Positions 1 through 64,000 of a stretch of 64,000 nucleotides of DNA are shown one piece after another. Within the stretch, counting starts at the first letter, position 1, and every line of letters begins with the position of its first letter. The position numbers and the translations under genes were made by a program. This stretch comes from Pelomonas sp. Root1237 (GTDB lineage Bacteria; Pseudomonadota; Gammaproteobacteria; Burkholderiales; Burkholderiaceae_C), in contig NZ_LMDK01000016.1 of NCBI RefSeq assembly GCF_001425055.1, forward strand, positions 838,773 to 902,772, read 5' to 3'. Under the pieces are notes generated by a model. That model worked only from the letters and a program-made list of their open reading frames with translations, did not search any database and had not been told where the DNA came from.

Positions 1-867
1 GACGTATTCGGGCCGGTCGTAGAGCGCGACGTGGGTGGCGCCTTCGATGACGAACAGCTCTTTCGGGCCTTTCGACAGCGCGAACGCTTGCTCGCTGTAG
101 ACCTTGGTGTCGGCGATGCTCCCGGCGATCAGCAGCAGCGGCTGGGTCAGCAGGTCCGGAATCAGGTGGAAGACCGTGAAGGCCAGCATCTTGTCGAGGC
201 TGGTCATCAGGAAGCGGCCCTTGGAGTTGGGGTGCTGGCCCCGCGGTGTGCGGTAGTAGTCGTAGGCTTCGCGAAGAAAGGTCGGCGTGTTGTCGTCGAT
301 GTCTGCCAGCTGTTCGGGAACGAACGGGGCGTAGAGAGGCTCGGCACCCCGGGCTTCGGCGGTGCGTTGCTGCGCCGCCGCTTGCAGTGTTCCTATCAAG
401 GCAGCAGCAGGGATGGGATTGCCAACGATGGTCCTGGCTGCCTCGCCCATCGGCGTGGCGCTGACGACGCCCACCGCCTTGAAGCGGCGCTCCGACTGGG
501 CAACGGCGAGCGCGTATCCCCCGCCGGCGCAAACGCCGAAGACCCCCATGCGCTCCACGTCGACGTAGGGCAGCGTCGAGAGAAAGTCGGCAGCCGCGCG
601 GGCATCTTCCACGCGCGCCGACGGGTCCTCCAGCAGGCGGGGTTCGCCGCCGCTCGCACCCTGGTAGGAGGCGTCGAAGACGACAACGACGAAGCCATGT
701 GCCGCCAGCCGCTTGGCATACAGGCCTATCGTCTGTTCCTTCACGCCGCCGGCGGGGTGAATGCCGACGAGGGCGGGGTATTGCCTGTCTTCCAGGAAGT
801 CGTCCGGCAGATGAAGGTGCCCTGAGAGCTGGATCGCTCGATTCGCAAACGAGACGGCTTGGACCAT
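1..867 (-). CDS. alpha/beta hydrolase, 3' end beyond the window
   Basis: Reading the minus strand from the ATG at 867 gives 289 codons without a stop, running off the left edge. The protein begins MVQAVSFANRAIQLSG and shows the alpha/beta hydrolase plan: an early IHPAGG strand-turn near residue 35, a nucleophile elbow GVCAGGGYA near residue 115 with Cys at the nucleophile position, and a late GATHVALYDRP segment carrying the likely catalytic His. A GxCxGG elbow is typical of dienelactone-hydrolase-like proteins, so hydrolysis of a small ester or lactone is likely, but the substrate is unknown. It has no signal peptide and should be cytoplasmic. It lies 31 bases downstream of the small barrel gene on the same strand, probably co-transcribed with it and controlled by the divergent LysR regulator. 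Confidence 0.85.
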   Translation of the reverse strand, partial: MVQAVSFANRAIQLSGHLHLPDDFLEDRQYPALVGIHPAGGVKEQTIGLYAKRLAAHGFVVVVFDASYQGASGGEPRLLEDPSARVEDARAAADFLSTLPYVDVERMGVFGVCAGGGYALAVAQSERRFKAVGVVSATPMGEAARTIVGNPIPAAALIGTLQAAAQQRTAEARGAEPLYAPFVPEQLADIDDNTPTFLREAYDYYRTPRGQHPNSKGRFLMTSLDKMLAFTVFHLIPDLLTQPLLLIAGSIADTKVYSEQAFALSKGPKELFVIEGATHVALYDRPEYV

Positions 868-898
868 GAAGAACCTCCTGAATGCAGTGCTTGAAGGG

Positions 899-1198
899 TC
901 AGGCGTTGCCGGCGGCGAAAAGCATTTCCCAGTTCAGGAACGGGCCCAGCGGAATGACGTCCCAGCCGATGAGGCCGGCCTTGGCCAGCGGGAACTCGGC
1001 CAGGGCCTTCCTGGCGGCTTCCACGGACTCGGCCTCGGCGAGGATGGCGACGCCCGGGCGGTCCTGGCGGAAATAGATGTCACGGACGATGCCGCTCTTG
1101 TAGAGCTGCCAGCCGTGGCGGGCTTCGCCGTGCAGGTGCGGTTGGTACTGTTCCAGCGTGGCGCCGGGCTGGGGGATGTCGAGGCAAAGCAGTTTCAT
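899..1198 (-). CDS. small alpha+beta barrel protein (YciI/muconolactone isomerase-like)
   Basis: A 99-residue protein starting MKLLCLDIPQPGATLEQYQP. I chose the ATG at 1198; a longer frame to 1258 adds 20 low-quality residues. Length and alternating strand/helix pattern fit the dimeric ferredoxin-like barrel families that include YciI and muconolactone isomerase. No catalytic signature is clear, so family membership is tentative and function unknown. It is followed by an alpha/beta hydrolase 31 bases downstream and is divergent from a LysR gene, an arrangement common for small catabolic operons acting on aromatic compounds. Confidence 0.7.
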   Translation of the reverse strand: MKLLCLDIPQPGATLEQYQPHLHGEARHGWQLYKSGIVRDIYFRQDRPGVAILAEAESVEAARKALAEFPLAKAGLIGWDVIPLGPFLNWEMLFAAGNA

Positions 1199-1332
1199 GA
1201 GTGGTCTTTTGTAGAAGAACGGATCAGGCCGGTCCCCGTGGCGGGACGCTCGCGGCATGCTACGGTTTCCATTAATTCGTCAGTGGCGCATTAACGTCTT
1301 GGTTATGATTCCGAAAATTCGACAATAGAACG
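1199..1332. promoter_or_regulatory. divergent promoter region with probable LysR binding site
   Basis: This 134-base gap separates the minus-strand barrel/hydrolase operon from the plus-strand LysR gene. It is AT-richer than its surroundings and holds the hexamer CATTAA twice, at 1270-1275 and 1289-1294, one on each side of a GC-rich spacer. LysR-type regulators usually bind such AT-flanked sites between their own gene and a divergent target. The exact operator is inferred, not proven. Confidence 0.45.
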
Positions 1333-2241
1333 ATGCTGGACAGACTCGACGGCGTGGCGGTTTTTGTGGAAACGGTGGATGCCGGTGGCTTTGCGCGCGC
1401 CGCAGAGCGGCTGGCGTTGACGCGTTCCGCTGTCGCCAAGGCCATTGCACGGCTCGAAACCCGGCTGGGCGTGCGGCTCTTTCACCGCACGACGCGGGCG
1501 CTGAGCCTGACCGAAGACGGCCAGATCTATTACGAGCGCTGCGTTCGCGCCATGGATGAGCTCCGCGAAGCGGAGGCGCTGCTTGAATCCGGCCGGCACG
1601 AGGTCAGCGGGCGGCTGCGCGTCGCGATGCCCGTGCTGTTCGGTCGGCTTTGCGTGGCACCCATCCTGCTGGAACTCGCGCGCGAACACCCGAAGCTGGA
1701 ACTCGACCTGTGCTTCAGTGATCGCCCGACGGACATCGTTGCCGAGCGCATCGATCTCGCGATCCGCAACGGCAAGTTGGGGCCGGCGACGGGGCAGCTT
1801 CGCAGCCGCCGGCTGAGTAGCCAGAGAAAGGTGTTGTGCGCCTCGCCGCACTACCTCGCGGCTCACGGCCGCCCCGCCGACACCCAGTCGTTCGATGGGC
1901 ATGACGCCCTGCTGTACTGGCGGGCCGACTATGTGCAGCCCTGGACGCTGCCGGACGCCGAAGGCAAGTTGATCGAGGTCACCTTGAGTTCCCGTTTCCG
2001 TTTCGATGACCTTGCCGTCGTCGCCGACGCGGCTGCCGCCGGGCTCGGGATCGCATGGCTGCCGCATTGGCTCGTTCGGGACAGTCTGCAAGGCGGTAGC
2101 CTCGTCGCGCTCTTCGAGGAGCGCCCGCATGCGTCGGTTGAATGCCATGCGCTTTGGCCGGTCAGCCAGCACATGCCCTTGCGTCTTCGCCTGGCGATCG
2201 ACACGCTGGTGTCCAAGCTTCCGGGCGCCGTCGAACGCTAG
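1333..2241 (+). CDS. LysR-family transcriptional regulator
   Basis: A 302-residue regulator of standard family length. The N-terminal winged helix-turn-helix (about residues 1-60) contains the typical run AAERLALTRSAVAKAIARLE and the LFHRTTRALSLTEDG wing. The remainder is the two-lobed substrate-binding domain with GRLRVAMPVLFG opening the first lobe and GLGIAWLPHWLV late in the second. It is transcribed away from the barrel and hydrolase genes and most likely controls them in response to a small-molecule effector. The effector cannot be read from sequence. Confidence 0.93.
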   Translation: MLDRLDGVAVFVETVDAGGFARAAERLALTRSAVAKAIARLETRLGVRLFHRTTRALSLTEDGQIYYERCVRAMDELREAEALLESGRHEVSGRLRVAMPVLFGRLCVAPILLELAREHPKLELDLCFSDRPTDIVAERIDLAIRNGKLGPATGQLRSRRLSSQRKVLCASPHYLAAHGRPADTQSFDGHDALLYWRADYVQPWTLPDAEGKLIEVTLSSRFRFDDLAVVADAAAAGLGIAWLPHWLVRDSLQGGSLVALFEERPHASVECHALWPVSQHMPLRLRLAIDTLVSKLPGAVER

Positions 2242-2446
2242 CGCCGCTTGAGCGTTTGAAGACCCAGACCTTGTAGAAGTGGCGGCGCATCAGCCGCGAC
2301 TTTCCTTCTCCAATGGCTTCGCGGGTGGCCACCTACGATTTCAGTCCGCTGCGGGCCGCCCGCTGACATGAGTTCCGAGCGCTGAACGCGCAGGCAGAAC
2401 GCCGACAGAAGGGATGGACGCCGTGTGGAATCGCAAGCCGTCACTC

Positions 2447-2839
2447 ATGAGCACGCGCGCCGTCGCGATTGCCGTCGCGTCGACACTTTCCATGCTGGTC
2501 CTTTCGAGCGTCGCAAACGCCGTGGAGTCGAAGATGCCCTTCATCAGAATCGCCGAGCTTGAGATTGATCCGGCGCAACTCGAGGCTTTCAAGGCAGCCA
2601 TCGCGGAGGGCGTCGAAGCCGCTGTGCGGACCGAGCCCAAAGTCCTGGCCCTCTACGCCGTGGCCGAACGGGACCGGCCGAACCACATACGCGTCTTCGA
2701 GATCTATGCAGACGAAGAAGCCTACGCACAGCACATCCAGACCGCGCACTTCAGAAAGTTCTTTGAATCGACCTCGCCCATGGTGGTGTCTCGCCGCCTG
2801 ATCGACACGGTGCCGGTTGTGCTCGGAGCCAAGCCATAG
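2447..2839 (+). CDS. exported antibiotic-biosynthesis-monooxygenase-like (ABM) protein
   Basis: The reading frame opens at 2414, but the ATG at 2447 gives a cleaner signal peptide (MSTRAVAIAVASTLSMLVL followed by SSVANA), so I place the start there (130 residues). The mature part, beginning near PFIRIAELEIDPAQ, matches the ABM/quinol-monooxygenase plan of a small dimeric ferredoxin-like barrel: EPKVLALYAV, RVFEIYADEEAY and HIQTAHFRKF. Related proteins oxidise quinols or bind reactive small molecules without a cofactor. The signal peptide is unusual for this mostly cytoplasmic family and suggests a periplasmic role. It stands alone, 170 bases before the next gene. Confidence 0.8.
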   Translation: MSTRAVAIAVASTLSMLVLSSVANAVESKMPFIRIAELEIDPAQLEAFKAAIAEGVEAAVRTEPKVLALYAVAERDRPNHIRVFEIYADEEAYAQHIQTAHFRKFFESTSPMVVSRRLIDTVPVVLGAKP

Positions 2840-3009
2840 CGCGAGGCGCGTTGGTGGCGTTGCCGAACGGATGGAGCGTTGCACGGCACGTTTCGTCGTG
2901 CCCCATCGACGGCCTGTCGGCACCCTGCCACCGACTGTCGCAGCACGATGGCGGCACCGGCAGGCCATCGCGAGGATGCGGCCTTCTTCACGCGTCCCAA
3001 GGCAGACCG

Positions 3010-3504
3010 ATGAACTCTCTACGCCACCGCTTTCTCGCTTGCGCGCTCGCTGGCGTCGCCATGGCCGCCCACGCGGCGGAGCCCTCGCCGGCCGAGGCCG
3101 ATCTCAGTGCCACGATCGCCGCGCTCGACGCCGCGGCCTTTGAGGCCTTCAACCATTGCGAGGCACCCGGCCAGCTCGACAAATACGCGAGCTTCTTCGA
3201 CCCTGCCGTGGAGTTCTATCACGACCTCGGCGGCGTCACGTGGACGCGCGACGTGATGATCGCGCAGACCCGGGCCCATGTCTGCGGCAAGTTCCAGCGC
3301 GAGCTCGTGCCGGGCACGCTGAAGGTGTGGCCGATCAAGGGCTTCGGTGCGCTGGCCCGCGGCGAGCATCGCTTCTGCCACTACAAGCCGGGCGGCACGA
3401 CGCATCCCTGCGAGGGCCGCGCCGAGTTCACCATGCTGTGGCGCCAGCAGGGCAATGCCTGGACGATCACGCGCGCCTTCAGCTACGGGCACGGGTCGAA
3501 CTGA
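3010..3504 (+). CDS. exported SnoaL/NTF2-like protein (DUF4440 type)
   Basis: A 164-residue protein from the ATG at 3010, which gives a good signal peptide (MNSLRHRFLACALAGVAMAA, cleavage after AHA). The mature domain fits the NTF2-like fold: an N-terminal helix (DLSATIAALDAAAFEAFN), the YASFFDPAVEFYHDLGGVTW strand region, and a C-terminal RAEFTMLWRQQGNAWTITRA sheet typical of DUF4440/SnoaL proteins. These form a cone-shaped pocket for small ligands; activity is unpredictable. Two Cys residues (in FNHCEAP and HVCGKF) and two more (RFCHYK, HPCEGR) could form periplasmic disulfides. A longer upstream frame from 2851 lacks a signal peptide and is less likely. Confidence 0.82.
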   Translation: MNSLRHRFLACALAGVAMAAHAAEPSPAEADLSATIAALDAAAFEAFNHCEAPGQLDKYASFFDPAVEFYHDLGGVTWTRDVMIAQTRAHVCGKFQRELVPGTLKVWPIKGFGALARGEHRFCHYKPGGTTHPCEGRAEFTMLWRQQGNAWTITRAFSYGHGSN

Positions 3505-3533
3505 GGCGACGCCCGCGACCGCCTCGCGTCACG

Positions 3534-5543
3534 CTAAATGTTGGTGCTCGACGGGATGCGGCTCGGCAGGAGGTGTTCATACGGCCGCGTGCGCGCCAGG
3601 TTGCGCTGCCGGATGGTGTTCTCGACGCCGGCCAGCGCGCTGCGAAAGCGCTCCAGCGGGCCGCCGGGCCGGGTGATGGCGGGGTCGAGCAGCACTGGCG
3701 GATACGGGGGTGCGTTGTCGCGGTATTCGCCCAGCATGCGGTAGTACACGCCGCCGAGGATGTGGAACAGCAGGATCTGCTCCTGCGCCGCCAGCCGGCT
3801 GGGCAGCATCTGCGACCAGGTGGCCTCGCCCTGCCCCACCGCGCCGGCAGGCGCCCATGCGCCGCCCACGCCGGCGTAGAACGGGGCGTAGGTCATCAAC
3901 GAGGACTGCGGGAAGTTGACGGCCGCGTGCTGGGCGCTGGCATTGAAGATGATGGCCGTCACCACCAAGGCAAGCTGGCTGCGCGTGGTGATGGGCCGGA
4001 AGCCCATGACCTTGCCACTCACGGCCAGCTCGCTGGCCCAGGCCTTGAGTTCGTAGTCGCTCGTCACGTCGGCGTCGCTGGCGTAGTACACGGCGAGGTA
4101 TTCGCTCACCCATTGCTGGATGGCGTTCCAGACCAGCAGCGCGTCGTCGCGGTAGGGGTAGTCCGGCAGCCGACCGGCGTCATCCACGCCGCGTGCGCGC
4201 AGATCGTTCGGCAGCATGTTGTCGTAGAAGTCGAAGGCCAGGCGATCACGGCCGCATTCGCGCTGCAGCGTCTCGATGGGCGCGGCCAGGATGGTGTCGC
4301 CCGTGGTGAGCGGCCCCATGATGACCAGCGCGGCCGCATCGTTGATGAACAGCGTGCCCTCGAGGTGGGGCGCGAGCAGCCGGTTCAGCGGGTGCACGAC
4401 CGCGAGCTGGCGCTGCGTGGCCATCGCGAAGGCCTCGGACATCAGGTGCGTTCGGCCCAGGTGCACGAACATCTCGTGATAGTTGAAGTCGGCCACCTGC
4501 ACCGCGGTCTTGGCCGACTGCCACGCCCAGTAGGCGTTGGCGTTGGCCGGATCGGTGGCCCGCAGCACCAGGGGGCTGAGGGCCGGGTCCTGCCCGCACT
4601 GGATGGCGACCGGCACCAGCGAGCGGCCGGCCTGGGGGCGCGCGAACAGCGCGATGGGCGCATAGCCGTAGCCGGCGCCCGTCAGCGGCTTGTTCACCGG
4701 GCCGGCCGGCGCCATGCCGCCCAGGCTTTCATAGTCCAGCAGGTAGAGCCGGCCACTGCCGGCGGCGTCGAGCAGGCCGTCGTTGTTGCCCTCACCACCC
4801 ATCGCCTGGCGGTATTGCGCATCGCTCAGCGGGAACTTTGCCGGCAGCGCAGCCACCTGCCGGATCAGCATGGGGTTGGGCCCGCCCACACGCATGTACG
4901 CGAAGGTGTCGTCGTCATGCAGCAGGCTCGCTATCGCCGGCTTGTCCAGCGTCACGAACAGCGCGTCGTACTGCGCCACCGTCTTGGGCTGCGGCGCCGT
5001 AGAGACTTGCACGGTGAGCTGGTAGTGGATCTGCCGGAGCTGCGTCGCGATGTCGCCCACGGCCGCCGTGAGGTTGGTCAGCAGCGTGAGCACGGCCGCG
5101 GGCAGACTCAGCACGCCAGCGTTGGCAGCTGAGACGCTGTCGAAGCTCGCCTGCGCGGCCGCGAGCCGGCTCCTCAAGCCATCCAGCGTCTGCAGGCTGC
5201 TGGCAGCGAGCCCGCTGGGCGCCATCGAGGCCGCCAGATTGGTGACCGCCTCCACTGCCAGCGCCGACGTCTTGAGCTGATGTTCCAGCGTCGGCAGCTC
5301 GCCCGCCGGCACCACGGCCGCCATCGGCACGCCGGCGAGGTTGAGGTGGGATTCGGTCCAGAGGTACAGCGCCTGCTGGCTGACGAGCTGGAGCCGGCGG
5401 GCCGCGGCGCTGAGCAGGTCCGCCTTCTGCGGCAGCGTGGGCTTGGGAACGGGCAGCGCCGCCGATGCTGGTGAAGGCGTGCCGCCAATCAGGCTCAGGC
5501 CGCCCGCCGAGGCGGACCATTGGAGGATGTCTCTGCGTTTCAT
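3534..5543 (-). CDS. bacterial lipoxygenase (non-haem iron fatty-acid dioxygenase)
   Basis: A 669-residue protein with the full lipoxygenase signature. The iron-ligand helix reads NYHEMFVHLGRTHLMSEAF with His361 and His366 as the expected first two ligands (His356 precedes them as in plant enzymes). A second block, AQHAAVNFPQ, supplies His539 and Asn543, and the chain ends in Ile669, the canonical C-terminal carboxylate ligand. All five expected ligands are present, so it should be active in adding O2 to polyunsaturated fatty acids. The N terminus MKRRDILQWSASAGG has a twin-arginine followed by a hydrophobic stretch, suggesting Tat or Sec export to the periplasm or beyond, as reported for secreted Pseudomonas LoxA. 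Residues 40-170 are helical, without an obvious PLAT domain. It stands alone; the neighbours offer no pathway partner. Confidence 0.93.
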   Translation of the reverse strand: MKRRDILQWSASAGGLSLIGGTPSPASAALPVPKPTLPQKADLLSAAARRLQLVSQQALYLWTESHLNLAGVPMAAVVPAGELPTLEHQLKTSALAVEAVTNLAASMAPSGLAASSLQTLDGLRSRLAAAQASFDSVSAANAGVLSLPAAVLTLLTNLTAAVGDIATQLRQIHYQLTVQVSTAPQPKTVAQYDALFVTLDKPAIASLLHDDDTFAYMRVGGPNPMLIRQVAALPAKFPLSDAQYRQAMGGEGNNDGLLDAAGSGRLYLLDYESLGGMAPAGPVNKPLTGAGYGYAPIALFARPQAGRSLVPVAIQCGQDPALSPLVLRATDPANANAYWAWQSAKTAVQVADFNYHEMFVHLGRTHLMSEAFAMATQRQLAVVHPLNRLLAPHLEGTLFINDAAALVIMGPLTTGDTILAAPIETLQRECGRDRLAFDFYDNMLPNDLRARGVDDAGRLPDYPYRDDALLVWNAIQQWVSEYLAVYYASDADVTSDYELKAWASELAVSGKVMGFRPITTRSQLALVVTAIIFNASAQHAAVNFPQSSLMTYAPFYAGVGGAWAPAGAVGQGEATWSQMLPSRLAAQEQILLFHILGGVYYRMLGEYRDNAPPYPPVLLDPAITRPGGPLERFRSALAGVENTIRQRNLARTRPYEHLLPSRIPSSTNI

Positions 5544-5723
5544 TGGATTTATCCGGAAGCCGGTGCGCCCATGAGCCTAGCCAGGAAACGGGCCGCACGA
5601 GGGGCCGTACACATCATTTCGTGCAACCGGGCGTCACGCACAGCGTTTCGCAGCGGCCTCCTACATACGCCGCCCAACCACGGAACCAAACTTGCCGCAT
5701 AGCAACTGCCGGTGCGGTGCCCC

Positions 5724-6134
5724 ATGAGATTCGTCTTCGACTCCCTCCTCGGCGGCATCCTGGCAACGGTCGTCGCGGGTGCCGCATGCGCTCAACCCGC
5801 CGCGCCACTGCCGGCGTCTGCACCGGCTTCGGCGCCCATGACCGCAGCCTCAAGACAGGTTCCGACCCGCAACGCGGCCATCACGGCGTCCGAGAACGCC
5901 AAGGAGCCCGGCAACCAGCGCCCCGAGGAACGGGTGATTCCGCAGATCTCCATCCCGCTCAGGAACAAGAACGTCATGCCCCTCGCTGCCATTCCCGCAT
6001 CGGCGCCTGTCGGCAGCGTGCCCGGTCGTGTGAACGAGGGCGCAGCGCGGTGCGTGGCCATCAGCAGCGCAAGTGAGAAGGCTGCCTGCGAGCGTGGGTT
6101 GGCGGCATCGGGGCCGATGAAATCCGAGCGCTGA
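5724..6134 (+). CDS. hypothetical exported protein
   Basis: A 136-residue protein of unknown function. The ATG at 5724 starts a good signal peptide (MRFVFDSLLGGILATVVAG, cleavage near ACAQP); a GTG at 5712 would add four residues. The mature part starts with a Pro/Ala/Ser-rich tract (AAPLPASAPASAPM) and later has two Cys residues, in GAARCVAISS and KAACERGLAA, 13 residues apart, a likely disulfide. Composition looks like an unstructured periplasmic linker plus a small Cys-bearing end. No family was recognised. Confidence 0.6.
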   Translation: MRFVFDSLLGGILATVVAGAACAQPAAPLPASAPASAPMTAASRQVPTRNAAITASENAKEPGNQRPEERVIPQISIPLRNKNVMPLAAIPASAPVGSVPGRVNEGAARCVAISSASEKAACERGLAASGPMKSER

Positions 6135-6137
6135 CGC

Positions 6138-7001
6138 TCAAGCCGCCACCGCGGACGGCCTGCGCGCCATGCCCTTCCACCGGCACAGCAACAGCACCGC
6201 GGCCAGGTCAACCACCACCGCGAAGACGCTCGCCTCCGGTCCGAAGGTGCCACCGCTGAGCCATTGCGGCCGGTCGAGCAGTTGGGGGTGCAGCCATCCG
6301 GCCTGGGCCAGGCCACTCACGTCCAAGCCCAGCACCGAGCCTTGCATCCAGTTCCAGCCGAAGTGGATACCGATGGGCAGGGCGAGGCTGCGGGTGCGCA
6401 GCCAGGCCAGACCGAGCAGCAGGGCGCCCAGCGCGTTGTCCAGCGTCGCCGTCGCGACCGTGATGCCGTCCATGCCTGGGTTGCCCAGGTGGGCGACGGC
6501 GAAGAGCGCGGCCATCAGCGCCAGCGCCCAGCGCGCCCCCAGGCCCTCCACCATGCGCTGCAGCACGAAGCCGCGGAACAGCAGCTCCTCCAGCACGGCC
6601 ACACACAGGAATACCCAGGCGCCATAAGCCAGCGCCGCGAGGCTACGCGCCGGGTCCAGCTCGAAGCGCACGCCGCCCGCGAGCAAGATCAACGCCGTGA
6701 CCGCCGCCATCTGCGCGGCCCCGAAAGCCACGCCCAACAGCAACTGCCGCCCCCACGACCCATCCAGCGCCAGCCCCACGCCCGCCAGACGCTGCCGACG
6801 CAGCCGCATGCAGATCCACGTCACCCCCAGCAGAAACACGACCGGCAGCGGCGACAGCCAGGCCTTGGCGACGCCGATCTGCTGCAAGCCGTGAGACACC
6901 GGCCGGTACACCCACTGGCTGGCCAGGAAGATGGCCATGAAGAGAAGGATCCACCAGCCGCTGCGCAGGCGGCCCTGATCGTTGCGTAGCAGCTTGTTCA
7001 A
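6138..7001 (-). CDS. CPBP-family intramembrane metalloprotease (CAAX/Abi type)
   Basis: I place the start at the TTG at 7001, preceded by AAGGA about five bases upstream; the open frame extends to 7193 but its first 64 residues look like non-coding DNA. The 287-residue protein has about eight hydrophobic segments. The CPBP motifs are present: paired glutamates with arginine in VLEELLFRGFVLQRM (Glu138, Glu139, Arg143), a following His in FAVAHLGNPG (His171), and GIHFGWNWMQG (His213, Asn217). These form the metal-dependent active site of Rce1-like proteases in the inner membrane. Bacterial members process peptides or confer self-immunity; the substrate here is unknown. It ends three bases from the convergent exported protein. 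Confidence 0.85.
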   Translation of the reverse strand: MNKLLRNDQGRLRSGWWILLFMAIFLASQWVYRPVSHGLQQIGVAKAWLSPLPVVFLLGVTWICMRLRRQRLAGVGLALDGSWGRQLLLGVAFGAAQMAAVTALILLAGGVRFELDPARSLAALAYGAWVFLCVAVLEELLFRGFVLQRMVEGLGARWALALMAALFAVAHLGNPGMDGITVATATLDNALGALLLGLAWLRTRSLALPIGIHFGWNWMQGSVLGLDVSGLAQAGWLHPQLLDRPQWLSGGTFGPEASVFAVVVDLAAVLLLCRWKGMARRPSAVAA

Positions 7002-7134
7002 TTGCGCATCCTTGCAGGTCGGAGGGGTGGCGGTGCGCGCAATTCTGTTGAGCACGCTTGAGATCGACAACGGCCAGGCGACGAACCGCAGATCGGCCGG
7101 ACAGACGACCCGATGGGAGCAACGGCCTGCCGGA

Positions 7135-8946
7135 TCAGTCGACCGACAGCAATCCTGGCATCTCGTCCGGCGGCACCGGCCTGCAGAAGGCAAACCCCTG
7201 CATCAGGTCGCAGCCCATTGCGATCAGGGCCGCCTCGTCCGCCGGCAATTCCACGCCTTCGGCCACGACGACCATGCGCATGGCGTGCGCGACGCGCACC
7301 ATGGATTCGACCAGCATGTGGGAGTCGGCATTGCCCGACAGCCCGTGCACGAAGAGGCGGTCAATCTTGAGCTTGCGGCAGCGGATGCGGCGCAGATAGG
7401 CCAGCGAGCTGTAGCCCGTGCCGAAGTCGTCGATGGCCAGGTTGTAGCCCAGACCCTGCAAGGTGAAGACGAAGGAATCGGGCTTGTCGATGTCCTCGAA
7501 GCCGGCGCTTTCCGTCAGCTCGAATTCGATCTCGTCCGGCCCCAGCTGCAGCGTCTTGAGCTGCTGCAGGAAGCGCTCGCGGTGCTGGGGCTTGCGGCAT
7601 TGCTCCCAGGACAGGTTGACGGCCACCGGCGGGCAGGCCAGGCCCCGGGCGCGCAGACCGTCGAGGTCGCGGCGCAGCACGGCCAGCAGCGCCAGGCTGA
7701 GCTCGACGATCAGGCCCGAGTTCTCTGCCACCGGGATGAATTCGGCCGGCGGCACCCAGCCCCGCTGCGGGTGGTGCCAGCGCGCCAGCGCCTCGAAGCC
7801 GTGGATGCGGCGCGCGGCGTCGTACTGCGGCTGGTAGGCCAGGCAGAACTGCCCCTGCGCCAGGCCTTCGCGTATATCGTGCTCCAGCGCCAGCCGCAGG
7901 CGCAGCGCTTCGCCGATCTGCGGCGTGAAGAGCTGGAAGCTGTCCTTGCCGATCTGCTTGGCATGCCGCAGCGCTGCATCGGCACTGCGCAAGGCCTCGC
8001 TCGCATCACGCGCGTGCTCGGGCAATGAGACGCCGCCACTGGAGACATGCAGGTGCAGCCAATGGCCGTCGTGCAGCACCGGCTGCGTGAGTTCGGCCTG
8101 CAACTGGGCGACATGGCTGCGCAGCGCCTCGTCTTCCAGGCCCGGCACCAGCAGCAGTGCGAATTCGTCGGCGGACAGGCGGGCAATCTGGTCGCCGGGC
8201 CGGCGCAGCAGCCTGAGCCGCTGGCCAATGGCCTGCAGCACGGCGTCGCCGGCGGCGTGCCGATGCTGGTCGTTGATCCGCTTGAAATCGTCGAGGTCCA
8301 GGATCAGCAGGGTGGTGCGGCCGTGGTGGTGCAGCACACGCTCCAGCAGCCCGCGCAGGTGCTCACGGTTGGGCAGGTCGGTCAGTGCGTCGAAGCGCGC
8401 GAGATAGCGAGTGCGGCGCTCGACCTCCTTGATCTGCACCCGCAGCCGCTTGGACAGCCACCAGGCCAACCCGGCGGTGGCCAGCAGGGTGCCCATGGTG
8501 GCGGCGAGGAACTGGCCCACGTCCATCCACATCGGCAGGCGGCTGGCCTCCACGACCAGCATGCCGACTCGCCGGCCGTCGGCCATGACCGGCACCTGCA
8601 CGCTCACCGTGCCGGCGGCCTCGTGCAACCAGGTGACCTCGGCCGCGGTGCGCGAGAACTGCGTGAAGACGGCGCCATCGCCCTTCAGCAGCCGGGCATG
8701 CACGATGGACGGGCTCTGCTGCAGGGCAGCCAGGCTTTCGCCGGCATCGCTGCGGCTGTCGAAGACCAGCGCCGCCGAGACCGTCTGCGCGACGATGTCG
8801 GCCTGGGTGCGCAGGTCCTCGAGCTGGCGGTCATGCAGGCGCCAGTACTGCAGCACGCTGAGCAGCAGTGCGAAGACCAGCAAGGCGGCCAGCGCGACCA
8901 CGAGTTCGCGCAGGCGATCGAAGGCATCGGCAAATTGCGGCTTCAC
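7135..8946 (-). CDS. CHASE8-GGDEF(degenerate)-EAL membrane c-di-GMP phosphodiesterase
   Basis: A 603-residue inner-membrane signalling protein. A first membrane segment (about 15-33) and a second (about 145-163) flank a periplasmic CHASE8-like sensor with TVSAALVFDSRSDAGESLAA. The cyclase domain (about 180-340) keeps LILDLDDFKRIND but has SADEF (258-262) in place of GGDEF, so synthesis is unlikely. The EAL domain (about 355-595) is intact: Glu385 (FEALARW), Asn444 (NLSW), Glu476 (FELTES), Asp506-Asp507 (IDDFGTGYSS), Lys527, Glu563 (EGVE) and Gln583. It should hydrolyse c-di-GMP. Its start overlaps the yfiR-like stop by four bases, so the periplasmic YfiR-like protein probably gates the CHASE8 domain, as YfiR gates YfiN, but here acting on a phosphodiesterase. 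Confidence 0.92.
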   Translation of the reverse strand: MKPQFADAFDRLRELVVALAALLVFALLLSVLQYWRLHDRQLEDLRTQADIVAQTVSAALVFDSRSDAGESLAALQQSPSIVHARLLKGDGAVFTQFSRTAAEVTWLHEAAGTVSVQVPVMADGRRVGMLVVEASRLPMWMDVGQFLAATMGTLLATAGLAWWLSKRLRVQIKEVERRTRYLARFDALTDLPNREHLRGLLERVLHHHGRTTLLILDLDDFKRINDQHRHAAGDAVLQAIGQRLRLLRRPGDQIARLSADEFALLLVPGLEDEALRSHVAQLQAELTQPVLHDGHWLHLHVSSGGVSLPEHARDASEALRSADAALRHAKQIGKDSFQLFTPQIGEALRLRLALEHDIREGLAQGQFCLAYQPQYDAARRIHGFEALARWHHPQRGWVPPAEFIPVAENSGLIVELSLALLAVLRRDLDGLRARGLACPPVAVNLSWEQCRKPQHRERFLQQLKTLQLGPDEIEFELTESAGFEDIDKPDSFVFTLQGLGYNLAIDDFGTGYSSLAYLRRIRCRKLKIDRLFVHGLSGNADSHMLVESMVRVAHAMRMVVVAEGVELPADEAALIAMGCDLMQGFAFCRPVPPDEMPGLLSVD

Positions 8947-9503
8947 GGCGATGTCGTCTGGTGGCGAACGTAGCGGGCCAGGCGCAGCAGCTTGGTGCTG
9001 ATGGCCAGGCCGACGCGGCGCGCGGCGTCGAGGTCCACGTCGAAGACGATACGGCCGTCTTCAATCTGCAGGTTGATCATGGCACCCTGCTCCAGCATCA
9101 CCGCCACATCCGATATGACGAGCACCGGCAGGTCGGCCAACACCGGGCGCAGCGCCGGCTGAGGCGTGGGCAGGTAGAGCAGATGGCAGCCGGCAAGCTG
9201 GTCGGCGCGGGCCTGATGGCGCACATCGACGGTGAGGTGCCGGATCGGTCGACCCGCCAGGGACTGAAGCGCGCTGTCCATGCGGCCCTCGCCGACGGTG
9301 CACAGCTGCAGCGGCCGCCCCGCCAGCTCGCGGTCGGCGGGCCAGGTGACGAACATCAGCAGGCGGTAGACAACCTCGGCTTTCAAGGCTTCCGGGCTGG
9401 CGTTCTGCGCCGCGGCCGGCTGGGCCGACAGCAGGCCGAGCAGGATCGCGCAGCCGGCACGCCAGCCCACCCATCCCCTCACCGCTGCTCGACTGCCGCG
9501 CAT
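8943..9503 (-). CDS. YfiR-like periplasmic protein (DUF4154)
   Basis: A 186-residue protein from the ATG at 9503, with a signal peptide (WRAGCAILLGLLSAQPAAAQ). The DUF4154/YfiR family pattern is clear: an opening helix EALKAEVVYRLLMFVTWP, a central LQLCTVGEG strand, CHLLYLPTPQP, LVISDVAVMLEQGAMINLQ and IVFDVDLDAARRVGLAIS before the final helix. YfiR-type proteins sit in the periplasm and repress a partner CHASE8-containing inner-membrane enzyme. The next gene codes for exactly such a partner, with a four-base overlap. Upstream, eight bases away, is a TonB-dependent receptor that may replace the usual outer-membrane partner YfiB. Much longer frames through the start are read-through of the receptor region and were discarded. 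Confidence 0.88.
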   Translation of the reverse strand: MRGSRAAVRGWVGWRAGCAILLGLLSAQPAAAQNASPEALKAEVVYRLLMFVTWPADRELAGRPLQLCTVGEGRMDSALQSLAGRPIRHLTVDVRHQARADQLAGCHLLYLPTPQPALRPVLADLPVLVISDVAVMLEQGAMINLQIEDGRIVFDVDLDAARRVGLAISTKLLRLARYVRHQTTSP

Positions 9504-9511
9504 GGCCAGGC

Positions 9512-11476
9512 TCAGAGCGTGAAGCGCCAGTCCAGGCGCCAGGCGCGCCGGGGCTGAGGGATGGCGCTCAGCGACGTGTCGGGGGTCGACGGGTCGAAAA
9601 TGCGGCGGTCCAGCGCGTTGCTCAGGTGCAGGGCCAGGCTCTGGCGCGGATCGACGTGATAGCGCAGATGGGCGTTGACGAGGGCGCTGGTCGGCACCTC
9701 GACGCGGCCGCTGCGGCGGCCGAGCAGGTTCCACTCCGTGCCAAGCTGCCAGCGCTGCCACACCGGTGAGACGAGGTCGCCCTTGAACATCCACGAGGGC
9801 GAATTGCTCAGGCGCTGGCCGGCGTCGTCGCGGCCGTCCATCCAGGACGCACTGATGTGCCAGAGCCAGCCGTCCGTCGCGCGCTTTTCGACGCCAACGT
9901 CCACGCCCCGCAACCTGACGCTGCCGACATTGCGGTACTGCACCACCGCCTCGCTCTCGCTGCCGACGGGCTGCTGCTCGATCAACCGGTTCATGCGCGT
10001 GTAGTAGGCGTTGGCGCTGAGCGCATGGCCGCTGTGGAGCACGTACTCCCAGGCAGCTTCGACGGAGTTGAGGCGCTCGGGCTTCAGGTCGTTGCTGCGC
10101 AGCTGGGAAACCCCGCCGTCGTCGTAGAAGCGCTCGTACAGATTGGGCGTGCGAAAGGATTGCGCCCACATCAGCTTGAAGGACTCCCGCTCGTCGGGCC
10201 GCAGCGCCAGCACGGCGCGCGGCGACATGGCTGGCGCGAAGCCTCTCACATGGTCCAGGCGCAGGCCGGTGGTCAGCTGCAGCACCGATGAAAGCCGCCA
10301 CTGGTCTTGCGCGTAGACGCCCGCGGCGTCCTGGGTGACGCGCGAATCCAGGCGCAGCGCATAGGGGTCGACGTCGTAGTTGCGCTGCAGGCCCTGGGGC
10401 GAGGTGCGCAGCTCGGCGCCGAACATCAGCTGATGGTTGAGCAGGCCTCGCCACAGCATGCGCGCCTCCAGCGTCGTCCATTGGGCGCGAGCCTCGTCCT
10501 TGTTGACGAGTTGAGGCACCGGCCCGAAGACATAGCTGCCGAGGAATTCATAGCCCGCCACACTGAGCCGTGCAGAGCGGCGTACATCGCCCTGCCAGCC
10601 TTCGTCGTAGCTGAGCTCGCCGAGCACCAGGCTGTCGGTGTAGTGAGTGCCGGGCGCGCCGGGCTCGGTGCCGTAGGGTGCGGTCGCGGCATCCTTGTCG
10701 CGACGCACCGCGTTCAACGCGACCCGCCACGGCCCGTTGCGGTATTTGGCCAGCAGCGCCACCTGGCGCTCGCCATCAAGACCACGCACCCAGCCATCGG
10801 CCGTGCCGAGTTCGGGCAGGAAAAGGTCCTCGCCGGCGGTGCGCTGCAGGTTCAGGCCGATGAACAAATCACTGTCCGCGGCGGCGGCACCGTAATGCAT
10901 CTCGGCGCGGCGCATGCCGTTATCGCCCACGCTGCCCTGGGCCGTCAGGCCCGGCGCGTCGGCGCCGTTCAGCGTCACGACATTGACGACGCCCAGCAGC
11001 GCATTGCTGCCGTAGATCGAGGAGCCCGGGCCGTGGACGAGTTCCACCCGCTTGACCCATTCGGCGACGATGGGCAGTTCCAGCTGCGGCAGGCCCTGGT
11101 CATAGATGGCGTCATTGACGCGCTGGCCGTCGATGGCCATCAGCAGGCGGGCGCTGTAGTCGCCCGGCCGATTGAAGCCGCGCAGGCCCAGGCTGCTGTA
11201 GGTGCGCGAGTTGCCGAGGTAAACGCCAGGCAGGCGGGCCAGCTGGTCACCCACGGTCTGGTGGCCAAGGGCATCGGACACGCCGCGCTCCAGCACGCTG
11301 ACCGACGCCGGCGCATCCATCAGGCTCTGGGCATAGCGGGACGGGCCCTGCACTTCCCGTTTCAGAAGCGCTTCAAGCGCCTGGTCATCCGAGGCGTCGG
11401 CGGCGGAAGCGGCTTGAGCCGCTGGAGTCAGGGCCAGCGTGGACAACCACGCCAGCGCAATTAGGCGGCTTTTCAC
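9512..11476 (-). CDS. TonB-dependent outer-membrane receptor
   Basis: A 654-residue receptor with a signal peptide (ending AAQAAS), an N-terminal plug (about 50-170) containing the VSVLERGVSDALGHQTVGD start, SLGLRGFNRPGDYS and the HGPGSSIYGSNALLGVVNV segment typical of TonB receptor plugs, then a long beta-barrel. The chain ends RAWRLDWRFTL, a normal barrel terminus. It is first in an operon with yfiR-like and CHASE8-EAL genes, eight bases from the former. Ligand is unknown; the plug resembles those of vitamin B12/siderophore-type receptors. Its linkage to a c-di-GMP module suggests that ligand availability is coupled to c-di-GMP turnover. Confidence 0.93.
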   Translation of the reverse strand: MKSRLIALAWLSTLALTPAAQAASAADASDDQALEALLKREVQGPSRYAQSLMDAPASVSVLERGVSDALGHQTVGDQLARLPGVYLGNSRTYSSLGLRGFNRPGDYSARLLMAIDGQRVNDAIYDQGLPQLELPIVAEWVKRVELVHGPGSSIYGSNALLGVVNVVTLNGADAPGLTAQGSVGDNGMRRAEMHYGAAAADSDLFIGLNLQRTAGEDLFLPELGTADGWVRGLDGERQVALLAKYRNGPWRVALNAVRRDKDAATAPYGTEPGAPGTHYTDSLVLGELSYDEGWQGDVRRSARLSVAGYEFLGSYVFGPVPQLVNKDEARAQWTTLEARMLWRGLLNHQLMFGAELRTSPQGLQRNYDVDPYALRLDSRVTQDAAGVYAQDQWRLSSVLQLTTGLRLDHVRGFAPAMSPRAVLALRPDERESFKLMWAQSFRTPNLYERFYDDGGVSQLRSNDLKPERLNSVEAAWEYVLHSGHALSANAYYTRMNRLIEQQPVGSESEAVVQYRNVGSVRLRGVDVGVEKRATDGWLWHISASWMDGRDDAGQRLSNSPSWMFKGDLVSPVWQRWQLGTEWNLLGRRSGRVEVPTSALVNAHLRYHVDPRQSLALHLSNALDRRIFDPSTPDTSLSAIPQPRRAWRLDWRFTL

Positions 11477-11601
11477 AAGGGCGGTCGCCGGCAGACGTCG
11501 GCGGCGATGGGAAACGGTGCCGAAAGCTTAGCTTTGGCCCCGTCCGCAGTCGCTGTCACATTTCACAACAACGCCGGTTGCGAGCCGGTCCGCGACTCAA
11601 T

Positions 11602-13515
11602 TCACGGTTTGCCGGTGTAACGGGTATGGAAACGTCGCCCCTGCGCGTCCATGGCCTGCAGCCACAGCTCCGATGTGACGCTGCCCACCGGCGTGTACGC
11701 CGTGCTCAGCGTCGCCACCGTCCTGGGCGGCAGCGGCACGCTCGTGTCCAGCACCGTGGGCGCTCCGCCGACGGTCGGCGTGAAGACGCGCTTGATCTCG
11801 ATGAGGCGCAGGTCGGGGTTGGCAGCGGCCCAGGCGGCCCAGTTGATCACCCGGGTGCCGCTCTGCAGCGAGGCGGCGGACACCGGGCTGGCTGCAGACA
11901 CGCTGTCAACACTCGGGAAGCGCGTGGCAGCCGGCTCGCCGAGCACGTCGGCGCGCAGCCAGGCGTTGCGCGTCTCGGCCACGCCGGAAATCGTGTAGCT
12001 GGCGATGAACTTGGCACCACGCACGCTGTCCGCGCTGCCGATCCAGCCGACCGCCGAGCGTTGGATGGCGATGTCGCCCACGCCGCCGGTCGGGATCAGG
12101 TTGGTGGCGCCCGGCGTGGACGACACGCACAGCAGGAGCCGGTTGCAATAGCCGAAGGGAATGCTGAAGCCGCCGGGCAACTGCACCGTGGCCGAGCTGA
12201 GCAGCTGCGTCGCCGGAATGCCGGGCACGGGATCGGCCGTCTGCGCCTGAACCTCGACCTGCAGGCCGATGCCCGGGTTGGGCACCACGGCACCGCTGGC
12301 CGTGCCATCGGCATTCAGCGCCAGGAAGCCCAGCGGATACACACCGACGGCCAGCTTCTTGCCGTTGCCGATCAGGTTCCACTTGTTGGTCGTCGTGGCC
12401 GACTTGTTGTAGCTGACCGCGTCGCTGAAAAGGTCGACGACTGCACCGGTGGAATCGCTGATGACGGCGCCCACCAGCACCTTGGCGCAGTTGCCGGCGG
12501 TCGGTGCATCGTCGGCGCAGCCCAGCAGCTGGAAGCGGCCAAACTGGCGGTTGCCCGTCGTGTAGGTCGACAGGATGCCGGCGATGTCGGCCTTGCTGCG
12601 GCCGTTGTGCTTGTCGTAACCGGTGACGAGGACGGAGTTCAGCAGCGTGCTGACGTCGCGCCCCTGGGCGATCAGCTGGTTCAGCGCCGCGCCGAGGTCA
12701 TCCAGACCCGACAAGGTGCCGAGCAGCGTCGTCGCGCTGGTCGCGGCCTTCAACGTCGAGGTGATGGCGGTGGCCGGCGTGCCGGTGGCCTTGAGCAACT
12801 CGGTCTGAGCCGTGGGCAGCTCGACGACGACTTCGGCCGTCGGTGCGGCGAGGAATTTGTTGCCGATCTGCAGCACCGGCACGTTGAGCTTGGAGCGTGC
12901 GAGGTCGATGCGCACGCTCTCGATGAGCAGGTCGTGGGCGCCCTTGTTGGCGGCAAAGGTCGAATCCGCCAGCAGGTCCAGGGCCGTGGCGTCGGTGATC
13001 TTCAGGTCGCTGACCTGGGTCTTGACCAGGGTTTTCAGGAAGGTGCCTGCAGCGGCCGCGGCGCTGGCCATCTGGGTCAACTGGCTGGTGCTGGTGGCGG
13101 CGGCCGTGAATACCGGCGCCGGCTCGGTACCCAAGGACAGCGCGACGACGGCGTTGGTCAGTGGCGTCACGTGGCCGACCATGGCGGCGCTGATGGTCGG
13201 CACGGTGGAATGCAGCACCTGCATGGTGCCGGCGGCATCCATGCCGCGCGCCTGGATAAACAAGGGCGCGGCGGGGCTGCTGGTGCTCAGCGTCAGGCTG
13301 TAGCTGCCGTCTGCGCCATGGGTGGTGGCCGTGCCGACGGCCTTGCCCTGGCCATCGACGACGCTGATCTGCGCATTGACCAGAGGCGCGCCCGTGGCGG
13401 CAACGCCGCGCAACGTGGGCGGCTTGTCCAGCACAGGCGTGTCCGAACCGCCACCGCCGCCTCCGCAGGAGGCGAGCAGCAGGGTCAGGGCAAAAGCAGC
13501 AAGGCGGTACAGCAT
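11602..13515 (-). CDS. large secreted lipoprotein of unknown function
   Basis: The ATG at 13515 starts a lipoprotein signal (MLYRLAAFALTLLLASCGGG) with a lipobox LASC and then a glycine run, common for outer-membrane lipoproteins. The mature protein is about 620 residues. Residues 35-100 (LRGVAATGAPLVNAQISVVD) look like a carboxypeptidase-regulatory or bacterial immunoglobulin-like repeat domain. The middle is Ala/Thr/Leu-rich and helical (about 140-290). The end (SELWLQAMDAQGRRFHTRYT) looks beta-rich. Two Cys pairs occur, GCADDAPTAGNC and YCNRLLLCVSS. I do not recognise a named family; a cell-surface role is inferred. The open frame reaches 13716 but the extra residues are not protein-like. 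Confidence 0.75.
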   Translation of the reverse strand: MLYRLAAFALTLLLASCGGGGGGSDTPVLDKPPTLRGVAATGAPLVNAQISVVDGQGKAVGTATTHGADGSYSLTLSTSSPAAPLFIQARGMDAAGTMQVLHSTVPTISAAMVGHVTPLTNAVVALSLGTEPAPVFTAAATSTSQLTQMASAAAAAGTFLKTLVKTQVSDLKITDATALDLLADSTFAANKGAHDLLIESVRIDLARSKLNVPVLQIGNKFLAAPTAEVVVELPTAQTELLKATGTPATAITSTLKAATSATTLLGTLSGLDDLGAALNQLIAQGRDVSTLLNSVLVTGYDKHNGRSKADIAGILSTYTTGNRQFGRFQLLGCADDAPTAGNCAKVLVGAVISDSTGAVVDLFSDAVSYNKSATTTNKWNLIGNGKKLAVGVYPLGFLALNADGTASGAVVPNPGIGLQVEVQAQTADPVPGIPATQLLSSATVQLPGGFSIPFGYCNRLLLCVSSTPGATNLIPTGGVGDIAIQRSAVGWIGSADSVRGAKFIASYTISGVAETRNAWLRADVLGEPAATRFPSVDSVSAASPVSAASLQSGTRVINWAAWAAANPDLRLIEIKRVFTPTVGGAPTVLDTSVPLPPRTVATLSTAYTPVGSVTSELWLQAMDAQGRRFHTRYTGKP

Positions 13516-13591
13516 GGCGCGGGCGTGAATCTGGGCTTGGGCCAGTGTGCCGCGCCAGCCCCCCGGGTGGTGGGCCGTTAAAGGGCCGAAA

Positions 13592-15166
13592 TCAGCGGCT
13601 GATCTGCACCCAGGCCAGCTCCAGCCAGTTGTCGGGCCGGTGGATGGCCGTGACATTCGCACGCGCCGCCCACGGCACCACCTGGCGGTGCAAGGGGATG
13701 ATGTTGACCTGCTCACGCAGCTCGGTCAGCGCGCCGCGGATCTGCTGCTCGCGCTTCCTGGCGTCCGGCTCGACGCTCGATTGAGCCGCCAGCGCGTCCG
13801 CCTTGTCGTTGCGGAAGCCGCCGAAGTTGTAGTTGCCCACACCCTTGTCGCCGCGCGTGCGGTACAGCGGCGTCAGGATGCTCTCGGCATCCGTCACCGA
13901 GCCGCCCCAACCGTACATGTACAGGCTGGTGTCGTACTTCTCCAGCTTGGGGAAGTAGATGACGCGGGGCATGGCGTTGACCTTGACCTTGATCTTCAGC
14001 TGGGCCCACATCGAGGCCAGGGCCGTGCAGATTTCCTCGTCGTTGATGTAGCGGTTGTTGGGGCAGTCCAGCGTCACCTCGAAGCCATCGGCATAGCCCG
14101 CGTCGGCCATCAGCTTCTTCGCGCCGGCCAGGTCGTGCGGCAGGCGGGCCTGCAGGGCCGGGTCGTCGAAGGAGGCGATGCCGGACGGAGTCAGCGCGCC
14201 GGTGGGCACCGACAGGCCGCTCATCAGCTTGGTCCTGAGCGCGTCGATGTCGATGGCCTGGTACAGCGCCCGGCGCACGCGCACGTCCTTGAAGGGGTTC
14301 TTGTCACCGGGGACGTTGCCATAGAGCAGCTTGTCGCGCGACTGATCCATGCCGATGAAGACGAGGCGGTTTTCCGGTCCCTCGATGACCTTGACGCCAG
14401 CGGTGTTGCGCAGGCGCGCAATGTCGCGCGGCGCGGGGTCGAGCACGAAATCGACTTCGCCCGACACCAGAGCGGCCAGACGGGTCGCGTCCGTCGCGAT
14501 GGGGGTGTAGACGACCTCCTGGACGTTCCCTTCAAACTTGTTCCACCAGTTCGGGTTGCGCTTGAGCACGGTCTTGATGCCGGGCTGGCGGCTGGCCAGC
14601 ATGAAGGGGCCGGTGCCGTTGGTGTTCAGCGCCGTGAAGCTCTCTTCCTTGTTCTTGAAGTCCAGCGGCTTGGTGGCCTTGTGCGCCTCGCACCACTTGC
14701 GGCTCATGATCCACAACTGGTCGATGTGCTGCAGGAAGATGGGGTTGAAAGTGGTCAGCTGGAAGTCCACCGTCAGGTCGTCGACCTTCCTGGCCGTGCC
14801 GACGGCGTTGGCCCAGACGGCGATCTGCGAGGTGGGCTCCTTGGCGCGCTGCACCGAGAAGACGACGTCATCCGCCGTCAGCGGCGTGCCATCGTGGAAC
14901 TTGACGCCGGCGCGCAGCTTGAAGCGCCAGGCGAGCGGCCCGGTCTGCTTCCATTCGATGGCCAGGCCTGGCACCAGGCCCAGCTTGGCGTCGCGATTCG
15001 TCAGTCGCTCGTAGATCTGGCCATTGACCATATTGGTCAGGCTCTCGTTCTGCGAGTCCGGGTCCATGGTCTGCGGGTCGCCCTGGCTGGCCCAACGCAG
15101 CGTCTGCGCGGACACACCGCAGGTCCATGCCAAAAGAGCTACACCCAGCCATCGCTTCATTGCCAT
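13592..15166 (-). CDS. oligopeptide/dipeptide-type ABC transporter substrate-binding protein
   Basis: A 524-residue protein of SBP family 5 (DppA/OppA type). It has a signal peptide (MAMKRWLGVALLAWTCGVSA) and family landmarks: LRWASQGDPQTMDPDSQNES at the mature start, KLRAGVKFHDGTPLTADDVVFS, a TGPFML turn, VRRALYQAIDIDALRTKLM and a late YNFGGFRNDKADAL. These periplasmic proteins deliver peptides, opines or nickel complexes to an ABC permease. No permease or ATPase genes lie nearby, so it is an orphan that must share a transporter encoded elsewhere. It ends 76 bases from the upstream lipoprotein start. Confidence 0.93.
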   Translation of the reverse strand: MAMKRWLGVALLAWTCGVSAQTLRWASQGDPQTMDPDSQNESLTNMVNGQIYERLTNRDAKLGLVPGLAIEWKQTGPLAWRFKLRAGVKFHDGTPLTADDVVFSVQRAKEPTSQIAVWANAVGTARKVDDLTVDFQLTTFNPIFLQHIDQLWIMSRKWCEAHKATKPLDFKNKEESFTALNTNGTGPFMLASRQPGIKTVLKRNPNWWNKFEGNVQEVVYTPIATDATRLAALVSGEVDFVLDPAPRDIARLRNTAGVKVIEGPENRLVFIGMDQSRDKLLYGNVPGDKNPFKDVRVRRALYQAIDIDALRTKLMSGLSVPTGALTPSGIASFDDPALQARLPHDLAGAKKLMADAGYADGFEVTLDCPNNRYINDEEICTALASMWAQLKIKVKVNAMPRVIYFPKLEKYDTSLYMYGWGGSVTDAESILTPLYRTRGDKGVGNYNFGGFRNDKADALAAQSSVEPDARKREQQIRGALTELREQVNIIPLHRQVVPWAARANVTAIHRPDNWLELAWVQISR

Positions 15167-15214
15167 CTCCCAACTGCAGGGCTGGCAGTTTAGGAGGCCG
15201 TCAAAGCCCCTTCG

Positions 15215-16420
15215 TTACCGCTTGGCGTTCGGGTTCCAGAGCTCGTCCAGGTGGGTGAAATTCCAGTCCTCGGGCGGCTCGCGGCCGGCGATGCGGTCGG
15301 TGGACGTGGCCAGGTCGATGACTTGCAACGGGATGGGCATGCTCGACTTGGTCGAGTAGAAGACCTTGACGCGCGGCGCGACCAGTGAAGTGGCGTTCTG
15401 CTCGACCACCACCGCCAGGCGACCCGACTGCAGGCGCACCAGGGTGCCGGTCGGGTAGATGCCGACGCTCTTCACGAAGGCCTGGAAGACGGCCGGGTCG
15501 AATTGCCCCTTCCACTGTGACATGCGCTGCAGCGAGCCGGCCGGGTCCCAGGCGTTCTTGTAGGGTCGGGTCGAGGTGATGGCGTCGTAGACATCGCAGA
15601 CCGCGCCCATGCGCGCCAGCAGGCTGATCTGGTCGCCGGCCAGCTTGTGCGGGTAGCCGCTGCCGTCCATCTTCTCGTGGTGGTGCAGGCAGACGTCCAG
15701 GGCCGAGGGCGGCACCTTGGCACCGTCCTTGAGCAGGTCGAAGCCGCGCTCGGGGTGGCCGCGCATGACGTCGAATTCGGCGTCGGTCAGCGCACCGGGC
15801 TTGTTCAGCACCTCCATGGGCATCTGCATCTTGCCGACGTCGTGCAGCAGCCCGGCCAGGCCAGCTTCACGCACTTCGGCATCGGACAGCCCCATCTGCC
15901 GGCCCAGAGACACCATCAGGCCGCAGACGGCGACCGAGTGCATATAGGTGTAGGTGTCCTTGTCCTTGAGCCGCGCGAGGCTGAGGAAGGCTGACGGGTT
16001 GCGCGCCAGCGAGGACGTGACCTCGTCGACGATGGGCAGGCAGACTTCGGTGTCGATGGCCTTGCCCAACCGCGCCTCGTTGAACAGCGCCATGACGGCC
16101 ACCTTGGCCCGGCCCAGCACCTGGGTGGCGCGGTCGAGCTCGGACTCCATGCTGACGCGCGGCTGAGGGGCGGCTGTGGCGGGCGGCGTGGGCGGCGAAG
16201 CGACGGTCGCGGCGGCGATTGGCGCAGGCGCAGTCACATCCCCGCCCTTGCTGACGTCGATCCAGACGGCCGACACGCCGCTGGCCTGCAGGGCGGCAAG
16301 GTCGGCGGCATCGGCCAGCACGAACTTGGTCTTCCAGAACGGATGGGAGAGCCAGGCCCCCTCCATCGCCTGGAGATACATGCCCAGCCTCACGTCGGAG
16401 GTCGAGATCTTCTTCAACAT
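15215..16420 (-). CDS. HD-GYP domain c-di-GMP phosphodiesterase with N-terminal DUF3391
   Basis: From the ATG at 16420 the protein has 401 residues. The N-terminal part (about 1-60, [20 protein letters not shown]) fits the DUF3391 domain often fused to HD-GYP. A Pro/Ala-rich linker (65-88) follows. The HD-GYP domain holds His161, the HD pair His193-Asp194 ([12 protein letters not shown]), His222 (MRGHPERG), and [12 protein letters not shown] (246-257), so all metal ligands and the GYP loop are present. It should hydrolyse c-di-GMP to GMP in the cytoplasm. The open frame extends past 17000, but that part overlaps the cytochrome gene in another frame and is discarded. Confidence 0.93.
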
Positions 16421-16510
16421 GACAGCGTCGTCTATGCGCACCAGTATCCGTGCGTGACGCAGGCAAGGCCGTGCAACGATCGTGCAGCCCTGCACGCTTT
16501 TGCCGCGGGC

Positions 16511-16536
16511 AACAAAAAGCCGCCTTGAAGGCGGCT
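16511..16536 (-). terminator. intrinsic terminator of the cytochrome c4 gene
   Basis: On the minus strand a nine-base stem (AGCCGCCTT, with its complement at 16528-16536) is followed by TTTTTGTTG. It lies 25 bases after the cytochrome c4 stop and before the HD-GYP start, so it ends the cytochrome transcript and separates the two genes. Confidence 0.8.
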
Positions 16537-16560
16537 CGGTCGGGCGGCGGTCGCGCCGGA

Positions 16561-17205
16561 TCAGCGGAACTTGCCCTGCGGCACGGTGGCCAGTTCGGTC
16601 GGCAGCGTGCTGATGTAGCTGGCGATGGCCTTCAGTTCGGCGTTGCTGAACTGCTTGACCTGGCCGGCCATGACGCCGTTGCTGCGGCCCACCCCGGGGT
16701 TCTTCTCGGTCTTGTAGGACTTCAGCGCGACGGTCAGGTAGTCGGCGTGCTGGCCAGCCAGCTTGGGGTAGCTCGGGTCGATGGGCTTGCTGAAGTTGGC
16801 GCCGTGGCAGGACACGCAGGCGCCCTTGGTCAGCAGCTCGGCCACATTGGCCGGCGCGGCCGGAATGCTGTCGGCCACCGCCGGCAGCTTGGCCTGCTGC
16901 TCGTAGAAAGCGGCCACGTCGTTCATGTCCTGCTCGCTCAGCGAACCGGCAATGCCGCGCATCGTCGGGTGCTTGCGGTCGCCCTTGGCATAGGCCTGCA
17001 GGGCCGAGACGATGTACTTGGCGTTCTGGCCCGCGATCATCGGCACCTTGTGGATCTCGGGGAAGCTGGCCTGGTAGCCGACGATGCCATGGCAGCCAAT
17101 GCACATCGCGACCTTGGTCTCACCGGCCTTCACGTCCTGGGCCTGGGCTGCGAGGGCAGCAAAGGCGGTGGCCAGGGCGAGCGAGATCTGCAGCAGTTTT
17201 TTCAT
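16561..17205 (-). CDS. diheme cytochrome c4
   Basis: A 214-residue periplasmic electron carrier with a signal peptide ([19 protein letters not shown], cleavage near AQAQD). Two c-type haem motifs are visible: CIGCH at 35-39 and CVSCH at 130-134, one in each half of a duplicated domain. HPTMRGIAG near residue 82 and SNGVMAGQV in the second half supply likely methionine axial ligands. Domain duplication and length match cytochrome c4, which passes electrons from the bc1 complex to terminal oxidases. It is divergent from the MoxR ATPase gene across a gap with a perfect palindrome, and is followed by its own terminator. Confidence 0.93.
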
Positions 17206-17252
17206 GGTCCCAAGAGGTTCGGGTTGGTGTCGTGTTCCGGAGCGGCGGCGAT

Positions 17253-17270
17253 TATAGGAGGCCTCCTATA
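17253..17270. promoter_or_regulatory. perfect 18-bp palindrome between cytochrome c4 and moxR-like genes
   Basis: The sequence TATAGGAGGCCTCCTATA is its own reverse complement with no mismatch. It lies 48 bases from the cytochrome start and 46 bases from the MoxR ATPase start, in the divergent promoter gap. Position and symmetry suggest an operator for a dimeric regulator, but no regulator is identified. The AT ends could also overlap -10 elements. Confidence 0.5.
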
Positions 17271-17315
17271 CTGGTCCGGCCCCTCTTCAGTTCGGGTTTT
17301 GCCCCGGTTTTCCCA

Positions 17316-18170
17316 ATGAAATTCCAAGGTTCCGACCAGTACGTCGCCACGGCCGACCTGATGCTCGCGGTCAATGCCGCGGCGACGCTGCAGCGGCCGC
17401 TGCTCATCAAGGGCGAGCCCGGCACCGGCAAGACCATGCTGGCCGAGGAAGTGGCCGGCGCTTTAGGCATGCCGCTGCTGCAGTGGCATATCAAGAGCAC
17501 CACCAAGGCCCAGCAGGGCCTGTACGAGTACGACGCCGTCAGCCGGTTGCGCGACAGCCAGCTCGCCGGCATCGAGGGCAGCGAGCGCGTTCGCAACATC
17601 GAGAACTACATCGTCAAAGGCGTGCTGTGGCAGGCCTTCGAGGCCGACGAGCCGGTCGTGCTGCTCATCGACGAGATCGACAAGGCGGACATCGAGTTCC
17701 CCAACGATCTGTTGCGCGAGATCGACCGCATGGAGTTCTATGTCTACGAGACGCGCCAGCTGATCAAGGCCAAGCACCGGCCCCTGGTCTTCATCACGTC
17801 CAACAACGAGAAGGAGCTGCCAGATGCCTTCCTGCGCCGCTGCTTCTTCCACTACATCAAGTTCCCCGACGCGGCGACGATGCAGAAGATCGTCGACGTG
17901 CACTTCCCGAAGCTGAAGAAAGACCTGCTCGCTGCGGCGCTGAAGAACTTCTACGACGTGCGCAACCTGCCCGGCCTGAAGAAGAAGCCCAGCACATCGG
18001 AGCTGATCGACTGGCTCAAGCTGCTGCTGGCCGAAGACATCCCGGTGGACGCGCTGCAAGCCAAGGACGAGAAGGTCAGCATCCCGCCGCTGGTGGGGGC
18101 GCTCCTGAAGAACGAGCAGGATCTGACGCTCTTCGAGAAGCTCGTCTTCATGCAGCGCAATAACCGCTGA
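17316..18170 (+). CDS. MoxR-family AAA+ ATPase
   Basis: A 284-residue ATPase; the ATG at 17316 is preferred over the upstream 17232 start, whose extra 28 residues overlap the promoter. Walker A is GEPGTGKT (33-40), Walker B is LLIDEID (116-122), a sensor-1-like FITSNNEKELPDAFLRRC follows, and the arginine-bearing region is intact. MoxR ATPases work with VWA-domain proteins as chaperones that insert metals or assemble complexes; the CoxD/CoxE pair is one example. A CoxE-like VWA gene is present 6 kb downstream (24321). The stop overlaps the start of the small membrane protein by one base, so the following genes form an operon with it. Confidence 0.92.
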   Translation: MKFQGSDQYVATADLMLAVNAAATLQRPLLIKGEPGTGKTMLAEEVAGALGMPLLQWHIKSTTKAQQGLYEYDAVSRLRDSQLAGIEGSERVRNIENYIVKGVLWQAFEADEPVVLLIDEIDKADIEFPNDLLREIDRMEFYVYETRQLIKAKHRPLVFITSNNEKELPDAFLRRCFFHYIKFPDAATMQKIVDVHFPKLKKDLLAAALKNFYDVRNLPGLKKKPSTSELIDWLKLLLAEDIPVDALQAKDEKVSIPPLVGALLKNEQDLTLFEKLVFMQRNNR

Positions 18171-18397
18171 TGGCGCAGCAAGACTTCGACCGCGCGATGC
18201 GCGAAGGGCTGGCGGATGCCGTCGGCTTTGTGCTTGGCGCGCTGGCCGGCTGGTGGCTGGGCCGGCAGTTCGGCATCGACTTCATCGCCAGCACCGACTG
18301 GAATGCGCAGCAGCTCGTCGGCCTGCTGCTCATCGTCGCCGGCTGCGGCGGCGGCCGCTTACTGGCGCGGCGGCTGATGCTGAAGGACAAGCCATGA
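18170..18397 (+). CDS. small two-helix membrane protein
   Basis: A 75-residue protein with two hydrophobic segments, VGFVLGALAGWWLGRQFG (about 18-35) and QQLVGLLLIVAGCGGGRLLA (about 47-66), separated by a short polar loop. The pattern of a Gly-rich first helix (GALAGWWLGRQFGID) resembles AtpI-like or other two-helix proteins, but no activity can be assigned. Start and stop overlap the flanking moxR-like and GNAT genes, which indicates co-translation. Confidence 0.75.
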   Translation: MAQQDFDRAMREGLADAVGFVLGALAGWWLGRQFGIDFIASTDWNAQQLVGLLLIVAGCGGGRLLARRLMLKDKP

Positions 18398-18990
18398 AAC
18401 CCGTCCTGCCCGTGACGCTGGCCGCCGGCCCCATCCACCTCGTGCCGCTGACGCTGGACCATGTGCCCGGCCTGCAGGCCGCGGCCGCGGACGGCGAACT
18501 GTGGAACTTGCGCTTCACCAGCGTGCCTGCGCCCGACGAGGCCGTCACTTACGTCGAAGCGGCCCTGGCCGGGCAGGCCGCCGGCCACCGCCTGCCCTTC
18601 GCCGTGCTGGATGCCGCCACCGGCGAGGTGCTGGGGTCAACGAGCTATCACGACATCGTGCCGGCCATCGAGCGCGTCGAGATCGGCTACACCTGGTATG
18701 CCCAGCGTGTGCAGCGCAGCGCCGTCAACACGACCGCCAAGCTGCTGCTGCTGACCCACGCCTTCGAAACCCTGGGCGCCAAGCTCGTGGGCTGGCGCAC
18801 CGACAACTTCAACCACGCCTCGCAGCGCGCCATCGAGCGCCTGGGCGCCAGGCGCGACGGCGTGATCCGCCACCATGCGCTGCGCCGCGACGGCACGGTG
18901 CGCGACACCGTCATGTACAGCCTGACCGTGGGCGAATGGCCCGAGGTCAAGGCGCACCTGAACTGGCAACTGACTCGACAGCGAACATGA
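18394..18990 (+). CDS. GNAT-family N-acetyltransferase (RimJ/RimL type)
   Basis: A 198-residue protein from the ATG at 18394, overlapping the previous stop by four bases. It follows the RimJ/RimL branch of GNAT enzymes: IHLVPLTLDHVPGLQAAAAD opening, VLGSTSYHDI strand, RVEIGYTWYAQRVQRSAVNT (the acetyl-CoA-binding entry), then LVGWRTDNFNHASQRAIERL and the GARRDGVIRHHALRRDG end. It should transfer acetyl from acetyl-CoA to an amine, often a protein N terminus. The target is unknown. It is followed by the S9 peptidase with a four-base overlap. Confidence 0.9.
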   Translation: MKPVLPVTLAAGPIHLVPLTLDHVPGLQAAAADGELWNLRFTSVPAPDEAVTYVEAALAGQAAGHRLPFAVLDAATGEVLGSTSYHDIVPAIERVEIGYTWYAQRVQRSAVNTTAKLLLLTHAFETLGAKLVGWRTDNFNHASQRAIERLGARRDGVIRHHALRRDGTVRDTVMYSLTVGEWPEVKAHLNWQLTRQRT

Positions 18991-20969
18991 AAAGACAATC
19001 CAAGGCCTTTGACGTCGATGCACTCTGGGCCCTGGATCGCATCGGCGAACCCAGCCTCAGCCCCGATGGTGCCCAGGCCGCCGCCGGTGTCACGCGCTAC
19101 TCGATGGAGGCCAACCGCGCGCAGAGCAGCCTGTGGTTGTTCTCGACGCTGGGCGGCGAGCCGCGCCGCCTGACCGAAGCGGGCGAGAAGGACGGCAACC
19201 CGCAATGGAGCCCGCGCGGCGACCTGATCGCCTTCACCGCCAAGCGCGAGCAGGCCGGCGTGAGAGACGAGGAGACGCAGCTTTATGTGATCCCGCCGGA
19301 CGGCGGCGAGGCGCGCCGCGTCGGCCAAGTGCCCACGGGCGTCGAGTCCTTCAAGTGGTTCCCCGACGGCCGGCGCATCGCCTTCGTGTCCTGGGTCTGG
19401 CCCGATCTGAAGGGCGCAGCCCAGGCCGCGCGGCTGCGCGACTTCAAGAGCCGCAAGGAAAGCGCCTACGTCACCGACGAGGCCTTCTACCGCTTCTGGG
19501 ACCACCACCTGCCGATGGACCGTGTGCCGCACCTGCATGTGATGGATGTCGAGACGGGCAAGGTGCGCGACCTGTTCGAGGGCACGGCCTGGGAGCTGAG
19601 CCGCGCCGAGCCGGATGTGAATTGCTTCGACGTGTCGCCCGATGGCCGGCGCATCGCCTTCGCCTTCGACCCCACCGCCGAGAAGAAGCTGGACGGCCGC
19701 TTTGCGCTGGCCGAGATCGACGTGAGAACGCGCCAGGGCCAGACGCTGCTGCAGGACGGCGACTGGGACTTCGCCGCGCCGCGCTACAGCCATGGCGGCG
19801 CTCACCTCGCCTTCCTGGCCAGCCACCAGGCCCTGGGCCACAACCATCCGAACCAGCTCGCCGTGCTGGATCAGCAGGGCCGCTGGGCCGTCTTCAGCGA
19901 GGATTGGGACCATGAGGTCAGCGCACCGCTGCGCTGGGCCGAGGACGACCAGGCGGTGTACTTCGCCGCGGAGGAGCGCGGCCGCCGCCACCTCTGGCAG
20001 TTCGCGCTCGGCGACCGCACCGCCGATCGGGTTTTCGAGGGAGGCCATGTCGGCAGCTTCGCGCTGTCGGCCGGCTTCCTCGTCGTCAACCACGACGGCA
20101 TGCAGTTCCCGCCGCGGCTGTCGGTGCTGGGCGACGATGGCCTGCGCCGCATCGAGTCGCTGAACGACGAGCGCCTCGCGGCCCAAAGCTTCGGCCGCCA
20201 CGAGGAGGTCACGATCCAGGGTGCGCGCGGCGACGACGTGCAGATGTGGCTGACCTACCCGCCGGGCTTCGATCCGAAGAAGAAGTGGCCGGTCATGCAC
20301 GTCATCCACGGCGGCCCGCACACTGCTTTCGGTGACAGCTGGCACTGGCGCTGGAACCATCAGGTGTTCGCCAGCCAGGGCTATGTCGTCGCCTGCGTGA
20401 ATTACCACGGCTCATCCAGCTTCGGCCACGAGTTCCTGGACAGCATCACCGGCCACTGGGGCGAGTACGAGTTGCAGGATGTCGAGGCCGGCACTGACTG
20501 GCTGCTGAAGAAGTCATGGGTCGACCGCAAGCGCGTCGTCGCCGCTGGCGGCAGCTATGGCGGCTACATGGTGGCCTGGATGAACGGCCACGTGAAGGCC
20601 GGCCGCTATCAGGCCTACGTCTGCCACGCCGGCTGCTACGACTGGCAGGCCATGTACGCCGACGACGCCTACAGCTGGCATCGCAAGGAGCTGGGCGCGG
20701 CCTATTGGGATGATCCGGCCCGTGTCGCCGCCCAAAGCCCGCATGCCTTCGCCAAGCACTTCAAGACGCCGACCCTCGTCATGCACGGCCAGTTGGACTA
20801 CCGCGTGCCCGATGCCCAGGGCCTGGCCTACTACAACACACTGAAATCGCTGGGTGTGCCTTCGAGGCTGGTCTGGTTCCCGGACGAGAACCACTGGGTG
20901 CTCAAACCGCGCAACAGCCGGCTCTGGTACGGGGAGTTCTTCAACTGGCTGGCCCGCTACACCGCTTAG
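18987..20969 (+). CDS. S9-family prolyl oligopeptidase/acylaminoacyl peptidase
   Basis: From the ATG at 18987 the protein has 660 residues, with no signal peptide. The N-terminal half is a seven-bladed beta-propeller with repeated SPDG/SPRG turns (PSLSPDGAQ, PQWSPRGDL, FKWFPDGRR, DVSPDGRRIAF). The C-terminal half is an alpha/beta hydrolase: oxyanion region VIHGGPHTAFG, nucleophile GGSYGGY (Ser523), Asp604 (GQLDYRVP) and His636 (DENHWVL). These peptidases cut short peptides, some removing acyl-amino acids from N termini. Its place right after an N-acetyltransferase suggests acylated peptides as possible substrates, which is an inference only. Confidence 0.93.
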   Translation: MKRQSKAFDVDALWALDRIGEPSLSPDGAQAAAGVTRYSMEANRAQSSLWLFSTLGGEPRRLTEAGEKDGNPQWSPRGDLIAFTAKREQAGVRDEETQLYVIPPDGGEARRVGQVPTGVESFKWFPDGRRIAFVSWVWPDLKGAAQAARLRDFKSRKESAYVTDEAFYRFWDHHLPMDRVPHLHVMDVETGKVRDLFEGTAWELSRAEPDVNCFDVSPDGRRIAFAFDPTAEKKLDGRFALAEIDVRTRQGQTLLQDGDWDFAAPRYSHGGAHLAFLASHQALGHNHPNQLAVLDQQGRWAVFSEDWDHEVSAPLRWAEDDQAVYFAAEERGRRHLWQFALGDRTADRVFEGGHVGSFALSAGFLVVNHDGMQFPPRLSVLGDDGLRRIESLNDERLAAQSFGRHEEVTIQGARGDDVQMWLTYPPGFDPKKKWPVMHVIHGGPHTAFGDSWHWRWNHQVFASQGYVVACVNYHGSSSFGHEFLDSITGHWGEYELQDVEAGTDWLLKKSWVDRKRVVAAGGSYGGYMVAWMNGHVKAGRYQAYVCHAGCYDWQAMYADDAYSWHRKELGAAYWDDPARVAAQSPHAFAKHFKTPTLVMHGQLDYRVPDAQGLAYYNTLKSLGVPSRLVWFPDENHWVLKPRNSRLWYGEFFNWLARYTA

Positions 20970-21013
20970 GACAAGCCCGACGTCCAGCAGGCGGGCGAGA
21001 AGGTGTCGGCTCT

Positions 21014-21096
21014 GCATAATCCGCAGAACTTCGATCCCGGCCCTGCTCCATGCTGTGCTCCATGCTGATCCAGTTCTGCTGCACGCTGCCTGCCTT
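21014..21096 (+). repeat. partial duplicate of the promoter and first codons of the VWA gene
   Basis: From 21062 the 33 bases beginning ATGCTGATCCAGTTCT match the start of the VWA gene at 24321 with three mismatches, encoding MLIQFCCTLPA against MLIQFFYTLRA. A preceding CTGCATAATC is also shared, 48 bases upstream here and 40 bases upstream in the VWA gene. It looks like a decayed copy of the VWA gene's 5' end, immediately upstream of the Ser/Thr kinase gene. Confidence 0.7.
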
Positions 21097-21129
21097 GCAT
21101 GAAGCGCCGCCGTCCGGTCGCCCGCAGCA

Positions 21130-22794
21130 ATGAGCGAAGCGGCTGGCGGTCCACCCGGGCGCAAAACCCCAGAAGACCCGGTAGAGCCCACCATCGCCGT
21201 GGAGGTCCAGCTGACGCCGGGCCACACCCTGCCGTCCGGCACGCGCATCCACGACTACCGCATTGACCGGGTGCTGGGAGAAGGCGGTTTCGGCATCGTC
21301 TATCTCGCCACCGACGTCGCGCTGGAGCGGCAGGTCGCCATCAAGGAATACCTGCCCTCGTCGATGGCAGCACGCGCCGGCAATTCGCTGACGGTGCTGG
21401 TCAAGTCGCCCAATCACGCTGAGACCTTTGCGATCGGGCTGCGGAGCTTCGTCAACGAGGCCAAGCTGCTGGCTCGCTTCGACCACCCGGCGCTGCTCAA
21501 GGTGCATCAGTTCTGGGAGGGCAACGGCACCGCCTACATGGCCATGCCCTACTACCAGGGGCAGACGCTGAAAGAGGCGTTGACCAGGCTCGGCCGGCCG
21601 TCGACCGAAACCGAGGTGCGCGCCTGGCTGATGCCGCTGCTGGATGCGTTGGAGGTGCTGCACAACGAGCACTGCTACCACCGCGACATCGCGCCGGACA
21701 ACATCCTGCTCACCGACCACGGGCCGCTGCTGCTGGACTTCGGCGCCGCACGCCGCGTCATCGGCGATCTCACGCATGCGCTGACCGCCATGCTCAAGCC
21801 GGGCTTTGCGCCCATCGAGCAATACGGGGACATGCCTGGCGTCACCCAGGGCCCATGGACCGACATCTTCGCGCTGGCCAGCGTGCTCTACGCAGCCATC
21901 AGCGGCCGCCGCACGGTGGCTTCCGTCGAGCGGCTGCTCAACGACCAGCTGCAACCGCTGGCCACCGTGGCGGCGGGTCGCTGCGGCAACGCCTTCCTCG
22001 CGGCCGTCGACCGTGCGCTGGCCATCCACCCCAAGGACCGCCCGCAATCCATTGCCGAGTTCCGGACCCTGCTCACTGCCGGCGACACGCAGGTCATCGA
22101 TCTGCTCGAGCTGCAGGCTTTGGGCCTCCCGACTGGCGACGAAACGGTGCTGCTGCCGGATTTCGACCCCACCCAGGTCGCACCGATCAGCCCGTTGCTC
22201 GCGCCGCGGGAGCCGACACGCCCCGAACCACCGCCGCCGCCCGCCGTGGCTCGCACGCAGCTGCCTGCGGCGGCGGCGCCCCCGGTGCTGCCTGCCCCGC
22301 CCCCGCCGACAGCTCTTCCAGCGTCCAGCGCCGTGCCTGCACAGGCGTCCGTGCCGGCCCCGCCGCGCCGCGCTCTCCTCCTGAGCGCGGCGGGCGTGGT
22401 GGGCCTGGCCGCGGCCGCCTGGGGCGGATATGCCTTGCTCTGGGCACCGGCGCCCGCCGAGCTGGCGCCGCCACCCGCGCCGGCGTCGGCCGCCGCTGCG
22501 GCTCCAGCTCCAGCGCCGATCGCTTCCAGCCCAGTCCAGGCTGCCTCGGCGGCCTCTGCACCGGACACGCCCGCCTCCACCGCCCCCGTGCCACCTGCTC
22601 CCGCGCCGGCACCCACAGCCTCGGCGCCGACGCCCATCGCCGTGGCGCCGGCCGCACCCAAGCCGCGCCCTGCCGTGACCGCTCCTGCGCCCTCCGAGGC
22701 GAAGGGCGCAAAGTGCAGTGATATTCTGCAAAAAGCCTCACTGGAACCGCTAACGGCGAGTGAGACCGCTTACCTGAAAAAGGAATGTCGATGA
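21130..22794 (+). CDS. Hanks-type serine/threonine protein kinase with membrane anchor
   Basis: A 554-residue protein. The kinase domain spans about 43-315: glycine loop GEGGFG (50-55), AIKEY with Lys72, HRDIAPDN with Asp186 and Asn191, and DFG (203-205), followed by an activation-loop region ending in APIEQY. It should phosphorylate Ser/Thr. A long Pro/Ala-rich linker leads to one membrane helix (about 414-438), then another Ala/Pro-rich stretch and a short Cys-bearing tail (AKCSDILQKASLEPLTASE). So the kinase is cytoplasmic with a periplasmic tail. The stop overlaps the start of the OmpA-type lipoprotein by four bases; the two are likely partners. Confidence 0.93.
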   Translation: MSEAAGGPPGRKTPEDPVEPTIAVEVQLTPGHTLPSGTRIHDYRIDRVLGEGGFGIVYLATDVALERQVAIKEYLPSSMAARAGNSLTVLVKSPNHAETFAIGLRSFVNEAKLLARFDHPALLKVHQFWEGNGTAYMAMPYYQGQTLKEALTRLGRPSTETEVRAWLMPLLDALEVLHNEHCYHRDIAPDNILLTDHGPLLLDFGAARRVIGDLTHALTAMLKPGFAPIEQYGDMPGVTQGPWTDIFALASVLYAAISGRRTVASVERLLNDQLQPLATVAAGRCGNAFLAAVDRALAIHPKDRPQSIAEFRTLLTAGDTQVIDLLELQALGLPTGDETVLLPDFDPTQVAPISPLLAPREPTRPEPPPPPAVARTQLPAAAAPPVLPAPPPPTALPASSAVPAQASVPAPPRRALLLSAAGVVGLAAAAWGGYALLWAPAPAELAPPPAPASAAAAAPAPAPIASSPVQAASAASAPDTPASTAPVPPAPAPAPTASAPTPIAVAPAAPKPRPAVTAPAPSEAKGAKCSDILQKASLEPLTASETAYLKKECR

Positions 22795-24026
22795 GTAGCG
22801 CTGGCCACACGAATCGCATCAATTTTTCAGTGCAGCTGGGGCGTGCCGCGATGCTGGGCTGCATGGCCCTGCTGGCCGGCTGCCTGGAGACGGCGCCGAA
22901 ACAGCCGACCGTCTCGACCAACGAGTTGTCCTTCAGCGAAGCCGTCGTCGTCGCCACCGATGGCCTGGTGGGCCAGACTCAGAAGCTGCCCGCCTTCCTG
23001 GCAAAGGTGGAGTCCAAGATTGCCAAGAAAAGCGTCGTCGTCGATCCCATGATCGACGCGACAAGCGGCCAGCAGACCCAGACCACGCAGTTGCTCGAAC
23101 GCCGCATCGCCGAGCGTCTGGCGGCGCGCAAGGAAGGCAGCTTCGACCTGCTGCCCTTCAGGACCGAGAACCTGTCCAAGGTCCAGTATCTGCTGACCGG
23201 CACGCTGACGCGCCTGCTGGGGGTGCCGGGCAAGAAATCCTTGCAAATCAACCTGGCCCTGGTGGACATCAAGACGGGCCAGGTGATGGCCCAGGCCTCG
23301 GCGCTGGCCCGCGACGACGGCCTCAACCACACACCGCTGGCGATCTACCAGGACAGCCCGGTGCTGGTGAAGGACAAGGTGGTGGACGGCTACATCAGCA
23401 CGGCGCTGACAGCGCCTGGCAGCTCGGCCAACAGCGTCTACATGGAACGCGTCGCGGTGGCCAGCGTCATCAACGAGGCCGGCTCCCTCTACAACGCCGA
23501 GCGCTACCCGGAATCGTTGACCAAGTACCAGGAGGCCCGCAATCAGACGGGCGGCGAGCAGCTGCGCACACTCAACGGCATCTACCTCAACAACGTCCGG
23601 CTCGGGCGCACCGCCGAGGCAGAGGCCGCCTTTGGCCAGATCGTGGCCTACGGGCTGCGCGCCAACAAGCTGGACGTGAAGTTCCTGTTCAACCCCGGCA
23701 GCACGGAGTTCTGGTCCGACCCCAAGGTCAGCGGCGCCTATCCGATGTGGCTGAGGCAGATCGCCAGGGAGGGCGCCGGCGCCCGCGTCTGCATGGTCAT
23801 CGTCGGCCACACCAGCCACACCGGCTCGGAGCAGACCAATGACGCGCTCTCGCTGCAACGCGCCACTTTCATCCAGCAGCGCCTGGCGGCCGAAGCCTCG
23901 CCCCTGGCCCAGCGCGTCAAGGCCAGCGGCATGGGCTGGCGCGAGAACCTGGTCGGCAGCGGCAGCGACAACGCGGTGGATGCCCTGGACCGGCGTGTCG
24001 AGTTCCGCGTGGTGCCCTGCAACTGA
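22791..24026 (+). CDS. OmpA-type lipoprotein
   Basis: The ATG at 22791 has AAGGA at good spacing and overlaps the kinase stop as ATGA; an ATG at 22785 is too close to that site. The protein has 411 residues with a lipoprotein signal ending LLAGC. The middle (about 60-200) has a CsgG/FlgO-like feel (LLERRIAERLAARKEGSFDL, SKVQYLLTGTLTRL). A tetratricopeptide-like stretch follows (AERYPESLTKYQEARNQTGG). The C-terminal end is OmpA-like, with CMVIVGHTSHTGSEQTNDALS, SLQRATFIQQRL and DRRVEFRVV, expected to bind peptidoglycan. It may sense or hold the wall while its kinase partner signals inside. Confidence 0.85.
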   Translation: MSSAGHTNRINFSVQLGRAAMLGCMALLAGCLETAPKQPTVSTNELSFSEAVVVATDGLVGQTQKLPAFLAKVESKIAKKSVVVDPMIDATSGQQTQTTQLLERRIAERLAARKEGSFDLLPFRTENLSKVQYLLTGTLTRLLGVPGKKSLQINLALVDIKTGQVMAQASALARDDGLNHTPLAIYQDSPVLVKDKVVDGYISTALTAPGSSANSVYMERVAVASVINEAGSLYNAERYPESLTKYQEARNQTGGEQLRTLNGIYLNNVRLGRTAEAEAAFGQIVAYGLRANKLDVKFLFNPGSTEFWSDPKVSGAYPMWLRQIAREGAGARVCMVIVGHTSHTGSEQTNDALSLQRATFIQQRLAAEASPLAQRVKASGMGWRENLVGSGSDNAVDALDRRVEFRVVPCN

Positions 24027-24028
24027 TA

Positions 24029-24244
24029 CCCCTCGTCCAGCCGCACCCCGCTGAACGCGGTGCGTCTGACCGGTCTTGCAGACCGCGAAGCCGGCAAAGC
24101 GGCTTCTCTTCGGCAGGCACGACAAGTCCACAGGACTTGTCGTGTCCGGCCTCAGCCCCCGAGGGGACGGCGATGCTTGCGGCATTGAGCCGCAAGCACA
24201 TCGCCAGCGCGGGCCGGCTAGGGAGCGGCCCGGCGCTCGGCCCG
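24029..24244. repeat. structured intergenic repeat, copy A
   Basis: This fills most of the 294-base gap after the OmpA-type gene. Its last 89 bases (24156-24244) match copy B at 31268-31354, with an exact 50-base core and then two substitutions and a two-base insertion. The shared start (CCCCTCG...) and CGAGGGG core edge can pair at long range. A hairpin TGCTTGCGGC/GCCGCAAGCA sits in the core. Copy A carries about 80 extra bases, including the hairpin at 24118-24144. No coding potential was seen. Confidence 0.75.
24118..24144. repeat. perfect 12-bp inverted repeat
   Basis: The arms CACGACAAGTCC (24118-24129) and GGACTTGTCGTG (24133-24144) pair perfectly around an ACA loop. There is no T-run after it on either strand, so it is not a standard intrinsic terminator. 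It lies in the part of repeat copy A that is absent from copy B. Confidence 0.75.
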
Positions 24245-24320
24245 AAAGACGGCATCCCTAACTCCGGCGAGACTCGCGCTGCATAATCGTTTTCGACCTG
24301 CAGTCCCCGAGTCCGCACCG

Positions 24321-25507
<1,187 letters not shown>

Positions 25508-25511
<4 letters not shown>

Positions 25512-27322
25512 AGCGTCTCTTTGCACTGCTCGCCGCAGTGCTGCTGAGTGCCTGTGCCACGCAGGCTCCGCCGCAGGCCCCTGCCCCACCGGCGCCGGAC
25601 ATACCGGCCGACGCACCCGCCGTCTACAGCGTCGACATCCGCATCGACGGCGAAGGCCGCGAGGCCACGCGCCTGCGCACGTTGCTGGCCCAGAACCTCG
25701 ACCTCGCCCGCTACCGCGCCAGCGAGGCGGCGCTGAGCCGGGTGGAACTGGCCCGCCTGGCTGCGGCCGCGCCCGCCCAGGCCGAGACGCTGCTGGAAAC
25801 CGAGGGCTACTTCAACGCCAAGGCCGACGTGGACCGCGACCCGGCAGACGAAACGCGGCTGTTGCTCACCGTCAAGCCGGGCCCGGTGACAAGGGTCGAC
25901 AAGCTTGAGCTCGAGTTCACCGAAGGCCTGGCCGACGAGCAAGCTCAAGCCCTGCGCGAGGTCCTGCGCGGCGCCTGGACGCTGAAGAACGGCGCCGCCT
26001 TCACGCAGTCGCAATGGGCCTCGGCCAAGAGCGATCTGCTGCTGCGCGCGCGCAATGGCGGCTATCCGCTGGCGCGCTGGGCCGAGACGGCCGCCCGCGT
26101 CGATCCCGACACGCAGACCGCCGAGCTCCACCTCGTGCTGGCCAGCGGCAACCGTGCGAAGCTCGGTGCGCTGCGCATCGAAGGGCTCAAGCGCCAGAGC
26201 CGCAATGCCGTCGAGCGCCTCGCCGGCTTCGACACCGGTGATGACTACACCGAGCAGAAGCTCGCCGAGTTCCAGGAGCGCCTGGCCAAGACCCAGCTCT
26301 TCGACGCCGTGCGCGTGCAACTGCTGCCCGAGGCCCCGAACGCTGACGGCACCACGCCCGTGCAAGTCACGCTGACCGAGTCGGCCCTGCAGCAGGCCAC
26401 GGTGGCGGTGGGCTATCACAGCAACACCGGCCAGAGCATCAGCGTCGAGCATCTGCACCGCCGCCCCTTCGACCTACCCGTGCGCGCCCGCACCAAGCTG
26501 CAATTCAGCCGCGACCTGCGCGGCGGCGAGCTGGAACTGAGCTCCCACCCCCAACCCGACCTGAAACGCAACCTCGCCTCGCTGCAGTACGAGCAGGACC
26601 GCACCGGCGACACCATCGCCACCAACCTGGGCGTGCGCCTGGGCCGCCTCTATGAGTCGACGCGCGACGAGCGCCTGAGCTATGTCGAGCTGCTGCGTGC
26701 CCGCGAGACCGCCGGCAGCGAGGTCAACACCAACCTGGCCCTTTCCATCAACCAGCAGTGGATACGCCGCCGCCTGGACAGCACCCTGCTGCCCACCGAC
26801 GGCCACCAGGCCCTGGCCCTTGTCGGCTTCGGCTATGCGAAGGGCGGCGGCACCGACGACAGCGGTCCCTTCGGCCGCATGCAGTTCAAGCTGGGCGTCT
26901 ACAAGCCCTTCGGTGGCTGGTTCGCGTCGGCGCGCGCCGAGGTGGCGCAGGTGGTATCGAAGGAACAGGTCGGCGTGCCCGAGAAGCTGCTCTTCCTGGC
27001 CGGCGGCGACGAGTCGGTGCGCGGCTATGCCTACCGCAGCCTGGGCCCGCAGAAGAACGGCCTGACCGTCGGCGGCCGCGTGCTGGCCACCGGCAGCCTG
27101 GAAATCGCGCACCCCATCATGCCGAGCTTCCCCAGCCTGTGGGGCGCCGTCTTCGTCGATGCCGGCAATGCTGCCTCGCGCTGGCAGGACTACCGCGCTG
27201 TCGTCGGCTATGGCGCCGGCGTGCGCTGGCGCAGCCCCGTCGGCCCGCTGCGCGTGGACCTGGCGCGTGCGCAGGAGACGGGCAAATGGCGGCTGCACTT
27301 TAGTGTGGGGATCACGCTGTGA
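25508..27322 (+). CDS. tamA: TamA-like Omp85 outer-membrane assembly protein
   Basis: A 604-residue Omp85 protein. POTRA-type repeats occupy about 40-290 (VYSVDIRIDGEG, TRVDKLELEFTEGL, LGALRIEGLKRQSRNAVERL). The barrel follows, with FLAGGDESVRGYAYRSLGPQ (the conserved VRGY motif), WGAVFVDAGNA and GAGVRWRSPVGPLRVDLA. It pairs with TamB downstream (overlap of four bases) to move proteins or lipids across the envelope. The N terminus MKRLFALLAAVLLSACATQ has a lipobox (LSAC), so the protein is predicted to be lipid-anchored, which is not usual for proteobacterial TamA. The start overlaps the VWA stop as ATGA. Confidence 0.92.
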
Positions 27323-30300
27323 GGCGATCCTTGCGCATCCTGCGTGCCGCCCTGATCGCGCTGGCGCTGGTGCTGGTGCTGATCGCCGGCTTCGTCGCCT
27401 GGCTGCTGCAGCGCCCTTCCGGTGGTGCCTGGCTGCTGGCCCATCTGCCCGGTGTGCAGATCGAGGCCCCCGAGGGCTCACTGATGGGCGAGTTCAGCGC
27501 GCGTCGCCTCATCCTCACCTGGGCCGGTGGCTCGGCCGAATTGCGCGGACTGCGCTGGAAGGGCCTGGGCGTCAGCCCCAGCGCCGGCCTCCTGCTGGCG
27601 CGCGAGCTGGCCGTGGACGAGGTCGTCATCCGCAGCCAGGCCAGCGACAAGCCCATCGTCCTTCCGCCGGACCTCACACTGCCACTGGGCGTGCAGATTG
27701 CCAGTCTGCGCATCGCCAAGCTGAGCTGGGCGCCCGATCAGGCACCGTTGCTCGGCCTGGACGCCCAGCTGGACCTGCCCCGCCGCGGCACCCATCGCAT
27801 CGAGCTCAAGGCTGCTCGCTGGCAACACCTGACGCTGGCCGGCAAGGCCCGCATCGAGAGTGCCGCGCCGCTGCAGACCGACGCGACGCTGCGCGTGCAG
27901 CAGGCCGAAGCGACCGACCTGCCGTGGTCAGCCGTCGCTGCAGTCACCGGCCCATTGGCCAGGCTCAAGGCCAAGGCCGAGCTGGAGGCCGCGCACCAGA
28001 CACTGAAGGCCGACGGCGAAGTCCAGCCCTTTGCGCCCTGGCCCGTCAACGCGCTGCAACTGAAGGCCGACAAGCTCGACCTGGCGGCCCTCATGCCTGG
28101 CCTGCCGCGCACGGCCCTGAGCGGCGACGCTCAGCTGAAGGCGCCCGCCCGCGACGCCGAAGCCACGCTGCAGGCCGACCTGCACAACGCCGCTGCCGGC
28201 CGCTGGGACCAGGGCGCCCTGCCCGTCAACCGCCTGGTCATTGCGCTGGCCGGCCGGCCTGACCAGCCCACCAGCCTGCGCCTGACCGCGCTGGATGCCG
28301 AGCTGCCCGGCGGTGGTCGAGTGCAAGGCAAGGGAGCGCGTGAGGCCGATGGCCGATGGCAGCTCGACGCCCGTGTGCAGGGCCTGCGCCCCGAAGCGCT
28401 GGACGCGCGTGCGACGCCGGCGCGCCTGGATGGGCCACTCACGCTCGCGGGCAGCAAGGCCGGCCCCTTGAGCGCCAAGCTTGACCTCGCCGGCACGGTG
28501 CAGAACCGCCCGCTGCGCGTGAAGGCCAAAGCCCGGGGCGAGGGCACGAAGTGGCAGATCGAGGACGCCCAACTGGCCAGCGGCGACGCCACGCTGCAGG
28601 CCAGCGGTCGCGTCGACACCGCCGGTGCCGCGCAACTCAAGGTTCAGCTGCGCCAGTTCGACCCGCATCTGCTGTGGCGCGGCGCACCCGGTACGGCCTG
28701 GGCTCGCCTGCCCAGCCCGACACGACTCAGTGCCGAGGCCGATGTGGACGTGCGCGGCAAGACCCTCGCCACGCTTAGCGGCAACGTCTATGCCCGCTTG
28801 CTGCCCAGCCAGTTCGCCGGCCTGCCCCTCGAAGGCCGGATCAAGCTGCAGCGCGAACGCGCCGCCGACGCGGCGGCCTTCGACATCGACGGGCGACTGG
28901 GCAACAACCGCGTGCAGACCAGCGGCCAGGCTCGGGCCGAAGCCATCACCGGCACTGCCGCACTGAAGGCCGGCGCGCTGGCCGAGCTGAACCCGCTGCT
29001 GGCGCTGTTTGACCAGCAGCCGATCGCCGGCCAGGGCGAGGGTGTTGGCAGCTTCCAACTGGTGCGCGGCATCAAAGGCTGGCAGGTCGGCGGCAGCGGC
29101 AAGCTGTCGCTGGCCTCCGCCAAGGCGTTGGGCACCAGCATCGCCGCCCTGAAGGCGCGCTGGGAGCTGCCCCTGCCCGGCGCCGATGGCGATGGCCCGG
29201 TCGCGCTGAACCTGGACATCAGCCAGCTGCGCGACCCCCTCGCCCAGCTGAACAGCGCCAAGCTCGATTTGCAAGGCCGGCGCAGCGCCCACGATGTGAA
29301 GGCCGAGGTCAGCGGCAAGATCATTCGAGATGCATCGGCGCGCGACTCGCAAGACCTGACGCTGAACGCCCAGCTCCAGGCCCGTGGCCGCTGGGATGGG
29401 CAGGCCTGGAGCGGCCGCGTTGCGCGCATAGCCATCGGCCCGCTGCGCCCCAACACGCCGCCACTGCTGGCGGCCAAGGACATCGGCCTGCGCTGGGCTA
29501 GCGACGGCCCACGCCTGCAGGCCGAGCCCGGCCGCGCCGAGGTGGGCGGTGCCTTCGTGCGCTGGCAGGCCCTGAGCTGGACCGGCGGCGAACGCCCCGA
29601 GGCCCGCGCCGAACTGCAGCTCGAGGACGTGGCCGCCGCGCCATTGATGGCGCGCTGGCAACCCGACTTCGGCTGGGGCGGCGACCTGCGCGTGACGGGC
29701 CATGCCTCGCTGCTGCTGAATGATCGGCTCACCGCCGAACTGCTCATCGAACGCCAGAGCGGCGACCTGCGCGTGACCGACGAGTTTGGCCAGCGTGCGC
29801 TGGGACTGACCGACCTGCGCCTGGCGGTGAATGTGCGCGACGGCCTGTGGCAGTTCGCGCAGGGTGTGGCCGGCAGCGAACTTGGCAGCCTGGGCGGCGC
29901 GGTGACGCTGCGCCCGGCCAAGCTCTGGCCTGACGCGCAGACGCCCGTGCAAGGCGTGCTGCAGGCCAATATCGCCAACCTCGCCACCTGGGGCAGCTGG
30001 GTGCCGGCCGGCTGGCGCCTGGGCGGCCGCGCGGCGGCCACCGTGCAGCTTTCCGGCCGTCTGGGCGCCCCCGACCTCAATGGCCGCGCCGAAGGCGAGA
30101 ACCTGGCGCTGCGTCATCTGCTGTTCGGCGTGGATGTGACCGAGGGCCGCTTCACGCTCGACTTGAAGGGCCAGCATGCCGAGCTCTCCAAGCTCGAAGC
30201 GCGCGGCGGCGATGGTTGGCTGCGCGCCAGCGGCACGGCCGAGTTGGGCGCCCAGCCCAAGGCCCACATCGAGATGACGGCCGACAAGCTGCGCGTGCTG

Positions 30301-31215
30301 TCGCGCGTGGACCGCCGCCTCGTCGCCAGCGGCCAGGCGGCGCTGGACCTCGACGCCAAGGGGCTCAAGCTGGAAGGCAAGCTGCGCGCCGACGAAGGCC
30401 TGTTCGACTTCAGCCGCGGCGACGCGCCCGCGCTGGCCGATGACGTCACAGTGCTGCGCGGCCCGCGCGACGCGGCGCCCACCGCACCACCCGCACCCAA
30501 GGCCGCGCGCAACAGCGTCGTCAACGTCGCGCTGGACTTCGGCCGCGACTTCAAGGTACGCGGCCGGGGCCTGGCGACGACGCTGCGCGGCCAGCTGCAG
30601 GTCAGCCAGAACAACGGCCCGCTGCGCGTCACGGGCAAGCTCGACGCCGACGGCGGCCAGTACGCGGCCTATGGCCAGAAGCTGGACATCGAGCGCGGCG
30701 ACATCAGCTTCACCGGCGCCTACGACAACCCGTCGCTGGACCTGCTGGCCGTGCGGCCCAACCTCGACGTGCGCGTCGGCGTCTACGTGGGTGGTACGGC
30801 GCTGGCGCCGCGCGTGAGCCTGTACTCCTCGCCCGAGATGAGCGACACCGACAAGCTCTCCTGGCTGTTGCTCGGCCGCGGCCCCGATGGCCTGGGCCGC
30901 ACCGACACGGCCCTGCTGCAGCGCGCCGCCCTGGCCCTGCTCAGCGGCGAAGGCGAAGGCCCGACAGGCAAGGTGCTGCGCAACCTGGGGCTGGATGAGC
31001 TCTCGCTGTCGCAGAGCGACGATGACACCAAGGCCACCATCGTGCGCCTGGGCAAGCAGATCTCGCGGCGCTGGTATGTCGGCTATGAACGCGGCCTGAA
31101 TGCAACGACAGGTTCCTGGCAGCTCATCTATCGCATCGCCCAACGCTTCACGCTGCGGGCCCAGGGTGGGGACGACAACGCGCTCGATCTCATCTGGCAG
31201 TGGAAATGGGATTGA
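27319..31215 (+). CDS. tamB: TamB-like translocation/lipid-transport protein
   Basis: A 1298-residue protein starting at a GTG (27319) that overlaps the TamA stop. A single N-terminal membrane helix (IALALVLVLIAGFVAWLLQR) is followed by a very long repetitive beta-rich periplasmic region. The C-terminal TamB/DUF490 domain is clear: NVALDFGRDFKVRGRGLATTL, GGQYAAYGQKLDIERGDISF and PRVSLYSSPEMSDTDKLSWL, then RRWYVGYERGLNATTGSWQL at the end. TamB spans the periplasm and works with TamA. Length is normal for the family. It is the last gene of the operon; a structured repeat follows. Confidence 0.95.
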   Translation: MRRSLRILRAALIALALVLVLIAGFVAWLLQRPSGGAWLLAHLPGVQIEAPEGSLMGEFSARRLILTWAGGSAELRGLRWKGLGVSPSAGLLLARELAVDEVVIRSQASDKPIVLPPDLTLPLGVQIASLRIAKLSWAPDQAPLLGLDAQLDLPRRGTHRIELKAARWQHLTLAGKARIESAAPLQTDATLRVQQAEATDLPWSAVAAVTGPLARLKAKAELEAAHQTLKADGEVQPFAPWPVNALQLKADKLDLAALMPGLPRTALSGDAQLKAPARDAEATLQADLHNAAAGRWDQGALPVNRLVIALAGRPDQPTSLRLTALDAELPGGGRVQGKGAREADGRWQLDARVQGLRPEALDARATPARLDGPLTLAGSKAGPLSAKLDLAGTVQNRPLRVKAKARGEGTKWQIEDAQLASGDATLQASGRVDTAGAAQLKVQLRQFDPHLLWRGAPGTAWARLPSPTRLSAEADVDVRGKTLATLSGNVYARLLPSQFAGLPLEGRIKLQRERAADAAAFDIDGRLGNNRVQTSGQARAEAITGTAALKAGALAELNPLLALFDQQPIAGQGEGVGSFQLVRGIKGWQVGGSGKLSLASAKALGTSIAALKARWELPLPGADGDGPVALNLDISQLRDPLAQLNSAKLDLQGRRSAHDVKAEVSGKIIRDASARDSQDLTLNAQLQARGRWDGQAWSGRVARIAIGPLRPNTPPLLAAKDIGLRWASDGPRLQAEPGRAEVGGAFVRWQALSWTGGERPEARAELQLEDVAAAPLMARWQPDFGWGGDLRVTGHASLLLNDRLTAELLIERQSGDLRVTDEFGQRALGLTDLRLAVNVRDGLWQFAQGVAGSELGSLGGAVTLRPAKLWPDAQTPVQGVLQANIANLATWGSWVPAGWRLGGRAAATVQLSGRLGAPDLNGRAEGENLALRHLLFGVDVTEGRFTLDLKGQHAELSKLEARGGDGWLRASGTAELGAQPKAHIEMTADKLRVLSRVDRRLVASGQAALDLDAKGLKLEGKLRADEGLFDFSRGDAPALADDVTVLRGPRDAAPTAPPAPKAARNSVVNVALDFGRDFKVRGRGLATTLRGQLQVSQNNGPLRVTGKLDADGGQYAAYGQKLDIERGDISFTGAYDNPSLDLLAVRPNLDVRVGVYVGGTALAPRVSLYSSPEMSDTDKLSWLLLGRGPDGLGRTDTALLQRAALALLSGEGEGPTGKVLRNLGLDELSLSQSDDDTKATIVRLGKQISRRWYVGYERGLNATTGSWQLIYRIAQRFTLRAQGGDDNALDLIWQWKWD

Positions 31216-31217
31216 AT

Positions 31218-31354
31218 TGATGCCCCTCGCCCAGTCCGTCGCGCTGAACGCGGGCGGCCTGGTCGGTCCCCCGAGGGGACGGCGATGCTTGCGGCATTGA
31301 GCCGCAAGCACATCGCCCGCGGGCCGGCTTGGGAGCGGCCCGGCGCTCAGCCCG
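31218..31354. repeat. structured intergenic repeat, copy B
   Basis: It starts two bases after the tamB stop. It opens with CCCCTCG, which pairs with CGAGGGG at 31271-31277. It shares with copy A the 50-base core from CCCCCGAGGGGACGGCGATG onward and the following GC-rich hairpin region. The remaining part of the 336-base gap (31355-31552) shows no gene that I can support; it holds a short GCGGCCTCCTAC string at about 31430 also found upstream of the gene at 5724. Confidence 0.75.
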
Positions 31355-31552
31355 CGATCCCTGCACCGCGGGCTCCGGGCTGTCAGACAACGCCGCGCCA
31401 AGGCCCGCACTGCATCCGCCAATCGCCAGCGGCCTCCTACAAGGCGACGCGATGGCGCACCCCTACGCCATCCCGGCCTGCCTACACATCTGAAACCCCG
31501 TTGAGACCAAAGTTGTTTCATCAACCCCTGTTGATTCCGATGGAGGTTCACC

Positions 31553-31855
31553 ATGACCCAGGTCCAGCTCACTACGCCAACAGCACCCGCTTCGCTGCCG
31601 CTTCCTCAGTCCGCGCACAAGGCGACCATCGCCGAAACCCTGCGGGCTGAGCCAGAGCTCACCCACCTGCTGCACTTCGAGCCACTGACCTACCAGGGCG
31701 CCGGCCTGGACATCCCCTGCGACCGTCAGGGCCGCGTCGGCCTTGATGCCCTCGGCGACAAGCTGCGCAACGACTACTTCTTTGCGCGGGCACTGATCGG
31801 CCGCCTGTTCGACAAACCGACCGTCAAGCAGGCCCTGCCGGTGATGCATTCCTGA
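31553..31855 (+). CDS. small conserved-looking protein of unknown function
   Basis: A 100-residue protein with a strong ribosome binding site (GGAGG about eight bases before the ATG). No signal peptide or membrane segment is present. After a Pro/Ala/Ser-rich start, the body (ETLRAEPELTHLLHFEPLTY, GLDIPCDRQGRVGLDALGDK, NDYFFARALIGRLF) looks folded. No family recognised. The minus-strand frame at the same place was rejected because it lacks a good start site. Confidence 0.6.
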   Translation: MTQVQLTTPTAPASLPLPQSAHKATIAETLRAEPELTHLLHFEPLTYQGAGLDIPCDRQGRVGLDALGDKLRNDYFFARALIGRLFDKPTVKQALPVMHS

Positions 31856-31933
31856 GCAATCAGGCGCCGTCCTACAGCCCCACCCTGGTCTGCCCGACAG
31901 CGGGCGCCAAGACCCTCCGCGAGGATTCAGGCC

Positions 31934-32257
31934 ATGTTCACAGACTCACTCTCTGCGCAGACCGTGCCCCATCTGCCGGTCGCCGCCGATCTTGTCGATG
32001 CCGATCTCGACGTCTCCCTCAGTACCCCGTCCACGCTGGTCGTTCACGCCAGCTTGGAACTGCAAGGCAGCGAGGCCATGGACCTCGCCCTGGTCATTCC
32101 CCGCTCGCGTTGCAATGGCGAGCGCCCGCTTCTCACCGCCCTGCTGGACGCCGTCCAGGCCGCTGTCGCACGCGCGACGCGTGGCGGCACCCTGCACCAG
32201 CCCCGCCGCGTGCTGACGCGGGTGGCCGGCCAACCCCATCTGGTCGCGCAGTTCTAA
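31934..32257 (+). CDS. hypothetical protein
   Basis: A 107-residue protein, no signal peptide or membrane segment, unknown function. It alternates short strands (DLDVSLSTPSTLVVHASLEL) with a C-terminal helix-rich part (ALLDAVQAAVARATRGG) and ends in the basic RRVLTRVAGQPHLVAQF. It lies 78 bases after the previous small gene on the same strand and may be co-transcribed. The ribosome site is weak, and the frame is the only candidate in this stretch. Confidence 0.5.
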   Translation: MFTDSLSAQTVPHLPVAADLVDADLDVSLSTPSTLVVHASLELQGSEAMDLALVIPRSRCNGERPLLTALLDAVQAAVARATRGGTLHQPRRVLTRVAGQPHLVAQF

Positions 32258-32261
32258 AGGC

Positions 32262-32609
32262 CTATTTCGAGCGCCCGTCAAACTCCGTGACGGGCACGGC
32301 CTTCAGGTCGATGTCCTCCAGGCAGCGGATGTTGATGGCTGCCATCGCCGAGCCGTCCGGCCCCTTGCCTTCGCCATAGGGATGCATGCCACAGGTCGGG
32401 CAGAAGCGATGCTGGATGACATGCTTGTTGAAGGTGTAGCTGCTGGCGTTCTGCTCCGGCGTCAGCAGTTTCAATGCGCTGCGCGGCACGAACCACAGCA
32501 GCGATCCCTTGCGCTGGCAGATCGAACAGTTGCAGGACAAGGCGGAGCCGATCTCGCCCTCGACCTCGAACTTGATGTGGCCGCAGTGGCAGCTTCCTTG
32601 GTGCGTCAT
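32262..32609 (-). CDS. GFA-family (glutathione-dependent formaldehyde-activating-like) protein
   Basis: From the ATG at 32609 the protein has 115 residues. The zinc-binding Cys pattern of the GFA family is clear: CHCGHIKFEVE, then CNCSICQRKG, then FCPTCGMHPYGEG. GFA proteins carry a beta-tent fold with zinc; the founding member condenses formaldehyde with glutathione, but most bacterial members are uncharacterised. It is convergent with the preceding hypothetical gene and starts about 100 bases from the tRNA gene. Confidence 0.88.
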   Translation of the reverse strand: MTHQGSCHCGHIKFEVEGEIGSALSCNCSICQRKGSLLWFVPRSALKLLTPEQNASSYTFNKHVIQHRFCPTCGMHPYGEGKGPDGSAMAAINIRCLEDIDLKAVPVTEFDGRSK

Positions 32610-32710
32610 GTCGCGTGTCTCCTTGAGTAGGCGGATGCTGCCAGAAAGCCCGCGAGACCCCATGCGAGAATGCGCGCCGCCTGACCGGCGCCTTCACGGC
32701 GCCAACGGTG

Positions 32711-32785
32711 CTCTCCGTAGTTCAATGGATAGAACGGCCGCCTCCTAAGCGGCAGATACAGGTTCGATTCCTGTCGGAGGGACCA
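32711..32785 (+). tRNA. tRNA-Arg (anticodon CCT)
   Basis: The cloverleaf is complete: acceptor CTCTCCG pairs with CGGAGGG (one T-G wobble), D stem GTTC/GAAC, anticodon stem GCCGC/GCGGC around CTCCTAA (anticodon CCT reading AGG), T arm ACAGG/CCTGT with loop TTCGATT, and an encoded CCA at 32783-32785. Position 1 reads as C paired with G, less common than G at this position. The body from TAGTTCAATGGATAGAAC is as expected for this isoacceptor. Confidence 0.93.
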
Positions 32786-32803
32786 CGAAGCATCGATGCG
32801 GCC

Positions 32804-33019
32804 TCACAAAACGCCAGGAAGCGGGCCAAAGCGCTCTGAGCGGCCCTGTTCCAGGCGTCGCAGCCGTCTTTCCAGATCGGCGAGATCCCGGGCTTCGCTA
32901 AGAAAGCGCTCGTCGTCATCCCGTGTGAACGCGTCCCTCAGGTTCAGCAGCCATGCGCCCAAGCGCGACGTCGAGCCGGTGACGACAGATTTTGGGAACA
33001 AGGTGGCGGTACGTTGCAT
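32804..33019 (-). CDS. DUF3563-like small protein
   Basis: From the ATG at 33019 (ribosome site GGAG ahead of it) the protein has 71 residues. The core RDDDERFLSEARDLADLERR followed by LRRLEQGR matches the DUF3563 pattern seen in many Burkholderiales small proteins. No function is known. A charged C-terminal helix and a short basic N-terminal part are all that is seen. It lies just after the tRNA, on the opposite strand. Confidence 0.7.
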   Translation of the reverse strand: MQRTATLFPKSVVTGSTSRLGAWLLNLRDAFTRDDDERFLSEARDLADLERRLRRLEQGRSERFGPLPGVL

Positions 33020-33325
33020 GGGTGCTCCTTCGTGAAGGCTCGAAAGCGATGAATCACGATAGGCACCGCCCACGCTGTTGCAAAGGCACAGAAGGGGCGC
33101 GAGTTCACTCGGCTGTATCAACGCAGCTGCAGACACAGCTGGCTGCCCGGGCCGCCGGGCATCGATGACAGGCGGCTCAATGCGAAATCCGCCGCTTGAT
33201 GGGTGGGCAACTGATCCTCGTCAACGTGGGTGTTGAGATCGTCCGGCAATCTTGAGGTCCAGGCGCTCGATCAGAGCTGCCGCCAGTGCGCAAGAATCGC
33301 GTCTCGCCTTCTACGAGGAACCGCA

Positions 33326-33823
33326 ATGCCTAAACCCGTCATCCGTGCACTGAGTGCTGCCCTGCTGCTGGGCACAGCCACCAGCTGGGCAGCCGACGAA
33401 GTCACCCTGCCCCTGAAGGAAGCGTGGTTCGAGGGCGAGATCGTGCATTACGTCAGCACGGACATCTCCGACCCCGGCATCGCCAAGAAGCAGGGCATCA
33501 ACTACGTGCCCGCCCTGGCCCAGACGCTCAAGCCCGGCATGCCCGTCGAGAAGGCCTACAAGTTCCCGGGCGACGAGCAGGCCACCGTGCTGCCCTCGAT
33601 CCCGAGGCCCGTGGGCGGCGCCAATGCCGACGCGACCTACAGCCCGCTGTGGGTGCTGGTCATGGTGCGCTGGAAGCCCGGCGTCACACCGCACACACTC
33701 AAATCCGAGGAGGCCGTGCTGGCTGCCGAGGAAAAGGGCGAGGTCCAGCTGACTCCCACCAAGATCGTCGCGAACTGGCCCGTCGTGCGGGCTCGCGGCG
33801 CCGCGCTGCAGGGCGTGCGCTGA
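33326..33823 (+). CDS. exported protein of unknown function
   Basis: From the ATG at 33326 the protein has 165 residues with a signal peptide (ALSAALLLGTATSWAAD). The mature part has EVTLPLKEAWFEGEIVHYVS, TDISDPGIAKKQGINYVPAL and YSPLWVLVMVRWKPGVTPHT, a pattern I associate with exported proteins of uncharacterised families that appear to bind small ligands. No catalytic motif. The 33020-33325 gap upstream is about 300 bases and shows no supported gene. It is convergent with the AraC regulator. Confidence 0.72.
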   Translation: MPKPVIRALSAALLLGTATSWAADEVTLPLKEAWFEGEIVHYVSTDISDPGIAKKQGINYVPALAQTLKPGMPVEKAYKFPGDEQATVLPSIPRPVGGANADATYSPLWVLVMVRWKPGVTPHTLKSEEAVLAAEEKGEVQLTPTKIVANWPVVRARGAALQGVR

Positions 33824-33835
33824 GCCAGCAAGACA

Positions 33836-34591
33836 TCATCCCGTCGGCCGGTCGCCCCCACCACTGAGGGTGCCGCGCAGTTGGGAGGGCGCCAGCCCGG
33901 TCATGCGGCGGATGGCACGGCTCATGTGCGCCTGGTCGGCGAAGCGGCACTGGGCGGCCACGGCGGCCAGGCCGGCGTCGCCCCGGGCGATGTGGCCGAG
34001 CGCGCGATGGGTGCGCTGGAACAGGCGGTAAGCCGCCGGCGTCACGCCGAAGACCTGGCGGAAGCCGCGCGCAAGGCTGCCCGGGTGCAGGCCGAGTTCG
34101 CGCGCCCACGAAGCCACCGGTGCATCAGGATCCTGGCGCAGCCGTGCCGCCAGCAGGTCGGGCCAGTCCGAAGCGGGAATCGGCAACTCCGTCAGGCTGG
34201 CGGTCAGCAGGTCCAGCGCCGCATGCAGGTCCCGTTCCGCCAGCCGAACCACCGCGTCCGGATCGCTGGCGACGGCATGGGTGGCAGCTTCCCAGGCGGT
34301 GGGCAAGGGCAGGATCAGCACCTGGGCGCCACTGCCGGCCACTTCGTCCAGGTGGTACTCCCAGCGGCGGTGGGCGAGTACATCCCCCGCCCGCAAGTGG
34401 TGCCGCCCCGTGTCGCCCGCCTCGACATAGCCGCCGGCGAGCACCAGGGCGACGAAGGCTTCGTCATGCCGGTGCCGGCCCAGCCGCTCGCGCGGCGGAT
34501 GGCGCATCGGCCCGGCGGTCAGCGGGCGGCAGGCGGCGCCGGGCGCGCCGGGTCCGCCAGGTGCTCCCTTTGGCAGGTGAATTCGGTTCAA
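33836..34591 (-). CDS. AraC-family transcriptional regulator
   Basis: A 251-residue regulator. The N-terminal region is an AraC-type cupin sensor (RHRHDEAFVALVLAGGYVEA, HHLRAGDVLAHRRWEYHLDE). The C-terminal pair of helix-turn-helix motifs is seen in PVASWARELGLHPGSLARGF and LAAVAAQCRFADQAHMSRAI followed by RRMTGLAPSQL. It is divergent from the protease-transporter-YdeI operon, so it probably controls that operon. The inducer is unknown. The first 20 residues (PKGAPGGPGAPGA) are low complexity. Confidence 0.92.
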   Translation of the reverse strand: MNRIHLPKGAPGGPGAPGAACRPLTAGPMRHPPRERLGRHRHDEAFVALVLAGGYVEAGDTGRHHLRAGDVLAHRRWEYHLDEVAGSGAQVLILPLPTAWEAATHAVASDPDAVVRLAERDLHAALDLLTASLTELPIPASDWPDLLAARLRQDPDAPVASWARELGLHPGSLARGFRQVFGVTPAAYRLFQRTHRALGHIARGDAGLAAVAAQCRFADQAHMSRAIRRMTGLAPSQLRGTLSGGGDRPTG

Positions 34592-34642
34592 GACAGGCTA
34601 TGCAATCGGCCACAAACTGGCCTCATTCTGAGGGATGCCTGC

Positions 34643-36493
34643 ATGACCATGTTTTCGAGTTTGCGCGCCTTGTGGACGGCCGCCGCCCTGCTGGCCCTGC
34701 CATGCGCGTCGGGTGCGGCCACCGCACAGCACGTGCTGGCCGCGCACCGGGCGGCGACAGGTGAACCCACCAAGGCAGGCAGCCTGGCCTTGCGCTACGC
34801 CTATTCGGGCCAGGGGCTGGTTGGCACCGTCGTCACGCGGTTCGACACCGCCAGCGGCGCCTTCGTCACGGACAGTGAACTCGGCCCGATCACCGTGGCG
34901 AACGGCTTCGACGGCCGCCTGCCGTGGATGCGCGACATCTCGGGCGCCTGCACGCCCCAGCAGGGCGGTGACCGGGTGCGCCTGGCGATCAACGAAGCCT
35001 ACCGACTGGCCAACTTGTGGTGGCGCCGGGATCGCGGCGGCGCCCGCATCGAGGCACTGGGCCGCGAGACGCTGGACGGCCGCGCCCTGGAGCATCTCGC
35101 CGTGACGCCTCGCGGCGGCTCGCGTTTTGACGCCTGGTTCGACGCCGGCAGCGGGCTGCTCGCCCGCATCGCCGAGCGCCAGATGTTCTTCGACACCCGC
35201 ACGACCTACGAGGACTACGTCCGCCAGGGCGGCGCGCAGTTGGCTGGCCGCGTCATCGTCGACGGCGGCACCGGCGAGTCCGGCCTGGCGACGATGCGGC
35301 TGCTCGACGTCAGCTCGCCACCGCGGCGGCCCCGCACCGCCTACGCCATGCCGCCCGACCCGCCGCAGGGCGTCACCCTGGCCGACGGCGCCCGCCGGGC
35401 CAGCGTGCCGTTCCGGCTGCTGAACAACCACATCTACGTCGAGGCGCACGTCAACGGCCACGGCCCCTACACCTTCATCGTCGACACGGGTGGCCACACC
35501 ATCCTTTCGTCCCGCGTGGTAGCCGAGGCGGGCCTGAACGCCCAGGGCGCCTCACCGTCGGCGGGCGCCGGCGAGAAGACGACGACCAGCGGCTATGCGA
35601 AGGTGCGCGAGATCGCGCTCGGCCCGGTCCGCATGCAAGACCAGACGGCGATCACCATGGACATCTACGACCCGGCTGTCGAAGGCATCCGGGTCGACGG
35701 CATGGTCGGCTTCGAGCTGCTGCGCCGCCTGGCGCTGCGCATCGACTACCAGCACAGCACGTTGACGTTCAGCCGCTTTGACGCCTTCGATGCCGGCGAC
35801 GCGGGCACGGCCATCCCGTTCAAGTTCTACGACCACCTGCCGCAAGTGGAAGGCAGGGTGGGCGACATCCCGGCGCTGTTCGACATCGACACCGGCTCGC
35901 GCAGCGAGGTGGACCTCACGAGCCCCTTCGTCGCCGCCCGCCGCCTGCGCGAACGCTTCCCCGGCGCCGTCACCGCCATGACCGGCTGGGGCGTCGGCGG
36001 CCCCTCGATGTCGGAGGTCGTGCGGCTGCCGTCGCTGTCGCTCGGGCCGGTCACCATCAACGCGCCGGTGGCGGCGCTGTCGGGCGCCAGGGCCGGCTCC
36101 TTCAGCGATGCCAACTTCGACGGCAACATCGGCAGCGGGCTGCTCAAGCGCTTCGTGACCAGCTTCGACTACTCGCGCCAGCGCATGTATCTCAAGCCCA
36201 TCGTGCCGCCGCCTGTCGACGCGGGCCGCTTCGATCGCTCGGGCATGTGGCTCAACGCGGCCGACGAAGGCTTCGTCGTGGCCCACGTCTCTCCCGGCGG
36301 CCCGGCGGAGGCGGCAGGGGTTGCCGTCGGTGACCGGCTCCTCACCCTCGACGGCCGGGCGGTGCAGGCCGATGAGCTGTCCGCGACACGGGCGCTGCTG
36401 CGCACCCGGGCGGATGGCGATCGCATCACGCTGGGCATGCGGCGCGGCACCGAGCCACGCAGCGTCGTGCTGGTGCTGCGGGAGCGGCTGTGA
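34643..36493 (+). CDS. exported retropepsin-like aspartic protease with PDZ domain
   Basis: A 616-residue protein with a signal peptide (LRALWTAAALLALPCASGA). Two retropepsin-type aspartic motifs are present: FIVDTGGHTILSS (Asp281) and FDIDTGSRSEVDL (Asp416), so the two half-sites lie in one chain. A C-terminal PDZ domain follows (GGPAEAAGVAVGDRLLTLDG). Residues 30-230 form a beta-rich N-terminal domain. The expected role is periplasmic protein cleavage or sensing; substrate is unknown. It is the first gene after the divergent AraC regulator and overlaps the MFS exporter start by four bases. Confidence 0.88.
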   Translation: MTMFSSLRALWTAAALLALPCASGAATAQHVLAAHRAATGEPTKAGSLALRYAYSGQGLVGTVVTRFDTASGAFVTDSELGPITVANGFDGRLPWMRDISGACTPQQGGDRVRLAINEAYRLANLWWRRDRGGARIEALGRETLDGRALEHLAVTPRGGSRFDAWFDAGSGLLARIAERQMFFDTRTTYEDYVRQGGAQLAGRVIVDGGTGESGLATMRLLDVSSPPRRPRTAYAMPPDPPQGVTLADGARRASVPFRLLNNHIYVEAHVNGHGPYTFIVDTGGHTILSSRVVAEAGLNAQGASPSAGAGEKTTTSGYAKVREIALGPVRMQDQTAITMDIYDPAVEGIRVDGMVGFELLRRLALRIDYQHSTLTFSRFDAFDAGDAGTAIPFKFYDHLPQVEGRVGDIPALFDIDTGSRSEVDLTSPFVAARRLRERFPGAVTAMTGWGVGGPSMSEVVRLPSLSLGPVTINAPVAALSGARAGSFSDANFDGNIGSGLLKRFVTSFDYSRQRMYLKPIVPPPVDAGRFDRSGMWLNAADEGFVVAHVSPGGPAEAAGVAVGDRLLTLDGRAVQADELSATRALLRTRADGDRITLGMRRGTEPRSVVLVLRERL

Positions 36494-37899
36494 GCAGCCA
36501 CGACGAACGCCGGCGAACACGCGCCGTCCTGCTGCTGCTGTCGCTGGCCATGTTCATCGTCTCTCTCGACCAGTACATCGTGGTGGTTGCGCTGCCGGAC
36601 ATCGGCCGGGACCTGGGCTACTCGTCCCAGACACTGCAATCGGTCATCAGTGCCTACGCGATTGCGTCGAGCGGTTTCCTGCTGCTCGGCGGCCGCGCGT
36701 CGGACCTGCTGGGCCGGCGCAGGGTTCTGGCGGTGGGACTGTTGCTGTACTGCCTGGCGTCCCTGGCCGGAGGCCTGGCGACCGGCACGGCGCAACAACT
36801 GGTGGCCCGTGCCTTCCAGGGCCTCGGCGGCGCCCTCGTGTTCCCCAGCACCCTGGCGCTGATCAACGTGCTGTTCAAACAAGGCCCGGCCCGCAACCAG
36901 GCACTCGGCTTCTGGGCCGGCGCGGGCGCGGCTGGGCTGGTGGTCGGCGTGCTGGCGGGCGGGGCGCTGACCAGCGGCTTCGGGTGGCGGGCCGTCTTCC
37001 TCGTCAACGTGCCCCTCGCCGGTGCGGCGCTGGCGGCCACCTTCGCGCTGATCGCGCACGACGGGCCGCTCGACCTGTCGCGGCCGTTCGACCTTCCCGG
37101 CGCAATCAGCGCCACGGCCTGCGTCACGCTCATCGTCCTGGCCCTGGTCCAGGGGCCCGAGCTGGGCTGGACATCGCCATGGATCCTCGCCGCCCTGCTC
37201 GCCGGGCTCGCGCTGGCCGGGGCCTTCGTCGCCGTCGAGCGGCGCAGCGCCGACCCGATCCTGCCGCTGGCCCTGTTGCGAAACGGCTGGCTTGCACTCG
37301 CCGCGGTCGTCGCCGCACTGTTCATGGCCACCTTCGGCACGCTGCTCTACTTCCTGTCCCTCTTCTTTCAGGATGTGCTCGGCTACGACGCCCTGCACGC
37401 CGGCCTGGCCTTCCTGGTGCCCACGGCCGTCGTGACCGGGGCGTCGGCGGCAGCCGGCCGGCTGGCCACCCGCTTCGGCCTGCGCCGCACGATGGCAGGC
37501 GCGCTGCTCGTGGGCGCCGCCGGCGCGCTCATGATCGGCCTGGCCGCCCGGCCCGACGCCGGCTACCTGGACCTGCTGCCTGGCATGGTGGTCGTCAGCC
37601 TCGGCGATGGCGCCATGTTCACGGCCATGTTCATCGCGGCGGCCCAAGGTGTCCCAGACGACCGGCAAGGCGTGGCCTCGGGCATCGTCTCCACCTCTTC
37701 AGGCATCGGTGCGGCCGTCGGTCTCGCGGTGCTGGTGTTGATTGCCAACCACGCCAGCGGCGGGGTGGCCGCGCAGGCGCTGCGCGCGGCGCGTGCCCAG
37801 GGGATCGCCCACGCCGCCTGCACGATTGCGGCAGGCATTGCGTTCACCCTGCTCATCGTGCTCGCCTGGCGGCAGGCGCCGGACGACGGCCATGGCTGA
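36490..37899 (+). CDS. MFS drug/metabolite exporter (DHA2, EmrB/QacA type)
   Basis: A 469-residue transporter from a GTG start at 36490, overlapping the protease stop. About 14 membrane helices fit the DHA2 subfamily. Motif A is seen in GGRASDLLGRRRVLAVGL, and motif D1-like DQYIVVVALPDIGRDLG lies in the first helix (VSLDQYIVVVALP). These proton-driven antiporters export drugs and other hydrophobic molecules. It sits between the protease and a YdeI-like gene and is probably regulated by the AraC protein. Confidence 0.93.
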   Translation: MSSHDERRRTRAVLLLLSLAMFIVSLDQYIVVVALPDIGRDLGYSSQTLQSVISAYAIASSGFLLLGGRASDLLGRRRVLAVGLLLYCLASLAGGLATGTAQQLVARAFQGLGGALVFPSTLALINVLFKQGPARNQALGFWAGAGAAGLVVGVLAGGALTSGFGWRAVFLVNVPLAGAALAATFALIAHDGPLDLSRPFDLPGAISATACVTLIVLALVQGPELGWTSPWILAALLAGLALAGAFVAVERRSADPILPLALLRNGWLALAAVVAALFMATFGTLLYFLSLFFQDVLGYDALHAGLAFLVPTAVVTGASAAAGRLATRFGLRRTMAGALLVGAAGALMIGLAARPDAGYLDLLPGMVVVSLGDGAMFTAMFIAAAQGVPDDRQGVASGIVSTSSGIGAAVGLAVLVLIANHASGGVAAQALRAARAQGIAHAACTIAAGIAFTLLIVLAWRQAPDDGHG

Positions 37900-38476
37900 A
37901 GCACCGGTGATCGCTTTTCGCGACGCCGCCGAATTCGAGGCCTGGCTGGAGGCGCATGTCGATCTCCAGGGAGGCGTCTGGCTCAAGATTGCCAGGAAGG
38001 GGTCGGGCCTGCCCTCGCTGACGAGCGACGAGGCGGTCGACGTGGGCCTTTGCTTCGGCTGGATCTCCGGCCAACGCAGGGCGCTGGACGAGCGCCACTA
38101 CCTGCAGAAGTACGTGCCTCGCCGCCCGGGCAGCCGCTGGTCGCAGATCAATGTGGACAAGGTGGCGGTGCTGGCTGCCGCGGGCCGCATGCGGGCCACG
38201 GGCCAGGCCGAGATCGATGCAGCCCGGGCCGACGGCCGCTGGGCCGCCGCCTATGCGCCGCAGCGCACCGCCGGCATTCCGCACGACCTGGCCGTCGCGC
38301 TGGCGAGCCACCCGCTCGCCAGCGCGGCGTTCGAGTCGCTCGGCCGCACGCGCCAGTACGCATGGATCCTGAAGCTGCTGACGGCGCGCGATGAACGGGC
38401 CAGACAGGTGCAGCTCGCGAAGCTGATCGACACCCTCGAGGGGGCTTGCGCGCCTGTTGAACGCGGCGGCGGCTAG
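37892..38476 (+). CDS. YdeI/OmpD-associated family protein
   Basis: A 194-residue protein from the ATG at 37892, overlapping the transporter stop by eight bases. The YdeI pattern is clear: FEAWLEAHVDLQGGVWLKIA, SDEAVDVGLCFGWISGQRR, YVPRRPGSRWSQINVDKVAV and LGRTRQYAWILKLLTARDER. It has no signal peptide. Family members are linked to resistance to certain antimicrobials, but activity is not established. The overlap suggests that it is part of the protease-exporter operon. Confidence 0.88.
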   Translation: MAEAPVIAFRDAAEFEAWLEAHVDLQGGVWLKIARKGSGLPSLTSDEAVDVGLCFGWISGQRRALDERHYLQKYVPRRPGSRWSQINVDKVAVLAAAGRMRATGQAEIDAARADGRWAAAYAPQRTAGIPHDLAVALASHPLASAAFESLGRTRQYAWILKLLTARDERARQVQLAKLIDTLEGACAPVERGGG

Positions 38477-38622
38477 GCCCGCGGTGCTGTGGCGCAACCG
38501 TCGTGCACGGGCCGCCAGCCAAACACGCGCCAACGCTCTGCGAATAAGCATCCCCGCTTTCCTTCGTTCCGCGAGGAAGGCGGGTTCCCTATCGTGCAAG
38601 GCATCAACCGACACCGGCCGCC

Positions 38623-39255
38623 ATGCACATCACCAGCCTCTCAGCCAGCCCCAGCGAACGCTCGCGCTCCGCCTGGCTCACGCAGTTCGCGCTGACGCGC
38701 CTGGAAGGCCGCGCCACGCATCACGACGACATCCTCGTGCGCGAGCTGCCCGCCGCAGCGCTGCTGACGGCGGACCTGCAGGACCGGGCGATAGCCGCCG
38801 CCGTGCAGGCCGTCGAGCAGGCCGACCTGGTCGTCGTCGGCACACCCATCTACAAGGCGGCCTACAGCGGCCTGCTCAAGGTCTTCCTCGATCTGCTCCC
38901 GCCCGATGCGCTGCGAGGCAAGGTCGTGCTGCCGCTGGCCACGGGGGGCAGCGCGGCTCATTTCCTGGCACTGGACTATGCCCTCAAGCCCGTGCTGTCG
39001 GCCCTGGGCGCCCGCCATGTGCTCGACGGCGTATTCGCCACTGACGCTCAATTGCGCCGTCATGAGGCCGGCGGCTTCGTGCCGGAGCCCGATCTGATTG
39101 CACGGCTGGACCGTGCCCTCGCTCCGCTGACGCCACGAATGCGGAACTCGCCAGAGCCCACTCAGCTGTCGACGCCGCAAGGCCAGCTTCACCACCGCTT
39201 GTCTCCTCGCCTCCCGCACGGGACCGGCGACTTCATCCCGGCGCTCGGGCGCTGA
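38623..39255 (+). CDS. ssuE: NADPH-dependent FMN reductase, SsuE type
   Basis: A 210-residue flavodoxin-fold reductase that supplies reduced FMN to the SsuD monooxygenase. It has the family start ITSLSASPSERSRSAWL, VEQADLVVVGTPIYKAAYSG (the FMN loop), LPLATGGSAAHFLALDYALK and GARHVLDGVFATDAQ. The last 35 or so residues (from about 175) are an Arg/Pro-rich extension, not typical for SsuE. The final codons and the stop lie inside a strong hairpin, so the extension may simply be read-through into this element. Confidence 0.9.
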   Translation: MHITSLSASPSERSRSAWLTQFALTRLEGRATHHDDILVRELPAAALLTADLQDRAIAAAVQAVEQADLVVVGTPIYKAAYSGLLKVFLDLLPPDALRGKVVLPLATGGSAAHFLALDYALKPVLSALGARHVLDGVFATDAQLRRHEAGGFVPEPDLIARLDRALAPLTPRMRNSPEPTQLSTPQGQLHHRLSPRLPHGTGDFIPALGR

Positions 39256-39285
39256 TCGGGTGCGCCCGAGCGCCGGGATCTTTTT
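39235..39285 (+). terminator. 18-bp perfect hairpin with T-run between ssuE and ssuA
   Basis: The arms at 39235-39252 (ATCCCGGCGCTCGGGCGC) and 39262-39279 pair perfectly around a nine-base loop that includes the ssuE stop codon; CTTTTT follows at 39280-39285. This is a textbook intrinsic terminator. Yet ssuA starts 17 bases later and lies on the same strand, leaving no room for a full promoter after it. It may act as an attenuator or as a partial terminator that lowers downstream expression. Confidence 0.85.
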
Positions 39286-39301
39286 GCACAGGACGCTCTT
39301 C

Positions 39302-40267
39302 ATGCTTTTCCGCTCTCTTCGACATGTCCTTCGCTGGACCGCGCCGCTGCTGATCGCGGCTACCAGCCTGCACGCTTCTGCCCAGACAACGTTACGCATC
39401 GGCTTCCAGAAATCCGCCAGCCTGTTGACGCTGCAGAAGTCCTCGGGCTCGCTCGAGAAGAAGCTCAGCTCCCTCGGCGTCGCCGTGAAGTGGGTGGAGT
39501 TCCCGGCCGGCCCGCAGTTGCTCGAGGGCCTGAACGTCGGTGCCGTCGACGTGGGCTTTGTCGGCGAGGCGCCGCCCATCTTTGCGCAGGCCGCCGGCGC
39601 ACGCTTCGTCTACATCGGCTTTGATCCCGCCGCGCCCGAAGCCGAAGCCATCGTCGTGCCCAAGGATTCCGCCATCAGGACGCTGGCCGACCTGAAGGGC
39701 AAGAAGATCGCGCTGAACAAGGGCAGCAACGTGCACTACCTGCTCGTGAAGGCGCTGGAGAAGCAGGGCCTGAAGTACAGCGACGTGCAGCCCGTCTACC
39801 TGCCGCCGGCCGATGCACGCGCCGCCTTCGAGCGAGGTGCGGTGGATGCCTGGGTGATCTGGGACCCCTTCCTCGCCGCCGTCGAAAAGCAGAGCGGTGC
39901 GCGCCTGCTGCAGGACGGCCGCGGCCTGGTCAACAACTACGCCTACTACCTGGCCGAGCGTGGCTTCGCGCAGCAGCACCCGCAGGTCATCCAGGCGCTG
40001 TTTGACGACAACCAGGCCCAGGCCGCCTATGTAAAGGCCAACGTCAAGGCCGCGGCGGCTGTCATCGCGCCGCTGCAGGGACTGGAGCCCGAGGTCGTCG
40101 AGAAGAGCCTGACGCGCTACCAGTTCGGCGTGAAGCCGCTGACCCCGGCCGTCGCCGCCGAGCAGCAGAAGATCGCCGACGCCTTCCACGCCCTCGGCCT
40201 GATTCCCAAGCCCACCCGCGTCGCCGACGCGCTGCCCGCCACCACCGTTGCGGAGGCCGCGCGATGA
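39302..40267 (+). CDS. ssuA: sulfonate ABC transporter substrate-binding protein
   Basis: From the ATG at 39302 the protein has 321 residues, with a signal peptide (WTAPLLIAATSLHASAQ). It belongs to the SsuA group: [76 protein letters not shown]. It binds aliphatic sulfonates in the periplasm for SsuBC. It is one of two tandem copies; the second starts with a four-base overlap at 40264. It lies just after the hairpin that follows ssuE. Confidence 0.95.
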   Translation: MLFRSLRHVLRWTAPLLIAATSLHASAQTTLRIGFQKSASLLTLQKSSGSLEKKLSSLGVAVKWVEFPAGPQLLEGLNVGAVDVGFVGEAPPIFAQAAGARFVYIGFDPAAPEAEAIVVPKDSAIRTLADLKGKKIALNKGSNVHYLLVKALEKQGLKYSDVQPVYLPPADARAAFERGAVDAWVIWDPFLAAVEKQSGARLLQDGRGLVNNYAYYLAERGFAQQHPQVIQALFDDNQAQAAYVKANVKAAAAVIAPLQGLEPEVVEKSLTRYQFGVKPLTPAVAAEQQKIADAFHALGLIPKPTRVADALPATTVAEAAR

Positions 40268-41211
40268 GCGCCCACGCCACGCGCCGTGCGGCCATCGCCA
40301 TCCTGGCCACGACGGCCGCCGTCTGGACGCGCGCCAAGGCCGACGCACCCACGCAACTTCGCATTGGCTTCCAGAAGGGCTCGCTCAACCTCGCCCTGCT
40401 GAAGAGCTACGGTCTGCTGGAGCAGCGTTTGCCTGGCACCCGCATCCAGTGGACCGAGTTCCCCGCCGGCCCGCAGTTGCTGGAGGCCCTGGCACTGGGC
40501 AGCGTCGACCTCGGCGCCACCGGCGACGCGCCACCGGTGTTCGCGCAGGCCGCGGGCAAAGACGTTGTCTACGTGGGCGCCGAGCCGCCCAAGCCGGACA
40601 GCTCGGCCGTGCTCGTCAAGCCCGATTCGCCGCTGAAGACGCTGGCCGACCTGAAGGGCCGACGCGTGGCGCTGCAGAAGGGCAGCAGCGCCCACTTCCT
40701 GACCGTGCAGGCCGTGAAGAAGGCTGGTTTGGCCTGGGCCGACATCCAGCCTGTCTACCTGCCACCCGCCGACGCCCGCGCCGCCTTCGAGCGCGGCTCG
40801 GTGGACGCGTGGGCCGTGTGGGACCCCTACTACGCCGCCGCCGAGATCAGCGGCGAGCTGCGCGCGCTGGCCACCAGCCGCGGCCTGACGAGCAACAACA
40901 CCTTCTACTTGGCGTCGCGCGCGCTGAGCCAGCAGCCGGCCCTGGTGAAGACGCTGTTCCAGGCCCTGACCGACACCGACACGCGCGTGCGCACCGATCG
41001 CAAGGACGCGGTGCAGCGCTACGCCGAATTCGCCGGCCTGCCCGTGGCCATCGTGCAGCGCATGGTTGAGCGCCGCGGTGCCGCGCCCGTCGGACCGCTC
41101 ACGCCCGACCTGGTCCGCGAACAGCAACAGGTGGCCGACGCCTTCGCCGAGCTCGCGCTGATCCCCCGCCCCATCCGCGTTGCCGATGCCATTGCACAGG
41201 TGAAAGCATGA
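40264..41211 (+). CDS. second sulfonate substrate-binding protein (paralogue of SsuA)
   Basis: A 315-residue paralogue of the preceding protein. Shared blocks include [49 protein letters not shown] and [20 protein letters not shown]. They differ elsewhere (for example, [20 protein letters not shown]), so they are old duplicates. The signal region ([20 protein letters not shown]) is Arg-preceded, possibly Tat-like. Two binding proteins feeding one permease and ATPase would widen the range of sulfonates taken up. It overlaps both neighbours by four bases. Confidence 0.93.
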
Positions 41212-42380
41212 AGATCTTCTGGTTCATCCCCACCCACGGCGACAGCCGCTATCTCGGCAGCTCGCGCGGCGCCCGCGTGGCCGACCATGCCTACTTCAAG
41301 CAGATCGCCATTGCCGCCGACAGCCTCGGCTACGAGGGTGTGCTGCTGCCCACCGGCCGCAGCTGCGAAGACTCGTGGATCGTCGCGGCCAGCCTCATCG
41401 ACGCTACCAAGAACCTGAAGTTCCTTGTCGCGCTGCGGCCCGGCCTCGTCGCGCCGTCGCAGAGCGCCCGCATGGCCGCCACGCTGGACCGCCTCTCGGG
41501 CGGCCGCCTGCTCGTCAACCTTGTCACCGGCGGCGACCCCGACGAGCTGGCCGGCGACGGGCAGTTCCTCGATCACGCGGCGCGCTACGAGCAGAGCGCC
41601 GAGTTCATCCGCATCTGGCGCGAACTGCTGGCCCGCTCGCACACCGGCGAGCCGCTGGACCTGGATGGTGAGCATCTCAGCGTCAAGGGCGGCAAGGTGC
41701 TCTACCCGCCCATCAACAAGCCCTACCCGCCGGTGTTCTTCGGCGGCTCCTCAGGCCCGGCGCACGACCTGGCTGCGGATCAGGTCGACACCTACCTGAC
41801 CTGGGGCGAACCCCCGGCCGAGGTCGAGAAAAAACTCGCCGACGTGCGCGAACGCGCCGCGGCACGAGGCCGCCGCCTGCACTACGGCATCCGCCTGCAT
41901 GTCATCGTGCGCGAGACCGAAGATGAAGCCTGGCGCGCCGCCGGCGAGCTGCTGTCCGAGCTGGACGAAGCCACCGTCACCGCCGCCCAGGCGCGCTTCA
42001 AGACCATGGACTCGGTCGGCCAGCGCCGCATGGCCGAACTGCACGGTGGTCAGTTCAACAAGGCCGATGTGCGCCAGGGGCTGGAGATCGCGCCGAATCT
42101 GTGGGCCGGCGTGGGCCTGGTGCGCGGTGGCGCGGGCACGGCCCTGGTGGGCAGCCCGCAGCAGGTGGCGGACCGCATCAAGGAATACTCGGACATCGGC
42201 CTGGAGTACTTCATCCTCAGCGGCTATCCGCATCTGGACGAGGCCCACCGCTTTGCGGAACTGGTGTTCCCGCTGCTGCCGCTGGGCGTGCGCGAGAAGC
42301 TCACCGCGCCCGTGCTGACCGGCCCGTTCGGCGAAGTCGTGGCCAACAGCTACGTGCCCAAGGCCGTTTCCGCGAGCTGA
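41208..42380 (+). CDS. ssuD: FMNH2-dependent alkanesulfonate monooxygenase
   Basis: A 390-residue luciferase-like flavin monooxygenase that releases sulfite from alkanesulfonates, using FMNH2 made by SsuE. Family features include [20 protein letters not shown] at the start, [40 protein letters not shown], and [20 protein letters not shown]. The C-terminal half ([20 protein letters not shown]) is also typical. Length is normal. It overlaps the second binding protein by four bases and precedes ssuC by four bases. Confidence 0.96.
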
Positions 42381-42384
42381 ACCG

Positions 42385-43149
42385 ATGTTGCGCCGCCTCA
42401 TCCCCTGGCTGCTGCCCGCAGCTCTCCTCGTCGCCTGGGAGATCGCCTCGCGCAGCGGGGTGCTGTCTGCGCGCATCCTGCCCGAGCCCGCCGCGGTGCT
42501 GGCCGCCTTCTGGCAGCTGCTGCGCTCGGGCGAATTGGCGCATCACGTCGCCGTCAGCACGGCGCGGGCCTTCTCGGCGCTGGCCATCGGCGGCGGCCTC
42601 GGCCTGTTGCTGGGCCTGCTGACCGGCACCTGGCGCGCGGCCGAGACGCTGCTGGACACGACGCTGCAGATGGTGCGCAACATCCCCGCGCTGGCCTTGA
42701 TCCCGCTGGTCATCCTGTGGTTCGGCATCGACGAAGCCGCCAAGCTGGTGCTGGTCGCCGTGGGTGTGTTCTTCCCGGTCTACCTCAACACCTTCCACGG
42801 CATCCGCAACGTCGACCGCGACCTCATCGAGATGGCGCGCAGCTACGGCCTGTCGGGCTTCCAGCTCTACCGGCAGGTCATCCTGCCCGGCGCCTTGCCG
42901 TCCATCCTCGTCGGCCTGCGCTTCTCGCTCGGGCTGATGTGGGTGCTGCTGATCGTCGCCGAGACGCTGTCGGCCCAGGCCGGCATCGGCTACCTGACGA
43001 TGAATGCGCGCGAATTCCTGCAGACCGACATCGTGCTGGTCGGCATCCTGCTCTACGCCGTGCTCGGCAAGCTGGCCGACGTCGTCGCGCGCGGGCTGGA
43101 GAAGGCCTGGCTGCCCTGGCACCGCGGCTATGCCGCCGAGGGGAACTGA
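42385..43149 (+). CDS. ssuC: sulfonate ABC transporter permease
   Basis: A 254-residue inner-membrane permease with about six helices. The EAA-type loop is seen in [20 protein letters not shown] and [40 protein letters not shown] is the conserved core helix region. It forms the channel for sulfonates with SsuB. It starts four bases after ssuD and ends two bases before ssuB. Confidence 0.95.
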
Positions 43150-43151
43150 CC

Positions 43152-43940
43152 ATGTGGCTCACTGAATTCGACACGCCCGTGCTGCCGCGTGAGCCCGTGG
43201 TTGCCGATACGCCGGCGCGCAGCACCTCGCAGGGCCTGGCGCTGCAGTTGCGCGGCGTTGCCAAATCCTTCGGCACACGCCATGTGCTGCAGGACCTGGA
43301 CCTGACCGTCGCGCCGGGCGAGTTCGTCGCGCTGGTGGGCCGCAGCGGCTGCGGCAAGAGCACGCTGCTGCGGCTCATCGCCGGGCTGGACTCGCCGAGC
43401 GCCGGCCTCGTCGAAGCGGGAACGGCTGGCGAGCGCCGGCTGATGTTCCAGGACGCCCGCCTGCTGCCCTGGAAGCGCGTTGTCGACAACGTCGCGCTCG
43501 GCCTCGCCGGCCCCGATGCCAGGGACCGCGCGATGGAGGCACTGTCCCAGGTTGGCCTCGCCGGCCGCGGCAGCGACTGGCCGGCGACGCTGTCAGGCGG
43601 CCAGCGCCAGCGCGTGGCACTCGCCCGCGCTCTCGTGCACCGCCCTCGCCTGCTGCTGCTTGACGAGCCGTTGGGCGCGCTGGATGCGCTGACCCGGCTG
43701 GAGATGCACCGCCTCATCGAGCAGCTCTGGCGCCATCACGGCTTCACGGCCCTGCTCGTCACCCACGATGTCGCCGAGGCCGTGGCCCTGGCCGACCGCG
43801 TGCTGCTGATCGACCGTGGCGGCATCGCGCTGGATGCAACCGTCTCGCTGCCACGGCCGCGCTCGCGCACGGCGGCGGGGTTTGCGGAGCTGGAGGAGCG
43901 GGTGCTGCGGCAGATCGTCGGCCACCCGGCCTTGGCTTAG
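43152..43940 (+). CDS. ssuB: sulfonate ABC transporter ATP-binding protein
   Basis: A 262-residue ATPase starting at 43152. Walker A is GRSGCGKST, the signature [15 protein letters not shown], Walker [14 protein letters not shown], and the H-loop [12 protein letters not shown] short N-terminal extension (about 30 residues) precedes the ATPase. It powers uptake through SsuC. It is the last gene of the cluster; the convergent M23 gene follows after 29 bases, and no terminator was seen between them. Confidence 0.96.
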
Positions 43941-43969
43941 CTGTCAGGGACTGAGCGAGTGGTGCTGGC

Positions 43970-44671
43970 TTAGCCGCCCGCAGAGCAAGGCCGCGAGCCG
44001 CGCAGCACGTTGTAGGGATTCACCGGCGCACCGCGCCACCAGCGTGGCTTCGGCTCGAGCTTGAAGATCGCCAGGTGCAGGTGCGGTGCACCGGCCGGCG
44101 AATTGCCGGTCAGGCCCACGTAGCCGACCAACTGGCAACGGCGCAGCGACTGGCCCTCCACCAGGCCCGGCGCGTAGCCGTCGAGGTGGGCGTAGTAGTA
44201 GGCGTAGCGCGACGCGGGGTCGAACTGGTAAACCGTGAGGCCGCCGCGCTGGCTGGTGAACAGCTTGGCCACCACGCCGTCTTCCACCGCCAGCACCGGT
44301 GTGCGCATCGGGGCCGGGATGTCCAGCGCCTCATGGGCACCTTTCGTGCGGCCGTCGCCGAAGGTATCCGTCAGGTTGGCAGCCCACACGCCAGGTAGCG
44401 GAATGGACAAATCGCGGCCCTGCAGGTCGGCGATGTCGGCAGGCGTGACGGCGACGTCCACCGGGCCTGACGCGGCTGTGACCGCCGTTGCAGGCCAGGA
44501 CGAAGGCACCGCGGGTGCCTCGACCCGCACCGCCGGCGCGGTCACCTGAGGTTGGACTGGCGGCGGCACTGGCGCGCGGCGCTCGCTGCAAGCGCTGGCG
44601 CAGGCCAGCAGCAAGGCCATTGCCGCGTGGGACGCGCCGTGGCGAGGCGGTAGGAGTGCCATTGCGTGCAA
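43970..44671 (-). CDS. M23-family peptidoglycan endopeptidase lipoprotein
   Basis: A 233-residue protein with a lipoprotein-like signal (AAMALLLACASACS). The M23 domain (about 105-215) has FGDGRTKGAHEALDIPAP with the first His and Asp metal ligands, YAYYYAHLDGYAP, and APHLHLAIF with the HxH pair. It should cut peptidoglycan cross-bridges in the periplasm. A Pro-rich stretch follows the lipobox. It is co-directional with the L,D-transpeptidase, 18 bases downstream of it, a sensible pair for wall remodelling. Confidence 0.9.
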   Translation of the reverse strand: MHAMALLPPRHGASHAAMALLLACASACSERRAPVPPPVQPQVTAPAVRVEAPAVPSSWPATAVTAASGPVDVAVTPADIADLQGRDLSIPLPGVWAANLTDTFGDGRTKGAHEALDIPAPMRTPVLAVEDGVVAKLFTSQRGGLTVYQFDPASRYAYYYAHLDGYAPGLVEGQSLRRCQLVGYVGLTGNSPAGAPHLHLAIFKLEPKPRWWRGAPVNPYNVLRGSRPCSAGG

Positions 44672-44689
44672 CCTGCCTTGCAGCCGAAG

Positions 44690-45718
44690 TCAGGGCCGAA
44701 TGTCGACCTCGAAGCCCGGTTTCACGAGCTTGGCCAGACGTTGCGCGTCCCAGTTCGTCATGTGGATGCAGCCATTGGTTTCCTCGCGGCCCAACTGCGC
44801 GGGGTTCGGCGTGCCGTGGATGCCCCAGTGCGGTTTGCTCAGCCCCAGCCACGTGTTGCCGACAGGGTTGTTGGGGCCGGGCGCGACCTCCGCCTTCTGC
44901 GCGTCCTTGGCTGCGTTCTTCAGCAGCGCCGGGTTGTACGTGAAGGTCGGGTTCGGCACCTCGCTGACGATCTTCAGCACACCCAGCGGCAACGGGTCCT
45001 GCGGCCCGCCGATGCTGATCGGGAACGCCCCCAGCACCTTGCGATCGGCGCCGAGCACCCACAGGGTCTTGGCCCTCTTCTCGATCTCGATCCTGACCGC
45101 GGCGCCGCCGACCGGCGGGCGCGCGGAGACGTCGGGCACGATCAACTCGTCGCCGGCCTTGAAATCCTTCGCCCGGCCACGATTGAGCGACGCAAGCATC
45201 GACTCGCTGAGATGGAAGCGCTCCGCCAGCGCCTCGCCGACGGTTTCGTAGTCCAGCGACTTCAGCTTGGCGCGCTCGGCCATGTCGGCGGGTGTGCGGG
45301 TGTAGGGGCCGGCCACGTCCTTGTCGGTGATGGTGTAGGTCGCGAACGCACCGCCCGTATCGCCCTGTTCCAGCGCCTTTGCGGTGGCCGCGTCGAGCCG
45401 GCCGCTGACCTTCAGGCCCCTGGCTCGCTGAAACGCGATCAGCGCGCGTTGCAGGTTTCGCCCCTGGTGGCCATCGATCTCGCCCGGTGAGAACCACGCC
45501 CGATCCAGAAGCACCTGGGCGCGGGCAACCGCGTGGGCACCCACCGCGTGACCGTGTCCAGGCACCAGCGACGCAGCGTTGAACGCCTCCAGCGTCTGCG
45601 GTGCCGCCGACGGGGTGGCGCGGGCGCGGTGCGTGGCGGCCACGCCCGGCGACGCGACGCAGGCGCAACACAGCAGCGCGGCAGCCATCTTCAGCGGTGA
45701 AATTGGCAAGGTCGGCAT
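44690..45718 (-). CDS. L,D-transpeptidase (YkuD domain) with peptidoglycan-binding domain
   Basis: A 342-residue exported protein. The signal peptide is ALLCCACVASPGVAA. An N-terminal PGBD-type domain (about 65-115, DRAWFSPGEIDGHQGRNLQR) and a LysM-like segment (FHLSESMLASLNRG... VPDVS, about 165-200) bind peptidoglycan. The YkuD domain (about 208-340) has GIHGTPNPAQLGREETNGCI with the catalytic Cys and the following HMTNWDA. The NGC in place of the more common SxGC is seen in other YkuD proteins. It should form 3-3 cross-links or attach proteins to the wall. It is followed by the M23 gene. Confidence 0.92.
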   Translation of the reverse strand: MPTLPISPLKMAAALLCCACVASPGVAATHRARATPSAAPQTLEAFNAASLVPGHGHAVGAHAVARAQVLLDRAWFSPGEIDGHQGRNLQRALIAFQRARGLKVSGRLDAATAKALEQGDTGGAFATYTITDKDVAGPYTRTPADMAERAKLKSLDYETVGEALAERFHLSESMLASLNRGRAKDFKAGDELIVPDVSARPPVGGAAVRIEIEKRAKTLWVLGADRKVLGAFPISIGGPQDPLPLGVLKIVSEVPNPTFTYNPALLKNAAKDAQKAEVAPGPNNPVGNTWLGLSKPHWGIHGTPNPAQLGREETNGCIHMTNWDAQRLAKLVKPGFEVDIRP

Positions 45719-46067
45719 GGCGGGCTCACGAGGTGGGTCGATTCACCGCACCGTACCGAGGTCACCGCGCCGCACGTGTAGGCCGATGCCTGGAACCACT
45801 ACCAATAATTGACGACGTGAACCGCTGCCCGCGAGGCTGGATGACCGCTGCGCGCCCTACATCGGGCATCGAAGGAGCGGCGAAGTCCGATGAGTCGATG
45901 ACTGCTTCATGCCGCGCACCCTGAACCTGGCCCTTTGACGCGAGCGACGGCAACCGCTGCAGCACCGACGGCGGATTCAGGCTGATTGCCGCCGTTCGCC
46001 GCAAAGCTTGCTAACCGGCAGATGGAGCGACTCAAAGCGAAAGACGCAGATGAACCGATTCCAAACG
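45719..46067. other. gap without a supported gene
   Basis: About 350 bases between the L,D-transpeptidase start and the next candidate. It is less GC-rich than its surroundings. Short frames on both strands (for example 45762-46004 minus and 46008-46232 plus) have no good start site or family likeness, so I do not call them. It should include the promoter of the transpeptidase-M23 pair. Confidence 0.5.
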
Positions 46068-46400
46068 TCAGAACCGGTAGCAGTGCCCCGGCTGAGAGTC
46101 GCCACCATTGACCTGCGCACCATGGGCCGCAACAGTCGCGCCGGGATAGGCGCCGTTCTGACAGGCGATCAGCGCATCACGACTGCCTTCGACGCCCCGC
46201 TCGACTATGGATTTTCGCGGCTCAAGACGTAGTCCGCGATGTTCGGATGCCGCTGGGGCGTCGCTTGGTTTGGTGGTCGCGAACGCCCGAGCAGGAGAGC
46301 GGGGCAGCTTGAGGTTTAAGGGTACCGGGCTGGCGCCAGCGGCGTCATCGCCGGGCGCCGCGATGCAGTAAAGAGGTGCGGCCAGCGCGGCCAGCAGCAT
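46068..46400 (-). CDS. possible small exported protein
   Basis: A frame of up to 208 codons (from 46694), of which only the part from the ATG at 46400 looks like a protein: MLLAALAAPLYCIAAPGDDA is a signal peptide, followed by a Pro/Arg-rich region (SPVPLNLKLPRSPARAFAT) and a Cys pair (LIACQNGAYPG and PGHCYRF). It is 110 residues. A GTG at 46415 is another start option. No family was recognised and the ribosome site is weak, so this is a low-confidence call. Confidence 0.35.
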   Translation of the reverse strand: MLLAALAAPLYCIAAPGDDAAGASPVPLNLKLPRSPARAFATTKPSDAPAASEHRGLRLEPRKSIVERGVEGSRDALIACQNGAYPGATVAAHGAQVNGGDSQPGHCYRF

Positions 46401-46675
46401 CGCTGAGCTGCGCACACCAGACAGCGAACCGGACAAGCGGCCTGCGAAGGGTAGAAACAACTGCTTTGAAGACGCCACGCCTAGCATGTCGGGATTGTGG
46501 CCAGTGTCCGATCCATCCGCGAGCCATGCTGTTGACCTTGCCGTCCCGAGCCGTAGCCAGACTGTCCGCAGAAGGTGAAAAGAGCCAACGGAGACAAACG
46601 GTTCGCGCTCTACGATTTTGGATAGGTCGCGAGTGCGCGTTCCTACCTTCGTCGGTTCATAGCCCTGGAGCCTGA

Positions 46676-47497
46676 ATGTTCTCTCGCCAAACACTTCTCG
46701 TTCTGTTGAGCGCCGCAGCGTTCACCGGAATTGCGCATGGTGCGCCATGCAAGACGACTGTCGATATTCCCCAGCGCCTGCGTGACAGCTCTCTGCTCCT
46801 ATTGGGCGAACTGCACGGCACGCGCCAGATACCGGATTTCGTAAGCGCCTATGTCTGCAACTTGGCTGCTCAGGCGAGAAGCGTGGCGCTCGCGCTCGAA
46901 TGGCCAGAGGAAAACCAAGCGGCAATCGACGCTTTCCTTGATAGCGATGGCCGGGGCGGTGCACGCAAGGCGTTGTTCGGTTCCCGCGATTGGTCAAAGC
47001 CCGCGCATGAACAGGATGGGCGTACCAGCATGGCCATGCTTGTGCTGCTCGATGAGGTGCGGCAGCACAACAAAGCCACGCCGACTCGCAAGATCACTGT
47101 CCGCGCGATCGACGGGGACGACCTGACGATGAGCCGCAACGTCCGTGCGCTGACCGCTACGGGGCTTTTCTCTCACGTCGTCGTGCTGACGGGAGACCTC
47201 CACACCAGTTTGGCCAAAGGCAACATGTTCGATCCGGCCATGGAGCCCATGGGCTTTCTGCTACGTGACCTCCGCCCGATTTCCCTCGTGGCGGAGTACG
47301 ACCAAGGGACGGCCTGGAACTGCGCCGCCAGCCAGTGTGAGCCGCATGTAGTGCTATCCATGCCGACGCAGCGAGGCGCGCGGTATTCAATTTCGTTGCG
47401 GCCACCGAAAGATCGGCTCGGCTACGACGGCAGCTTCTACGTGGGGAGGATCGACGCTTCGCCTCCGGCCGTTTTGCCCACCGCCGCAAACGATTGA
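46676..47497 (+). CDS. exported ChaN/Tiki-superfamily-like protein
   Basis: A 273-residue protein with a signal peptide (LLVLLSAAAFTGIAHGA). The block LLLLGELHGTRQIPDFVSAY matches the opening motif of the Tiki/ChaN and erythromycin-esterase-like superfamily (Glu and His acting on metal or substrate). VALALEWPEENQAAIDAFLD carries the next Glu, and VVVLTGDLHTSLAKGNMF the second His-containing motif. Functions in the superfamily include haem binding and hydrolysis; none can be chosen here. It is in a slightly less GC-rich stretch and stands alone. Confidence 0.75.
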   Translation: MFSRQTLLVLLSAAAFTGIAHGAPCKTTVDIPQRLRDSSLLLLGELHGTRQIPDFVSAYVCNLAAQARSVALALEWPEENQAAIDAFLDSDGRGGARKALFGSRDWSKPAHEQDGRTSMAMLVLLDEVRQHNKATPTRKITVRAIDGDDLTMSRNVRALTATGLFSHVVVLTGDLHTSLAKGNMFDPAMEPMGFLLRDLRPISLVAEYDQGTAWNCAASQCEPHVVLSMPTQRGARYSISLRPPKDRLGYDGSFYVGRIDASPPAVLPTAAND

Positions 47498-47752
47498 GTT
47501 GAATGGCTTGCAAGAACGGCCGTCGCCCTTTCTCGCGCTCGGGCTGAGCGGCGGCAATCGCATGCCGGCACGACCGTCTCCGTCGCGCCCGGTGCTCGGA
47601 CCAGGCAACATGGCACCATCGAGGCCGGGCAGGTCAACGTGGGGACGTCCATCAAATGATTTGGATGAGAGCCGCCGCTGACCGGCGGGTCAGACGTCGA
47701 TCGTTGCTGGTCAAGCCTGGCCTGTGACTATGTTTTGGTTCAAATGGATTAA

Positions 47753-49924
47753 GTGACATTGAAGCAAGCGCTGATTTCATTCGTGCTCGTGCTGACGGCT
47801 GCAACCCAAGTTGTTGCCGAAGGCTCCGCGGCGGCTTTCCCGCAGATGCTGAAGCCGGAGGCACAGCAGGCCAAGTCGGCCCATCTGGCTGCGGACCTGC
47901 TGTCTCGCTACCACTACCGACCCCTCTCGCTCGACGACGCGTTGTCGGCCAGGATCTTCGACCAGTATTTAAAGGCGCTCGATCCGGAGAAACTGTACTT
48001 CCTGCAGTCCGACATCGATCGCCTTTCAGGCGACCGCATCTTGCTCGACAACGCGATCCTGGCTGAGGATCTGCGGGTGCCGTTCGAGGTCTTCAACCTG
48101 TACGAACGCCGGGTGGCTGAGCGGCTGACCTATGGCCGCACCTTGCTCAAGAAGGGGTTCGATTTCGGGCAAGACGAATCTTTGACGGTCGAGCGCAAGG
48201 ATCAGCCTTGGCCTGCGACCGAAGCAGAGTCCCAAGACCTCTGGCGCAAGCGCGTCAAGAACGAGTGGTTGCGGCTCAAGCTTGCCGGCAGGGACGACCC
48301 GGCCATCGTGAAGATTCTCGACAAGCGCTACGAAAGCGCATCGAAGAACCTGGGCAAGATCACAAGCGCCGACGCCTTCCAGGCCTTCATGAATGCCTAC
48401 ACGATGGCGATCGACCCACACACGAACTACCTGGGACCGCGCGCCGCGGAAAACTTCGGCATCTCCATGCGACTGTCCCTGGTGGGCATCGGCGCGCTTC
48501 TGACGCAGATCGACGACTACGCCACCGTCCGGGAGCTGGTGCCAGGAGGGCCCGCGAGCCTGTCGGGCCAGTTGAAGGTCGGCGACCGTATCGTGGGCGT
48601 CGCGCAAGGCGCCACCGGCGCCATGGAGGATGTCGTCGGCAGGCGCCTTGACGACACGGTGGCGTTGATCCGGGGCATGAAGGGTTCGACGGTTCGGCTG
48701 GACGTCCTGCCGGCCGACAGCGGGCCCGATGCGCCGAACAGGACCGTCGTACTGGTCCGCAACACCATCACAGTGCAGGACAGCGCCGCCAAGGCCAAGA
48801 TCTATTCCGTCACGACGGGCGCTGGCAAGCGCCTGGTCGGTGTGATCACCCTGCCTTCGTTCTACGAGGATACCGACGCACTCAGAAAGGGCGACAAGGA
48901 CTACCGCGGCGCAGCGCACGACGTGGGCAAGCTGCTGTTCGACATGAAGGCCCAGAAAGTAGATGGCGTGTTGATCGACTTGCGCAATGACGGCGGCGGG
49001 TCGCTGCGCCAGGCGGTGAACCTGACGGGCATGTTCGTTGGCAAGTTGCCGGTCGTTCAGACCCGAGATGCAAGAGGCAACATCACTGTCGAGAAGAACG
49101 CCGAGGCTGGTTTGGCATGGAGCGGGCCGCTGGGCGTCCTGATCAACAGGGGCTCGGCTTCGGCGTCAGAAATCTTCGCCGCGGCGATCCAAGATTACGG
49201 TCGCGGCGTGATCATCGGCGAGGGCAGCTTCGGCAAGGGCACCGTCCAGACCCTCGCCAACCTCGACCAGATCGCCAAGAACGCAGCGCCGACGTACGGT
49301 GAACTGAAGTTCACCATCGCTCAGTTTTTTCGGGTGAATGGCGGGACGACCCAACTCCGTGGCGTGACGCCAGACATCCTCTTTCCGCAAACCAGCGACG
49401 ACACCGAGTTCGGAGAGTCGAGCTACGTCAATGCCCTGCCGTGGACCAACATTCGAGCCGTGGACTACTCGCCTGTGGGTGACGTCAAAACGCAGTTGCC
49501 CCGCCTGTTGGCTTGGCACGCAGCCCGCGTCGAGCACGCCCTTGACTTCCAGAACCTGCTGCAGGATGTGGCCAAGGCACAGGAGCGTCGCAAGAACAAC
49601 GTGATTTCGCTCAGTGAATCAGTTCGACGCAAAGAACGTGCTGCCTCGGAGAAGCGCCTGGCTGCCCAGCTGGGTGAAGCGGGAAGGGGCGCGAGCGGCA
49701 CGCTGGTCGACGACGGCTTGCAGTTCAACGAACGCCAGCTGGACAAGGATCTCGCCGCTGAGAAAACCCGGAAGACCATCAACGATGCGCTTCTTGACGA
49801 GGCTGTCAGTATCCTCTCCGACAGCGCAGCATTGAAGGAAGGCCAGACCCAAACAGCAGCGAGCGCTCTACCGATCCGTCCCCAGGTGGTCATGACCTTG
49901 CCGAACGTTTCCTCTGAGAAATAG
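47753..49924 (+). CDS. prc: tail-specific C-terminal processing protease (Prc/Tsp, S41)
   Basis: A 723-residue periplasmic protease from a GTG start (47753) with a signal peptide (ALISFVLVLTAATQVVAEG). The order of domains matches Prc: N-terminal helical domain, PDZ (about 240-325, LVPGGPASLSGQLKVGDRIV), then the S41 core. Catalytic Ser470 (NRGSASASEIFAAA) and Lys495 (SFGKGTVQT) are spaced as in E. coli Tsp, with Asp481 between them. C-terminal DUF3340-like helices follow. It degrades proteins with nonpolar C termini and regulates wall hydrolases. There are no operon partners; the 255-base gap upstream shows nothing else. Confidence 0.95.
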   Translation: MTLKQALISFVLVLTAATQVVAEGSAAAFPQMLKPEAQQAKSAHLAADLLSRYHYRPLSLDDALSARIFDQYLKALDPEKLYFLQSDIDRLSGDRILLDNAILAEDLRVPFEVFNLYERRVAERLTYGRTLLKKGFDFGQDESLTVERKDQPWPATEAESQDLWRKRVKNEWLRLKLAGRDDPAIVKILDKRYESASKNLGKITSADAFQAFMNAYTMAIDPHTNYLGPRAAENFGISMRLSLVGIGALLTQIDDYATVRELVPGGPASLSGQLKVGDRIVGVAQGATGAMEDVVGRRLDDTVALIRGMKGSTVRLDVLPADSGPDAPNRTVVLVRNTITVQDSAAKAKIYSVTTGAGKRLVGVITLPSFYEDTDALRKGDKDYRGAAHDVGKLLFDMKAQKVDGVLIDLRNDGGGSLRQAVNLTGMFVGKLPVVQTRDARGNITVEKNAEAGLAWSGPLGVLINRGSASASEIFAAAIQDYGRGVIIGEGSFGKGTVQTLANLDQIAKNAAPTYGELKFTIAQFFRVNGGTTQLRGVTPDILFPQTSDDTEFGESSYVNALPWTNIRAVDYSPVGDVKTQLPRLLAWHAARVEHALDFQNLLQDVAKAQERRKNNVISLSESVRRKERAASEKRLAAQLGEAGRGASGTLVDDGLQFNERQLDKDLAAEKTRKTINDALLDEAVSILSDSAALKEGQTQTAASALPIRPQVVMTLPNVSSEK

Positions 49925-50033
49925 CCGTTGGTGGCCGAGACCTGACCTGGAGGCGGCCACGTCGAGCGGCGCGCACATTGCCGGACTCGGTGGGGATCTT
50001 CACCCAAATGCGCACGACCCCAATCAGGTTGCC

Positions 50034-51296
50034 TCAAGGGTTCGCGCCCGACATCTCCATGATCAGTCGGGTCACGAGATAGAGCCGCGGGGCGATGGAG
50101 CGGATGTCGACGTACTCGGCATCGTTGGAATGGGCGCCAAAGCCCGTGAGACCCAGGCCTTCGATCACCGGTCCTCGGGCCTGCATCGCCGCGAAGGAGG
50201 CGTCCGTGCCGCCGCCCGTGGCAACCTCCGCCACCTGCATCGCCAGGCCCAGCTCCGCGTAGATGGCCTGGGCACGCTTGGCCAGCGCCCGTGAGGCCTC
50301 GGTGGCCTCCAGCGGCGGGCGGCGCACTTCGAACTTGAGCTGCACCTTGGCGTCGGCCAGGCGCCGCTGCTGCACGCGGCGCTGCAGTTCCTTCTCCAGG
50401 CGGTCGAAGTCCGCCACACGCAAGGCGCGCGCATCGGCCTGGGCCGTGGCCTGGGCCGGGATCACGTTGCGGTTGGTGCCGGCCTGGGCCATCGTCCAGT
50501 TCAGCTTCAGGCCCGTGGCCGGCTCTGACAAGTCCTGCATCTGCAGCAGTTGATGAGCCAGTTCCGTCAACGCGTTGACGCCACCCTCCGGCCTTGCGCC
50601 GGCGTGCGAGGAGCGGCCTTCCACGCTCAGATAGGCCGAGCCGATGCCGCTGGTCGCCAGGCGCACACCGCCCTGCGCGCCGGCGCCCTCGAAGGACAGC
50701 GTCATGTCCTGGTCAGCCGCGGTGCGCGTGATGGTCGCGCGCGAGCCCGGTGAGCTGATCTCCTCGTCGCCGTTGATCAATACGGTCAGCGTGCCGTAGT
50801 CGTCAATGCCCGCCTTCTGCAACAGCGCGATCACATGCAGGATGGTGGCCACGCCCTGCTTGTCGTCCGCGATGGCCAGGCCGTAGGCGCGTTCGCCCTC
50901 GATGCGAAAGGGCTGGTCCTTCAGCATGCCCTTCAGGTAGACGGTGTCCATGTGGGCGATGAGCAGCAGCTTCTTGCTTCCCCGCCCCTTGAACTGCGCC
51001 TTCACCATCTGGCCCTGACGCTCCGGCGTGTCCTCCATGCGGTACACCTCCGTGGGTTCGATCATCGACACCTCGCCGCCCAGGGCCTTGAGCTTCCCGG
51101 CGATCAGCCCGGCCACCGCGGCCAGGCCGTCCAGGTCCTTGCTGCCGGACTCGATCTCGACCAGCGCTCGCAAGGTCTCCAGCAGCGCGGGCTGCTCCTG
51201 CTTCGCCAGGTCCTGCAGTTGCTGGGACGTGGGCGCCGCCTGGGCCAGGGAAGCCGCCAGCAACGCGGCGGCGGCGATCAATGTACGAAGTTGCAT
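50034..51296 (-). CDS. exported M20-family metallopeptidase (glutamate carboxypeptidase type)
   Basis: A 420-residue protein with a signal peptide (IAAAALLAASLAQAAP). M20 metal ligands are seen in LLIAHMDTVYLKGMLK (His and Asp), GLAIADDKQGVATIL (bridging Asp), LINGDEEISSPGSRATI (the catalytic Glu pair) and a late FGAHSNDAEYVDI (His). The dimerisation domain begins near GSAYLSVEGRSSHAGARPEG. It resembles periplasmic carboxypeptidase G2-like enzymes that release C-terminal glutamate or related residues. It is divergent from the LysR gene across the structured element. Confidence 0.93.
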   Translation of the reverse strand: MQLRTLIAAAALLAASLAQAAPTSQQLQDLAKQEQPALLETLRALVEIESGSKDLDGLAAVAGLIAGKLKALGGEVSMIEPTEVYRMEDTPERQGQMVKAQFKGRGSKKLLLIAHMDTVYLKGMLKDQPFRIEGERAYGLAIADDKQGVATILHVIALLQKAGIDDYGTLTVLINGDEEISSPGSRATITRTAADQDMTLSFEGAGAQGGVRLATSGIGSAYLSVEGRSSHAGARPEGGVNALTELAHQLLQMQDLSEPATGLKLNWTMAQAGTNRNVIPAQATAQADARALRVADFDRLEKELQRRVQQRRLADAKVQLKFEVRRPPLEATEASRALAKRAQAIYAELGLAMQVAEVATGGGTDASFAAMQARGPVIEGLGLTGFGAHSNDAEYVDIRSIAPRLYLVTRLIMEMSGANP

Positions 51297-51390
51297 GTCG
51301 AGGACGTGGAGCTGGGACCGAGCGGACTGTGCCAGCGACCTTTCACAACGCCCATCGACAAGTTTTCCCCACCCTATGCAGTGATGTAAT

Positions 51391-51657
51391 AGGGCCTATT
51401 CGCGCTACGGCAATGGGTCGCGTTGTGACCAGAAGGGCTGCAGGCAAGTCGCAAACCGCAAGCCGTGTCATTACCCGGCGAGGATTTGCGACACAGCATC
51501 CGGCCTTTCTGGTCACAACCCTTCGGGAAGGTCCGTCGCCAGGGGCCACTCGGCGTTGCATCGCTGGCCCGCACGCGAGTGCGGGCGGCGCGCTGCGCCT
51601 TGATTGGCCACTGGCGACGGGCCTTCGCGACCCATTGCCGTAGTGCGAACAGGCCCT
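51391..51657. repeat. 267-bp branched inverted-repeat element (MITE-like or structured leader)
   Basis: The outer arms (51391-51422 and 51626-51657) are 32 bp with two mismatches, one of them G-T. They enclose two side-by-side hairpins: arms 51423-51436 with 51504-51518 (one bulge; an inner GTCGCAAA/TTTGCGAC pair), and arms 51528-51548 with 51605-51625 (two mismatches in 21; an inner GCCCGCAC/GTGCGGGC hairpin). The element ends three bases before the LysR start and lies between two divergent genes. No open frame of note. It could be a miniature transposable element or a three-way-junction RNA leader. Confidence 0.75.
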
Positions 51658-51660
51658 CCC

Positions 51661-52578
51661 ATGCGCTTTCGCTCGCCGTCGCTGGCCGAACTCCATGCCT
51701 TCGTCGCCGTGGCCGAGCTGGGCAGCTTCTCCGCCGCCTCGCAGCTGTTGTCCGTCACCCAGGGCGCAGTCAGCCGGGCGGTGCAGCGGCTCGAGTCGGA
51801 GCTGGGCCTGGCGCTGTTGGCGCGCGGCGGCGCCCAGGTCACCCCGACGCCCGAGGGCGCCAGCTACCTTGCCCGCATCAAGCCCGCCCTGGACATGCTG
51901 GAACGGGCCGTTCCCTTGCACGCGGCGCCTGCCGGCCCGTCACTGCGCATGGCGCCCGTGCCGTCGCTGTACGCGCGCTGGCTGGTGCCGCGGCTGCCGG
52001 CGTTGCAAGCGCAGCATGCGCAGCTCAAGCTCGAGTTCCGCCGCTGGCGCCACGACGACCGCTTCGAGCGCGACGACGTCGACTGCTGGATCAACCCCAA
52101 GCCAAGCGCACACAGCCGCTGGCCCGAAGGCGTCGTCGCGCAATACCTGCTCGGGCGCGAACTGGTCCCCGTGTGCCGCCCCTCGCGCGCTGCCCGGCTG
52201 ACCCGGCCGCAAGACGTGCTGCAGCACCCGCTGCTGCACCACAGCGCCCATCCCGCCGACTGGGCGCTCTGGCTCAAGGCCCAGGGCGTGCAGGCGAGCC
52301 AGCCCCAACTGGCCTCGGGCTTCGACCTGGCCGCTGCACTGATCGAGGCCGTCGTCGCCGACATGGGCATCGCGGTCGTGCAGCTCTGCCTCATCGAAAG
52401 GGAGCTGGCCGCCGGGCAGCTCGTCGTGCCGTTCAGCGGCTGGGTGTCGTCGGGGCGCGGCTTTTACCTCTGCCGGCGGGCCGACCGGGAAGGCTCTTCC
52501 GAGCTCCATGCATTCGCGCAATGGGCGGTGGCCGAGAGCCGGCGCTGGCGGCGCCAGGCCTTGGCCGCGCTCGACTGA
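51661..52578 (+). CDS. LysR-family transcriptional regulator
   Basis: A 305-residue regulator from the ATG at 51661. The N-terminal HTH (about 6-65) reads LGSFSAASQLLSVTQGAVSR followed by AVQRLESELG, and the substrate-binding domain follows (SLRMAPVPSLYARWLVPRLP, VVADMGIAVVQLCLIERELA). It belongs to the GcvA/AmpR-like group by its short N terminus. Its last 60 codons and the next 35 bases are duplicated at 61165-61365. The target could be the divergent M20 gene or genes downstream; neither is proven. Confidence 0.92.
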   Translation: MRFRSPSLAELHAFVAVAELGSFSAASQLLSVTQGAVSRAVQRLESELGLALLARGGAQVTPTPEGASYLARIKPALDMLERAVPLHAAPAGPSLRMAPVPSLYARWLVPRLPALQAQHAQLKLEFRRWRHDDRFERDDVDCWINPKPSAHSRWPEGVVAQYLLGRELVPVCRPSRAARLTRPQDVLQHPLLHHSAHPADWALWLKAQGVQASQPQLASGFDLAAALIEAVVADMGIAVVQLCLIERELAAGQLVVPFSGWVSSGRGFYLCRRADREGSSELHAFAQWAVAESRRWRRQALAALD

Positions 52579-52615
52579 CGGTCAATACACGAGAGAGAAG
52601 GTGACGTAACCCTCG
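52401..52615 (+). repeat. left direct repeat flanking the wsp region
   Basis: This covers the last part of the LysR gene and the ending of the small gene. It matches 61165-61365 in the same orientation, with runs such as GGGCCGACCGGGAAGGCTC shared exactly, and the run from TACACGAGAGAG through GAAGGTGACGTA. The right copy has a 15-base deletion, a one-base deletion and scattered substitutions. Confidence 0.8.
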
Positions 52616-52620
52616 TCCCG
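52579..52620 (-). pseudogene. 3' remnant of the small gene found whole at 61330-61578
   Basis: Read on the minus strand these bases encode the ending DEGYVTFSLVY and a stop, the same as the C terminus of the small gene at 61330 (GEGYVTFSLVY). No upstream part is present; the wspR stop follows at 52631. It is a truncated leftover at the left edge of the wsp region. Confidence 0.7.
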
Positions 52621-52630
52621 CGGCGGTCCA

Positions 52631-53665
52631 TCAATGACTGCGCTCCTGCATCACGGCGCGGTTCTTCCCGCCTCGCTTGGCCTCGTAGAGTGCCTTGTCC
52701 GCGGCTTCGATGAGTTCAAGGGATGAGCCACCGCGCTGCGGGATCATCGAGGCGCCGCCGATGCACACCGTGAGGTGTCGGGCGGGCGCCGAATCGCCCG
52801 GCGCCAGTTCAAGGTCCTGCACGGCCAGGCGAAGTTTTTCGGCCATGAAACTGGCCCCGGCCGCCGGCGTGGTCGTCATGACCAGCGCGAACTCCTCGCC
52901 ACCGTAGCGCGCCACGAGATCGGTCGAGCGGTTGGCATTCAGGTGCAAGGTGCCTGCCACCTTCTGCAAGGCCTCGTCGCCGGCCGGGTGGCCGTAGGTG
53001 TCGTTGTACTGCTTGAAATCGTCGATATCGACCATCAGCACGGAGAGCGTGCTCTGGTCGCGCAGCGCCCGGCTCCATTCCATCTGGATGTGCTCGTTGA
53101 AGCGGCGCCGGTTGCTGATCTCGGTGAGCCCGTCCACGTAGGTCAACCGCTGCAGCTCGATGTTCAACTCCGTCAGCTGCTGCTGGCTCTCGCGCAGGGC
53201 CCGGTACGCCTCGTCGCGCTGCAACTGGATCGAATACCCCCTGGAGTGGTAACGGATGCGCGCCACCAGCTCGACCTGGCTCGGCAGCTTGACGAGATAG
53301 TCGTTGGCACCGGCCTCGAAGGCTTCGCTTTTCACCGCCGGGTCCTCGGTGGTCGACAGCACCACGATCGGGATGTCCATGGTGGCCGCGTTGGCGCGGT
53401 AGCGGCGAACCAGCGTCAGGCCGTCGATGCCGGGCATGACCAGATCCTGCAGGATCACCGTCGGCCCGATCTGCTCGGCCAAGGCGATCGCCTTCCCGGG
53501 ATCGGCGCAGTAGTGGAAATCGATGTCCGCGTGGCTCAGCAGCGCGCGGCGCACGGCCTCGCCGATCATCGCCTGGTCGTCGACCAGCAGCACCATGACG
53601 GGACGGCGCCTGGCCGCCGATGGCTTCGGGAGGTCGAGGCTCTTCATATCAAGGTCGATCATCAT
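52631..53665 (-). CDS. wspR: response regulator-diguanylate cyclase WspR
   Basis: A 344-residue output protein of the Wsp system. The receiver domain (about 23-140) has Asp29-Asp30, phosphoacceptor Asp74 (ILQDLVMPG) and Lys126. A helical linker follows (about 145-175). The cyclase domain (about 176-344) has VDIDDFKQYNDTYGH, GGEEF (255-259), and the I-site RSTD just ahead of it (246-249), so it is expected to be active and product-inhibited. It makes c-di-GMP when phosphorylated by WspE. It overlaps wspF by 17 bases and is the last gene of the operon. Confidence 0.96.
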   Translation of the reverse strand: MMIDLDMKSLDLPKPSAARRRPVMVLLVDDQAMIGEAVRRALLSHADIDFHYCADPGKAIALAEQIGPTVILQDLVMPGIDGLTLVRRYRANAATMDIPIVVLSTTEDPAVKSEAFEAGANDYLVKLPSQVELVARIRYHSRGYSIQLQRDEAYRALRESQQQLTELNIELQRLTYVDGLTEISNRRRFNEHIQMEWSRALRDQSTLSVLMVDIDDFKQYNDTYGHPAGDEALQKVAGTLHLNANRSTDLVARYGGEEFALVMTTTPAAGASFMAEKLRLAVQDLELAPGDSAPARHLTVCIGGASMIPQRGGSSLELIEAADKALYEAKRGGKNRAVMQERSH

Positions 53666-54698
53666 GGCCTCCTGGTTCTGGTTGCATGGAAAGTGCAGCG
53701 CGCAGCCGCGGTGCGATCGCGTCGATGGGCAGGACGTCCACCGCAGCGTCCAGCGCCACGGCGGCCCTCGGCATGCCGTAGACGGCGCAACTCGCCTGGT
53801 CCTGCGCGATGGTGTGGTGCCCCTGGTCGCGCAGCGCCTTCAAACCGAGTGCGCCGTCGCGTCCCATGCCGGTCAACAGCACGCCGACGACGCCACCCCG
53901 CCACAGCGCACAGGCGCTGTGGAAGAACACGTCGACCGAGGGACGGTAGACGTACTCCCGCGGGATCGGCGTGTACGCCAGGCACCCGCCCGCCACAAGC
54001 CGCAGATGGTCGTTGGTGGCGGCGAGCAACACCACGCCCGCGGCGGGCCGGTCGCCTTCCGCGGCCACCCGCACCGGCAGCGTCGAATGCTGCCCGAGCC
54101 ACTGCGCCATGCCGGCGGCGAACTGCTCGTCCACATGCTGCACGATGACGACGGCACCCGGGAAATCTGCCGGCAGGCCGTGCAGCAAGGTGGCCAGCGC
54201 CGCCGGGCCACCCGCCGAGGCGCCGATGGCGATCAAGGGTTGCGGGCAGCTCTTGCGCGACCTCGCAGCGGACCGGGCAGCGTCGACCCGGGCCGGGGCG
54301 CTGTCGCCGATCAGCTTGCCGATGATCTCGATCTTCGCCAGCAGCGGTGCGGCGCCTGCGTGCGGGTCGGTGCCGGCCAGCGTCGGCGTGTCGACGACGT
54401 CGAGCGCGCCGTGGCCCATCGCGTCGAAGACGCGGGCGGTGTTGGCACCCATGTTGGAGGTGACGAGCAGGATGGCGCACGGCGTCTCGGCCATGATGCG
54501 CCGTGTCGCTTCGACCCCGTCGACCACCGGCATCAGCAGGTCCATCAGCACGAGGTCGGGCCGCTGTTCCGCGCAGCGCTGCACCGCCTGCGCGCCGTTC
54601 TCGGCCACCCAGATGACGCGGTGTTCCGGCCTCAGCGCCAGCACGCGCCGCAAGGCTTCCACGGCAAGCGGCAGGTCGTTGACGATGGCGATCTTCAT
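53649..54698 (-). CDS. wspF: CheB-type methylesterase WspF
   Basis: A 349-residue protein with an N-terminal receiver (phosphoacceptor Asp53, VLMDLLMPVVDG) and a C-terminal methylesterase domain with Ser161 (IGASAGGP), His188 (VQHVDEQF) and Asp281 (GMGRDGALG). It removes methyl groups from WspA and so dampens signalling; its loss in related bacteria locks the system on. It overlaps wspE by four bases and wspR by 17. Confidence 0.96.
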   Translation of the reverse strand: MKIAIVNDLPLAVEALRRVLALRPEHRVIWVAENGAQAVQRCAEQRPDLVLMDLLMPVVDGVEATRRIMAETPCAILLVTSNMGANTARVFDAMGHGALDVVDTPTLAGTDPHAGAAPLLAKIEIIGKLIGDSAPARVDAARSAARSRKSCPQPLIAIGASAGGPAALATLLHGLPADFPGAVVIVQHVDEQFAAGMAQWLGQHSTLPVRVAAEGDRPAAGVVLLAATNDHLRLVAGGCLAYTPIPREYVYRPSVDVFFHSACALWRGGVVGVLLTGMGRDGALGLKALRDQGHHTIAQDQASCAVYGMPRAAVALDAAVDVLPIDAIAPRLRAALSMQPEPGGHDDRP

Positions 54699-56878
54699 GT
54701 GACGACCGCCTCGCCGATCAGATCCACGGCCGCCTGCAGCAGCGTCTCGTCCTGAAAGCTGCCCTTGGTCAGGTAGTGGTTGGCCCCGGCTTCCAACCCG
54801 CGCCGGCGGTCCTCGTCGCGATCCTTGTACGACATGATCATCACCGGCAGCGACTTCAGGTTCGGATCCTTCCTGACCAGCGTGACCAGCTCGATGCCGT
54901 CCATGCGCGGCATGTCGATGTCGGTCACCAGCAGGTCGAAGTGGCCGGTGCGCACCGCATTCCAGCCATCCATGCCGTCGACGGCCACCTCGACGTCGAA
55001 GCCGTGCTGGGCCAGCAGCTTGCGTTCGAGTTCACGCACCGTCAGCGAGTCGTCGACCACCAGCACGCGCTTGCGCTTGCTCGCCCCGGCGGCGCCGGTG
55101 CCTGGCCGCACCTGGCTCAGCTGGCCGGAGGCAATCAGCTTCTGCACCGAGCGGATCATGTCCTCGATGTCGATGATGAGCACCGGCGATCCGTCCTCCA
55201 TCAGCGCGCCGGCGCTGACGTCCTTGACCTTGCCCAGGCGCGGGTCGAGCGCCTGCACCACCAGCTCGCATTCGCCGAGGAAACGGTCCACCACCAGGCC
55301 ATAGATGTCCTCGTGGTCGCCGACGACGAGGACCGACAAGTCGCCCGCCAAGGCCCGGGGCGCGTCCACCTGCAGCAACTGGTGCGCAGTGACCAGGCCG
55401 ACGCGTCGCCCGTCGACTTCGACGTGCTGCCGCCCCTCGAGCAGTTCGACCCGCTGTGGCGCTACTTTCAGGGCGCGGAAAATGCGCGCCAGCGGGAAGG
55501 CGTAGGGCTCGCCGCCGATGTGCACGAGCAGGGTGCGCACGACCGACAGCGTGAGCGGCAATTGCAGCTGGAAGCGCGTGCCCAGGCCCGGCTGCGTCGA
55601 CACGCGAACGCTGCCGCGCACCTGTTTGACCATGTCCTGCACGACGTCGAGCCCGACGCCCCGCCCGGAGACCTCGGTCACCCGCCGGCTGAGCGTGAAA
55701 CCCGGCAGGAACAGGAACTCCAGCAGCTCGGACTCCGACAGCTCGGCCGCGACCTCGGGCTTGGCGTGGCGGCGCTCGACGACGGCGCTGCGCAGTGCCT
55801 CCAAGGCGATGCCGCCGCCGTCATCGGACACGGTAATCTGCAACGCCCCGGCGCTGTGGCGCGCCTCGAGCCGCACGACGCCTTCCGCGGGTTTGCCCAC
55901 GGCATGTCGCTGCGCGGGCGATTCGATGCCATGGTCGAGCGCATTGCGCAGCAGGTGGCCAAGCGGTGCATCCAGCTTCTCGAGCACGTCGCGGTCCACC
56001 GGCGTCGCGGCACCGACGATGTCGAGCCTGACCTGCTTGCCCAGCGAACGCCCCAGGTCGCGCAGCATGCGGGGCATGGTTTGAACACCGTCGGCGAATG
56101 GCCGCATCCGACAGGCCACCGCCTCGTCGTACAACCGGCGCGAGAGGTCGGCCGAGCGCCGCTCGAAAGTTTCCAGATCGGCCAACCCCTGAGCCAACAG
56201 CTGCTCGCACTCAAGCATGCGGCGCCTGACCTCGGGCGGTGCGGCCCGCTCTTGCGCAGCCTCATGCTGAAGCCGCTTGAGCCGCAGCAGCGAGTTGGCG
56301 AAGGGCGTGAGCCACCTTGCGGCCACCAATGATTCGCCGGCCAGCCCGAGCAGCCGATTCAGGTTGTCGGCGGTGACGCGCACGACGCGGTCCGAGGCGT
56401 CGCGCACCGGCACCGCCGCGGGGGGCGCCACCGCTGCCTCCAGCACCGGCGCTGCCGCGTCGGGCGCCGGGTCGTCTTCGTCGCTGGCCAGCATCGCGGT
56501 CTTCAGGGCCTCGACGAAGGCCTTCACCTGCAGCGCGTCGCCAGGGTCCGTCCCGGCGGTCCGGCCCAGGCGCGCGAGCAGGTCCACACCCGCGAGCAAC
56601 GGGTCGATCTGACGTTGGCGCAGCCGCAACCGGCCCGTTTGAGCGGCGACGAAGCAGTCTTCCATCGCATGCGCCACTTCCACCGCGGCGCCAATGCCGA
56701 CGATGCTGGCGGCACCCTTGAGCGAATGGGCGGCGCGCATGCAGGACTCGAGCTGGTCGGCGGCGTCCGGACTGCGCTCCAGGGCCAGCAGTCCCTGCGT
56801 CAGCAACGGGGCGTGGTTCTCCACTTCGATGCGAAACAGGTCCAGCATCGACAGGTCGCTGAGATCGACGCTGCTCAT
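54695..56878 (-). CDS. wspE: hybrid CheA-type histidine kinase WspE
   Basis: A 727-residue protein. The N-terminal HPt domain has His51 (RAAHSLKGAASIVG). CheA dimerisation and ATPase domains follow (HLLRNALDHGIESPAQRHAV, DDGGGIALEAL, GRGVGLDVVQDM), then a CheW-like domain, and a C-terminal receiver (about 605-727) with Asp653 (LLVTDIDMPRMDG). It phosphorylates WspR and WspF. The gap to wspD (56879-56948) holds hairpins. Confidence 0.96.
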   Translation of the reverse strand: MSSVDLSDLSMLDLFRIEVENHAPLLTQGLLALERSPDAADQLESCMRAAHSLKGAASIVGIGAAVEVAHAMEDCFVAAQTGRLRLRQRQIDPLLAGVDLLARLGRTAGTDPGDALQVKAFVEALKTAMLASDEDDPAPDAAAPVLEAAVAPPAAVPVRDASDRVVRVTADNLNRLLGLAGESLVAARWLTPFANSLLRLKRLQHEAAQERAAPPEVRRRMLECEQLLAQGLADLETFERRSADLSRRLYDEAVACRMRPFADGVQTMPRMLRDLGRSLGKQVRLDIVGAATPVDRDVLEKLDAPLGHLLRNALDHGIESPAQRHAVGKPAEGVVRLEARHSAGALQITVSDDGGGIALEALRSAVVERRHAKPEVAAELSESELLEFLFLPGFTLSRRVTEVSGRGVGLDVVQDMVKQVRGSVRVSTQPGLGTRFQLQLPLTLSVVRTLLVHIGGEPYAFPLARIFRALKVAPQRVELLEGRQHVEVDGRRVGLVTAHQLLQVDAPRALAGDLSVLVVGDHEDIYGLVVDRFLGECELVVQALDPRLGKVKDVSAGALMEDGSPVLIIDIEDMIRSVQKLIASGQLSQVRPGTGAAGASKRKRVLVVDDSLTVRELERKLLAQHGFDVEVAVDGMDGWNAVRTGHFDLLVTDIDMPRMDGIELVTLVRKDPNLKSLPVMIMSYKDRDEDRRRGLEAGANHYLTKGSFQDETLLQAAVDLIGEAVVT

Positions 56879-56919
56879 TGGGGCTCCCTAGGCGCTGCGC
56901 GCCATCCCGCCAAGCGGGA

Positions 56920-56952
56920 ATGAGCCCCTTCGGGCGGCCGGGCGGGGCTCAT
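56920..56952 (-). repeat. intercistronic hairpin between wspD and wspE
   Basis: Arms ATGAGCCCC (56920-56928) and GGGGCTCAT (56944-56952) pair perfectly around a GC-rich loop, overlapping the wspD stop. A second short hairpin, TCCCGCCAAGCGGGA, lies at about 56905-56919. No T-run follows, so a role in RNA stability or spacing is more likely than termination. Confidence 0.6.
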
Positions 56953-57683
56953 GCGAGGCCCCGTTGAATGGTGTAGAGCAGCAGTTGCTCGTCGAGCAGG
57001 CCGACCGCGCGCTCATTGCTGCCCCCTGGCGCTTCTCGAGGGGTTCGCCCGCGTTCGGGCGGCCGGGTGGCGGGTTCGTGCCAGGCCAGGATCGCCTTGG
57101 AGTAGGTCGCCGTGGCACGCGCGACGGTGGCAGGCACTGGCTTCAGCGTGGCCGGATCGAAGCGCCGGATGCCGTGCATTTCGTCGACCGCGAAGCCCAG
57201 GCGCTGGCCGTCCAGGCCGATCACCACCAGGCGCCGCAGTGTCAGGCGTTGCCGTGCGTGCCCCGTCTCGGCGACGTGCGCCAGGCCGAGGACGCTGCCC
57301 AGCGATACGCAGACCAGCAACTCGCCCCGCACGTTGGCCACACCCTGCACGACGCCGCCGCGCCGGCTCGGCAGCGAATGGATCGCCGGCAAGGCGGCGA
57401 CTTCCTGGAACACCGGCGTCGGCAGGGCCAGCCATTCGGCACCGATGCGAAAGATGACCGCCGAGCCCACCTCGGCCAGCCCAGCCTCGTGAGCCTGCGC
57501 CATGTGGCGGGTGCAGTCGGCGAGGTAGCCGGGCGGCGCCTGCCGGTCAAGTAAGGCCAGCGCGGCGGCGGCGTGGGTTGGACAGTGGCTGCAGTGCACG
57601 TGCTGCTTCAGTTCCGGGCAGGAACCATCGCCGCGAATGCCGATGCGGTTCCAGCAGTCGTCCAGGGCCACTTGCATGTTCAT
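56949..57683 (-). CDS. wspD: CheW-type coupling protein WspD
   Basis: A 244-residue adaptor from the ATG at 57683. An N-terminal Cys-rich stretch (about 15-45, PELKQHVHCSHCPTHAA) precedes the CheW domain (about 65-220, FRIGAEWLALPTPVFQEVAA, VANVRGELLVCVSLGSVLGL). Near the C terminus, between ILAW and ERAVGLLDEQLLLYTIQRG, lies an insert of about 22 residues rich in Pro and Arg (HEPATRPPERGRTPREAP) that I do not expect in WspD. It links WspA to WspE. It starts right after the wspC stop. Confidence 0.9.
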   Translation of the reverse strand: MNMQVALDDCWNRIGIRGDGSCPELKQHVHCSHCPTHAAAALALLDRQAPPGYLADCTRHMAQAHEAGLAEVGSAVIFRIGAEWLALPTPVFQEVAALPAIHSLPSRRGGVVQGVANVRGELLVCVSLGSVLGLAHVAETGHARQRLTLRRLVVIGLDGQRLGFAVDEMHGIRRFDPATLKPVPATVARATATYSKAILAWHEPATRPPERGRTPREAPGGSNERAVGLLDEQLLLYTIQRGLA

Positions 57684-57684
57684 G

Positions 57685-58929
57685 TCAAGCCCCGCCTGGT
57701 TGCAGCCGGCTCGCGCGCTGCTGCAAGCGCCGCGCGCCGGCCGCGTCGCCCTGCTTTTGCAGCAGCAGGGCAAGGTGGATCAACGCCTCGTGGTGATTCG
57801 GGTTCAGATAGAGCGCCTTGCGGTACTGGTCGGCCGCATCGCCCGTGTTGCCGCTTGCGTCGCGCACCAGGCCGAGCAGATTGAACGCATCGGCCGTAGG
57901 CCCGTGCTCGCGCAGATGTGCTTCACAGTGCGACGCAGCCTCGGCGAGGTGGCCCTGGTCGGCCAGGCGCTGTGCGTGGGCTATGCCCGTCGCCGCTTCG
58001 GCCCGCACAGTCGCCTGCGGCGCGGTAGCGGGGGGCGCCACCCGGGGCCGAGCGGGCCGCGGGGGCGCGGCCACCGGGGCCGGAGCACGTACGGGCCTGG
58101 GTGGCGCCGGGGTTGCACGGAGCTTGATGACGCTGCCGGGCGCCGGCCCCTTGCGGAAGGCAAACGCGAGCGGAAGCTTTGCAGAGACGAAGCCGTGATC
58201 CGACAGCAGGGCCGTCTCCGACGGGCCGACGAACAGCCAGCCGCGCGGCGCAAGCAGCCGGCCCAGCACCGCGATGGCGCGGTCCTGCGTGGCGCGGTCG
58301 AAGTAGATCAGCACATTGCGGCAGAAGATGACGTCGTAGAGCCCCGTCCCGGCCACCAGGCCGTCCAGCAGGTTGCCCGGTCGAAATTGCACGAGCCCGC
58401 GCACCGCCTCCGTCGGGCTGTGGCCGCCCGCCGTCGCGATGAAGTGGCGATCACGGAACGCCAGGTCGCTGCCGCGAAACGAATTTCGGCCGTAGACCGC
58501 AACCTGCGCCCGCGCCAGCGCACGCAGGCTGATGTCGACGGCATCGATGCGCAGCGCATTGGCCGGAAAGCCGGCGTCGAGCAATGCCATGGCCATCGAA
58601 TAGGGCTCCTCGCCGGTCGCGCACGGCACGCTCAGCAAGCGCAGCACGCCCTGCGCCTGAGCAGGCGCTTCCTCGCCGGCCAGGCGCGCCAGCGCCACGA
58701 AGGCTGCCGGGTCGCGGAAGAACCAGGTCTCGGGCACGACCACCGCCTCGATGAGTTCCTGCAACTCGACGCTCGAGCCGCAGAGCCGTTCCCAGTAGGC
58801 CTGCGCGTCCGCCAGCCCGCAGGCCGACAGCCGCTCCTGCACCGCACGCTCGACGGCCGCCGAACCGATCGAGGCCGCATCCAGGCCCATCGTCTGCTTG
58901 AGCAATTGCTCGAAACGGGTCATGTCCAT
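57685..58929 (-). CDS. wspC: CheR-type methyltransferase with TPR, WspC
   Basis: A 414-residue protein from the ATG at 58929, overlapping the wspB stop by one base. The methyltransferase part (about 1-270) has VVVPETWFFRDPAAF and LSVPCATGEEPYSMAMALLD (S-adenosylmethionine loop, about 103-111) and FCRNVLIYFDRATQDRAIAV. A Pro/Arg-rich linker (about 285-330) leads to a C-terminal TPR domain (HAQRLADQGHLAEAASHCEA, DQYRKALYLNPNHHEALIHL). It methylates WspA. Confidence 0.95.
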   Translation of the reverse strand: MDMTRFEQLLKQTMGLDAASIGSAAVERAVQERLSACGLADAQAYWERLCGSSVELQELIEAVVVPETWFFRDPAAFVALARLAGEEAPAQAQGVLRLLSVPCATGEEPYSMAMALLDAGFPANALRIDAVDISLRALARAQVAVYGRNSFRGSDLAFRDRHFIATAGGHSPTEAVRGLVQFRPGNLLDGLVAGTGLYDVIFCRNVLIYFDRATQDRAIAVLGRLLAPRGWLFVGPSETALLSDHGFVSAKLPLAFAFRKGPAPGSVIKLRATPAPPRPVRAPAPVAAPPRPARPRVAPPATAPQATVRAEAATGIAHAQRLADQGHLAEAASHCEAHLREHGPTADAFNLLGLVRDASGNTGDAADQYRKALYLNPNHHEALIHLALLLQKQGDAAGARRLQQRASRLQPGGA

Positions 58930-59390
58930 CACGCTGCCCCGGCCTCGTCGAACAACATCGCGCGCAGCGACGCCGGAAGCAGGCCCTGCACCTCGACGCG
59001 CTGGATCAGCCCCTGCGCGTCGGTCGTCACCGGGCCGAGCCAGGGCGCTGCGTCGACGTTGACGCCGGCCGCAACGAACTCCGCCGGCTCGCGGCGCAGC
59101 GTCTGCGTCGCCCTTTCGACCAGCAGGCCGAGCAGGTGCGGGCCGGCTGCCGGACCGGGGAAAGTCACGAGCACGATGCGCGTGCTCAGGCGGTTCGCTG
59201 ACGGGCGGCCGAGCGCGAGTTCGCTGAGGTCGATGACCGGCACCGGCACACCTCGGTAGTCGCACAGGCCGGCCACCGTCGACGGCGCGAGCGGGATCGC
59301 CTTCACGCCAAGCCGCGGCAGGACGGCGACGACCTGGCCCGCGTCGAGGGCGTAGCGTTCACTGCCGATCTGAAAGAGGATGAACAGCAT
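58929..59390 (-). CDS. wspB: CheW-type coupling protein WspB
   Basis: A 153-residue CheW-domain protein: MLFILFQIGSERYALDAGQV opens the beta-barrel fold and VAGLCDYRGVPVPVIDLSEL is the conserved core. It scaffolds the chemoreceptor WspA. It sits 18 bases after the wspA stop and overlaps wspC by one base. Confidence 0.95.
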   Translation of the reverse strand: MLFILFQIGSERYALDAGQVVAVLPRLGVKAIPLAPSTVAGLCDYRGVPVPVIDLSELALGRPSANRLSTRIVLVTFPGPAAGPHLLGLLVERATQTLRREPAEFVAAGVNVDAAPWLGPVTTDAQGLIQRVEVQGLLPASLRAMLFDEAGAA

Positions 59391-59408
59391 CCGGCCGGCC
59401 CTCGGGCC

Positions 59409-61046
59409 TCAGGCCTGCGCCAGTTTGAAGCGCGAGACGCCGCTGCGCAGCCCGCCAGCCGCCTGGTGCAAGCCGTCGATCGCCTGGCCCGACTGGCGCA
59501 GCGAGTCGACGGTCTGCTGGGCGGCTTCGGTCAACTGTGTCAGTGCCTGGCTGATCTGCTCGGCGCCGGTCGCCTGCGTCTGCACGCTTTCGCTGACGGC
59601 CTCGAAACGCGGCGCCAGGGCCTGCACCTGCGAGATGATCTGCGACAGCTGCGCGCCGACCTGCTGCACCTCCTGCATGCCGCGGCGCACCTCCTCGGAA
59701 AACTTGTCCATGCCCATCACGCCGGCCGACACCGCGGACTGCATCTCCTTGACCGTCTGTTCGATGTCGTAGGTGGCGACTGCGGTCTGGTCGGCGAGCC
59801 GGCGGATCTCCGTGGCAACCACGCCAAACCCGCGCCCATATTCGCCGGCTTTCTCGGCCTCGATGGCCGCGTTCAGCGACAGCAGGTTGGTCTGGTCGGC
59901 CACCTTGGTGATGGTGGTGACGACCTGGTTGATGTTGCCGGCCTTGTCGCTCAACACGGCGAGCTTGGCGTTGATCGAGCCGACCGCCTCCATCACGTTG
60001 TGCATGGTCTCGCTCATGCGCTGCAAACCTTCCTGCCCGCCGCCGGCGAGCAAGGCGGTCTCCTCGGCGACCTGCGACACCTCGCTCATCGTCCTCACGA
60101 GCGCGCGCGACGTGGCGGAAATTTCCTTGGAGGTGGCGCCGATCTCGGTGGTCGTCGCAGCGATCTCGCTGGCGGTGGCCTGCTGCTCCTTGGATGTGGC
60201 GGCGATCTCGGTCGCCGAGGTGTTGACCTGGATGCCGGACTGCTGGACCTGGCCGAACAGCTCCGTCAGCTTCTCCGTCATCCGGTTGAACCCCTGCGCC
60301 AGCGTGCCGAACTCGTCGCGCCGCTCCAGGTTCATCCGCTGCGTCAAGTCACCGGTGCTGATCGCGTCGGTGGCGGTGAGCAACCGGTGCAACGGCCGGG
60401 TGATCGATTGCAGCAGGACATAGCCGAGCGCAAGCGCCAGCAACAGTGCCGCGGCGAGACTGACCAGGATGGCCATGTTGGCCATTGCGACCGCGCTCAT
60501 GATCTGCCGGCCTGCCGCCTCGGCATCGGCCATGTTGTAGTCGACGACGGACTGCACGGCGGCGCGCAGCTTGTTGTACTGCGGGTCAAGCTGGCTGTGC
60601 AGCAGCGCCCGGGCCTCGTCGCGCTTGCTGGCCGCGCTCAGCTTCAGGATGTCGTCCTGCGTGCGCAGGTAAGGATTGGCAACGTGGAGGTTCTTGAACG
60701 CCTCGTAGTTCTCGCGATCCTCGGCCGAGAAGATGGTGCTCTCGTAGCTCTTGGCCAGGGTCTCCAGCCGAGCCCGGTTGACCTGCAACTGCGACTCGAT
60801 CTTGCGCGCCTCGGTTTCATCCTTCTCGAACACCTGCTCCTGGGTCAACGCGAAGTTCTCTTGCCAGGCGGCCAGCAGCTGGCTGCTGTACAGCATGCCG
60901 GGCAAGGCCTCCTTCTGGATGACGGTCGCGTCCTGCGCCACGCGAGCGAGGCGGGAATAGATGACGGCGCCCATGACGATCATCAACACCAGCACGGCGG
61001 CGAAGCTGGCGAGGATGCGGTGCCTCACGGTCAAGATATTCATCAA
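59409..61046 (-). CDS. wspA: methyl-accepting chemoreceptor WspA
   Basis: A 545-residue chemoreceptor. The first membrane helix (about 10-30) is followed by a periplasmic sensor with a four-helix-bundle-type pattern (about 33-189) and a second helix (about 190-213). HAMP (about 214-266) and the long signalling coiled coil follow, with the hairpin tip at [21 protein letters not shown] and [13 protein letters not shown]. Wsp receptors respond to contact with surfaces. It is the first gene of the operon; the promoter should lie in 61047-61164. Confidence 0.95.
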
Positions 61047-61164
61047 GTTCGGCTCCCTCGCCCTGCGTCATCCAGCCCGGCGGGCAAGTCGACGCAATGC
61101 AGCTCACCGTACGCCCTGTCTAACGCGATCTCCGTGCGGTGCCGAACATCCCGAGCGAAGAAAT

Positions 61165-61365
61165 GGAGTTGGCCGCCGGGCGGTTCGTCGTGCCTTCAGC
61201 GGCTTTTTGTCATCGGGGGCGCGGCTTCTACCTCTGCCAATGGGCCGACCGGGAAGGCTCGTCCGAGCTGCAAGCCTTCGCGCAATGGGCAATGGCCCAG
61301 AGCCGGCACTGGCGGCGCTCGATTGACGATCAGTACACGAGAGAGAAGGTGACGTAGCCCTCACC
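61165..61365 (+). pseudogene. truncated, frameshifted 3' fragment of the LysR gene (right direct repeat)
   Basis: It matches the end of LysR 51661-52578 (GRGFYLC, then ADREGSSEL, then FAQWA). A one-base deletion (CCTTCAGCGG for CCGTTCAGCGG) shifts the frame for a short stretch, and 15 bases are missing before the stop. No 5' part or start is present. Its downstream end overlaps the tail of the intact small gene. It marks the right edge of the wsp region. Confidence 0.8.
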
Positions 61366-61578
61366 CTCCTCGGCCAGATGCTTGATGCCCGACGTACCGG
61401 CACTGATGCCGATGAACCTGAGCTGCCTTTGAGTTTCCTTGGCGTGCTTGGCCAGTGCCAACGCCGCCGTCATCCTGTCGTTGGCATGAGGCGCCAGGTC
61501 GTTGTAGATAAGCTCGAGGTTCGCTCCGGCTGTCATCAGCGAACTCAGGAATGCGGGTTGGAGCGTGTTGTTGTGCAT
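61330..61578 (-). CDS. small protein of unknown function
   Basis: An 82-residue protein from the ATG at 61578, with ribosome site GGAGAG ahead of it. It reads MHNNTLQPAFLSSLMTAG and then LIYNDLAPHANDRMTAALAL, and ends in GEGYVTFSLVY. No signal peptide or membrane helix. No family recognised; the compact size and mixed strand/helix pattern suggest a folded cytoplasmic protein. Its last 12 codons also occur at 52579-52620. Confidence 0.7.
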   Translation of the reverse strand: MHNNTLQPAFLSSLMTAGANLELIYNDLAPHANDRMTAALALAKHAKETQRQLRFIGISAGTSGIKHLAEEGEGYVTFSLVY

Positions 61579-61666
61579 CTGGTCTCTCCGTGGGTTGAGG
61601 GCAGCATAGTCTGCGAATTCCAGCACGACGACAGCCCGTTGTCCCGCCATGGCACCATATTGGCCC

Positions 61667-62005
61667 ATGCCCCTGCACATCGCCTGCCTCTGCGCCGCCT
61701 GGTGCCGCACCTGCGAGTCCTACCAAGAAATTTTCGAAGCCGCCTGCGCCGAACTGCCCCAGGCCGGCCTGCATGTGCGCTGGATCGACATCGAGGACGA
61801 AGCCGAACTCATCGGCGACCTGGACATCGAGACCTTCCCCACGCTGCTCATCGCCGACGGCGAGCACATCCGCTTCGCCGGGCCGTTGACGCCGCAGCCC
61901 GAGACGCTCAGGCGCGTGCTGCGGGCGCACCTGGCGGACGCGAGGCCCATGCCCGTCGAACCGGCCTACGTCGAGCTGGCCTCGCGCCTGCGCAGCGAAG
62001 CCTGA
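61667..62005 (+). CDS. thioredoxin-family protein
   Basis: A 112-residue thioredoxin-fold protein from the ATG at 61667 (an ATG at 61649 is also possible). The redox motif is CLCAAWCRTCESY with the active CRTC. WIDIEDEAELIGDLDIETFP contains the conserved cis-Pro turn (TFPTLLIADGE). Without a signal peptide it should be cytoplasmic. It is divergent from the small gene; no partner is evident. Confidence 0.88.
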   Translation: MPLHIACLCAAWCRTCESYQEIFEAACAELPQAGLHVRWIDIEDEAELIGDLDIETFPTLLIADGEHIRFAGPLTPQPETLRRVLRAHLADARPMPVEPAYVELASRLRSEA

Positions 62006-62178
62006 GCTGGCCAGGGTCAAGGCCGCCCAAAACGGCCTGTCCGAGCTGACAAAAGCTGCTGCCTTTCCACGATGCGGCAGAACCCACGTTTTTCATGGGG
62101 GAGATGTAGGACTGCGCTGACAGAGACACGCGACGCATGCTGCTGTGCCGGCGGCGCGCCGGCACCCAAAGTCGGAGC

Positions 62179-64000
62179 ATGTCCGCACCGCCGCAACACC
62201 CGCCGCATGACCTGACGCCCACCGGCGCTGCACAAGCCTTCCTACGCCTCGCCGGCGGCGCCGAAGCGGCCGCTGCCCCGGTACGAGCGGTGCAGTTCGG
62301 TGCCGACCGCTTTGCCGAACATGGCCGCAGCCTGGCCGCGGCCCAGCGGGTGGACGACCCGCGCCAGCAGCCCCGCCCCTTCTCGCCGCGGCTGCGCAGC
62401 AATCTGCAGGTCTGGGCCGCCGCCCTGAGCGTGCTGTCCGAGGAAGGCCTGCAGGCCGACATCGACCCCGCCCACGCCTGGCTGCTGGACAACGCCCGCA
62501 TCGTGCAGCAGCAGCTCGACGAGGTGCTGCACGACCTGCCGCGCAGCTACTTCCAGCGCCTGCCCCGGCTGGCCGACGAACCGCTTCAGGGCCTGCCGCG
62601 CATCTATGGCGTCGCCTGGGCCTGGGTGGCCCACGCGGACAGCTCGCTGGACCTGGCCCTGCTGCACCACTTCCTGGCCGGCCACCACGAGGCCGAGGCG
62701 CTGACATTGCGCGAGCTGTGGGCCCTGCCGTCCACGCTGCGCGTCGTGCTGGTGGAGAACCTGCGCCGCCTGGCCGAGCGCGCCGCCTGGCGTCATCTGG
62801 CGCGCCGCGCCGCCCAGCACCTGTTCGAGGCGCTGCCGCAGCTGGACGCGGCAGCGGTGCGCAATCAGCTGCAGCAATGGCAATCGGCCTGGCCGCGCGA
62901 CCCTGCCATCACGGCCCTGGCCCTGCGCCTGCACGAGCGGCTGACCGACCGCGCCCTGGGCCAAGCCGAGCAGCGTGACTCCGATGACTCGTCCTGGGCG
63001 GCCGTGCACGCCTGGCTGGCCGAGGCGCTGCCCGACCCAGCCGCTGCGCAGGCCAGCGAGCAGGCCGAGAGCGCGGCCGACCACCAGAGCATTCGCAACG
63101 CCATCAGCAGCCTGCGCAACCTCGGCGCGGCCAACTGGGCCGGACTGTTCGAGGCTGTGCACCCGACGCTGCGCGCCCTGGGCCACATTGCCGTCTACCG
63201 CCAGGAGCACGAGGCCACGCGCGACATGGCCATGCACGCCATCGAGGCCCTGACCGAGCGCCACAACGTACCCGAGGCCGACGTGGCCCAGGTGCTGCGC
63301 CTGCTTTGCAACGACCCCGCCTGGGCCGAGGACGCAGAAGAGCGCGCCCCGCTGTACTGGCTGTCCGGCCCTGGCCGCGAACGCCTGCTGAGCGAACTTC
63401 GCCTCAAGCCTACCGCCGGCGAGCGCTTTGCCGCCGGGCTGCGCCGCCACAGTGTCGCCCTCTATCTGACCAGCCTGGCAGGGTTGCTGATCCTGGCCGA
63501 GCTGACGTTGCTGCTGCTGGGCCTGCCCCCGGGCGCCGGCTGGCCCATGGTGGTGGCGGCCGTGCTGCTGTCGCTGCTGCCGGCCAGCGAGGCCGTGGTT
63601 GCGCTGGCCAACCGCCTCATCAGCGAGTCCGCAGCGCCGGCGCAGCTGCCGCGCCTGACCTGGCATCACGGCATTCCGGCCGGGGCGCGCAGCCTGGTTG
63701 TCATTCCCTGCATGCTGACGCGCTCCAAGGGCATCGCGACCCTGCTCGCCCAGCTGGAGCGCCACCACCTGGCCAACCTGGAAGACGAGGCGCAGTTCGC
63801 GCTGCTCAGCGACTGGACCGATGCCAAGGCCGAGCACCAGCCCCAGGACGCGGGCCTGCTCGCCCAGGCGCGCGCCGGCATCGAGGCGTTGAACCAGCGC
63901 CACGGCACGGCCTGCGAGGGCCGGCCGCGTTTCCTGCTGCTGCACCGCGAGCGGCGCTGGAGCGAGACCGAGCAGCGCTGGATCGGCTGGGAGCGCAAGC
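62179..64000 (+). CDS. cyclic beta-1,2-glucan synthase-like (NdvB) protein, 5' part
   Basis: From the ATG at 62179 (an in-frame ATG at 62137 is an alternative) the frame runs 607 codons to the right edge without a stop. The start region, FSPRLRSNLQVWAAALSVLS and QQQLDEVLHDLPRSYFQRLP, matches the N-terminal part of NdvB-type glucan synthases, as does GVAWAWVAHADSSLDLALLH. Two hydrophobic helices near 425-475 follow, then CMLTRSKGIATLLAQLERHH. These giant enzymes make cyclic glucans for osmoadaptation and host contact. The catalytic GH94 end lies beyond the window. Confidence 0.82.
   Translation, partial: MSAPPQHPPHDLTPTGAAQAFLRLAGGAEAAAAPVRAVQFGADRFAEHGRSLAAAQRVDDPRQQPRPFSPRLRSNLQVWAAALSVLSEEGLQADIDPAHAWLLDNARIVQQQLDEVLHDLPRSYFQRLPRLADEPLQGLPRIYGVAWAWVAHADSSLDLALLHHFLAGHHEAEALTLRELWALPSTLRVVLVENLRRLAERAAWRHLARRAAQHLFEALPQLDAAAVRNQLQQWQSAWPRDPAITALALRLHERLTDRALGQAEQRDSDDSSWAAVHAWLAEALPDPAAAQASEQAESAADHQSIRNAISSLRNLGAANWAGLFEAVHPTLRALGHIAVYRQEHEATRDMAMHAIEALTERHNVPEADVAQVLRLLCNDPAWAEDAEERAPLYWLSGPGRERLLSELRLKPTAGERFAAGLRRHSVALYLTSLAGLLILAELTLLLLGLPPGAGWPMVVAAVLLSLLPASEAVVALANRLISESAAPAQLPRLTWHHGIPAGARSLVVIPCMLTRSKGIATLLAQLERHHLANLEDEAQFALLSDWTDAKAEHQPQDAGLLAQARAGIEALNQRHGTACEGRPRFLLLHRERRWSETEQRWIGWERK

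Follow-up and report, generated by a model that had tools for sequence, protein, structure and literature searches.

A wsp operon between diverged direct repeats at a LysR/small-gene junction in Pelomonas sp. Root1237: a probable insertion that duplicated its target

Organization of the locus

The window analysed here, a stretch of 64,000 nucleotides from Pelomonas sp. Root1237 (contig NZ_LMDK01000016.1, positions 838,773 to 902,772), harbors a wsp operon flanked on both sides by copies of one short segment (Table 1). An earlier note on this DNA had described a complete wspABCDEFR operon between the repeats, and indeed all seven frames are open in the order A-B-C-D-E-F-R and carry the expected Pfam domains. 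A single operon thus comprises an MCP receptor, two CheW proteins, a CheR-TPR protein, a hybrid CheA, a CheB and a REC-GGDEF protein, which is the make-up of Wsp systems of the WspR type. WspR has a GGEEF motif at residue 255 and, upstream of it, an RSTD that we take to be the RxxD motif of the inhibitory site. In Wsp systems, surface contact is sensed by WspA, the kinase WspE then phosphorylates WspR, which makes c-di-GMP, and WspC and WspF adapt the receptor; judged by its parts, the operon of the window should work like these other systems. All seven genes were matched in 64 of the 175 loci examined, where they are arranged as ABCDEFR on one strand (53 loci), with R first (6), as BCADEFR (4) or scattered (1).

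Table 1. Features of the wsp locus and its flanks (positions in the window)
Feature	Position	Strand	Basis
LysR-family regulator, intact, 305 aa	51661..52578	+	Pfam HTH_1, LysR_substrate (start 51604 read)
Left repeat copy: 3' end of LysR, an intergenic gap of 3 bases, and the small gene's final 10 codons with its stop	52396..52614	+	alignment
Probable inserted segment with the wsp operon, 8545 bp	52615..61159		blastn, end comparison
wspR, receiver-GGDEF diguanylate cyclase	52631..53665	-	Pfam Response_reg, GGDEF
wspF, CheB-type methylesterase	53649..54698	-	Pfam CheB_methylest, Response_reg
wspE, hybrid CheA-type kinase	54695..56878	-	Pfam Hpt, HATPase_c, CheW, Response_reg
wspD, CheW-like, start codon 57683 or 57677	56949..57683	-	Pfam CheW (earlier start read)
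wspC, CheR methyltransferase with TPR	57685..58929	-	Pfam CheR, TPR_2 (earlier start read)
wspB, CheW-like	58929..59390	-	Pfam CheW
wspA, 4HB/HAMP/MCP receptor	59409..61043	-	Pfam 4HB_MCP_1, HAMP, MCPsignal
Right repeat copy: decayed LysR 3' end and small-gene end	61160..61362	+	alignment
Small gene, intact, 82 aa	61330..61578	-	open frame
Thioredoxin-like gene, next host gene rightward	61649..62005	+	domain search, synteny

The segment between the repeats extends 16 bp past the stop codon of wspR and 116 bp upstream of wspA. Base composition was considered as a sign of foreign origin and discarded, the GC content of the insert (0.654-0.715 per kb) lying within that of its neighbours (0.644-0.726). 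A scan for promoters and terminators did no better than shuffled sequences (0 promoters against a mean of 0.4, and 5 terminators against a mean of 4.0).

The 219-bp segment that forms the left copy begins within the 3' end of LysR and recurs on the same strand at the right side of the operon. By local alignment, the copies agree at 178 of 202 aligned bases and are further set apart by two 1-bp indels and one 16-bp gap that corresponds to 52551-52566 of the left copy; the alignment scores 134.5, while 200 shuffles reach 17 at most. A repeat finder also recovers the pair, as three pieces, and the segment has two matches in the whole genome (E<=0.001), both of them these copies. The left copy carries the intact LysR end followed by the last codons of the small gene (EGYVTFSLVY and stop, on the minus strand), whereas the right copy carries a broken LysR end, equivalent to residues about 246-298, next to the intact small gene. 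This is the arrangement that the earlier note had read from the letters, and its region of 52401-61365 stands as well, the exact ends being off by 3-5 bases. The right LysR tail bears two single-base indels, between which the frame is lost and then restored, and the 16-bp deletion.

Regarding the flanking genes, LysR is matched in three of the 20 genomes of the genus (its own, G255 and G262; E<=1e-30) and in 33 of 399 genomes of a sampled draw from the family (E<=1e-60, five candidates scored per genome), where identity does not exceed 54% except in its own genome and G255; a large database gave 242 matches, 120 of them listed. The small gene occurs in five of the 20 genus genomes and has no Pfam or NCBIfam match. 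It has 165 related proteins in the large database (E<=1e-6), and a precomputed Pfam domain is absent from all 120 of these that were listed.

The site without wsp in relatives

Relatives with LysR and the small gene adjacent and without wsp had been proposed as a check, and one genome of the same genus, G255, fits this description: the small gene lies adjacent to a LysR remnant and convergent with it, the thioredoxin-like gene comes next, and wsp is absent there. It carries a single copy of the 219-bp segment (L061, 8766-8984), and its LysR lacks part of the 5' end. A second genome of the genus, G262, has kept LysR and the thioredoxin-like gene but lacks wsp in the interval, where an unrelated stretch replaces the small gene; the thioredoxin-like gene is thus common to the window, G255 and G262 by synteny. 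The insert has no blastn match to the corresponding loci of either genome (L061 and L062). The empty site of G255 supports the proposal that the operon inserted at the LysR/small-gene junction and left two copies of the target. The opposite picture, in which all relatives carry wsp with the repeats in this place and none has the two genes adjacent, does not agree with G255 and G262, which are both without wsp at this site.

Distribution and history of wsp

A close WspF is absent from the other 19 of the 20 genus genomes, whose best near-full-length match reaches 37% and partial matches up to 41%. WspE was found in two of 399 family genomes, its own included (E<=1e-190; a sampled draw with two candidates scored per genome), and WspF in 32 of 399 genomes sampled from the order (E<=1e-55, five candidates scored per genome), of which 12, all from other families, reach 54-64%. 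Among the 120 listed of 7,882 matches, WspF is 97% identical to that of Roseateles sp. P5_D6, and metagenomic relatives stand at 84-90%. Of 72,556 plasmid records, 29 carry WspE relatives, led by one from Variovorax paradoxus at 78%. A contig scan gave at least 80 loci; the 80 used do not include Roseateles sp. P5_D6 or the Variovorax chromosomes.

A Rhizobacter metagenome-assembled genome (MAG) and a 1.19-Mb plasmid of Variovorax paradoxus hold wsp in other contexts: neither locus has the small gene or a LysR above 60% (the wspA side of the MAG locus is off the contig), and plasmid carriage was set aside on the contents of the Variovorax locus. The earlier note had also called for a comparison of wsp with host genes, and their histories conflict. 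Between this genome and the Rhizobacter MAG, four-fold differences number 253/955 in wsp and 251/601 in gyrB and parE together (p=5e-10 with sites treated as independent; one genus pair and two host genes, SsuD having been sought in G674 and not found). wsp is therefore less diverged than these host genes, which indicates that it moved horizontally. In a midpoint-rooted WspF tree of 58 chosen rows (the window, 32 of the 120 listed proteins and 25 loci), with long-branch warnings elsewhere in the tree, the window and Roseateles sp. P5_D6 fall within a starred clade of 28 rows together with Rhizobacter and Variovorax, and another Roseateles WspF (P0029) falls outside it. Horizontal transfer of wsp has already been published (PMC8552884), and from its sequence the window appears to be a clear and fairly ordinary case of a horizontally gained wsp, as well as a new and well-resolved instance.

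Age of the repeats and alternative origins

The lineage of the window probably gained the wsp operon at the LysR/small-gene junction, with duplication of a 219-bp target. The 13 changes specific to the right copy are spread over codon positions as 5/5/3, and ten of them hit codons of residues that are invariant in its own LysR and 14 orthologues; three of the 13 lie side by side (52442-52444) and may reflect a single event. Additionally, none of 156 columns groups the left and right copies against G255. Changes blind to codon position, together with this lack of shared sites, indicate that, over much of the time that followed the split from G255, the right copy has been without function. Its LysR tail would have drifted as a pseudogene for approximately 0.69 (0.37-1.18) of that time, which argues for an old event. 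The suggestion that the repeats differ through age or through different sources is thereby narrowed, without the choice being settled. A foreign LysR was considered as the source of the right tail and not retained, its own LysR and another protein (P0122) being the joint best matches at 70% each among the 120 listed proteins.

Different sources would mean that a sister strain or species in which wsp already occupied this locus supplied the right copy together with the operon, the right side being exchanged by homologous recombination and the left side joined illegitimately; the repeats would then have differed from the outset. We regard this as somewhat unlikely. The right copy does differ from the left as much as from G255 (24/202 in both cases), and two to three sites group it with G255 against the left copy: one in the LysR part, one more there at which the outgroup has a third base, and one in the small-gene tail, where another site favours the left copy with G255 and the outgroups are mixed. 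Homology-facilitated illegitimate recombination is, moreover, a described process (PMC3240628). On the other hand, the codon-blind changes in conserved residues are those expected of a local pseudogene and not of a working LysR from elsewhere, the joint best matches of the tail include the resident LysR, and the right flank is no more diverged from G255 (90.8-93.6% identity) than the left (89.8-90.6%). It is unlikely as well that wsp inserted before the G000/G255 split and was lost from G255 by recombination between repeats that were then nearly identical. The 12% difference between the copies, the absence of any derived site shared by them against G255 and an age interval that reaches 1.18 agree with such an early insertion, but an extra loss is required, the LysR-bearing G262 has no wsp at the site and the other 19 genus genomes have no close WspF.

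A transposon or an integrase-type island with a 219-bp target duplication would likewise give a compact insert between direct repeats, but we consider it very improbable. Neither a transposase nor an integrase is among the genes identified in the insert, which are the seven wsp genes, and no terminal inverted repeat was found, the two 60-base ends of the insert scoring 6 with a 10-base imperfect inverted match only. To our knowledge, transposases leave target duplications far shorter than 219 bp. An ancestral wsp in the genus, the repeats being a chance local duplication, is likewise very improbable: nothing specific favours it, and it conflicts with the lack of a close WspF in 19 of 19 other genus genomes, with the two of these that retain flanking genes without wsp between them, and with the lower divergence of wsp than of gyrB and parE from the Rhizobacter MAG.

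Proposed course of the insertion

In the preferred reading, insertion in the lineage of the window, the ancestral order would have been that of G255, LysR (+), small gene (-) and thioredoxin-like gene (+). A piece of 8545 bp with just wsp, from a related beta-proteobacterium, would have gone in where LysR and the small gene converge, and its integration would have produced two copies of the 219-bp target, leaving an intact LysR at the left and an intact small gene at the right. What is left over, a small-gene tail next to the intact LysR and a LysR tail next to the intact small gene, would be non-functional. As to the recombination mechanism, which we infer, we would favour a single crossover of the RecA type, involving a circularised fragment that bore a short host-like stretch, for which single crossovers with duplications of 109-950 bp in E. 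coli offer a precedent (PMC3240628); the second choice would be template switching during replication repair, with 219 bp copied twice. A donor with wsp beside a host-like stretch, as the circle model needs, was not seen among the loci examined.

Comparison with known systems and significance

The Wsp systems of Pseudomonas and beta-proteobacteria described in PMC8552884 likewise have seven components in a common order, are sporadic and have been transferred between genera. The main text of that study makes no mention of Variovorax, Comamonad or insertion, whereas in the present case the site of insertion, its empty counterpart and the duplicated target can all be placed to single-base precision. 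The single crossovers of PMC3240628 also leave foreign DNA between two direct copies of the target, which measured 109-950 bp in the 14 clones sequenced there and is 219 bp here; they arose in plasmid conjugation in E. coli, whereas the copies in the window are 12% diverged. In pneumococcus, transformation merodiploids illustrate that a single short fragment, once taken up, can lead to duplication of recipient DNA (PMC3784515).

The window would thus offer a base-resolved view, before and after, of how a complete surface-sensing pathway based on c-di-GMP was acquired: a site still empty in a relative, a duplicated target with both neighbours spared, and a decaying LysR tail that serves as a molecular clock. 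Cases resolved in this way help to ask how operons without mobility genes of their own enter genomes. As a conjecture that we hold to be quite unlikely, compact operons might move among these bacteria without mobile-element genes and their capture might re-copy about 200-250 bp at convergent gene ends, with the neighbours spared.

This genome has another such duplication, of 252 bp from the 3' end of gyrB, the copies being 88% identical; this would be a second case of such capture if that reading were true. The two gyrB-end copies enclose a sulfotransferase-like gene, and type I restriction-modification genes lie beyond.

Duplicated target at the wsp locus

The wspABCDEFR insert (window 52615-61159, 8545 bp) sits between two convergent genes, a LysR gene and a small gene, flanked by two copies of a 219-bp target. 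The direct repeats (window 52396-52614 and 61160-61362) are identical at 178 of 202 aligned bases, the right copy being 16 bases shorter than the left, with two further single-base indels between them; their alignment score was 134.5 against a maximum of 17 in 200 shuffles, and the left copy matched only these two places in its own whole genome. The left copy comprises the 3' end of the intact LysR gene together with the small gene's final 10 codons and its stop; the right copy has about 53 recognisable LysR-end codons with frame damage, and the intact small gene's end. The earlier note's description of repeats carrying complementary truncated genes around wsp is correct.

Features of the wsp locus and its neighbours in the window
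Feature	Position	Strand	Remark
Peptidase gene	50034-51296	minus	leftmost of the five features
LysR gene	51661-52578	plus	
wsp operon	52631-61043	minus	
Small gene	61330-61578	minus	82 codons
Thioredoxin-like gene	61649-62005	plus	

Empty site in relatives

Among 20 genomes of the genus, LysR was found at E<=1e-30 in three (own, G255, G262), the small gene in five (these plus G254 and G259) and a close WspF in the own genome only, the other 19 having only weaker matches, with identities no higher than 37% near full length and 41% for partial matches. A relative with LysR and the small gene adjacent without wsp, proposed in the earlier note as a check on insertion at their junction, does exist: in G255 the two genes are convergent with stop codons 3 bases apart (8798 and 8802 of L061, the G255 stretch). 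Window 51889-52614 aligns to L061 9484-8766 at 90% and window 61160-64000 to L061 8984-6129 at 92%; since these ranges overlap, both copies map to the single 219-bp stretch L061 8766-8984. A caveat on this empty site is that the 5' part of the G255 LysR and most of its peptidase gene are deleted and the remnants fused (L061 ~9485). G262 retains the peptidase, LysR and thioredoxin-like genes without intervening wsp, an unrelated stretch replacing the small gene.

The small gene has no match in Pfam or NCBIfam and 165 database relatives, with Rhizobacter, Roseateles, Paucibacter, Piscinibacter and Pelomonas among the named matches listed. Its location differs between congeners, and its surroundings in G254, G259, G262 and G223 (another genus) share little else with the window locus, which argues that it too moves.

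Further to the left, window 43949-49960 is variable, with a Prc-type peptidase gene within it; G255 has ~7.8 kb of other DNA there, including an IS4/5-type transposase piece, and G262 only ~2.5 kb. GC is 0.61-0.63 across 46000-49999 (the profile starts at 46000). A 267-bp MITE-like element (51391-51657; 32-bp terminal inverted repeats, 94% complementary) lies between the peptidase gene and LysR and is missing at the corresponding place in G262; it matches 20 other places in the own genome for 150 bases or more, of which 17 matches span at least 249 bases (74-90%), one is full-length (67%) and two are partial.

Age of the insertion

LysR could be compared in 156 columns, G262 serving as the outgroup. 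The right copy has 13 private changes (5/5/3 by codon position), the left copy 5 (1/0/4), G255 6 (0/2/4) and G262 16. In no column do left and right share a change against G255; one change is shared by right and G255, and in one more column right equals G255 while left and G262 each differ. One site of the small-gene tail groups left with G255 against right and the outgroup copies, and another groups right with G255, the outgroups being mixed. The codon-position distribution of right-copy changes differs from that of left and G255 changes (Fisher p=0.04), and 10 of the 13 fall in codons of residues invariant in the own LysR and 14 orthologues, some being silent and three adjacent ones possibly a single event.

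Four local genes differ between the window and G255 at 59/285 four-fold sites, and scaled on these the right-copy branch spans 0.69 (0.37-1.18) of the time since the G255 split, a rough figure since gyrB (42/393) and parE (67/376) differ less, so that the local genes are faster. Judged from these comparisons the insertion is old, and it may have come before or after the G255 split. Of the earlier note's two readings of the repeat differences, age is favoured, and different sources for the copies, as with a locus imported already interrupted, is a less likely rival.

Origin of the wsp genes

At E<=1e-190, WspE was found in 2 of 399 family genomes, the own and G674 (86%), a Rhizobacter sp. MAG represented by stretch L095 (L207, also from G674, lies letter-for-letter within reversed L095); foreign WspF matches reached at most 44% in 250 family genomes. 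Between the window and the MAG, wspC-D-E-F-R differ at 253/955 four-fold sites, excluding wspA and wspB (beyond the MAG contig end) and the missing part of a partial wspC, and gyrB plus parE at 251/601 (p=5e-10, assuming independent sites); likewise, WspE identity (86%) exceeds that of GyrB (81%). The earlier note proposed comparing wsp and host gene trees; at these sites the two conflict, and the lower divergence of wsp indicates that it moved between the window and Rhizobacter lineages after these parted.

In the midpoint-rooted WspF tree (58 chosen rows), the sequences of the window and of Roseateles sp. P5_D6 form a pair inside a Rhizobacter/Variovorax clade. A second Roseateles WspF (P0029) falls outside that clade, a hint that Roseateles gained wsp more than once. 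The neighbours of wsp differ between loci: judged by eye, the MAG has another signalling-type gene after wspR on the opposite strand. The MAG and Variovorax plasmid wsp loci showed no small gene and no LysR above 60%; the nearest named proteins to LysR among the matches listed are from Pelomonas saccharophila and Roseateles, so that the window probably belongs to a Roseateles-like bacterium.

Mechanism

Horizontal transfer of Wsp systems and short duplications flanking integrated foreign DNA are described in PMC8552884 and PMC3240628, respectively; the window locus adds a precise, roughly dated example of wsp gain. No mobility gene was recognised among the genes identified in the insert. The favoured route of integration is a single crossover, in which a fragment made circular and bearing a short stretch of homology would have recombined; in E. 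coli, 14 sequenced clones from such events carried duplications of 109-950 bp (PMC3240628). Template switching during replication repair is an alternative. The duplication left both neighbours whole, and selection may have favoured their staying so.

A gyrB 3' end is repeated at 88% ~2.7 kb downstream on own contig C1 (own-genome stretch L220, 2731-2982 and 5664-5898), with a sulfotransferase-like gene between the copies and type I restriction-modification genes beyond. The gyrB there is partly N and its frame broken, so that an assembly fault is possible; otherwise the pair may be another diverged target duplication of this genome.
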